Assembly (NCBI GenBank): GCA_024277275.1
Contig: JAJRVO010000311.1
Location: 1-41,414, forward strand
Length of the DNA: 41,414 nt
DNA from: Chloroflexota bacterium
Lineage (GTDB): Bacteria > Chloroflexota > Anaerolineae > 4572-78 > J111
Reading direction: 5' to 3'
Of this stretch, positions 1 through 41,414 are shown one piece after another (the first letter of the stretch is position 1; each line of letters begins with the position of its first letter). Below the pieces are notes generated by a model. It worked only from the letters and a program-made list of their open reading frames with translations, was not told the DNA's origin and ran no database searches. A program made the position numbers and the translations under genes.

Positions 1-139
1 CACTACCCGACATTTTTTAATAGGACACAGATTTTCACAGATAAACACAGATTATTTTCAATAAAATCATAAAAATCTGTGTAATCTGCGTAATCTGTGT
101 CCCATTTTCCCCCTTGTAGTGAAAAGTGTCAGGTAATGA
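1..139. repeat. MITE-like nested inverted repeat (may extend left of window)
   Basis: Outer arms cactacccgacatttt (1-16) and aaaagtgtcaggtaatg (122-138) are imperfect inverted repeats; perfect inner arms ggacacagatt (23-33) / aatctgtgtcc (92-102) with repeated CACAGAT units. Confidence 0.65.
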
Positions 140-142
140 AAT

Positions 143-284
143 CAGTATTTACGCAGTTGAACCTCAAAACGCATACTGAGTAGGCGACAGCCGTATCGAA
201 GCGTCGTTTTGAGGCGTTCGCACCCTTCGATACGCCCACTCCCTTTGGTCGGGGCTACTCAGGATGCGAACTGCGTAAGTACTG
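143..284. repeat. MITE-like nested inverted repeat
   Basis: Outer arms CAGTATTTACGCAGTTG (143-159) / GAACTGCGTAAGTACTG (268-284), 15/17; inner arms gcatactgagtag (171-183)/ctactcaggatgc (255-267) and cgtatcgaag (192-201)/cttcgatacg (225-234). Confidence 0.75.
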
Positions 285-314
285 TGCTATATAGCGAACG
301 AGTAAATGTCTTTG

Positions 315-920
315 CTATCTAACAAGCTGGTTCTGTCGCCGGCGGCGAACCAGGAAATAAATCCCCGCCCCCAAAGCGACTACCCCAACCAGCAAGCCGC
401 TGAAATCGCTGATGAACTGGTTGATCGCCTCCCACTGGCTGCCAAAAGCGTAGCCTAACCCGCCATAGAGCAGAATCCAGGTGAACTCACCGGCCACGTC
501 ATAGGTTAAAAATCGCCAGAAAGGGTATCCGCCGCTACCGGCAATAAGATTAGTGGGCACAGCCAGCGGTGTAATCAGAAAGCGAGTCAAATAGATGGCT
601 ATTCCGCCGCGTCGCTCAAACGTGTCTTGCGCCTTTTGCCAGGCCGACGATTGCCCAAAACGGCGCTGCACCCAGCTTTTGGCAAAAAAGCCTATAGTGT
701 AACTGGCGCTATCGCCCAGAATGGCGCCCAACAGCCCAAACCCCGAAGCTGTAGTCAAATCTATGACCCCTTGCCGCACAAACGCTCCGGCGGCCAGCAC
801 AAAAAGCGTGCCCGGCACCGGCAACCCCAGCGCGCCTATGAGCAAGGCCAACCCCAGCGCCGGCGGGCCATAGGTCAACATTCCGGTCAGAAAAAACTCG
901 GTCAGGTCAAAATCAGTCAT
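315..920 (-). CDS. DedA/SNARE-associated family membrane protein
   Basis: MTDFDLTEFF... start at 918-920; PVPGTLFVLAAGAF, GDSASYTIGFF, RFLITPLAVPTNLIAGSGGYPFWRFL resemble the DedA family. The listed ORF start (1019) would overlap the upstream gene extensively. Confidence 0.85.
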   Translation of the reverse strand: MTDFDLTEFFLTGMLTYGPPALGLALLIGALGLPVPGTLFVLAAGAFVRQGVIDLTTASGFGLLGAILGDSASYTIGFFAKSWVQRRFGQSSAWQKAQDTFERRGGIAIYLTRFLITPLAVPTNLIAGSGGYPFWRFLTYDVAGEFTWILLYGGLGYAFGSQWEAINQFISDFSGLLVGVVALGAGIYFLVRRRRQNQLVR

Positions 921-1317
921 TGTCTGCCTCGTTGGGGGGTGGATGTTCAGCCTTGTATTGGGTGATAGCTTCCTGAATGACCTTGAGTATCGCTCCAGGC
1001 TCGCCCTCAAAATAATCACGGTTTAACCGGTACAGGCCCTTATCTTGATTACCTTCTTGGGGAATACCAATTTGCTCAAAGATGTACTCTTCCGGCACGT
1101 CATAGGCAGCCGCAATGTAGGGGATTGTCATCCAGCCGCGAATAAGTTCAACATCGGTGACGCCCGGCTCCAGGCTTGTAAATTGGATGCGCAGAAAAGA
1201 GCGCACCGCCCGAAAGCCAAAGAAGATAATCAAAATGATGCCCACCACCATCAGGCCGGTGGTCAATATTTTTTCCCGCCGCGAGCGCGGGGGTGGCGGT
1301 TTGGTTAGTTGGCTCAT
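913..1317 (-). CDS. Small membrane-anchored protein of unknown function
   Basis: One N-terminal TM segment (ILTTGLMVVGIILIIFFGF), then a soluble domain IRGWMTIPYIAAAYDVPEEYIFEQIGIP. GAGGAGG RBS upstream; 8-nt overlap with the DedA gene. Confidence 0.75.
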   Translation of the reverse strand: MSQLTKPPPPRSRREKILTTGLMVVGIILIIFFGFRAVRSFLRIQFTSLEPGVTDVELIRGWMTIPYIAAAYDVPEEYIFEQIGIPQEGNQDKGLYRLNRDYFEGEPGAILKVIQEAITQYKAEHPPPNEADND

Positions 1318-1323
1318 AGATTG

Positions 1324-2991
1324 CTATACCTCCTCTTCGTAAAAATCGGGATAAAATTCTTTCATACAATCCGGACAGATACCGTGGCTGAACTCTGCTT
1401 CAGAATGGTCTCGAATATAGACCGACACATCCTGCCAATAGCCTTCATCATCACGAATCTTTTTGCAGTGGGCGCAAATGGGGAGCAAGCCTTTGAGTGT
1501 TTTGATGTTGTCAAGGGCTTCTTGCAGGTCAGTAATCAGTTTCTCACGCTCATCTTCTGCTTGTTTGCGCTCGGTGATGTCCAGTATATATTCAATCATC
1601 TGGACAATATCACCTTGATCATTAAAAATGGGATAGCCGTGTACTTCAACATTAATTAGGTTGCCCGCTTCATCAAAATGAATATGCTCTACCATAACCG
1701 GCCCCTTTGTTTTTTGGACAATTGCCAGGGGACAGGGATGTTCCAGACCACCACAAGGTTCGCTCCAGTGATGCGTCAGGGCATAGCAAGTTCTCATTTC
1801 TATTGTCCCTAAAGCCCGGGCGGCTGAATTGGCGATTTGAAGAGTGTAATCATCCACGTTGATGACATAAAAGGGATCAACCAGCGATTCGATGATATTG
1901 TTCAGAAACTCATTTTGCTGTTGGATTTTCTGCTTTGCCTGCATCCGTTCAGCGATTTCCTGGTGAAGTTGTTCATTGGCCCTGGTTAGTTCGGCGGTGC
2001 GCTCTGCTATCAGTTCTTCAAGGTGGTCGCGGTATTTCTGCAAGGCTTCCTCCGCCTGCACCCGCTCGGTGATATTGTGAATGATAGAGTAAAGCAGTCG
2101 ATGTCCCTGAACGTTAATGACAGGTACGGAATGAACCTCAACGTCCCGGATTTCTCCGGTAGCCAGGCGGTGTTTGAAGAGGAAGTGGTTGCGTTTTTCC
2201 GCTATCGCCTGTTCCATTTCTTGAGCCACTTGCTCTGGCGTGAAGGTGTTGATGTCCATAATTGTCAGCGATTCCAGTTCTGTCCGGGTGTAACCATAGA
2301 ACCGTTGGGCGGCCGCATTGGCCTTCGCAATCGCCCCGGTTTTTGGGTCAATGAGTAGCATGACCGACCCATGCCGATCAAACATCTGCTGGTATAATTC
2401 TTTGCTGGCCTGTAGCGACTTTTCTGCCTGCACCCGTTCGGCAATTTCCTTTCTCAACTGCTGGTTGGCTGTTAAAAGTTCCACTGTGCGTTTCCTGACG
2501 CGGGTCTCCAGTTCAACGTTTGCTTGCCGCAGCGTCGCCTCTACCCGCTCCCGCTCAACAATTTCTTGTTGTAGTTGAGCATCTTGCGCCTCAAGTTGCT
2601 TTTGTAAGCTGCGAGTAGTCAAATGTATAATGACACGAGCTAATACCTCGTCAGGATGAAAGGGCTTGGTGATGTAATCCGCCCCGCCCAGTTCAAACCC
2701 CTTGATCTTATCCGCGGGCGACATAGCTCCGGTCAGGAAGATAATAGGAATATCCCTGGTGGCTTGTTTAGCCTTCAGGCGGCGGCATGTCTCAAAACCA
2801 TCCAAGTCGGGCATTTTTACTTCCAAAAGGATGAGGTCCGGCTTGATACGGGCAACTCGCTTGAGCGCGGCTTCTCCGCTTTTAGTCGTCAACACCTTAA
2901 ATCCGGCCTCGCGTAAACAACTGTTCAACGCCTTCAGGGTGTTTGGCTCATCATCGACAATCAGAATTGTGTTTTTCTTGGGTTTTGTCAT
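1324..2991 (-). CDS. Response regulator: REC plus multiple PAS domains and a Cys-rich C-terminus, no kinase domain
   Basis: REC: ILIVDDEPNTLKALNSCLREAGF, DLILLEVKMPDLDGFE, FLTGAMSPADKIKGFELGGADYITKPF; PAS segments with coiled coils; tail LPICAHCKKIRDDEGYWQDVSVYIRDHSEAEFSHGICPDCMKEFYP. Confidence 0.9.
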   Translation of the reverse strand: MTKPKKNTILIVDDEPNTLKALNSCLREAGFKVLTTKSGEAALKRVARIKPDLILLEVKMPDLDGFETCRRLKAKQATRDIPIIFLTGAMSPADKIKGFELGGADYITKPFHPDEVLARVIIHLTTRSLQKQLEAQDAQLQQEIVERERVEATLRQANVELETRVRKRTVELLTANQQLRKEIAERVQAEKSLQASKELYQQMFDRHGSVMLLIDPKTGAIAKANAAAQRFYGYTRTELESLTIMDINTFTPEQVAQEMEQAIAEKRNHFLFKHRLATGEIRDVEVHSVPVINVQGHRLLYSIIHNITERVQAEEALQKYRDHLEELIAERTAELTRANEQLHQEIAERMQAKQKIQQQNEFLNNIIESLVDPFYVINVDDYTLQIANSAARALGTIEMRTCYALTHHWSEPCGGLEHPCPLAIVQKTKGPVMVEHIHFDEAGNLINVEVHGYPIFNDQGDIVQMIEYILDITERKQAEDEREKLITDLQEALDNIKTLKGLLPICAHCKKIRDDEGYWQDVSVYIRDHSEAEFSHGICPDCMKEFYPDFYEEEV

Positions 2992-3452
2992 AGCAAATTC
3001 ATCCCTGATTCATTTCACGCTTCTCATTCCCAACACTTCATAGGCGGATATTGGCTCTGCCTTGCCTTCAAGCTATGTTCGTTATTCATTCTGTTAGAAT
3101 CCTGTTTCTGCGACTTTTGCCAAAGACGGGTCGAGTTGCCTGCGTCCATTATACCATTTTTTGGGGTTTTATCTATACTCGCCTGGTTCTCTTATTGTTT
3201 GTTCACCGGCAGACAATAAGGCAGATTTTGCCGGAAGAAATGCCGGATGCCTGCTCAGGTAAGCCGGCCTCCGGGGTACAACTAAATATTTGGGAGTTGT
3301 TTTATTGTTCCAGAATACAGGTTACAAACCTTTGCCTTTAGGCGGAATTGCTTTCAGCGATTTTCTGGGCTAGACTGCCTTGTTGGGAGGTTAGCACCTT
3401 AGAATCCTTGTTTTTTGGGCAAGAAAAATCATTGTAAACGCGGCAAATTTGC

Positions 3453-3516
3453 GGATAAGCGAATGGCGAAAATGGGTCGGCCTTTCATTCGCCACATTCG
3501 CCATTCCGGTTTATCC
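3453..3516. repeat. Inverted repeat upstream of ridA-like gene
   Basis: ggataagc-gaatggcgaaaatg (3453-3474) against cattcgccattccggtttatcc (3495-3516), imperfect inverted repeat. Confidence 0.55.
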
Positions 3517-3532
3517 GGGTTAGGAGAAAACA

Positions 3533-3979
3533 TTGCGAAAACAGATCACTACCAAAAACAGAGCAAAAGCCATAGCGCCTTATTCGCCGGCAATTCTGGC
3601 CGACGGGCCAACGGTTTATATCTCCGGCCAGATTCCGGTTAACCCGGAAACTGGCGAATTTCAACGGGGCAGCTTTCGGGAACAAGCCAAAGTAGCCTTT
3701 AATAATGTTGGCGCACTGCTGGAAGCAGCCGGTACTTCGTGGGAGCACGCGGTAAAGGTCGGCATCTTTTTAGCCGATCTTAAAAATTTTGCTGAGATGA
3801 ATGAAATTTACAAGGAGTATCTCACAGAACCCTATCCGGCCCGGACCACCATTCAGGCTGTGTTGCCGCCCAACGTGGCAATTGAGGTTGATTGTATTGC
3901 TGTTATTCTACAAAAACAGGCCCCCAACCTGATCATTGGATCAGGGGAAATTATTAGTGAAAATGAGATAAAACTTTAA
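3533..3979 (+). CDS. RidA/YjgF/TdcF family protein (TTG start)
   Basis: KAIAPYSPAILADGPTVYISGQIPVNPETGEF..., VKVGIFLADLKNFAEMNEIYKEYL...PARTTIQAVLPPNVAIEVDCIAV; AGGAG just upstream. Confidence 0.92.
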   Translation: MRKQITTKNRAKAIAPYSPAILADGPTVYISGQIPVNPETGEFQRGSFREQAKVAFNNVGALLEAAGTSWEHAVKVGIFLADLKNFAEMNEIYKEYLTEPYPARTTIQAVLPPNVAIEVDCIAVILQKQAPNLIIGSGEIISENEIKL

Positions 3980-4002
3980 CAGAGAAGAGGGATTATAAAA
4001 AA

Positions 4003-4881
4003 ATGAAATTGATTACATTTAAGACCGGCAACGGCCCGCGTCTTGGCGCGGTTGTTGACCATCAGGTTGTCGATCTTGCTGAAATATCATCAGGCGATTT
4101 GCCGGCCGATATGCGCAGCTTTTTGGAATTAGGCGAGGCCGGGTTTGAGACAGCTCGTTCTACCGTTGAACAGGCTTTGACCGACGGGCAAACAATGTCG
4201 CTTGATACCGTGACCATTCTGGCTCCGGTTCTAAATCCATCCAAGGTTATAGCCATTGGGCTGAACTATATGGACCATTGCCGGGAGCAAAATGTCGAGC
4301 CGCCCAAGTCGCCCATAATATTTACCAAGTTCTCAACCGCTGTCATTGGTCCGGGGGAGACTATTCGGTGGAACCCCGACTTGACCAGCCGCGTGGATTT
4401 TGAGGCTGAATTGGCTGTGGTTATGGGGCGTCGGGCGCGACACATTAGCCAGGCTAAAGCTCTGGACTACGTGGCCGGCTATACCATTTGCCACGATGTC
4501 AGCGCCAGGGATTTACAATTTGGCGACGGCCAGTGGGTGCGGGGCAAATCTTTGGATACTTTCTGCCCGCTTGGCCCATACCTGGTCACCAAAGATGAAA
4601 TAGCCGACCCGAACAAGCTGGCTATTCGCTGCACGCTCAACGGGCAGGTTGTGCAGGACTCCAACACGGCTGAAATGATCTTTGACGTTCCTTTTCTCAT
4701 CGAATACATTAGCCGGGCCTTCACCTTGCTGCCGGGCGATATCATCACCACCGGCACGCCGGATGGCGTGGGCGTCTTTCGCTCGCCTAAACTTTTTTTG
4801 AAAGATGGCGACGAGGTTACTATTGAGATTGAAGGGTTGGGCCGGTTGACCAATTCTTGTGTTGAAGAAAAACTGGCTTAA
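4003..4881 (+). CDS. Fumarylacetoacetate hydrolase (FAH) family protein
   Basis: KVIAIGLNYMDHCRE, VDFEAELAVVMGRRARHI, GYTICHDVSARDLQ, GDIITTGTPDGVGVFRSPKLFLKDGDEVTIEIEGLG. Confidence 0.93.
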   Translation: MKLITFKTGNGPRLGAVVDHQVVDLAEISSGDLPADMRSFLELGEAGFETARSTVEQALTDGQTMSLDTVTILAPVLNPSKVIAIGLNYMDHCREQNVEPPKSPIIFTKFSTAVIGPGETIRWNPDLTSRVDFEAELAVVMGRRARHISQAKALDYVAGYTICHDVSARDLQFGDGQWVRGKSLDTFCPLGPYLVTKDEIADPNKLAIRCTLNGQVVQDSNTAEMIFDVPFLIEYISRAFTLLPGDIITTGTPDGVGVFRSPKLFLKDGDEVTIEIEGLGRLTNSCVEEKLA

Positions 4882-6134
4882 CGTTTGGTTCTCATCGCCC
4901 GCCAGCCGCCAATACCCAACCCCAACGTCAGTAGAGCAGACAGTGAGAGTTTGACAAAGTCTGAGGTGGTTTGGTTACTGCCGGTTTCCGGTAAAGGTGC
5001 AATCCCAGGCGGTTGGGGCGTTGCCTCGCCGGGAGAAGCATCCTGAGCCGGGGATAAAACGGTTGGAGCAGCTTCGGGCGTATCCTGTTCAGGGACAGCG
5101 ACCTGACTTTCTGATGGGTCAGGCGAAGGTGGAACCGGCGTAGATGATATAGACGCTTGAGAAGCCCCTTGGCCGGCGGGAGTGGCCTGATGAACCGTCT
5201 CGGACGAGATATCCTCCGGGGATGCTGCCTGGTCAAGCGCGGCATCTTCAGCGTCTTGGGGCGAGTCGGCCAGAATTAGCGCTGCGGGTATCAGAGAATC
5301 GCTCAGGTCAATTTCAATGACCTGAGGCGTAATTTGCTGATCGTAGGTAAAAGTAACCCGCACTTTGGGTGCGGTCTGGGCGACCTGCATAGCGGTTTCT
5401 GCCTGTTGCAGCAGAGCGTTAATTGATACACTGCCACCGGGTGGGATATCTGTTACATTAAATTGGAAACGCCGTGGGTTAAAACTTGCCACGTTGCCTT
5501 TGTCAATTTCAACCGGCGGAGATACTTTTACGTAGGTTGGGGGCAAAATTTCTACCAGCCCGCCGGTAGCTGTTACCGGGGTGCGATTTTCTATTTGAAC
5601 GGCCAGCCGGTTATCCATTAAATCGCCCAGAAGAATGACGGGGATTGGGGGATCATCTCCCCAGTAGTAACCAAGATTTACGTGTTCATCGGCTTCGCTA
5701 ACCAGTCGAACGGGCCAGTTAATAGTGGCCGGTTGAGGGCCTGCCGGCGGTAAGCGTAAACTTATCACGGCTCGACCCGCTCCCAAATCACCAATTTGAT
5801 AAAAACCGTTGCTGTCGGTGACGGTTTCTATCTGCCACCCCCCTCCATCAACAACAACCGTCACGCCGCCTTCATAAGCGGCGCTGGAGTAGTTGTACAC
5901 AAAGCCCGATATCCGCGCTCCGGCAGGGGCGGGTACGGTATCGCTTTTGTCGCCATCATCGCTATCTTCGCCACCGCCGCCGCCATCGGGCGATGTTGGT
6001 GTCCTGGGCGGCGGTTGTGTTATTGGGTGGTTGGCTCCCCGCGCTAAAACATAGCTGACAACAAATAGGCTTTGGGTGAGCATTAAACAAATACAGATAA
6101 AAGCTATCTTTTGTAGGTTTATCATCTTTTTCAT
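4878..6134 (-). CDS. Secreted LPXTG-type surface protein with carboxypeptidase-regulatory-like domain
   Basis: N-terminal signal; ARISGFVYNYSSAAYEGGVTVVVDGGG...TDSNGFYQIGDLGAG; Ser/Pro-rich stalk; C-terminus LPETGSNQTTSDFVKLSLSALLTLGLGIGGWRAMRTKR (sorting signal, TM, basic tail). Confidence 0.85.
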   Translation of the reverse strand: MKKMINLQKIAFICICLMLTQSLFVVSYVLARGANHPITQPPPRTPTSPDGGGGGEDSDDGDKSDTVPAPAGARISGFVYNYSSAAYEGGVTVVVDGGGWQIETVTDSNGFYQIGDLGAGRAVISLRLPPAGPQPATINWPVRLVSEADEHVNLGYYWGDDPPIPVILLGDLMDNRLAVQIENRTPVTATGGLVEILPPTYVKVSPPVEIDKGNVASFNPRRFQFNVTDIPPGGSVSINALLQQAETAMQVAQTAPKVRVTFTYDQQITPQVIEIDLSDSLIPAALILADSPQDAEDAALDQAASPEDISSETVHQATPAGQGASQASISSTPVPPSPDPSESQVAVPEQDTPEAAPTVLSPAQDASPGEATPQPPGIAPLPETGSNQTTSDFVKLSLSALLTLGLGIGGWRAMRTKR

Positions 6135-6174
6135 TATGTGTGCCTCTTTTTATTTGTGGCTTGCTATCTATAAC

Positions 6175-6273
6175 GGGTGCGTCCCAGATTCTAGGAAACT
6201 GGGATAAACCAGGGGGGATTCGGGGGGATACCCCCCGTGCCCCCCGTGCTTTCCCCAATTTTGGGACGCATCC
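6175..6273. repeat. MITE-like element, termini GGGTGCGTCCCA / TGGGACGCATCC
   Basis: Arms 6175-6186 and 6262-6273 match 11/12 as inverted repeats; G/C-run core. Confidence 0.65.
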
Positions 6274-6363
6274 ATCTGAAACAGATAGGTGATGAAGGGG
6301 CTAACCTAATTATATACGTATTTTTGACATAATGTCAAGACACAGGTGAATTACTGTGTTATT

Positions 6364-6443
6364 GGGTGTGTTTCAGTCCAGTTGTAGGGGCGTTGGGCGA
6401 ATGCCATTCGCCCCTACAAGTTCGACTCATTTGAAACACGCCC
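6364..6443. repeat. MITE-like nested element, termini GGGTGTGTTTCA / TGAAACACGCCC
   Basis: Outer arms 6364-6375 and 6432-6443 (11/12); inner perfect palindrome TTGTAGGGGCG (6382-6392) / CGCCCCTACAA (6409-6419), plus GGGCGAAT..ATTCGCCC. Confidence 0.75.
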
Positions 6444-9400
6444 TATTTATTTGGTAAAGGACGAGTAGTAGGCGGTTTATCTGTATTTAGGTCTTGCAGA
6501 TCTAGTGTAAGTCCAAATCCTGTTACAGTAACACTGGTCCTGGAGTTATTCGTCTCGTTACTTTCCACAACGTAGCCTTCAGGTACGCCAAGCCCACCCC
6601 ACGAGTCAACATAAACGCCTACATTCTGGGTGCCGCTCTGGTTGAAGAATCCAGGCCAGTTGGTATCAGGCGGCGGCGCCAGATAGGGATCGCCGCCGGC
6701 AGAAGTTAATGTGATAACTGCTCCCGGCGCTAAGGTTGCTCCCACTTGCCAGGCCAAACCGTAGCACGTATTGGCTGAACAAAGCGTGCCCCAAAGGTGT
6801 CCTGCTTCTGTGGGGAATGATGTAGGATTGATGTAAAAGTCGACCCAGAAGAAGTCAGCAGGATTAACATTAACAGTACTTCCGCCAATATTTTCAATGA
6901 CAACCTTGAATGTTACCGGTGTTGTTGGCCCTGGTGTACCGGCCCATTCTATAATCAAATCCTTGGCCCACAGGTCTGGTAGGCCGCCGCCACCACCGCC
7001 AGTGCTATTATTGAAGATAATTGGCAGGTAAATGTCGCCTGTAGTAGCTTGTATTGCCACAGTGAACACCTGCGAACTGGCAGTATTACCGGCCCGGTCA
7101 TAGGCAATCACAGTCCAGGTGTAGACGCCGGCGGTCAGATTGCTGCCGGGGGTAAACACCGACGTGGCGGTTGTAGAGATACTGGGAGTACCGCTGCTGT
7201 TGGTGATGATGATGGTGTACGTAACCGGTCCGGAGAGTGCATCGGACGAGTCATCCCAATCAAAGGCGGGGCGTTGCGTGGTAGTGATGGTTTGCCCATC
7301 TGATGGCGAGGTCAGGTTTGGCGGCGGAGCGGGCGCTACGCGGTCTAGCGTCACAGTCCAGGTATCGGTGTAGCCGCTGCTCTGTCCTAGCTGGTCTATC
7401 GCTCGTACAGTCCAGGTGTAGCGACCATCGCCATCCAGGGTATCCAGGTCCAGATTCAAAGACCTTATCCCCGTCGTGGATATTTGTGTGGTGGCCGGCC
7501 CGGTAATCATCATATTGTAGGTTAAAGGCCCTGAATATGTCACGTCGCTCCAGTCAAAGAAGACGGGATTGTTATTGGTAAATGTGCCATCGGGCGGGCT
7601 AATTAGGTACGGTTTTTCTGGTTTATCAACGGTAAGCAAGAAGGTCTCGACCGTGAATAACGAGGTGTCGCTGACCGTGATGGAAATGGTTGTTGTGCCG
7701 GTTTGGCTGGCGGTGGGGGTGATAACCAGGGTGCGATTGGCCCCTGAGCCACCCAGCCCTATGTTGGCATCGGGTACCAGGGTTTGGTTAGATGATGTCA
7801 CGGTAATGACCAGGCTGGCGGCAGGGGTTTCCGGGTCGCCGATGGTGAATGTGATGGGCGGAGTAGGAATACCAACGCCGGTAAACTGGTCGGCGATAAG
7901 GGTGATGGTTGGCGGTTCGTTGACGTCGTTGATGGCAATGGTGATGATGGCCGTGTCGGTCAGGTTGCCGGTGTCGCTCACTACAACGGTCAGGTAATAC
8001 GTCATTGTTGTTTCGTAATCTAGCTCGTTGCTGTTGTTGACGGTGATCAAGCCGTTGGTCGGGCCGATGGCAAAAGAGCCGTTGGTATTGCCGGCGGTAA
8101 TGGTATAAGTCAGGGGTCCCAGTTCCGGATCGTTGGCAATGACAAAATTGACCAGGGTTCCGTTCGGGCTGTTCTCATCTACCGAGAAAGTCTGGTCGTT
8201 GACTACCGGCGGGTCGTTGGCCGGGTCGACGGTAATTGTGACCGTGGCCGTATCGGTTAGCGTTGGCGTGCCGGTATCGCTGACAATGAAGGTAAAGGTA
8301 ACGGTACCGTTGTAGTTGTTGGGCGGGGTGTACACAAAGCCGCCGCTAAGCGGGTTGGTGATGACCACCGTGCCGGTGACGGGGTTGGTAACGATGCTGT
8401 AAGTCAATGGGGCGTTATTGTTATCGATGGCGGTGAGCGTGCCGTTAAGCGGGGTGTCTTCTGGCGTATTAAAGGTGTCGTCATTGGCAACCGGGGCAAC
8501 GTTTAGGATGGTTACGCCCGCTTGACTCGTATTGTCAAGCGTATCCGTGTCAGCCGTACTCCCGGTGATGGTTGCCGTGTTGGTGAAAATGTAACCGGCG
8601 CTTAAGCCCAGGTTAACCTGGCCGCTAACGGTGATGATACCGCCCTGACCCTGAGCCAAGTTTTGCACCTGCCAGCTAAAGGTTGTGCCGCCGGTGCGGG
8701 TAATGGCTACCCCGCTGCTGATGACGTTGAGGCCGGTGACTGTCACCGGAATCTGGTCGGTGATGATGACATTCTCGGCGGTGGAGGGGCCGTTGTTAAC
8801 AAAGGTCAGCGTGTAGGTGATGGTTCCGCCCGGATCCGCTTGGGTTGGGGCGACGGTCTTGGTTATGGTCAGGTTGGCCGGTGGCGCTGCCAGCGTGTTG
8901 AAGGAGGCGCTGGCGTTGCCGCCGCCGGAGGCCTGGGTGTAGTAGGCGGTGTTGGTGATGACCTGGCTATAAGGCGCGGTTGCAGACACAGTAGCCGGGA
9001 TGGTGAAAGTGATACTTTCTCCGGCGGTGATAGTGACTGTCTGATCCAGGTTGCCGCCGATGACATCGGCGGGTAGGGTGTCGGTGATGCGGATGTTGCT
9101 GACATCCAGCCCGGCGCTGCTGGACACTACAATGGTGTAGGTAATCGAGTCGCCTCGCAAGGCCGGGTCGTTGCTCGGTTGGACGGTCTTGGTGATGGAC
9201 AAATCGCCCGGCGACGGCGGTTGCACAGTGACGGTGGCGGTGTCGAAGCCGCTGCCGGAGCTTTGGCTGTAGTAAGCGGTGTTGGTGATGATGGCGTTAT
9301 AGGGCGCGGTGGCAATCACGGTGGCGGGAATGGTGAAGGTAACGCTTTCACCGGCGGTAATCGTCACCGTTTGGTCCAGATTAGAGCCGGTGACATAGGT

Positions 9401-12400
9401 CGGCATGGTATCAGTGATGCGAACATTGTCGATGTCCAGGCCGCTGCCGTTAGCCACCTCAATGGTGTAGGTAATTGGGTCGCCCTGAATGACCGGAGAG
9501 CTACTCACGGCAACCGTCTTGGTGATGGTCAAGCTGCCTGGTGACGGCCCCTGCACAGTGAAAGCGGCGCTGTCATTGCCGCTGCCGGAAGTCTGGCTGT
9601 AGTAAGCGGTGTTGGTGATAACGGCGTTGTAGGGCGCGGTTGCGTCCACAGTGGCCGGGATGACGAGGGTTACGCTCTCGCCGGCGGTGATGGTCACGGT
9701 TTGGTCCAGATTAGAGCCGGTGATGTAGGCGGGCAGGGTGTCGGTGATGCGGACGTTGGCGATGTCCAATGTGCCGTCGTTGGCTACCTCGATGGTGTAG
9801 GTGATTGGGTCGTTCTGCTGGGCCGGGTTGTTGGTTAGTTGCACGGTCTTGGTGATGGACAAATCGCCCGCCGATGGCGGCTGGATGGTGAAAGCGGCGC
9901 TGTCGTTGCCCCCGCCGGAGGGTTGGGTGTAGTAGGCGGTGTTGGTGATAATGGCGTTGTAGGGCGCGGTTGCAACCACGGCAGCATTGATGGTGAAGGT
10001 TATGCTCTCACCGGCGGTAATGGTCACCGTCTGGTCCAGGTTAGAGCCGGTGACATCGGCAGGCAGGGTGTCGGTGATGCGGATGTTGCTGATGTCCAAT
10101 GTGCCGCTGTTAGCCACCTCAATGGTGTAGGTGATCGGGTCGCCCTGAATGACTGGAGAGCTACTTACCGCTACCGTTTTGGTAATGGCCAAGTCGCCCG
10201 CCGATGGCGGCTGCACGGTGATGGAGGCGCTATCCTGTCCCGTGCCGAAAGCGTAGGAATAGTAAGCGGTGTTGGTGATGATGGCGTTGTGTGGCGCGGT
10301 TGCAGACACGGTAGCATTGATGGTGTAGGTTATCCGGTCGTTGGCGGTGATGGTTTCTGTCACGTTCAGGTTAGACCCGTTAATGTAGGTAGGCAAGGTG
10401 TCGGTGATGCGAACATTTGTGACGCTTATAACATCGCTATTGGCCACCACAATGGTGTAAGTGATTGGGTCGCCCTGTACCACCACGGCGCCGCTGATTT
10501 GTACCGTTTTGGTAATCAGCAGGACGCCCGACGGCGCTGGTTCTGTAACAAAGGAGGCGCCGGCCGAGCCGCTGCCGGAGGGTTGGGTATAGTAGGCGGT
10601 GTTGGTAATAGCCTGGCTATAAGGCGCGGATAGCGACACGATAGCCGGGATGGTGAAGATGATGCCCTCACCGGCGGTAATGGTTACGGTCCGGTCCAAA
10701 TCAGCGCCGATGACCTCGACCGGCAGGGTGTCTGTGATGCGGATATTGCTGACATCTAACCCGGCGTTGTTGGTGACAATGATGGTGTAGGTGATTGGAT
10801 CGCCCAGTTTAACCGGGGCGCTGCTCACGGCAACCGTTTTGGTGATGGTCAAATCGCCCGGTGACGGCGGCCATACAGTGAAGGAGTCGCTGTCGTTGCC
10901 GCCGCCGGAGGGTTGGGTGTAGTAGGCGGTGTTGGTGATAATGGCGTTGTAGGGCGCGACGGCAGACACGGCGGCATTGATGGTGAAGGTGATGCTTTCT
11001 CCGGCTGTAACCGTCACCGTCTTATCCAGGTCAGCGCCGCCGGTGACAAGACCGGGCAAGGTATCGGTGATGCGGACGTTGGCGATGTCCAGGCTGCCCT
11101 TGTTAGCCACCACAATGGTGTAGGTAATTGGGGCGCCCTGTTGGGCCGGGTCGTTAGTTAACTGCACCGTCTTGGTAATGGTCAAATCGCTTGGCGACAA
11201 CGGCGGCTGCACGGTAAAGGTATCGCTGTCTTGCCCGCCGCCGGAGGGTTGGGTGTAGTAGGCGGTGTTGGTGATGATAGCGTTGTAGGGCGCGGTTGCA
11301 GATACGGTAGCATTGATGGTGAAGGTGATGCTCTCGCCGGCGGTGATAGTTACCGTTTGGTCCAGATCATTACCGTCAATGTAGACCGGCAAGCTATCGG
11401 TGATGCGGATATTGCTGACATCCAGACCTGCGTTGTTAGCCACCACAATGGTGTAGGTAATTGAATCGCCTTGTTGGGCCGGGTTGTTGGTTAATTGCGC
11501 CGTTTTGGTGATGTCCAGCGTAGCCGCCGGCGGCCCTGTTATAGCAAAGGATTCGCTGTCAGTGCCATTGCTGGAGGTATGGGTGTAGTAGGCTGTATTT
11601 GTGATGATGGTGTTGTAGGGTACGCTATTCGATACGGTCGCATAAATGGTGAAGGTCACACTCTCACCGGCGGTGACGGTCACCGTCTGGTTTAGGGGAG
11701 AACCGTTGACGTAGGCAGGCAGGGTGTCGGTAATGTTGGTGTTGTCAGCGTCCAGCCCGCCGGTGTTAGCCACCACAATGGTGTAGGTAATCGGATCGCC
11801 CTGCACAGCCGGGTTGTTGGTAAGCTGCACCGTTTTGCTGATTGCCAATTTGGCCGGAGGAGTCAGCTCGATGGTGAAGGTGATGCTGCTTTGATTACCG
11901 CCGGATGTATGCGTGTAGTAAGCGGTATTGCTAATGGTAGTGGCATAGGGAGCATTGTTAGCCACGGTAGCCGGAATGGTAAAGGTGACGCTCTCTCCGG
12001 CGGTGACAGTCACCGTTTGATTCAAACCAGAGCCATCGACAAAGTTGGGGAGGGTGTCGGTAATGTTGACGTTGGCAGCGTCTACCAGGCCGCTGTTAGC
12101 TACCACAATGGTGTAAGTAATCGGGTCGCCCCGTTGAGCCGGATTGTTGGTTAGACCCACCGTCTTGGTAATTGACAGGCTAGGCGACGTAACAGATACC
12201 GGCGCCGTGTTGCTCACAATTGTCTGGCTCAGGTCATAGGTAGCGGTGATGGTCTGGTTGTAGTAGTCGCCTTCTGTAATTGGCGCGGTGGCCGTAAAGG
12301 AGACCAGGGTTACGCCCTGGCTTATGCTCCAGGTGCGACCCGGCACAACAACACTGGGATAGACCACGCTGTTAGGACTAAAGAATGAATGTAGCTGGTC

Positions 12401-15400
12401 GGTTAGGGTTACAGTGGCTATGCCGTTGCCGCTATTGGTCAGGGTGATGGTGTAGGTCACGGTTCCGCCCGGAACGACAAAGGCCGGTTGCACCGTTTTA
12501 CTGAGGGTGATGTTATTGGTTGAGGCGATGGTAGTGGTTAGCAAACCAAATGGCGCGGTAATAGCGTTGCCGGCCGTGACGCCAAAGGTATTGGTCAAAA
12601 TAGTTTGAGCCGCCAATGGGCTGGTGACTCGCACCGTGACCGTCACCTGCGCCCAATTGCCCACGGTTAGAGGATTGGTTAATTCCCATTGCAGGAGGTT
12701 GCCTGTTGGAGTAAAGTTGCCCGTGGCCGGAGGCACAAAGCCACTTGATTGATAAACTGCGTTGGCCGGCAGCACATCGCTGATAACCACACCCAACGCC
12801 GGTCCCAGAGAAGAGGCATTGTTGGTGATGGTCAGGGTGTAGGTCAGGTAATCGCCGGGCTGCACGGTGTCGACATTGGCGGTTTTGGTAATGCTCAACA
12901 CAGCCGGGGCGTCAACAGTAACCGTGACCGGCGCGCCCGCGGCGTCGGTAAAGGCGCTGCCGCCGGTAATGGTATAGACCTGGTTGACAATCTTTGTGCC
13001 GTGCGTTAGCGGTTTGCTGACGGTAACAACGTAGGTAAATGAGATAGTTCCGTTATTACTAAATACAACCGTGTCCGTAATCCATTTTACAACCGGGGTA
13101 GTCATAACCGGCGACGACCCAATTGCAGCGACAAAGTTGGTGTTCGCCGGTAGTTCATCGGTAATGGTGTAGCTGCCGGTTGTGTCTTGCTCGCCGGTGT
13201 TGGTGATGGTGATGGTGTAGGTGAGCAGACCGCCGGGTTGCACCGTATTGCCGGGCGTAACCGCTTTGCCAATTTCCCACCGGGGCGAACTGACAATTAC
13301 CACATCCTGCACCGTGGCCTGACTTCCGTTGCCGGCGGCGGTGATGACGGTAGTGTTAATTTGCCCGCTTGAGCCTGCCGGCGCGGTGTAGGTTACCACC
13401 ACGGTTTGGCTTTGGCCGGGGGTAAGCGCGATGGGATAGGTTAGCGGTTGGTCGTAGTTAATGGTCCAACCGCCCAGGCTGCTGGCGGCGTCGATAATGA
13501 AGGTGTCGGCCATGTCGCCATCATTGAGCAGGGTGTGCGTGATAACAACCATCTGGCCTTCTGCAATGATGGTCACGGTGTCGCTGTAGAATAAGACCCG
13601 TTGCACCGGCACGCGCTCATACGCGCCGATGTCATAGCCCAGACCAAGCGGGCGGGCGCTATTTTGGTGGTCAATGGTTAAACCGGCAATGGTTGTACCG
13701 GCGTCTCTGGCCGGGGATGTGCCGGCTATGTAGAGGTATGGCGGGTCCACAAATTGGGGATTAGGATCGCCCGCCACCCTATTTAACTCGCTGCCATTAA
13801 CCACGTCTGACGCGCCGTTGCCAAAGTGAAGGTTATAATCAAGATTGGGTTGTGTTCCTGCGGTTGACGCTTCAACCGCGCCGCCGCTGGCAGCCGTGTT
13901 AGTGGCAAAAATTGTATTTTGGATCGACACGTTGCCGTTGTCGGTGATGTAGATAGCGCCGCCATTAACGGCTTGATTGTCGACAAAGGTGTTGTTTTGC
14001 AGGGTGGCCGTGCCGGTGATGTAAAGCGCGCCGCCGTTGGCGGTGGCGGTGTTGCTGTAGAGCAGGCTGTTTTGTAGCAGCAGGTTGTTACCGGCGTTGT
14101 AGAGACCGGCCCCATTTGTAGCCGAACCGTTGTAAAGGCGACTGGCGCTGAGAGTCAGGTCTGCTCCTTCGTTGTAGATGTTGCCGCCGGCATTTGTCCC
14201 ACCGCCCTGTCCGGCATTGCCGTTGCGGATAAAGAGCCGGTCTATGGTGATTGAGCCGCCGGCTTGTACTTCCTCGGCAATAAAGATGCCCCGTCCCTGG
14301 CCTTGCGGGTCGATATAGGTGGTGTTGGTCAGGTGGTCAGGGGGGTCCAGATAATCGGGTGACTCGTAGCCGCCGCGCAGGGTAACGGGTTTGGTGATAA
14401 AGATGGTTTGGGTTAGGGGCAGGGTTTTATAAGTTGTGGTGACCGTGTCGGTGTAAGTACCCTGGGCAATTTTGATGACGTCGCCGGGAGCCGCCTGGTT
14501 AATGGCGTGTTGAATAGTGAGACAGGGTTTGCCTGATACGGTACAATTGTTATCGTCAAGGTCCGGTGACGGCGGGGCTAATTCATCTTCGCGCACTATG
14601 GAGTTTCTACCTCCAATAGCATTAACAAAGCGTGTCCCGGTGATGGTCCCAATAGCCGTAGTATTGGCAGCGGCTTTTTGGTTGCTGGTGCTGTTGGATT
14701 GCGCTATGGCAGATGTAACATCAATCAGACCACCGGCTATTTCTGGTCTAATGTCGACTCTAATCACAATGGCGCCGGTGTATTGTCCGCTTCCCTTTGG
14801 CTCCAGAGTAAGCTGGCCGGAAGCCGGGGTAATAATTTGGCCCGAAGCGTAGAACCCGGCCTTGGGGAAGATGGTGTAGGTATCTTGCACATTGCCGATG
14901 TTGGTGATGATGTGGGTATAAGTTATAGATTCGCCGGCCAGGGCTGCGCCGGTATTATCAGGTTCTATGACAAAATCAAAGTCTTCTATCACCCGGGTTT
15001 CGGCTGGGTCGCTGGCGCCGGCTGGTGCGGCTACTCCCGTATAATCAGCGCATTGCAATGTTTCATATTGGATGGCGGTTGAATCGACCAGGTTAGCGGC
15101 AGCGCCAATTGGCACCGACACCTTTACCTGTATGGTGGCCGTGTCTCCCGGCCCCAGGTCAAAGGTGGCTGTGTGCGGTTTGGTCGTTGTCTGGCTGACC
15201 ACATTGGTTGCGCCTTGAATGGATACAATCTCTGCCCAATTTTGGGAAGTGGTAGCAGTTATGACGATGGTTTCGGTAAAGCCGGTGCCAATCCCCCAAG
15301 AGGAACTCTCATTGGATAAATCGAACCAATTCTCACTGTCGTTTCTAAGAGAGAAGGTATAGGTTATGAAATCATTCGGGGCCAGGGTTGTTCCCAAGGG

Positions 15401-18400
15401 GGTGGGGCTATCGACAAAGGTCATGGCCCTTGCGCCTACGCCGTACTCGTCGCGCCCCATATCTTTAGCGCACATTTGGGGACGGGGGTCAAGGTTTCTG
15501 TCAACGGTAACGTGAGATGCTGTTGTGGGCACGGCGTCAATGGCCGGAGAGTTGTAATAAAGGTCGCCGGCGGTGTTTCTAAATTTGGGATCGGCCGGTG
15601 TTGGCGTATTGGTTGGAATAAACGTGGTACCGCTATACCCATTTAACCAGCTCAGGGTGTAATCTACGGGGATACTGGCTCCGGCTCCGTAAATACCACT
15701 GCCATCGCCGCCGGAGGTGTTAAAGGCCATAATACTGGCGCTAATAACCGCAGAAACGCCGCCGGCATAAACGCCGCCGCCTTGATCATCGGCGTGATTT
15801 TGGCGGATGGTGGCGTGGTAGTGGGCTGACTGGGTGTTACCAATTTGGTAGAGACCGCCCCCATCATCATTAGCCGAATTGTTGTAGAGGCCCAAATTGG
15901 TTGTGGTTAAAACACTGTTTAAATCGGCGTAAATGCCGCCGCCGTCTCCGCTGGCATCCGTGGCCTGATTATTGTTAAGCCGTTTTTGTCTTAAAACAAA
16001 GGTGGCATTGGTATTATAAACGCCGCCGCCGTGATTAGCCTGGTTGCTATCAATTGGCGCGCCGCCGCCAATATCAATGCTGCTGCCGCTGTCGTTATAC
16101 ATCCCACCGCCGTTTCCGCCGGCCGTGTTGTCGGAAATGCTGCCGTCGGTGATGGTTATATCGCTATTGGGGCCGTTATACAAACCACCGCCGTGGACAC
16201 TGGCTGTGTTGTTGTTGATAAGGCTGCCGGGAATGTTAACCACGCTGTTATCGTCGTTATACACCCCCCCACCGTTTCCTCCGGTGGCGTTGTTGCGAGA
16301 AATATTAACGCCGCATAACGTGGCTGTAATACCATTAGCATTATAGATGCCGCCGCCAACAGGGGCGGTGTTTTGGGAAACTTCGCCGCCACTCATGTTA
16401 AGGGTGTTATCTGTGCCAACGTAAATACCGCCGCCTACCAGGCTGGTGGCCCGGTTATTTGTAACTTCTACACCCTGGCTTTCGCCGGTGCTTAAGGTGG
16501 CAACAATGCCCAAGCCGTCTTCTAAGAAGATGCCGCCTCCCCAAACTGCCGAGTTAGAATATACTGTGGAGTTGATAAGATTTAGATTAGCCCGGCTTTT
16601 AATGCCGCCGCCGTTGCCGGCGGTGTTGCCGTTTTGAAGCAGTAGGTAGGAAAGGGTGGGCGCTTGGGCCGAGGCTTGAATGTCGACTACCGAGCCGTTG
16701 TTACCGCCGTCAATGGTTGTAGCAATATAGCGGACCGGGCCGATATCGGGTATATCCACTGTAAATGGCGCTGAGAAATCATTTAGCCAGGAGCCATCAA
16801 TGGTTACAAGTTTGTCGATGGTAATGTTCTCCTGGCAGGCGCCTACAGCCACCCTAATTGTTTGACTAAGCGTGGCTGTATTCAGAGCTGCCTGAACACT
16901 GCCAAAAATGGGGCCATCGGCCAGGTTGCCTGTTAAGGGGTCAGAGTCGCCGTCTGAGTCTGTCTGTACCAACTGAACCAGACAGGCGTCGTTTTCATCG
17001 GCGCCTATGTCCGGCGCGCCGTTTACCGGCCGAGGGTCGTTTTCAAAATCATGCGCTACGCCCAACCCGGCCTCAGCCCGATTAATAATGGGAGAGGTAG
17101 AGGACAGGTGAAAATCGCCGCCGGCAGCATCCACAAAGGATGGGTCTTCATTGAGACTGTTGGCTCCAACAGTGATCCCTGAAGCCTGGCTGCTTCCAGC
17201 GCCGGGCCAATAGTCGTTGTAATTATAGGTTCCGCCACTTCCGGCCTTACGGATAGCGCTGCCTATATCGGCTATGTTGGCATCGAAAATGTTGTTTTTA
17301 ATGGTGGGCGTTCCGCCACCGGAAATGTAAATGGCCCCACCTTGACCTGTGCTGGAGGCTGTCGCCGCATTTTGATAGAAGGTGTTGTGCAGGATTTCGG
17401 GGCTATCGCCGCCAATATATAGGCCCCCGCCCTGGTCCTGGGCCGTGTTGGTGTAAACCAGCGTGTTGTGCATAGTCAGGCTGCCGCTGCCCCCGGTGTA
17501 GTAGATACCGCCGCCCTGGTGGGCGCTGTTGTCATAGAAGGCGTTACCCCGGTCTATCGTCACGGTTCCGCCGGAGCCGTTATAAAGACCGCCGCCCTGA
17601 CCCGCAGAGGCAACAATGGCAGTGTTATTGTTAATTGTATTTTTTAGCAGCGACACTTGACCGCTATTATTATAAATCGCACCGCCATTAATCGCCTGAT
17701 TGCCGTTAATTGTATTCCCCGTGGTATTGCCGGTGGTATTTATCGCATCTTCGGTGTGAGTTCCCACGGATATTTGGCCGGTGTTGTTATAAATACCGCC
17801 GCCATTGCTGCCGGCGCTGTTATTAGAAAGGTTGATGTCTGTCATTGTGATTACGCCAGTGGCATTATAAATACCGCCGCCGTCGCTTGTGGCGGTATTG
17901 TTGGTGACGGTATTATTTGTCATTGTGACAACACCGCCGGCGTTGTAGAAGAAGCCGCCTTGATCGGCCTGGTTCTGGTCGAGTTCACTGTTGTTTTCCA
18001 GGGTCAAATTACCGCTATCGTTAAATATACCGCCGCCCCATCTGCCAACGGTGCTGCTGAATACAACGGTTGCCCCGTTAATCGTCATATCGCCGGTTGC
18101 ATTATAGATGGAGCCGCCGTCTGTAATAGCCTGGTTGTATCGAATCCAGCTATTATCCATAGTAAAGGTATTGCCGTTGTTAAAAAAGGCGCCGCCATAG
18201 GCTGCTGTATTATTGTAGTAATCAACGTGTGCTATAAGGCCCTGAGCGCCGTTGTGGTAAAATCCGCCGCCGGCATCACCGCCACCGGGACCGCCGCCCT
18301 GACCGGTGGCATCGCCGTTGGTTACAATAAATCTATGTATGTCAACAGTTATGCTACCGGTGACCAGGATAACCCGGCCCAGGGTTCTAGCGTTAAGGGT

Positions 18401-21400
18401 AGTGGCCGTTGAATCGAATTGACTCAGGGGTCCGCCGACCTGGGAACTGAAATCGCGTGTATAGCCGCCTTGCAGAGTCAGGTTGTGCGTAATGTGAACG
18501 GTTTGGCTGAGTGTCTTCGCGCCATCAAAATAAGTGTGGACGCCCCGACACTCTCCCCTCGTAACCAGAATTGTGTCGTCGGGCTGGCTATTATCAATAG
18601 CCCGTTGGATGTTGCCGTAAATGATTCCAGAACTCGTAACCTTCGCCCAGCAACTACGCCGTTCATCGGCGCCCATGTCAAAGTTCTGGTCGCCGGGGCG
18701 GTAGTCGTTTTCAAAGTCCTGGAAGGCCGGCATGGTTGGGTCGCCCTGATCAATAACGGGGGAGTTATCCGGGATGCGGAAAAAGGCATTTACCGGGTCT
18801 GCTGCCAGCCAAGGATCTCCAACAAGATTGGTGGCGTCAAACGTGACACTACCGCCAGAGTTGCTGCCGGACCCGGAGAAGTTGTTGTATGTTATGGTGT
18901 AGGGCGTGGTACTGAAAATAACATCGTCGGAATTATTGCGGAAGATATTATTTCGCACGTCAGGGTCGCCGGTTGTGGTGTGGAGGCCGCCGCCATCGCC
19001 GCCGGCAGAGTTTGAGTAGATGGTGTTGTGCCAGGCTGTCAGGCCGCCGGCGGCGTTGTAAATAGCCCCGCCGTCGCCGGTAGAAACCGAGTTATTACGG
19101 ATAATGTTGTTTTGCAACAGGGTAGCGCCGCCGGCGTGATAAACCGCGCCGCCACTGCTGGCAGCCTGGTTATTACGCACATCAACGGTATCTAGCGTGG
19201 TATTCCCTCCAGCGTTATAAATGGCTCCACCGGCGGTAGTAGCCGTATTAGTAAAAATGCCAAAGGGCAGGGTGTTGGTAAAGATATCCTCAAAAATATA
19301 GACGGTTCCGGCCTGGTTGTAGAGCGCGCCCCCGTTGGTGGCTGTGTTGCTGTAGACCTGGTTCTGGGTCATAGTCAAGACCCCGTTGCCGACAAAGAGC
19401 CCGCCGCCATTGCCTGCCTCAGACCCGCCGGCCGCGCCGGCATTGCCTCTTTGCAGGTGCAGGCCGGCAACGGTTACTTGAGCCGTATTGGTAATGTAAA
19501 TTACCCGGCCCAAGTCTAGCGCATCCAGGATGGTTGGATTAGCTATGGGGTCTGAGGTGGTAAAGTTATCTTTGGTATACCCGCCCCGGATAATCAGCGA
19601 TTTGGTTATAAAGACCGTTTGGCTGACGGTTTGCCAGTCGTCAAATGGATCAACGCCCTGACAAATACCGGCCACCCGGATTTCATCACCCGGATTACTT
19701 AGCCCAACGGCTACCTGAACTTTTCCGTAAGTGGGCGGCACGCCGTTGATTTGCACAAAACAGTCGGCTATTTCATCCACGCCGATATCAAAATCCTGGT
19801 TTGAAGGCCGTGGGTCCCCATCAATATCATCGGTGACGGGGCTGGCCGGGTCGCCTTCCTCTTCACCTCTGGAGCCGGAGTTGATTCTCAGGAAGTTGGG
19901 GTTAGCCGGATCGACAGAGATAAAGCTGGGTGTAGCCGAGATGTTTTTATCGGGCGCCGGGGGCGAAAAGCCACTTATATCAACACCGCCATTATCAACA
20001 ACATCGTTGTACTTAAACGTTGGCGCGGTTGCAATGCTGGTTATCCCATTCCCCGTATTGCTAACAATCATCGTGCTGTTGATGACTGGCAATGAAGTGC
20101 CGGCATCGTGGTAAATACCGTCGCCCTGGTTAGCATAAAAGGTGTTGTGACGCAGCGTCAGATAATCAGACTGGTTGTACAACCCGCCCCCATTACCGCC
20201 GGCAGTATTGCTAAATACAATGGAGTTGATCAGGGTCAGACCGGAGGAGCTACCGGCCACATTGTACAGGCCGCCACCATCGGCGCCGGCCGTATTGGTC
20301 AAAATAAGGCTGCTATCCAGGGATAATTGGCCGCTGCTATGGTTATAAAGACCACCGCCGCTGCCGGTAGTTGAGTTGCCGTTTATGGTCAAACTCTCGC
20401 CGTTTAGCGTGCCGGTATTATAAAGGCCGCCGCCGGTGGTGGCGGTGTTGCTGTACAGCGTGGTTTGGCTAATTACTAGTGAGCCGCCGGCATTATAAAA
20501 TCCGCCGCCCTGGTTGGCTGAGTTTTGCTCAAACCGGCTATCATTTTGAATGGTCAACGAACTACCGGCCACGTAAAGTCCGCCTCCGTTGCTGCCCGCG
20601 TTGTTTTGGCTAAAGGTAACTTGCCTGATAGCAGTTGATTGGTTGTCTACAATGTACAGGCCACCGCCGTCGCCGGTGGCTGTATTGCTGATAATGGTTG
20701 TTTGGCCGGTGTTGCCCAAATTGAGCATGTTGGGGGTTGCGGTGTCGTTAAAGTGGTAAATTCCACCCCCGTATGCCGCCTGATTGTTGGTGATAACGGC
20801 GCTGTTCAAAGTTAGGAAACTGTTGTAGTTGTAGATACCGCCGCCGGCATCGTTATTGCCTGGGCCTCCGCCCAGTCCTTGCGCATTGCCGTTGGTTAGG
20901 GTCAGGTTTAATAGGCTCACGCTTGGGTTGCCGCTAATGGTAGCGGTGATAACAAGCGTTCGGCCTTGCCCTCTGGCATCAAGTGCAGTGGGTACAACAC
21001 TTCCCGGATTGCCGATTGGGTCGTTAGAGAAACTGCTGTTATACCCCCCTTCCAGGGTTAGGGATTTACTAATAAAGACAGTCTGGCTAAGTACCTGCCC
21101 ATCGACCAGTCGGCTATGTACGCCTCTACATTCGCCGGAAATTTGCACAATATCACTGCCGGAGGCGGCGTCAATGGCTTCCTGTAAAACACCAAAGACG
21201 TTGCCCCCAAACCGGGGTACTCTACTCAGGTCAATTACTCTGGCCAGGCAGCCGGTCACTTCGTCGGCGCCTATGTCAACGCCCTGATTTGCCGGACGTA
21301 TGTCGTCTTCAATATCTGCTGTTAGAAAAGTGTTGGGTTCGGCTGCGTCAACAGAGGGCGAATCCAGAGTTAGGTGCAGGTCTCCGTTGGCTGCATCAAC

Positions 21401-24400
21401 AAATTCAGGATCGGATGAGATACTATTTGAACCGGCAGAGGGTAAGTTGTGGTTGGGAGAGGAAGCGGCGCTATTATTCCAGAAGTTGTTGTAGTCAATG
21501 GATGATGGCCCGCTGCTAAGGCGGTAGACTCCCCCCCCGGTGTTGGCCTGGTTAGCAACGACAATGGTATTAGAAAATACCAACGAGCCGCTGTTGTTAT
21601 CAAATACGCCGCCACCCAGGTTAGCCGCCTGGTTGCCATAGAGGGTGTCGTTGACCAGGTTTAGGGTTCCTCCATCTTTGTAAATTCCCCCACCGTTGCC
21701 GGTAGTGGCGCTGTTACCGTAGATAAAGTTGTTCCACAGGGTCAGGCTGCCGCTTGCGCTGTACAAGCCGCCGCCGGCGCCGGCCGTATTGCTGTTGACA
21801 CGTGTCTGAGAAATTATTGTGGTTCCGGCTACCTGATACAACCCGCCACCCTGGGCAGTGGCGCTGTTTTGCCAAACCGTGAGTTTTTGCCCGGTTAAAC
21901 TACCGCCAGCCTGGTAGATACCGCCGCCGGTGGTAGCGCCGGCGCTGTAAACCATACCGCCTGCCAGGGTTAAGTTGCCGCCCGCCTGGTAAATACCGCC
22001 GCCGGTGGTAGCGCCGGCGCTGTAAATTGTGCTGTTGGTCAGGATGGCGCTGCCGCTTTCCAGATAGATACCCCCGCCCAGAATAGAGACAGTATCGGTG
22101 ATACTGCTATTTTGAACGGTGGGACTACCGCTGTTTACATAAATACCGCCGCCTTTCCCGCTGCCGCCGGTGGTTGCGCTTTCGGCAATAGAGATGTTAT
22201 CCAGGGTTGGACTGCCGCTATCAATGTGAATACCACCACCCCATCGAATGGCTGTAGTGTTAGAAATGGTTATATTGGTTAGCGCCGGGTCGCCGCTCTG
22301 GATGGAGATAGCTCCTCCATCGGCGGCTGTGCTGTCTTTAATGATTAGATTTGCCAGAGTAGGGGCCGCGTTACTTTCTACATAAATACCCCCGCCGGCG
22401 CCGGCGGAGTTGTCAAAATCTTGAAGCGTAAAGTTTTCAATTAAGGGTTGGCTTGGAGGAGTAGCGATGATGTCCAGTCCGGGTCCAAAAAAACCGCCAG
22501 ACCTTTGAATAATGGTTGTAGCGGGATCAAACCCCTCAGGCGGCTCAAGAAAACTAACGGGCTGGAAGCCGCCACGCAAGTTTATATTTTGGTTGATAAG
22601 GAGAGTCCCTGTTAAAACATAAGTACCCTGAGATACTAAGACTGTATCGCCATCGGCGGCTTGACCCAGGGCGTAAAGGATGGTTTCGCAGGGTTGCCCC
22701 GAAACCCGACAGTTGTTTTCGGTATCACTACCGCCGTTAGAAACGTGCCGGTTTCCGCCGGTGGGGTTGGCAGTGGTTGTATCGGTGACGGTTTTGAAGA
22801 CGCCGAAACTGCCGTAATTAACGGAGGTAGCCGTCACGGTCATTATGTCCGTTAAACCGGCTGGGGCAGAACTGGTTACCACCACCTGAACAGATATTTG
22901 GGCGGATTCATTGTATCCCAACGTTACGGTAACAGGCGTTACCGCTTGTCCCCAATTTCGTGGCGAGCCAAAGGTGATGATAAAGGTGTCGGTTGCGCCG
23001 GTGTTGGTCAGGGTGTGGGTATAGGTTATTACCTGGTCGGGATCCCCAAAGCTGGTGTAATCGGGGGAAAATTCCAGGCCGGGGTTGCTTATGATGTCTA
23101 CCGTGCTGTCAACTCCCGCTGCGTTGCTGGTTGAGGTGGCGGTGATAAATGTTTGGTTGTAAATGCCGGACAGGTCGGTAATAGGAATTGAGACAACGAT
23201 GGTAAAGGCCGTGGGCACGCCCAGAGTTAAATCTAATGTCTGACTGGTTGGGGTAATTGTCCAGCCATGGCTGTTTGTGGCGTCAATAGTCACTGTGTCG
23301 GTTGAAGCGCCGGTATTGCCGATGTTGGTGATGGTGTGGGTAAATGTCACCAATGTGCCCTGAGCCGCCACGGTATCGGTGATGATATGCGGATTGTCTG
23401 GCGGCAGAATGTCGGCCAGGTCTATATCGACATAAAGCCGGCTTTCATCCGCACCGATGTCACGACGTCCCCCTGTGGGTTGGGGACGGGAGTCATTCTC
23501 AAAATCGGTGGCTAACGTGGAAGCCGAATCGGCGGTATTGATGAGTAGCGACGAGAGTTTCAGGTGGAAGTTGTTTGTGGCCGGATTGGTCAGACCGGGA
23601 TCGACCGAAATATCGGTAGTGCCGGTGATTGCATCACCACCGTAGTTACCGGACGCGTTGCCGTAGAAGTCATTATAATTTAGCGAATACCTGCCCCCGG
23701 TTGGGGCATAAAGGCCGCCGCCGGTGGTGGCGCTATTGGTGGCCACAATGGTGTTCTCCAGAGTTACCTGCCCCGTACCGTTGGCCGTGCCGGCGGTAAC
23801 GCCGCCGCCTTGACTGGCTGTATTATTATAGATGGTGTTGTGATCCAGGGTAACGTTGCCCCCGCCGGAGTTGTAAACCCCGCCGCCGAAAGAAGTAGCC
23901 GTATTATTGTAGATAACGTTGTTACGCAGTGTGGCGTTAACATTGAGACCCAGGTAAACGCCACCACCTGAGCCGGTGTACGAGCCGCCGGTGAGGTAAA
24001 GGTTCTCTATGACGGGGTTAATGGCGCTGGTTCCATTGATGTAGAGGACTCGCCCCCCACCTTGAGCATCCAGAATGGTTGGCCCATATTGAGGGTTGAC
24101 CCAATCGGTGGTCGTGTATCCACCGCGAACGGTTAAAGTTTTGCTAATGTAGACGGTTTGGCTAAACCCTCCGGTTGATTGAACCCCCTGGCAAAGACCG
24201 GCCACCTGAACCAGGTTGCCGGAGTTGGCTGCGTCAACCGCTTGCTGCACGTTGGTGTAAACCTGGCCGCCTTCAACGCGGGCATAGCAATCGCTGGCTG
24301 CTATATATTCATCTGCGCCACGGTCAATCAACTCCGACCCGCCAACGGCGGCATCAAAAGGCCGCCCGTCGCCCTCGTAGTCTGAGGTGATGGTTGTAGT

Positions 24401-25696
24401 TATTGCTCCATCGTCAATAGCGGGCGAGGCAGCGAGTAGGTGTAAATCAAAGTTGGTAGCGTCTGTAAATTTGGGATCACGATTTCGATTATTGCCAACG
24501 CCAATTGACTCGGGATTAATAGAGCCATTGATGTCATTATTGGGTGAGTTGCCAAAGAAATCGGTATAAATAAGGCTTAAGGTGGTGTTGCTGAAAATTC
24601 CGCCGTTGGCAGTGGCAGTGTTACTAATAATAAGGTTGTTAGTAATGGCTACAGTGCCACCAAAAGCAAAAATGCCGCCGCCAGAGGTAAGGCCATCATT
24701 GCCATAAATGGTGTTGTTTTCAAGATTTAAAATAGCGCTGAAAACCCCAACCCCTCCCCCAACAGAAACAGTTGCCCTATTGTTATAAATAAGGTTGTTT
24801 CTGGCTGTAACGGTACCCGCAGCAGCATCAAGACCGCCAATATTATCGGCGGTGTTACTAAAAATCTCATTTGCCTCAATCAGAGCAATGCCCGAAATAA
24901 CCCTGATTGCTCCTCCGTCGGCTGCCGCTGTATTTGAATAGATTTGATTCCCGTTCAGCACCAGCGTTGCTGCGGTAGCTATGCCGCCGCCATGGCCGGC
25001 GGCATCAGTGGTTATATTGTTGTAAATTTTGTTGTTTTCCAGAGTCAGGTTTCCTGCCTGGTTGTAAACGCCTCCACCCACCTCTTGACCGGCCAAAGTT
25101 CCCCCTTTACCACCAGTCAGATGAAAACCGTTGACTGTAGCATTGACAGCGCTAGGTACATAAATCACTCGTCCTAGCCCGCCAGCGTCGATGATAGTTG
25201 GGTTCAGTTCTGGATCAGACGTAACCCAGTTAGTGGTTGTAAACCCGCCACGCAGAGTCACCGACCCGGTCAGGTAAACATTTTGGGTTAAGATGCCCAC
25301 AGTATTTGTATCTGTATAACGACCGGCTGCGACCCGGATTTCATCACCGGAACTGGCCACATTCACAGCGTATTGTATTGTAGCGCAGGGATTGTAGCTT
25401 GCGGTACAATCATTGCCGCTGTTGTTGCCGCCTACTGAAACCGGAGCAACATAGCGAATTGGCGGTCCGGCCGCATGCATTGCCCCGGGGTGACCTAATA
25501 GCCAAAAAAACGCAACCAGCAGCATACTTGTGGCCAATAAAAAAACCGGTCCCAAACGTGATAAAGTAGATATCAACGCCCTGGGCCGGTTTTGCGAATT
25601 ACGCTCAGAGTCAACTTGATTTAAACTAGCGGTAATTTTTGTATTCACTCTTGGTGTCTTCATGAAGTTCCTCAAGTCTTTATCTCTGGATTCCAA
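6443..25696 (-). CDS. Giant secreted multidomain beta-helix / DUF11 / cadherin-Ig / CARDB-like surface protein (putative adhesin)
   Basis: Single ORF of 6,417 aa. N-terminal hydrophobic segment (RLGPVFLLATSMLLVAFFWLLG); repeated GGGIYN...LTLxNxxIYxNxA coils; D[IM]GADE-like module ends; many [LI]xITKTV...GDPITYTI[VE]VAN...ITDTLP repeats; VNEPPTITL/DENSPNGTL cadherin-like; DIYLPIIFNN; YVVESNETNNS CARDB-like. Confidence 0.92.
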   Translation of the reverse strand: MESRDKDLRNFMKTPRVNTKITASLNQVDSERNSQNRPRALISTLSRLGPVFLLATSMLLVAFFWLLGHPGAMHAAGPPIRYVAPVSVGGNNSGNDCTASYNPCATIQYAVNVASSGDEIRVAAGRYTDTNTVGILTQNVYLTGSVTLRGGFTTTNWVTSDPELNPTIIDAGGLGRVIYVPSAVNATVNGFHLTGGKGGTLAGQEVGGGVYNQAGNLTLENNKIYNNITTDAAGHGGGIATAATLVLNGNQIYSNTAAADGGAIRVISGIALIEANEIFSNTADNIGGLDAAAGTVTARNNLIYNNRATVSVGGGVGVFSAILNLENNTIYGNDGLTSGGGIFAFGGTVAITNNLIISNTATANGGIFSNTTLSLIYTDFFGNSPNNDINGSINPESIGVGNNRNRDPKFTDATNFDLHLLAASPAIDDGAITTTITSDYEGDGRPFDAAVGGSELIDRGADEYIAASDCYARVEGGQVYTNVQQAVDAANSGNLVQVAGLCQGVQSTGGFSQTVYISKTLTVRGGYTTTDWVNPQYGPTILDAQGGGRVLYINGTSAINPVIENLYLTGGSYTGSGGGVYLGLNVNATLRNNVIYNNTATSFGGGVYNSGGGNVTLDHNTIYNNTASQGGGVTAGTANGTGQVTLENTIVATNSATTGGGLYAPTGGRYSLNYNDFYGNASGNYGGDAITGTTDISVDPGLTNPATNNFHLKLSSLLINTADSASTLATDFENDSRPQPTGGRRDIGADESRLYVDIDLADILPPDNPHIITDTVAAQGTLVTFTHTITNIGNTGASTDTVTIDATNSHGWTITPTSQTLDLTLGVPTAFTIVVSIPITDLSGIYNQTFITATSTSNAAGVDSTVDIISNPGLEFSPDYTSFGDPDQVITYTHTLTNTGATDTFIITFGSPRNWGQAVTPVTVTLGYNESAQISVQVVVTSSAPAGLTDIMTVTATSVNYGSFGVFKTVTDTTTANPTGGNRHVSNGGSDTENNCRVSGQPCETILYALGQAADGDTVLVSQGTYVLTGTLLINQNINLRGGFQPVSFLEPPEGFDPATTIIQRSGGFFGPGLDIIATPPSQPLIENFTLQDFDNSAGAGGGIYVESNAAPTLANLIIKDSTAADGGAISIQSGDPALTNITISNTTAIRWGGGIHIDSGSPTLDNISIAESATTGGSGKGGGIYVNSGSPTVQNSSITDTVSILGGGIYLESGSAILTNSTIYSAGATTGGGIYQAGGNLTLAGGMVYSAGATTGGGIYQAGGSLTGQKLTVWQNSATAQGGGLYQVAGTTIISQTRVNSNTAGAGGGLYSASGSLTLWNNFIYGNSATTGNGGGIYKDGGTLNLVNDTLYGNQAANLGGGVFDNNSGSLVFSNTIVVANQANTGGGVYRLSSGPSSIDYNNFWNNSAASSPNHNLPSAGSNSISSDPEFVDAANGDLHLTLDSPSVDAAEPNTFLTADIEDDIRPANQGVDIGADEVTGCLARVIDLSRVPRFGGNVFGVLQEAIDAASGSDIVQISGECRGVHSRLVDGQVLSQTVFISKSLTLEGGYNSSFSNDPIGNPGSVVPTALDARGQGRTLVITATISGNPSVSLLNLTLTNGNAQGLGGGPGNNDAGGGIYNYNSFLTLNSAVITNNQAAYGGGIYHFNDTATPNMLNLGNTGQTTIISNTATGDGGGLYIVDNQSTAIRQVTFSQNNAGSNGGGLYVAGSSLTIQNDSRFEQNSANQGGGFYNAGGSLVISQTTLYSNTATTGGGLYNTGTLNGESLTINGNSTTGSGGGLYNHSSGQLSLDSSLILTNTAGADGGGLYNVAGSSSGLTLINSIVFSNTAGGNGGGLYNQSDYLTLRHNTFYANQGDGIYHDAGTSLPVINSTMIVSNTGNGITSIATAPTFKYNDVVDNGGVDISGFSPPAPDKNISATPSFISVDPANPNFLRINSGSRGEEEGDPASPVTDDIDGDPRPSNQDFDIGVDEIADCFVQINGVPPTYGKVQVAVGLSNPGDEIRVAGICQGVDPFDDWQTVSQTVFITKSLIIRGGYTKDNFTTSDPIANPTILDALDLGRVIYITNTAQVTVAGLHLQRGNAGAAGGSEAGNGGGLFVGNGVLTMTQNQVYSNTATNGGALYNQAGTVYIFEDIFTNTLPFGIFTNTATTAGGAIYNAGGNTTLDTVDVRNNQAASSGGAVYHAGGATLLQNNIIRNNSVSTGDGGAIYNAAGGLTAWHNTIYSNSAGGDGGGLHTTTGDPDVRNNIFRNNSDDVIFSTTPYTITYNNFSGSGSNSGGSVTFDATNLVGDPWLAADPVNAFFRIPDNSPVIDQGDPTMPAFQDFENDYRPGDQNFDMGADERRSCWAKVTSSGIIYGNIQRAIDNSQPDDTILVTRGECRGVHTYFDGAKTLSQTVHITHNLTLQGGYTRDFSSQVGGPLSQFDSTATTLNARTLGRVILVTGSITVDIHRFIVTNGDATGQGGGPGGGDAGGGFYHNGAQGLIAHVDYYNNTAAYGGAFFNNGNTFTMDNSWIRYNQAITDGGSIYNATGDMTINGATVVFSSTVGRWGGGIFNDSGNLTLENNSELDQNQADQGGFFYNAGGVVTMTNNTVTNNTATSDGGGIYNATGVITMTDINLSNNSAGSNGGGIYNNTGQISVGTHTEDAINTTGNTTGNTINGNQAINGGAIYNNSGQVSLLKNTINNNTAIVASAGQGGGLYNGSGGTVTIDRGNAFYDNSAHQGGGIYYTGGSGSLTMHNTLVYTNTAQDQGGGLYIGGDSPEILHNTFYQNAATASSTGQGGAIYISGGGTPTIKNNIFDANIADIGSAIRKAGSGGTYNYNDYWPGAGSSQASGITVGANSLNEDPSFVDAAGGDFHLSSTSPIINRAEAGLGVAHDFENDPRPVNGAPDIGADENDACLVQLVQTDSDGDSDPLTGNLADGPIFGSVQAALNTATLSQTIRVAVGACQENITIDKLVTIDGSWLNDFSAPFTVDIPDIGPVRYIATTIDGGNNGSVVDIQASAQAPTLSYLLLQNGNTAGNGGGIKSRANLNLINSTVYSNSAVWGGGIFLEDGLGIVATLSTGESQGVEVTNNRATSLVGGGIYVGTDNTLNMSGGEVSQNTAPVGGGIYNANGITATLCGVNISRNNATGGNGGGVYNDDNSVVNIPGSLINNNTASVHGGGLYNGPNSDITITDGSISDNTAGGNGGGMYNDSGSSIDIGGGAPIDSNQANHGGGVYNTNATFVLRQKRLNNNQATDASGDGGGIYADLNSVLTTTNLGLYNNSANDDGGGLYQIGNTQSAHYHATIRQNHADDQGGGVYAGGVSAVISASIMAFNTSGGDGSGIYGAGASIPVDYTLSWLNGYSGTTFIPTNTPTPADPKFRNTAGDLYYNSPAIDAVPTTASHVTVDRNLDPRPQMCAKDMGRDEYGVGARAMTFVDSPTPLGTTLAPNDFITYTFSLRNDSENWFDLSNESSSWGIGTGFTETIVITATTSQNWAEIVSIQGATNVVSQTTTKPHTATFDLGPGDTATIQVKVSVPIGAAANLVDSTAIQYETLQCADYTGVAAPAGASDPAETRVIEDFDFVIEPDNTGAALAGESITYTHIITNIGNVQDTYTIFPKAGFYASGQIITPASGQLTLEPKGSGQYTGAIVIRVDIRPEIAGGLIDVTSAIAQSNSTSNQKAAANTTAIGTITGTRFVNAIGGRNSIVREDELAPPSPDLDDNNCTVSGKPCLTIQHAINQAAPGDVIKIAQGTYTDTVTTTYKTLPLTQTIFITKPVTLRGGYESPDYLDPPDHLTNTTYIDPQGQGRGIFIAEEVQAGGSITIDRLFIRNGNAGQGGGTNAGGNIYNEGADLTLSASRLYNGSATNGAGLYNAGNNLLLQNSLLYSNTATANGGALYITGTATLQNNTFVDNQAVNGGAIYITDNGNVSIQNTIFATNTAASGGAVEASTAGTQPNLDYNLHFGNGASDVVNGSELNRVAGDPNPQFVDPPYLYIAGTSPARDAGTTIAGLTIDHQNSARPLGLGYDIGAYERVPVQRVLFYSDTVTIIAEGQMVVITHTLLNDGDMADTFIIDAASSLGGWTINYDQPLTYPIALTPGQSQTVVVTYTAPAGSSGQINTTVITAAGNGSQATVQDVVIVSSPRWEIGKAVTPGNTVQPGGLLTYTITITNTGEQDTTGSYTITDELPANTNFVAAIGSSPVMTTPVVKWITDTVVFSNNGTISFTYVVTVSKPLTHGTKIVNQVYTITGGSAFTDAAGAPVTVTVDAPAVLSITKTANVDTVQPGDYLTYTLTITNNASSLGPALGVVISDVLPANAVYQSSGFVPPATGNFTPTGNLLQWELTNPLTVGNWAQVTVTVRVTSPLAAQTILTNTFGVTAGNAITAPFGLLTTTIASTNNITLSKTVQPAFVVPGGTVTYTITLTNSGNGIATVTLTDQLHSFFSPNSVVYPSVVVPGRTWSISQGVTLVSFTATAPITEGDYYNQTITATYDLSQTIVSNTAPVSVTSPSLSITKTVGLTNNPAQRGDPITYTIVVANSGLVDAANVNITDTLPNFVDGSGLNQTVTVTAGESVTFTIPATVANNAPYATTISNTAYYTHTSGGNQSSITFTIELTPPAKLAISKTVQLTNNPAVQGDPITYTIVVANTGGLDADNTNITDTLPAYVNGSPLNQTVTVTAGESVTFTIYATVSNSVPYNTIITNTAYYTHTSSNGTDSESFAITGPPAATLDITKTAQLTNNPAQQGDSITYTIVVANNAGLDVSNIRITDSLPVYIDGNDLDQTVTITAGESITFTINATVSATAPYNAIITNTAYYTQPSGGGQDSDTFTVQPPLSPSDLTITKTVQLTNDPAQQGAPITYTIVVANKGSLDIANVRITDTLPGLVTGGADLDKTVTVTAGESITFTINAAVSAVAPYNAIITNTAYYTQPSGGGNDSDSFTVWPPSPGDLTITKTVAVSSAPVKLGDPITYTIIVTNNAGLDVSNIRITDTLPVEVIGADLDRTVTITAGEGIIFTIPAIVSLSAPYSQAITNTAYYTQPSGSGSAGASFVTEPAPSGVLLITKTVQISGAVVVQGDPITYTIVVANSDVISVTNVRITDTLPTYINGSNLNVTETITANDRITYTINATVSATAPHNAIITNTAYYSYAFGTGQDSASITVQPPSAGDLAITKTVAVSSSPVIQGDPITYTIEVANSGTLDISNIRITDTLPADVTGSNLDQTVTITAGESITFTINAAVVATAPYNAIITNTAYYTQPSGGGNDSAAFTIQPPSAGDLSITKTVQLTNNPAQQNDPITYTIEVANDGTLDIANVRITDTLPAYITGSNLDQTVTITAGESVTLVIPATVDATAPYNAVITNTAYYSQTSGSGNDSAAFTVQGPSPGSLTITKTVAVSSSPVIQGDPITYTIEVANGSGLDIDNVRITDTMPTYVTGSNLDQTVTITAGESVTFTIPATVIATAPYNAIITNTAYYSQSSGSGFDTATVTVQPPSPGDLSITKTVQPSNDPALRGDSITYTIVVSSSAGLDVSNIRITDTLPADVIGGNLDQTVTITAGESITFTIPATVSATAPYSQVITNTAYYTQASGGGNASASFNTLAAPPANLTITKTVAPTQADPGGTITYTLTFVNNGPSTAENVIITDQIPVTVTGLNVISSGVAITRTGGTTFSWQVQNLAQGQGGIITVSGQVNLGLSAGYIFTNTATITGSTADTDTLDNTSQAGVTILNVAPVANDDTFNTPEDTPLNGTLTAIDNNNAPLTYSIVTNPVTGTVVITNPLSGGFVYTPPNNYNGTVTFTFIVSDTGTPTLTDTATVTITVDPANDPPVVNDQTFSVDENSPNGTLVNFVIANDPELGPLTYTITAGNTNGSFAIGPTNGLITVNNSNELDYETTMTYYLTVVVSDTGNLTDTAIITIAINDVNEPPTITLIADQFTGVGIPTPPITFTIGDPETPAASLVITVTSSNQTLVPDANIGLGGSGANRTLVITPTASQTGTTTISITVSDTSLFTVETFLLTVDKPEKPYLISPPDGTFTNNNPVFFDWSDVTYSGPLTYNMMITGPATTQISTTGIRSLNLDLDTLDGDGRYTWTVRAIDQLGQSSGYTDTWTVTLDRVAPAPPPNLTSPSDGQTITTTQRPAFDWDDSSDALSGPVTYTIIITNSSGTPSISTTATSVFTPGSNLTAGVYTWTVIAYDRAGNTASSQVFTVAIQATTGDIYLPIIFNNSTGGGGGGLPDLWAKDLIIEWAGTPGPTTPVTFKVVIENIGGSTVNVNPADFFWVDFYINPTSFPTEAGHLWGTLCSANTCYGLAWQVGATLAPGAVITLTSAGGDPYLAPPPDTNWPGFFNQSGTQNVGVYVDSWGGLGVPEGYVVESNETNNSRTSVTVTGFGLTLDLQDLNTDKPPTTRPLPNK
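8850..12190 (-). repeat. Tandem 330-bp (110-aa) DUF11-type array, 10 units, inside the giant CDS
   Basis: agta[ag]gc[gt]gt (Y-T-A-Y-Y coding) landmark at 8941, 9271, 9601, 9931, 10261, 10591, 10921, 11257, 11587, 11917: 330 bp each, with one 336-bp step. Confidence 0.9.
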
Positions 25697-25822
25697 TATC
25701 CAGTTTTAGGTCTGATAATTGAAATTTCTAAAGAGCTTGTATCTGCTGATTCTATAAGTAAGGCTAGTTACTATTACAGAATAAGTTAGCAACTGGTCTT
25801 ACATAAGTTTGGTGGGATCATT

Positions 25823-25897
25823 AAAAAAAATAGGGACAAGGAAACTCGGATTGAAGGTTTCAGGACAAACAAACTATGCTCCGAGTTGCCTCGCCCC
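25823..25897 (-). terminator. Strong intrinsic terminator downstream of the Flp-pilin gene
   Basis: Minus-strand 18-nt arms GGGGCGAGGCAACTCGGA / TCCGAGTTTCCTTGTCCC (25880-25897 / 25833-25850), one mismatch and two G-U, followed by TATTTTTTTT. Confidence 0.8.
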
Positions 25898-25981
25898 TGC
25901 ACCACCCCGAATTATTGAAAAGGCGCGTTTAAAGGTTAACAAATAGTTCTTTGATTTTGTAACGTGTTGATGAAATACCGA

Positions 25982-26413
25982 TTACCAAAACGCAACAACC
26001 CCCTCGCCTCCAGCGGAGTCTTTAGCTGTGACAGCGCCGCTGGTAACTGAGGGGTTGGTAAATGTAAAGGTACATGTACCGGAACATGATTGGCTACCGG
26101 ATATGCCTCCATCGCCCGTGACAGTGACAGTAGTGTTTGAAGACACCGTAACAGTTACTTTTAAAGTTGCATTGGGGGTAGTGTAACTGGCTGGCGTGTA
26201 TGAAGCGCTAATACCAGTAATGGCCCCTTGACCGCCGCCGCAAAGAACCCCCTCCCCCTGCTGGAGATATGAGGTTATGGTGCAAAAGGTTCGTCTTATT
26301 TCAGGCCCCAGTTGCAGCAAAACAGCAATGACTACAATGGCTACCAGTACCAGAATCAGGGCATACTCTACCAACCCTTGCCCTTCTTCGCGTGATGAAA
26401 ATCTATTAAACAT
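25982..26413 (-). CDS. Flp/Fap-type pilin with extended C-terminal domain
   Basis: EEGQGLVEYALILVLVAIVVIAVLLQLGPEI class motif, then a ~90-aa Thr/Ser/Val-rich extension with a Cys pair (SQSCSGTCTFTF). Confidence 0.85.
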   Translation of the reverse strand: MFNRFSSREEGQGLVEYALILVLVAIVVIAVLLQLGPEIRRTFCTITSYLQQGEGVLCGGGQGAITGISASYTPASYTTPNATLKVTVTVSSNTTVTVTGDGGISGSQSCSGTCTFTFTNPSVTSGAVTAKDSAGGEGVVAFW

Positions 26414-26950
26414 TATATAATACCCTCCTGAGTTTTAGGCGCTTGCTTTGTTGAATTGCCTCGGGGAAATAATAAAATAATTTTTGGGGATAATTTGGAG
26501 AGACCCTAATCTTAAACAGTTCCCGTTCTAAATCCTCTGCAAGCGCCCCAAACCCCGTTTCTAGAAAATAAATATACAGTTAAATAAAGAAATATATGTA
26601 TATTCAAACACACTTTAAAAGTAATGTCAAGCCTGTTATGTCAAATAATTTAGCGGTCTTTGAGGGCTATTCTTTCAGTACCCTTTACTATACCAGATTT
26701 TGCAGTCCCGCAGTTACCCAAAATTGGCCCAAAGGATACCCATTTTTGGGACAAAACCCTATTTGATGTTATATTGAAACAGGAGATACAGTGGTTTATG
26801 GCAATTATTTGGTGATGTTTGGGGAAAGTTAGTAAACTTTCCCTACCTAATCAAGTCTTGATTTAGCAAGAAAAAGATTCGGGAAGATTTTGATTTTAAG
26901 AAAGTTAAGCGGTGTTTGTCGAGAAAACTCTCGGCGTGGATAAAGTGGGT

Positions 26951-27099
26951 GAGATGATTTGGGAATTGTTTGGAGCGTTTTGGTCAGCCGGACGAAAGAC
27001 GATAGACGAACGATAAAAACCCTGTACTACCGTTTCATTCGTCCGCCGTCGTTCGTCATTCACCCTTTTTTACGGCTATATTGAATTACCGAGTCCTGT
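26951..27099. repeat. Dispersed ~150-bp repeat, copy 1
   Basis: Alignable by eye to 33663-33813: gagatg..tttg.gaattgtttggagcg...cggacga...cgtttcattc...ccgccgtcgttcgtcattc.ccttttttacg; terminal inverted repeats GATTTGGGAATTG / GAATTACCGAGTC. Confidence 0.8.
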
Positions 27100-27137
27100 C
27101 GGAGTTAATTGTTTGAGCAGATTGAAAGAGCCTGGCT

Positions 27138-27617
27138 CTAATCATCCACCTTTAAATTTACCACCGCGCCTTGTGTTGCCTGCACCAATTCTTTTGGGGT
27201 GATTGAAAAGACAGCGTTGGGAGTGCCTGCCGCTCCCCAAATGATGTCAAATTGTAGAAAATTCTCGTCAATGTAGGTGGGTAGTCTGGTTTTGTGACCA
27301 AACGGAGGAACACCGCCAATGGCAAAGCCGGTTGCTTCACGAGCTGTTTCGGCGTTACTGCGCTTAACCTTCTTTTTGCCGACGCCGCACAATGCGGCCA
27401 ATTTCTTCTCGTCTAGCCGGTTGACGCCGCTAACCAGGGCCATCGTCGGCTGCCCATTGACCACAAACAACAGCGATTTGATGATTTGAGCCACGGTACA
27501 ACCAATGGCCCTGGCTGCATCTTCGGCGGTGCGCGTGCCGGCGTCAAATTCTTTAATGGCAATGTCTAAACCCAATGCCTGGGCGGCATCGGCTACTTTT
27601 TGAGCGGTGGGGTGCAT
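27138..27617 (-). CDS. YbaK/EbsC family (Cys-tRNA(Pro) deacylase-like editing protein)
   Basis: ALGLDIAIKEFDAGTRTAEDAARAIGCTVAQIIKSLLF, LVSGVNRLDEKKLAALCG, EATGFAIGGVPPFGH. Confidence 0.9.
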   Translation of the reverse strand: MHPTAQKVADAAQALGLDIAIKEFDAGTRTAEDAARAIGCTVAQIIKSLLFVVNGQPTMALVSGVNRLDEKKLAALCGVGKKKVKRSNAETAREATGFAIGGVPPFGHKTRLPTYIDENFLQFDIIWGAAGTPNAVFSITPKELVQATQGAVVNLKVDD

Positions 27618-27670
27618 AAGAGTGACCGGTAATCAGTGACTAGTAATCAGCGCCAGTAATCAGGTTATTC

Positions 27671-27754
27671 CTGACAACTGACAACTGACAACTGACAACT
27701 GACAACTGACTACTGACTACTGACTACTGACTACTGACTACTGACTACTGACTA
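27671..27754. repeat. Heptamer tandem array (ctgacaa)5(ctgacta)7
   Basis: 12 in-phase 7-bp units read directly. Confidence 0.97.
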
Positions 27755-27762
27755 CCAAAATC

Positions 27763-29334
27763 CTACCATTTATCGCCGTTTAACAAAGCATACTCCATAC
27801 TATCAACCAGAGCATGCCAACTGGCTTCGATGATGTTTGTATGGGCGCCCACGGTGGTCCAATTGTGGCCGGTCCCTTCTTCATAAAAATCAATCATTAC
27901 GCGGGTTTTGGCCGCGGTTCCAGAGTCGCTATCAAGGATGCGCACCTTGTAATCGGTCAGGTGAATATTTTTGAGTTGCGGAAAATCTTGGTACAGCGCC
28001 CCGCGTAGAGCCAGGTTTAGCGCGTTAACCGGGCCGTTCCCATCGGCTACAGTATGACGAGTCTCTTCGCCAACCGTTACCTTAACTGTGGCTTCGGTAA
28101 AAAGGCCCCGACCTTGCCGGTTTTCGGTGAGAACCATAAAATCAACCACTTCAAAAGGCGGTTTGTAATCCTCGTTTATCCGCCGCAGCATCATATCTAT
28201 CGAGGCTTCGGCCCCTTCAAAGGTATAGCCCTGGTTTTCCAAATCTTTAATTTGCTCCAACACCTGTTTGGCTTCGTCGCGGCTGGGGTCCAGGCCAAAC
28301 TCTTCGGCTTTGGCAAGAATATTGCCGCGCCCGGACAATTCCGAAACCACGGTTCGTTTCTCGTTGCCAACCAGAGTGGGGTCCATATGCTGGTAGCTTT
28401 CTTCTACCTTAAGCATAGCCGCCACGTGGATACCGCCTTTGTGCGCAAAGGCGCTAAAACCCACAAAAGGTTGGTGAGGGTTGGGGATTTTATTGGCTAA
28501 CTCATCCACATAGTGCGAAAGAGCGGTGAGGGTAGTCAATTGCTCATCGCTAACGCATTGATACCCCATTTTTAGCTGCAAATCAGAGACAACGGTGATC
28601 AGGTTGGCGTTGCCCACCCGCTCGCCGTAGCCATTAATGGTGCCTTGCACATGCGTAGCCCCGCCGCGAATCCCGGCCAGGCTATTGGCAACACCCAACT
28701 CGCAGTCATTATGGGCGTGGATGCCAATCTGAATGCCTTTAAATTCACGCATCACCCGTTTAACAATCTCCTCAACTTCCCACGGCGTCGAACCTCCGTT
28801 GGTGTCGCACAAAACCAGGCAATCAGTCCCGCCCTGAACAGCGGCCTTTAAGGTTAACAGCGTGTAATCCGGGTTGGTTTTGAAACCATCAAAAAAGTGT
28901 TCGGCATCGTAAATAACTTCTTTATCCCGATCTTTAAAGTACCGAACGCTTTCAGAAATCATATCCAGATTTTCTTCCTGGTTGGTTTCCAAAACGTGTT
29001 CAACATGCAAATCCCAGCTTTTGCCGACCAGGGTGACGACCGGAGTATTGGCTTTAACCAAAGCCTGAATGTTGCCGTCCGCCTCGCAGGTGGTATCTTT
29101 ATAGCGAGTACTGCCAAAAGCGGCGATTTTGGCGCGCTTTAAATTCAGCTCGTTTTGGCGGGCAAAAAACTCGGCGTCTTTAGGGTTAGAGCCGGGCCAG
29201 CCCCCTTCAATGTAGTGAGCGCCAAAATCATCCAATTTTTGGGCTACTTTTAATTTGTCGTTGCACGATAGCGAGAAGCCCTCGCCTTGAGTGCCGTCGC
29301 GTAACGTGGTGTCATACAAAAATATCTGTGTCAT
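27763..29334 (-). CDS. cimA: Citramalate synthase
   Basis: MTQIFLYDTTLRDGTQGEGFSLS, HYIEGGWPGSNPKDAEFF, CDTNGGSTPWEVEEI, IGIHAHNDCELGVANS; length and C-terminal regulatory-like domain fit the CimA branch. Confidence 0.9.
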   Translation of the reverse strand: MTQIFLYDTTLRDGTQGEGFSLSCNDKLKVAQKLDDFGAHYIEGGWPGSNPKDAEFFARQNELNLKRAKIAAFGSTRYKDTTCEADGNIQALVKANTPVVTLVGKSWDLHVEHVLETNQEENLDMISESVRYFKDRDKEVIYDAEHFFDGFKTNPDYTLLTLKAAVQGGTDCLVLCDTNGGSTPWEVEEIVKRVMREFKGIQIGIHAHNDCELGVANSLAGIRGGATHVQGTINGYGERVGNANLITVVSDLQLKMGYQCVSDEQLTTLTALSHYVDELANKIPNPHQPFVGFSAFAHKGGIHVAAMLKVEESYQHMDPTLVGNEKRTVVSELSGRGNILAKAEEFGLDPSRDEAKQVLEQIKDLENQGYTFEGAEASIDMMLRRINEDYKPPFEVVDFMVLTENRQGRGLFTEATVKVTVGEETRHTVADGNGPVNALNLALRGALYQDFPQLKNIHLTDYKVRILDSDSGTAAKTRVMIDFYEEGTGHNWTTVGAHTNIIEASWHALVDSMEYALLNGDKW

Positions 29335-29390
29335 TTTGGGAATCTCCAATTCTTTGTTATTTTAGAAAGTCTTTGCTAACAGAGTTAGCG

Positions 29391-29579
29391 GGTTAAGTTG
29401 GGTGAGTTGGTTAAGTTGGGTGAGTTGGTTAAGTTGGGTGAGTTGGGTGAGTTAGGTGAGTTGGGTGAGTTGGGTGAGTTGGGTGAGTTGGGTGAGTTGG
29501 GTGAGTTGGGTGAGTTGGGTGAGTTGGGTGAGTTAGGTGAGTTAGGTGAGTTGGGTGAGTTGGGTGAGTTGGGTGAGTG
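29391..29579. repeat. Nonamer tandem array (gggtgagtt and variants), 21 in-phase units
   Basis: ggttaagtt/gggtgagtt/aggtgagtt units with constant 9-bp phase from 29391 to 29579. Confidence 0.97.
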
Positions 29580-29594
29580 AAAAGGTCAAAGCTC

Positions 29595-29657
29595 TTAAAC
29601 TCATTAAACTCATTAAACTCATTAAACTCATTAAACTCATTAAACTCATTAAACTCC
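29595..29657. repeat. Nonamer tandem array (ttaaactca), 7 units
   Basis: Direct reading; six ttaaactca plus ttaaactcc. Confidence 0.97.
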
Positions 29658-29794
29658 TACTTATTAACTTTTTTGGTTCCCAATACGACGGGCGATAGCC
29701 AAATTTGTAGCCATCGCCCGATTGACACCTCTGTCGATCTCGCTATTGTGTTGTGAATTTTTCATAAGCCTGAAAGACCTTGATAAAGTTGCAG

Positions 29795-29869
29795 GGTTGC
29801 AGGGTAGCAACTTACCGAACCTGCTACCCTGCAACCTTGATCGACAATTTTTTGTCGATGTAAAAGCCT
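29795..29869. repeat. Hairpin repeat copy A
   Basis: GGTTGCAGGGTAGCA (29795-29809) / TGCTACCCTGCAACC (29822-29836) perfect arms; 29827-29869 is the exact reverse complement of 41168-41210 (43 bp). Confidence 0.9.
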
Positions 29870-29875
29870 AAGCCG

Positions 29876-30931
29876 CTAAGCTGCGGTTATATCCTTAGAG
29901 AGATAAACATCTTGAATGGAATTCAAAAGTTTTACGCCTTCGGACATGGGGCGCTGGAAGGCTTTGCGGCCGGAGATTAAACCTGTTCCGCCTCCGCGCT
30001 TGTTGACCACAGCCGTGTAGACTGCGTCGGCAAAGTCGCTGGCTCCGCCGGAAGCTCCGCCGGAGTTAATCAGACCGACGCGGCCCATATAGTTATTGGC
30101 CACTTGCCAGCGAACCAGGTCAATGGGATGGTCGGTAATGAGTCCCTCGTACATTTTTGGGTGAGTTTTGCCAAAGCCGATGGCTTTGAAGCCGCCATTT
30201 TTGGTGGGCTGCTTTTGCTTAATAATGTCAGCCTGTAGCGTGGCCCCAATGTGGTTGGCCTGGCCGGTGGTGTCGGCTGCGTCGTGATAATCAACGCCGT
30301 CCTTCTTAAAGGCAGAATTGCGCAGATAGCACCACAAAACGGTGACCATACCTAACTCATGAGCGTAGGAAAAGGCTTCGCTCACTTCCATAATCTGGCG
30401 GCTTGACTCCACGGAGCCAAAGTAGATGGTGGCCCCAACAGCCGTTGCGCCCATATCCCAGGCTTGTTTTACATTGCCAAACATCACTTGGTCGTATTTT
30501 TCAGGATAGGTCAGCAATTCATTGTGGTTGAACTTGACCAGGAAGGGGATTTTGTGAGCATATTTGCGGGCTATTGAACCAAGCACCCCAAACGTAGAAG
30601 CCACCGCGTTGCAGCCGCCTTCCATAGCCAGTTTTACAATGTTCTCAGGGTCAAAATATGCCGGGTTGGGCGCAAAAGAGGCCCCGCCGGTATGCTCAAT
30701 GCCCTGGTCAACCGGCAAAATGGACACATGCCCCGTACCGGCCAGCCGACCGTGATTGAACAGCCTTTGCATACTGCCCATAACCTGCGGATTGCGATCC
30801 GATTGCATCACCACCCGGTCAACAAAATCAGGGCCGGGCAAGTGTAGGGTTTCTTTGGGAATACCCTTACATTCATGGTTTAATAAACCTTCTGCTTTAT
30901 CGCCAAGTAGATCTAAAATTTCTTGTGACAT
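29876..30931 (-). CDS. fbaB: Class I fructose-bisphosphate aldolase (FbaB/DhnA-type)
   Basis: [95 protein letters not shown] spacing favours the MSQEIL start. Confidence 0.88.
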
Positions 30932-31044
30932 AGTAATCATCCTTTCATTGATTTAGTGAGAGATTGGGTAACTTCGTTACCGAATTTAAAGTTTTGTTAA
31001 ATCTTATCACCTTTGAAAGTGATGGGCGTTATCTTTTGATAACT

Positions 31045-31656
31045 TTAAGTAGCCAGCGTGTTTACTCTGTCTGGATGGCCGGCCTCGTAGGCTTCTACCG
31101 CCGAAGCATGGCTTTGCAAATAGCCAAGCTGGTCAACGCCGTTCAGAATGCAGGTCTTGCTAAAGTTGTCGATGGGGAATTTAACTTTGCGGCCATCCGG
31201 TAACTGCACGGTTTGGTTTTCCAGGTCGATGGTAATTTGGGTGTCCGGCTCTTCTTCAACCAGGCTCATCAATTGAAGGTGGGTATCCTTGTCGACAATG
31301 ATAGGCAACAGGCCCAGCTTAAGCGAGTTGTTGCGAAAAATATCGGCAAAGCTGGTCGAAATAACGGCCTGAAAACCGTAGCCCATAATGGCCCAGGGGG
31401 CGTGTTCCCGGCTTGAGCCGCAGCCAAAGTTATCGCCTGCCACCAAGACCCCGGCTTTTTTCCCCTGTTGGGCGTTTAACACAAAATCTTCTTTGGGACT
31501 GCCGTCGGTATTGTAGCGCCAGTCAAAAAAGAGATTATCGCCCAGCCCATTTTTATCCGTTACCTTCAAAAAACGAGCCGGAATAATCTGGTCCGTATCG
31601 ATATTCTCAGTTGGAATTGCGACCATCGAGGCCGCCAGTGTGGTGAATTTTTCCAT
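31045..31656 (-). CDS. leuD: 3-isopropylmalate dehydratase small subunit
   Basis: IDTDQIIPARFLKVTDKNGLGDNLFFDWRY, VAGDNFGCGSSREHAPWAIMGYGFQAVISTSFADIFRNNSLKLGLLPI. Confidence 0.95.
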   Translation of the reverse strand: MEKFTTLAASMVAIPTENIDTDQIIPARFLKVTDKNGLGDNLFFDWRYNTDGSPKEDFVLNAQQGKKAGVLVAGDNFGCGSSREHAPWAIMGYGFQAVISTSFADIFRNNSLKLGLLPIIVDKDTHLQLMSLVEEEPDTQITIDLENQTVQLPDGRKVKFPIDNFSKTCILNGVDQLGYLQSHASAVEAYEAGHPDRVNTLAT

Positions 31657-31682
31657 TTTTTCGATTTATCCCTCGCGTAGTT

Positions 31683-31997
31683 GGTAAATGGCAAATGGTA
31701 AATGGCAAATGGTAAATGGTAAATGGCAAATGGTAAATGGTAAATGGTAAATGGTAAATGGTAAATGGTAAATGGTAAATGGTAAATGGTAAATGGTAAA
31801 TGGTAATTGGTAAATGGTAATTGGTAATTGGTAAATGGTAAATGGTAAATGGTAATTGGTAAATGGTAATTGGTAAATGGTAATTGGTAAATGGTAATTG
31901 GTAAATGGTAATTGGTAATTGGTAAATGGTAAATGGTAAATGGTAAATGGTAAATGGTAAATGGTAATTGGTAAATGGTAAATGGTAAATGGTAAAC
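31683..31997. repeat. 45-unit heptamer array (GGTAAAT/GGTAATT/GGCAAAT) between leuC and leuD
   Basis: 45 consecutive 7-bp units with no phase slip; variants non-randomly distributed. Confidence 0.97.
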
Positions 31998-32007
31998 GGG
32001 TTGTTTG

Positions 32008-32056
32008 TTAATCACCAATTACTAATTACTAATTACTAATCACCAATTACGAATTA
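32008..32056. repeat. Second heptamer array abutting the leuC stop codon (minus: TAATTCG TAATTGG TGATTAG TAATTAG TAATTAG TAATTGG TGATTAA)
   Basis: 7 units directly following TAG (32057-32059) on the minus strand. Confidence 0.9.
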
Positions 32057-33472
32057 CTAAAGCATCGTCCTTACATCTGCAATTTTGCCCGTTATGGCCG
32101 TAGCCGTGGCTGTTAGGGGGCTGGCTAAAAAGGTGCGCCCTCCCTTGCCCTGGCGACCCTCGAAGTTGCGGTTGCTGGTGCTGACCGCGTATTGACCCGG
32201 CTGCAACTGGTCGCCATTCATGGCGATGCACATTGAACAACCTGCCTCGCGCCACTCGGCTCCGGCCTCTTTAAATATTTTGTCCAGCCCTTCGTCCTCG
32301 GCCTGGTTTTTAACCTGCTGGCTGCCCGGCACCACCATCACACGCAGGTTATCGGCCACTTTTTGGCCTTTGAGCAAACTGGCTGCCAGGCGTAAATCGC
32401 TGATGCGGGAGTTGGTGCAACTGCCAATAAAAACAACATCTACGTTGTGACCCAGCAGCGATTGACCGGGCTGCAAATCCATATAGTTTAGGGCCTTATC
32501 CAGCGTTTGCCGTTCGCTGACGTCTTTGACGCTCATGGGGTCGGGGATGACTCCGGTAATGCCCATACCCATACCGGGGTTGGTGCCGTAGGTAATCATC
32601 GGTTCCAGGCTGTTGGCATCGATGGTGATTTCTCGGTCAAAGGTCGCGCCCTCGTCGGTGGGCAGGGAGCGCCACTTTTCAACGGCGCTCTCCCAATCGG
32701 CTCCTTGCGGCGCGTGGGGGCGAGTGGCGATGTATTCAAAAGTTGTATCATCGGGGGCAATCATGCCCGCTCTGGCTCCGCCTTCAATGGACATATTGCA
32801 GACGGTCATCCGTTCTTCCATCGAAAGCCCCTGAATTGCGCTGCCCGTGTACTCAAGCACATAGCCCGTGCCGCCGCCAATTCCAATGCGAGAGATGAGG
32901 TTAAGGATAATATCTTTGGCCGACACGCCTTTGGGCAGAACGCCTTCGACCCGTACGGCGTAGGTTTTGGGCTTGACTTGCAGCAGGCATTGAGTTGCCA
33001 GCACATGCTCAACCTCGCTGGTGCCTATGCCGAAAGCCAGCGTGCCAAAGGCTCCGTGCGTGCTGGTGTGGCTGTCGCCGCAAACGATGGTCATGCCCGG
33101 TTGGGTTAGCCCCAACTCTGGCCCAATTACATGCACAATGCCCCGGTTGGGGCTATCCAGACCGTGCAACGGCACGCCAAAATCCCGGCAATTTTGCTCT
33201 AGCCGGTTAATTTGGTTGAGCACCATCATATCCGTAATGGGGATGTCCGGCGGGGTGGTGGGGATACCGTGGTCCATTGTGGCCACGGTTTTATCGGGCC
33301 GGCGCACTTTGAGTCCCTTTTCTCGCAGCCCGGTAAATGCTTGCGGCGATGTGACCTCGTGGATGAGGTGCAGGTCAATGTAAATCGCCGACGGGTTGCC
33401 CGGCTCCTCGACTACAATATGCTCATCCCAAATTTTTTCAAAGAGCGTTTTTGGCTGCCCGTTGTTTGACAT
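32057..33472 (-). CDS. leuC: 3-isopropylmalate dehydratase large subunit
   Basis: [70 protein letters not shown]; aconitase Cys ligands GCSMCIAMN. Confidence 0.96.
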
Positions 33473-33662
33473 TTGTGTTCCTACCTTTGTTCTTCTGAAA
33501 TAATCCAAAGCTCTTGTTCATCGCTTTGGCGAATTAGTTTAGCACAATCTTTAAATCTAGCCAATGTTTTGTTTTGCAAAAGGACAGCGCCGGATTGGTG
33601 GGATTAACGGATTAGAAAGTACGCCGATTTTTGGCGCGTATGCGACTATGATATAATCGAAT

Positions 33663-33813
33663 GAGATGGTTCGGTGATTGTTTGGAGCGATTTATTCGAT
33701 CGGACGAACGACGAACGACGAACGACAAAAACCCGGCGCTATCGTTTCATTCATTCATCCGCCGTCGTTCGTCATTCGTCCTTTTTTACGACTACGTTGA
33801 ATCGCCCAATCTT
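33663..33813. repeat. Dispersed ~150-bp repeat, copy 2
   Basis: Direct-orientation homologue of 26951-27099; terminal inverted repeats GGTTCGGTGATTG / GAATCGCCCAATC; contains gacgaacgacgaacgac. Confidence 0.8.
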
Positions 33814-33944
33814 CTCCGAATCAATTCTATCATTCTGCTAAGAAAACGCCGTAGGCCGGGGGGCGCGGGGGGTAGTTCCCCCCGTTTTCTCCCCCCTTTG
33901 AACGATGCCGCGCATCGTGGCTCGCTGATAATTGAGGAGAGGAA

Positions 33945-34205
33945 ATGATATATTTTTTGCTTGGTTACGCGGTAATTGGGGTAGTGGTGGCGGTTATTAT
34001 TGCTGCCTACGATTACCGGCACAAAAAGCTAAATCCGGCGTCGGCCTTGCTGGGGGGGCTGTTTTGGCCTGTGGCAGGGCTGTTGGTATTGCTGTTTAGT
34101 AAGACTAACCTTGACGCCCTGTATGCCCGGAAAGCAAGGCGGCTGGAAGAAAAGCAAACTCAGCAGCGTTACCGGCAACAGCGACGTAAAGGATCGAAAA
34201 AATGA
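33945..34205 (+). CDS. Small membrane protein, unknown function
   Basis: MIYFLLGYAVIGVVVAVIIAAYDYRHKKLNPASALLGGLFWPVAGLLVLLF: two TM segments and a basic tail; gaggagaggaa RBS. Confidence 0.65.
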   Translation: MIYFLLGYAVIGVVVAVIIAAYDYRHKKLNPASALLGGLFWPVAGLLVLLFSKTNLDALYARKARRLEEKQTQQRYRQQRRKGSKK

Positions 34206-34216
34206 AGGCAAATAAA

Positions 34217-34310
34217 GACCGCAGAGGTTTTTACAGTCTCTTGTTAGTAAAGCTGCTCTGGTCATTTAGCCAATCTGTTGGCAAAATCACCTTTGAAAAC
34301 CTCTGCGGTC
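34217..34310. repeat. Inverted-repeat element, arms GACCGCAGAGGTTT / AAACCTCTGCGGTC (copy 1)
   Basis: Perfect 14-bp arms 34217-34230 and 34297-34310 between convergent genes; same arms at 41293-41388. Confidence 0.9.
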
Positions 34311-34315
34311 TGGAG

Positions 34316-35611
34316 CTACCGCCGGCCCGTGGACCGGGCGTTGGCCAGAGCAACCTCTAGCCGGTCGCCCTGATGGACAACATAGTGGGGAATGTGGCTG
34401 GCCGTTAGCTCTATCTCGATGTCCAGCGAGTTGTAGGGCATACCAAAACTTCCGGGGTCAATTAATACCGCCGTTACCCGCACCCCGCGACTATTCAGGT
34501 TACGGGCCGCAGCCACCCAATCCAGATCGGTGGCCGGGGTGACGATGATAACGGTGGTGTTGCGACTCAGGCGCATTGTTTCGGCGGCCAGCACCTCGGC
34601 CAGGGGGATTGTGCCGTTGGCCTGGGTTACGGCCAGCATCTCATAAATGCGGGTCAATTGGCGCTCGCCCCGGTCGCTTTGGGCAACCTCGCGGTGTTGG
34701 ATATCGCTGTACGTGGTCAGGCCGACGTTTCGGTTTTGGTTTAAAAAATGCTTGCCGAGCGAAGCGGCTATAGCAACACCGTACTCTTCTGTGCTGGGGG
34801 CAAGCTGAAACTCCGGCAGCTTTTCCCAATGAACTTCCGGCAGTTTGGGCAGGGGAAGCTGGTAATAACTTGGCCCGGCCTGGACGCGTCTCTCCATATC
34901 CAAAAAAATCCAGATGTCGGCGATGGGGTCCAACTCAAACTCTTTTACCATGAGCCGGTTGTTGCGGGCCGAGCTGGGCCAGTGAATGCGGTTAAAGCTG
35001 TCGCCAAAAACGTAATCTCTAACCCCGGAGACATTGGTGGTAACGTAATGAGTTCGACGCCGGAGGGCCTCGCCGCCAATTTGCTCGCCTACCGGCGGCC
35101 GGAAAGCGGGGAGATCAACCGCCATTGGGTACACGACAACGTGCGTGGCGAAATTTTCGGGCAACTCTTTTTTGAGGGGGAACAGGCCAAAGGGATCGCT
35201 GCTAAAAAGGGTGACGGGTCCCAGGCAAAAGCGTCCCCGCAGGTAGCAGGGGGTGCGGACGTGCCAGCTTTGCCGGCCTTTAGCTGTCAGGTTAGAGACC
35301 ACCCGGCTGGCCCGATGAAGGGGTAAGGTTGATTCGTCTTTCAGTTCAATCCACAATTTAGGAAGCGGTCCGGTGTTTTTGATAAGCAATCGCTCTTCAA
35401 TAAACCCGCCTACCTGAACGTGGTTGGCCCGGGTTCGCCGCGTAACGCGCACCCAATGCAAATTTAACCAGGCCCAGAGAAAGGAAAATAGTAAAATAGC
35501 TCCAAAAAGATAGGCCAAATTAAAAAAGAGAGGATCGCCAACCGTCAATGCTCCCCCTATCGAAATCAGCAGGAAAATAATAACTACCCAGCTTCGTTCC
35601 AGACTACGCAA
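34316..35611 (-). CDS. DUF58 domain protein
   Basis: VRDYVFGDSFNRIHWPSSARNNRLMVKEFELD plus vWA-like segment (DIWIFLDMERR); two N-terminal TMs; adjacent moxR. Confidence 0.9.
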   Translation of the reverse strand: MRSLERSWVVIIFLLISIGGALTVGDPLFFNLAYLFGAILLFSFLWAWLNLHWVRVTRRTRANHVQVGGFIEERLLIKNTGPLPKLWIELKDESTLPLHRASRVVSNLTAKGRQSWHVRTPCYLRGRFCLGPVTLFSSDPFGLFPLKKELPENFATHVVVYPMAVDLPAFRPPVGEQIGGEALRRRTHYVTTNVSGVRDYVFGDSFNRIHWPSSARNNRLMVKEFELDPIADIWIFLDMERRVQAGPSYYQLPLPKLPEVHWEKLPEFQLAPSTEEYGVAIAASLGKHFLNQNRNVGLTTYSDIQHREVAQSDRGERQLTRIYEMLAVTQANGTIPLAEVLAAETMRLSRNTTVIIVTPATDLDWVAAARNLNSRGVRVTAVLIDPGSFGMPYNSLDIEIELTASHIPHYVVHQGDRLEVALANARSTGRR

Positions 35612-35621
35612 ATAAATCTCC

Positions 35622-35691
35622 GTAATTGGTAATCAGTAATTGGTAATCAGTAATCGGTAATCAGTAATCGGTAATCGGTAATCGGTAATTA
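35622..35691. repeat. Heptamer array, 10 units (GTAATTG/GTAATCA/GTAATCG)
   Basis: Direct reading; more degenerate heptamers (actgata) follow at 35709-35743 up to the moxR stop codon. Confidence 0.95.
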
Positions 35692-35744
35692 ATTTCTTGA
35701 AGTGGCGGACTGATAACTGATAACTGCTGGCTGCTCACTGATAA

Positions 35745-36698
35745 CTATCGCTCGGCCATCCGCACGCCGGGAACTCGAATAGAAGAGAGGATATCATAAA
35801 TGACCTCTTTGGGATCGACGTTTTTAATGCGGGCTGCCGGACTGATGATTAGCCGGTGGGCCAGGGTTGGCTCGGCCAGGGCTTTTATGTCATCCGGGAT
35901 GATGTAATCACGCTCGCGGATGGCTGCCAGAGCTTGACTGGTCCGGTACAGGGCCAGGCTGCCGCGCGGGCTGGCTCCCAGGTAAACGTCGGGGTGGTCG
36001 CGGGTGGCAACGCACAAATTGACAATGTAGTCCTTAATTAGGTCGTCGGCATAAATCTGTTTAACCGCTTCTTGAGCCTCCAGCAACTCCTTTTGAGTTA
36101 CCACTTGTTCCAGGGTAGTGATAGGGTGGGTAAATTGTTGGGCGCCCAAAATGGCAACTTCGCTTTTCTTGTCGGGATAACCGATATTGATGCGCAACAT
36201 AAAGCGGTCAAGCTGCGCTTCAGGTAAAGGAAAGGTGCCTTCATACTCGATGGGGTTTTGGGTAGCCAGCACCAAAAAAGGATCGTCCATAGGGTAGGTC
36301 TGACCATCAACCGTAACCTGCTGCTCCTCCATTGCTTCCAGCAGAGAACTCTGGGTTTTGGGGGTAGCCCGGTTAATCTCGTCGGACAGGACAATTTGAG
36401 CAAAAACCGGGCCGGGCCTAAATTCAAACTCTCGCGTTTTTTGGTTAAAAACAGAAACGCCGGTTATGTCGCTGGGTAACATATCGGGCGTAAACTGAAT
36501 CCGACGAAACGTGCAGCCAATAGAGCAAGCGACAGCCCGGGCCAAAATTGTTTTGCCGGTGCCGGGTACGTCTTCTATTAAAATGTGTCCTTGACACAAA
36601 AGGGCCAGCAAGGTTTGTTCTATAACCTCATGCTTGCCTATAATTACTTTTTCAACATTGCCAATCACCTTGTTGGCAAGATGTTTTACAACTTCCAT
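35745..36698 (-). CDS. MoxR family AAA+ ATPase
   Basis: [81 protein letters not shown]. Confidence 0.96.
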
Positions 36699-37064
36699 AT
36701 TTGGAGAGACTCCTTGTATAAAATGATGAATGATGAATGATGGACACTTTGTGTGAAGATGAGTTTTTATTGCGGTATTTCTGTGCCGTAGGTTTGGTTA
36801 AACTCCTTACGATGGATAGACTTGGGCATTATACCAGTTATCGCTTTAGAATGGTAAATTGCGCGGTTATCAACATAGATTTTGTTCCCAGACTCCATTT
36901 GAAAACAAGACAACCTGTGTCATAAACTTTACCCGTACAAACTTAACAACAAGAAATGAAAAAGTGTTACAAAAACACCGCCGTAAATTTTCTTTATTTA
37001 TAGCCTGTGATATGATGAAAAATCAGGATAAAATTAAAATGATAATTCAGAAAGCGACAATCTT

Positions 37065-38090
37065 ATGGCAACCGGCTACGTTTTTGATGAAATTTTCACC
37101 AAACATAATTTAGCAAGGCATCCGGAAAATGCCCGGCGACTTGAGGCAATTATGGATTATTTAGCCTCTCGTAACATTTTACCCCGGTTGACTTCGGTTC
37201 CCAGCCGGGCCGCTACCCCTGATGAGTTGGCGTACTGCCATCACCCGCGCTATGTTGAACTGGTTCAAAACGCCAGTAATCGTGGAGGGGGGATGCTGGA
37301 TGCCGACACCTACGCCAACGAGTTCTCTTACGATGCGGCATGTCACGCTGTTGGGGGACTAATTGACTTGACCGCCGCCGTGGTAAGGGGCGACCTGGAT
37401 AACGGATTTGGTTTGGTCCGACCGCCCGGTCACCACGCCACCCCCAGCCGGGCGATGGGCTTTTGTCTCTTTGGCACGGTTGCCCTGGCAGCCCGCGCCG
37501 CGTACAAAGATATGGGGCTGGAACGAGTCGCAATTGTAGATTTTGACGTGCATCACGGCAACGGCACCGAGGCCATTTTAGATGAGGACCCGGCTGTGTT
37601 TTTTGTTTCCAGCCATCAATACCCGTATTACCCCGGCACCGGCGCTATCAACGATATTGGCAGCGGCCAGGGTAAAGGGACTGTCTTTAACATTCCGCTG
37701 TCGGTGATGACCGGCGACGAAGGATTCAAGTCTTTGTACGGCAACGCGGTTTTTCCGGCTCTGCGTCGTTTTCAACCGGAACTGATTTTGGTTTCAGCCG
37801 GATTTGACGCTCACTGGGATGACCCGCTGGCTAATATCGGCCTGTCTCTTAACGGCTACTACTGGCTGTGCCAAAGTCTGGTGACTCTGGCCGGTGAATT
37901 ATGCCAGGGCCGGATTGTTTTTACTCTGGAGGGCGGCTATAATTTAGACGTGCTGGCGCCCGGGGTCGGCAATGCCTTTAGGGCTTTGCTGGGCGACTCC
38001 GAACCCGACGACCCGATGGGCGGTTCGCCCTGGAAAGAGCCGGACGTGTCAGGATTACTGGCCGAATTGAAGAGGATTCATCAACTTTAG
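37065..38090 (+). CDS. Histone deacetylase / acetoin utilization (AcuC-like) family protein
   Basis: GYVFDEIFTKHNLARHPENARRLEAI, RPPGHHATPSRAMGFCLFGTVALAARAA, VAIVDFDVHHGNGTEAI, SAGFDAHWDDPLANIGLS, LEGGYNLDVLAPGV. Confidence 0.95.
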   Translation: MATGYVFDEIFTKHNLARHPENARRLEAIMDYLASRNILPRLTSVPSRAATPDELAYCHHPRYVELVQNASNRGGGMLDADTYANEFSYDAACHAVGGLIDLTAAVVRGDLDNGFGLVRPPGHHATPSRAMGFCLFGTVALAARAAYKDMGLERVAIVDFDVHHGNGTEAILDEDPAVFFVSSHQYPYYPGTGAINDIGSGQGKGTVFNIPLSVMTGDEGFKSLYGNAVFPALRRFQPELILVSAGFDAHWDDPLANIGLSLNGYYWLCQSLVTLAGELCQGRIVFTLEGGYNLDVLAPGVGNAFRALLGDSEPDDPMGGSPWKEPDVSGLLAELKRIHQL

Positions 38091-38093
38091 CGT

Positions 38094-39395
38094 ATGAGCC
38101 ATCACTATGGGGGGCGTCGTCCCCCCAGCGCTGAATTAGCCGCTGTAATTGGCGCTTTGATAGCCATTGGGTTGATCTTGGCGGGCAACGCCGTTGGACA
38201 GTTTGCTCTGGCTACGCCCACGCCCCAAGGCGTAGCAGCCAAGTCAACCGATGTGCGCCGGCCCAAACCTACCTTATCCCCCACCCCAACCCAACGCCCG
38301 CCGACGCTTACCAAAACGCCCACGCCTACATTTACCCCTGCACCCACGTTTACCCCCTTGCCTTCTTTTACGCCCGCCCCTACCTCAACCCCCTCGCCTT
38401 CGGTGATGCCCTTGCCTTCGGCAACGCCCACGCCGACCCGCAATCTGGCCGGGTGCAATGCTTCCGGTTGCGGCGCCGATGCCAAACCTCTGCCCACCGT
38501 TGAGTATGATCTTAAACTCTTGCTTCGACACGAAACGCCGGAACGTCGAGAGTGCTCCGAATGTCCCCAGAACGAGCATTTTTCCCAAACTGAGTTGGAT
38601 GCGCTGGTTGGGGCCAATGCCCGCGCCCTGGCCCAACTGCGAAGCATTGCCCTTTCTCAAGAACCGTATAAGGTAGCCCCCGGCGTCGTCTATATTGTGG
38701 CCGATTACGTCCACTACGTGGTTGTGGATTTGCAAGAGTCTGGCTTTACCCTGCGTAATATTATTCCCCCCATATCCAGCCCCAAAGCGCAAGAAGAGGT
38801 GCGGATTACCCCCTCGTACTGTTTTACGCCCCAATCGCTAGTTGTTATGACTGCCGATTATCACGGCCTGGTTGGTTCAAACAAAACGGAGACAGGCCGC
38901 GAAATCTTCTTTCATTTGGGTCGAGCCGCCCTTTTTCAGCTTGATGGCGAGTACAATATTGATGTCATTCGTGACGACTCGGTGTATGACCGCACAAGCG
39001 TTTCCTGGGGAGGCGGTCCTATTTTTATCTGGGACGGCAAGTACAACTTTAACCCGGAGCAAGAGTGGTTTACCCCGGAAAATTTAGACCATTATGAAAA
39101 TACGCGTTGGGCCAAAATGATTGTCGCGCTCTCGGAAGACCGGCGGTATCTGTTTCTTAGCGCTTCTTTTGATATCACCCTCAAAGAACACGCAGAAAAT
39201 ATGATTAGCCTGGGAGAAAAATGGGGCATAAAAGTAGACCGGGCCATGCGCTTTGACGGCAGCGAAAGCGCCTACCTGGCTATCAGGCTGGGGGATTATA
39301 TGATGCCGGTATTGGGCATCGAGGAGCCGTTGATTGTAAATTGCTTGGCTGTGGAGAGGGAGGTTGCTACTGATCCAGATGAGGATATAGATTGA
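38094..39395 (+). CDS. Membrane-anchored/secreted protein with Pro/Thr-rich stalk, unknown function
   Basis: TM near N-terminus; PTLSPTPTQRPPTLTKTPTPTFTPAPTFTPLPSFTPAPTSTPSPS linker; starts 3 nt after the HDAC-like stop. Confidence 0.8.
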   Translation: MSHHYGGRRPPSAELAAVIGALIAIGLILAGNAVGQFALATPTPQGVAAKSTDVRRPKPTLSPTPTQRPPTLTKTPTPTFTPAPTFTPLPSFTPAPTSTPSPSVMPLPSATPTPTRNLAGCNASGCGADAKPLPTVEYDLKLLLRHETPERRECSECPQNEHFSQTELDALVGANARALAQLRSIALSQEPYKVAPGVVYIVADYVHYVVVDLQESGFTLRNIIPPISSPKAQEEVRITPSYCFTPQSLVVMTADYHGLVGSNKTETGREIFFHLGRAALFQLDGEYNIDVIRDDSVYDRTSVSWGGGPIFIWDGKYNFNPEQEWFTPENLDHYENTRWAKMIVALSEDRRYLFLSASFDITLKEHAENMISLGEKWGIKVDRAMRFDGSESAYLAIRLGDYMMPVLGIEEPLIVNCLAVEREVATDPDEDID

Positions 39396-39434
39396 TCATC
39401 ACGCAACTGATAGCCATTCGACATGATCTATCCA

Positions 39435-39761
39435 TTAATCGGCTTCGCTGGCAAACCAGTACAAGTAAATTTCCTCAACTAAAGGTTGCAGAGGGGTGTT
39501 TTTATGAACCTCAAAAATGCACCAGTGATGTCTACCGGCAGCAAGATGGCGGGTAATATGGGCGGGCATACTCTGATGGTTGTCAGTCACAAGAACTCGC
39601 TTTGTTGATTCCATATACCGTAGAATATCAGGGTCAGGGTCGCCAAATGCCGGCGCGCCTTCGTCTCCTACCCGTAAGACATCAATCATTGGGTAGCGGC
39701 GTTGGATAGCTGTTTTAAGTCTGAGAGGTAAATTTTCATCAAGCAAAAAGCGGAGTTTCAT
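39435..39761 (-). CDS. DUF5615 (PIN-like) putative toxin
   Basis: MKLRFLLDENLPLRLKTAI..., VLRVGDEGAPAFGDPDPDILRYMESTKRVLVTDNHQSMPAH. Confidence 0.82.
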   Translation of the reverse strand: MKLRFLLDENLPLRLKTAIQRRYPMIDVLRVGDEGAPAFGDPDPDILRYMESTKRVLVTDNHQSMPAHITRHLAAGRHHWCIFEVHKNTPLQPLVEEIYLYWFASEAD

Positions 39762-39766
39762 GTGTT

Positions 39767-40096
39767 CTATTTTTTAAGTTCACGAATCCGGAGTGTTGCC
39801 GGGGAGGGATTGTCGATCCATTCTTGGTAGGCTGTCTCAACACGATTATGTAAGTCAGCCAGGTAAGCCTCTACGGTTACCTGATGATGTAAATAATAGG
39901 CGATAACAGTATAAATTTGGACTAAACTAACGCCTGGAAAATCTTGGACAATCTGTTCGGGGCTGAGTCCTTCAAGATAGCGTTCCACAATATGTTCCAA
40001 GCCAATTCGATGGCCTTTAAGTCGAATGAAATTTGGCGCAATAATTTCCAGATACTCCCGCATATCAATTGGTTCAATTTGAGAAATTGTGGTCAT
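39767..40096 (-). CDS. DUF433 domain putative antitoxin
   Basis: YLEIIAPNFIRLKGHRIGLEHIVERYLEGLSPEQIVQDFPGVSLVQIYTVIAYYLHH; GGAGG before the ATG at 40094-40096; 5 nt upstream of the PIN-like gene. Confidence 0.85.
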   Translation of the reverse strand: MTTISQIEPIDMREYLEIIAPNFIRLKGHRIGLEHIVERYLEGLSPEQIVQDFPGVSLVQIYTVIAYYLHHQVTVEAYLADLHNRVETAYQEWIDNPSPATLRIRELKK

Positions 40097-40174
40097 CAGA
40101 ACCTCCGTACAAGCAATTATAGTAAGTTGGCTAAACTTTTCAAATCTATTCAAGCACACAAGAAGAAAAAGTAA

Positions 40175-41128
40175 TCACTTATTCCTCACTCCCGCAAACT
40201 CCAATACCTCTTGAGCCAGCCTGACACGGGCCTCGTCATTTTTCATAATGGTTGCCGTAACCAGCGTACGCAAACCCATATTGGTGATGGCTTCCTGGTG
40301 AGCCTCGTCCAGGTGGTCAATGACAAAGCCGGTCAGCACATCTTTAAGGTGTTTGGCGACCCCGACGGCTGAAACCTCCATCCCCAGTTCGGTCATCATT
40401 TTGGCGGCGGGCCCTTTTAACGCTTCGCCTTTTACAATGGGCGACACGCCGATTTTAGGCACTTGAGCGGCGGCGATGATTCGGCGCAGGTTGGGCAGAG
40501 CCAAAATCGGGTCGATGCTTACCAGAGGGTTGCTGGGGCAAAAAACAATGGTGTCTGCCATGCGGATGGCGTTGATAACCTCCTTGCTGGGTTGCGCCTC
40601 TTCAGCCCCGGCAAAGCGGATGCTTTTGACTGCCGGCTTGCACTGTTTTTCTACAAAATACTCCTGAAAGGCCAACTCCTCCTCCTCGGCCTGAACAATG
40701 GTTCGCACCGGCTGTTCGCTCATTGGCAGAACGGCGCTGCGCACCCCCAAGCGGCGGCATAACTCCTGTGTGACCCAGTTGTACGGATACCCTTCGCGTA
40801 GCCAGTTGCTACGTAATAAATGGGTCGCCAGGTCGCGGTCGCCCAACTGAAACCAGGTCGGGCCGCCGTAGCGGGCCAGGGCGGCCATCATGTTCCAGCT
40901 TTCATCCTTAACCCCCCAGCCGGTGACGGGATTGGCTGCTCCGGCCAGGGTGTACATCACCGTGTCCAGGTCGGGGGAGATGTGCAGACCCAGATGTTCA
41001 AAATCATCGCCGGTGTTGACGATGATGGTCAATTTTTCCGGCGGCACAATTTGGGCCAATCCGTAGGCCAATTTGGCTCCACCCACGCCGCCGGCCAAAG
41101 CAACGATGTTTTTTGATGTGTTGGTCAT
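40175..41128 (-). CDS. cofD: 2-phospho-L-lactate (or phosphoenolpyruvate) transferase, coenzyme F420 biosynthesis
   Basis: [20 protein letters not shown]...[64 protein letters not shown]. Confidence 0.95.
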
Positions 41129-41167
41129 TGTAATTTCTCCTTTCGGATTTAGACTATTTAGCGTCTA

Positions 41168-41258
41168 AGGCTTTTACATCGACAAAAAATTGTCGATCAA
41201 GGTTGCAGGGTTGCAAAGTTGCAAATTATCGAACCTGCTACCCTGCAACTTTGCAACC
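41168..41258. repeat. Hairpin repeat copy B
   Basis: 43 bp (41168-41210) identical to the reverse complement of 29827-29869; perfect 15-bp arms GGTTGCAAAGTTGCA (41209-41223) / TGCAACTTTGCAACC (41244-41258). Confidence 0.9.
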
Positions 41259-41278
41259 TTGTTTGCACAACCTTTAGA

Positions 41279-41414
41279 GCGTGTTTCTTAAAGACCGCAG
41301 AGGTTTTTTGCGAGATGTTTTCAAGCAAATTTGCCTTGATTATGACCCTGACTTACAGTTAAAATGGGCTTTAGAAACCTCTGCGGTCTGGCCCACACGA
41401 TTTAAGAAACACGC
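41279..41414. repeat. Nested MITE-like element: outer GCGTGTTTCTTAAA arms around a GACCGCAGAGGTTT element (copy 2)
   Basis: Outer arms 41279-41292 / 41401-41414 perfect 14-bp inverted repeat; inner arms 41293-41306 / 41375-41388 perfect 14 bp. Confidence 0.85.

Follow-up and report, generated by a model that had tools for sequence, protein, structure and literature searches.

The closest described systems to the locus analysed here are the csc clusters of lactobacilli, enterococci and listeriae, which encode WxL proteins, a DUF916 protein and the small LPxTG protein CscD (PMC1534035), and fibrillar adhesins with stalks of DUF11 domains. The DUF11 domain has been crystallised and renamed CLIPPER, its Lys, Asp and Asn residues forming an intramolecular isopeptide bond that is also predicted in DUF7507 (PMC12617251). 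For the filamentous, gliding Chloroflexota, no answer to how very large anchorless proteins are retained at the surface is described in the literature searched.

The window, that is the whole stretch of 41,414 nucleotides analysed, is contig C106 of an 833-contig, 6.06-Mb Chloroflexota genome (a MAG, 90% complete, contamination 4.79%). A preliminary description had reported an uninterrupted 19.25-kb ORF on its minus strand, and the frame from 25696 to 6443 was indeed open over 6,417 codons. GC content was 0.51 and 0.50 at first and second codon positions and 0.62 at the third, the pattern of a coding frame. The first start codon is TTG, and we infer that the ATG at residue 12 (25663) is the likelier start. 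The features of this giant ORF are as follows, beta-helix modules 2 to 8 each having been placed by profile matches and a choice-of-anchor-Q motif.

6443 to 25696, minus strand: whole giant ORF, 6,417 aa, zero internal stops
25475 to 25663, minus strand: predicted N-terminal signal sequence, Sec-type, h-region at aa 45-63 by hydropathy
24302 to 25474, minus strand: beta-helix module 1, with its choice-of-anchor-Q end at aa 456
23432 to 24301, minus strand: beta-helix module 2
22742 to 23431, minus strand: Ig-like spacer domains, from a weak Ig_VWA7 match and sequence
21257 to 22741, minus strand: beta-helix module 3
19769 to 21256, minus strand: beta-helix module 4
18659 to 19768, minus strand: beta-helix module 5
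16991 to 18658, minus strand: beta-helix module 6
15437 to 16990, minus strand: beta-helix module 7
14576 to 15436, minus strand: second Ig-like spacer domains, from sequence
13613 to 14575, minus strand: beta-helix module 8
8504 to 13279, minus strand: 14 tandem DUF11/DUF7507-type (CLIPPER) domains, from profiles and the isopeptide triad
7619 to 8503, minus strand: Big_9 and cadherin-like domains, from the Pfam scan
7052 to 7618, minus strand: Ig-like domains (Big_13), from the Pfam scan
6446 to 7051, minus strand: FWVDFY-type CARDB domain preceded by an IYLPIIF linker, together the C-terminal end shared by exoproteins of this class
6446 to 6475, minus strand: Pro/Arg C-terminal tail PPTTRPLPNK, a degenerate variant of the [LI]PxRP tail

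Each beta-helix module closes with a choice-of-anchor-Q motif (aa 456, 746, 1474, 1970, 2340, 2896, 3412 and 4022), with Ig-like spacers interspersed, and Pfam matches to Big_9, Cadherin, Cadherin_4/5 and Big_13 were obtained. The modular surface protein proposed beforehand, with about eight beta-helix modules, about 14 DUF11-like domains and cadherin/Ig-like domains, is supported by this anatomy, in which eight end motifs were counted and exactly 14 DUF11-type modules occupy aa 4140-5731. Signal cleavage is probable near the junction AMHA/AGP, judged by eye. The segment at aa 45-63 is the only strong hydrophobic one in the protein. Neither an LPXTG motif nor a C-terminal hydrophobic or membrane segment was found in the 6,417 residues by hydropathy and sequence, as had been claimed, and the giant protein does not carry the cell-surface sorting signal of its own that is expected of a fibrillar adhesin.

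The Pfam scan placed DUF11 (PF01345, 5.8e-101) on 14 stretches of the giant and DUF7507 (PF24346, 4.9e-63) on 11, and the isopeptide-forming pilin model of NCBIfam also matched (1.4e-40); a sequence search of the DUF11 region against the PDB gave no matches. Alignment of the DUF11-type modules revealed that the first-strand Lys and the Asp of [IVL][TS]D are kept throughout (14/14 each), and the late-strand Asn in all but module 3, where Ala takes its place (13/14). Retention of this triad, read together with the published DUF11 structure, would be expected to give a covalently locked, stiff stalk, and the DUF11 region of the giant is probably such a rod, a result that favours the long stalk proposed earlier.

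It is highly improbable that the giant ORF is an assembly artefact, mis-joined or repeat-altered in a fragmented MAG. Such an origin is suggested by the coincidence of contig and window ends, by a 330-bp tandem array inside the ORF and by the contig number and listed contamination of the genome, but there are no exact repeats >60 bases in the ORF, its repeat units reach at most 82% identity and its GC is even. The shortness of the exact repeats and the divergence of the units make repeat-driven misassembly unlikely. Furthermore, a relative encodes a 6,021-aa ORF (L146, contig C78 of genome G007; L057) with the same C-terminal domain and other modules, and the C-terminus of the giant and its partner described below both match independent genomes. 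The 6,021-aa ORF contains no choice-of-anchor-Q motifs and has no partner gene after it.

By sequence the C-terminal domain of the giant scores 20.4 bits against CARDB (PF07705), below the Pfam cut-off of 22.7, but relatives exceed this cut-off (38.4 bits for L037 and 33.3 for L018). An AF2 model of the domain (pLDDT 80) has its closest PDB counterpart in 3idu (E 3e-4, TMt 0.70, Foldseek), the CARDB of PF1109 from Pyrococcus furiosus. The predicted structure thus has the CARDB fold, in keeping with the CARDB-like end noted earlier, and the domain is read as a Chloroflexota-type CARDB. Relatives of the C-terminal 202 aa were present in 19/41 genomes, own genome counted, and in 35 of 301 Chloroflexota genomes drawn from across the phylum. 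The full 28-row alignment (A1) proved too diverse for scanning an 84,980-species collection, and a 7-row subset, whose pattern FWVDFY[ID] passes over divergent members, found 37 loci there; all but three of these loci are labelled Chloroflexota, and two of the three belong to one MAG labelled Gracilibacteria. The FWVDFY-type CARDB is C-terminal in 90 of the 93 distinct ORFs that carry it, and a tail motif [LI]PxR is found in 27/70 CARDB-ORF tails (shuffles mean 2.1, maximum 8), with examples of the [LI]PxR(P) type including LPPRPAP, LPPRWDP, IPTRPLPSSE, LPDRE and LPAR.

Downstream of the giant ORF lies the smaller gene for which an LPETG motif and a membrane tail had been described.

4878 to 6134, minus strand: partner gene, from sequence, profiles and predicted structure
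6003 to 6014, minus strand: partner aa 41-44, head motif PPPR of the mature protein
4980 to 4994, minus strand: partner aa 381-385, sortase-type motif LPETG

The partner opens with a signal peptide and a Pro-Arg head; a Gly/Asp linker leads to a CnaB-like (CarboxypepD_reg) domain and a second beta domain, after which a Pro-rich linker precedes LPETG, a TM and a basic tail. AlphaFold predicts a C-terminal helix at aa 389-416, the hydropathy of which is below the strict threshold of 1.8. Motif, helix and basic end agree with the earlier description, and all features of an LPXTG sortase substrate (signal peptide, LPXTG, C-terminal helix, basic tail) are present; sortase matches above the PF04203 cut-off occur at eight places in the same genome. 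In the model the beta region has a pLDDT mostly >90 and is closest to the sortase pilins SpaD, EbpB and BcpA by Foldseek, with low overall TM-scores of about 0.2, and the single CnaB domain 8bdw gave a TMt of 0.73.

A small partner family accompanies CARDB-ended exoproteins across Chloroflexota. A partner-family gene is found on the same strand and <=400 bp downstream of 62/90 C-terminal-CARDB ORFs, a count that is partly circular because the family query set was drawn from genes downstream of such ORFs; the opposite strand (0/90) and the upstream side (0/22) had none. Two results are free of this circularity. Of 52 signal-peptide genes downstream, 49 belong to the same homology component. A query with just the LPETG gene, made when the pairing was not yet known, retrieved CARDB-tailed ORFs directly upstream in about ten loci. 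In a later sample, outside the motif definition, 14 of 21 new tails were accompanied by a signal-peptide gene bearing the head motif; of 22 such genes, 17 matched the partner family. The suggestion of a wall-anchored partner, and the co-occurrence of neighbours by which it was to be checked, are both supported by this gene order. No fusion of exoprotein and partner genes was seen, the CARDB end being terminal in those 90 of 93 ORFs. The remaining 28/90 CARDB-tailed ORFs, including the 6,021-aa giant of the relative, have no partner-family neighbour. Clear LPARP/IPxR tails with no adjoining partner-family gene were observed at L187 and L189-L193 in related genomes.

Members of the partner family are 150-500 aa long and have a signal peptide followed almost directly by a Pro-Arg motif (LPPR, PSPRP, PPPRP or DPRP), replaced by a PTPT head in one lineage, then a disordered linker, to which the longer members add a CnaB-like domain (CarboxypepD_reg/SdrD_B). 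The head motif was present in 40/52 partners versus 1/42 other predicted secreted proteins, the latter taken from 20-kb stretches of four relatives. Tails and heads appear to resemble each other more in cognate pairs, with a mean score of 21.4 for real versus 19.3 for swapped pairs (p=0.001, 5,000 permutations), a match that is only suggestive because the permutation ignores relatedness; in the PTPT-head lineage the tails tend to PTPT too (L014, L016-L019). Recruitment of the partner by the tail alone was considered and is unsupported, the tail motif being no commoner with a partner gene (23/62) than without (11/28).

A C-terminal TM above the strict threshold is predicted in 25/48 partners and is preceded in 22 of these by an LPxT[G/A]-like motif; the window LPETG protein and L019 fall slightly below the threshold with the motif present. 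About 20/48, mostly of a class of ~170 aa, have neither a C-terminal TM nor a visible anchor, and on account of this class the function shared by the whole family may be something other than anchoring. The L052 partner ends in a stretch that is LysM-like by eye and received no score from Pfam. At L064:2711-3901 (plus strand) the partner has cohesin and dockerin domains, which beside a CARDB exoprotein suggests cellulosome-like docking. On contig C148 of the same genome as the giant, a partner (L051:876-2030, minus strand) has ~160 extra N-terminal residues before its membrane segment, after which follow an APSPRPPL motif, a Gly linker, a CnaB-like domain and LPDAG. There (L051:141-875, minus strand), at L058:4009-4737 and at L060, a third gene directly follows the CARDB exoprotein and LPDAG/LPDSG partner. 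Its product is lipoprotein-like and matches the Hedgehog amino-terminal signalling domain PF01085 (6.9e-28 and 2.6e-25). Bacterial Hh/DD-peptidase relatives are known (PMC6027127), and a Hedgehog-type domain in a surface-display cassette looks to be unreported.

The gap between giant and partner genes (6135-6442) is 308 bp long and contains one promoter-like site.

6309 to 6338, minus strand: sigma-70-like promoter TTGACA-18-TATAAT, 12/12 match, reading into the partner (shuffle mean 1.6 sites, any score)

The partner gene may hence have its own promoter, and the two genes need not be co-transcribed. Two long inverted repeats are also found in the gap, one of which, TTGTAGGGGCG...CGCCCCTACAA, lies directly after the stop codon of the giant; it was considered as a dispersed repeat and rejected, as its core is found once in the genome. 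Next upstream of the giant, a gene at 25982-26413 (minus strand) encodes a secreted C-terminal domain and a Flp/Fap-like pilin match (1e-6, slightly below cut-off). Long tandem arrays with units of 7 and 9 bases are located amid ordinary housekeeping genes at 31682-31996, 29396-29578, 29595-29656, 27671-27755 and 35622-35689, with units in the window including TGGTAAA x45, AGTTGGGTG x20 and CTGACTA x12. An Rfam search of the window gave no matches.

Taken together, these data are best read as a two-gene surface-display cassette in which an envelope-attached CnaB-like partner holds the C-terminus of the exoprotein, a reading to which we assign a probability of about 0.6. The giant would leave the cell by the Sec route. 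The beta-helix modules at its N-terminus would form the outward part, for which the module type suggests binding, and an adhesive function may go with it. The 14 isopeptide-locked DUF11 domains would act as a stiff stalk keeping these modules off the cell, and the CARDB-like domain with its short Pro/Arg tail as a docking end. The partner would be exported separately, fixed to the wall at LPETG by sortase, and would grip the docking end by way of its CnaB-like part, its Pro-Arg head or both.

This cassette reading is supported by the strict bias of strand and side (62/90 versus 0/90 and 0/22), by the single homology component that unites 49/52 downstream genes, by the head motif (40/52 versus 1/42), the tail motif (27/70 versus 2.1 in shuffles) and the cognate match (p=0.001, uncorrected for relatedness), and by the eight sortase places, the pilin-like partner model, the match of the CARDB model to 3idu and the LPxT plus TM or other C-terminal modules of partners. 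Against it are the 28/90 CARDB-tailed ORFs that have no partner neighbour, the approximately 20/48 partners that have no C-terminal TM, a tail motif no commoner with a partner and degenerate in the window, and the possible promoter of the partner gene. The anchorless partners, which keep both head motif and gene order, and the presence of a like motif on exoprotein and partner alike would also fit a partner that is an accessory in secretion, folding or processing (e.g. a surface chaperone or shared-peptidase substrate), the Pro-Arg motifs being read by a common third component. We regard this as unlikely, since about half of the partners have an LPxT-like motif plus TM and others are LysM-like or carry cohesin/dockerin, all attachment modules.

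More improbable is a giant that holds itself, for example by its CARDB domain or PxR tail on a wall or S-layer polymer, beside an LPETG gene for an independent surface protein. The 28 partnerless ORFs and the consensus promoter of the partner would be in keeping with such an arrangement, as would the carbohydrate-binding folds among CARDB structures and Foldseek neighbours, but strict strand, side and distance over several Chloroflexota lineages would not be expected of an unrelated gene. An extension of the cassette reading that we put forward tentatively is that matched tail-head Pro-Arg motifs and CARDB/CnaB-like coupling constitute a dedicated Chloroflexota two-protein system, not known from elsewhere, which loads any exoprotein on interchangeable anchors (LPxT plus TM, LysM-like, cohesin/dockerin). 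Exoprotein and partner might even be joined enzymatically, by ligation at the [LI]PxR tail. Should the pair act in the way proposed, the FWVDFY-CARDB end, PxR tail and downstream PxR-headed partner would provide a phylum-wide predictor of surface display, and possibly a two-part display tool.

With the csc clusters (PMC1534035) the pair shares a large anchorless protein with a conserved C-terminal domain and an adjoining small LPxTG protein proposed as its holder, a position occupied here by the gene at 4878-6134 and its relatives. It differs in having a CARDB-like end instead of WxL, a CnaB-like partner of variable anchor and a distinct phylum; the Pfam scan detected no C-terminal WxL domain in the giant, and DUF916 was absent from the Pfam matches of the giant and scanned neighbours. 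The cassette thus looks like an analogue of csc/WxL clusters, not a member, and appears unreported, no description of a two-gene Chloroflexota display cassette having been found in the literature searched, which was covered in part. The partner shares beta domains (Foldseek), LPETG and a membrane tail with the basal and shaft pilins of sortase pili (EbpB, SpaD, BcpA), but overall similarity is low and the exoprotein has no LPXTG, which makes the usual pilus polymerisation impossible. Its C-terminal domain shares fold and family with CARDB proteins (PF07705; 3idu, PF1109) but belongs to an FWVDFY-type subgroup with long inserts and a Pro-Arg tail, and in the giant it scores below the Pfam cut-off. 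Like the fibrillar adhesins with DUF11/CLIPPER stalks (PMC12617251), the giant is a long protein with predicted Sec export, binding-type modules at one end and, in mid to late position, tandem DUF11/DUF7507 domains with the Lys-Asp-Asn triad; unlike them, it lacks a sorting signal, contains eight beta-helix modules and ends in a CARDB domain. Judged by its sequence, it is a large new example of a fibrillar surface protein with a CLIPPER stalk.
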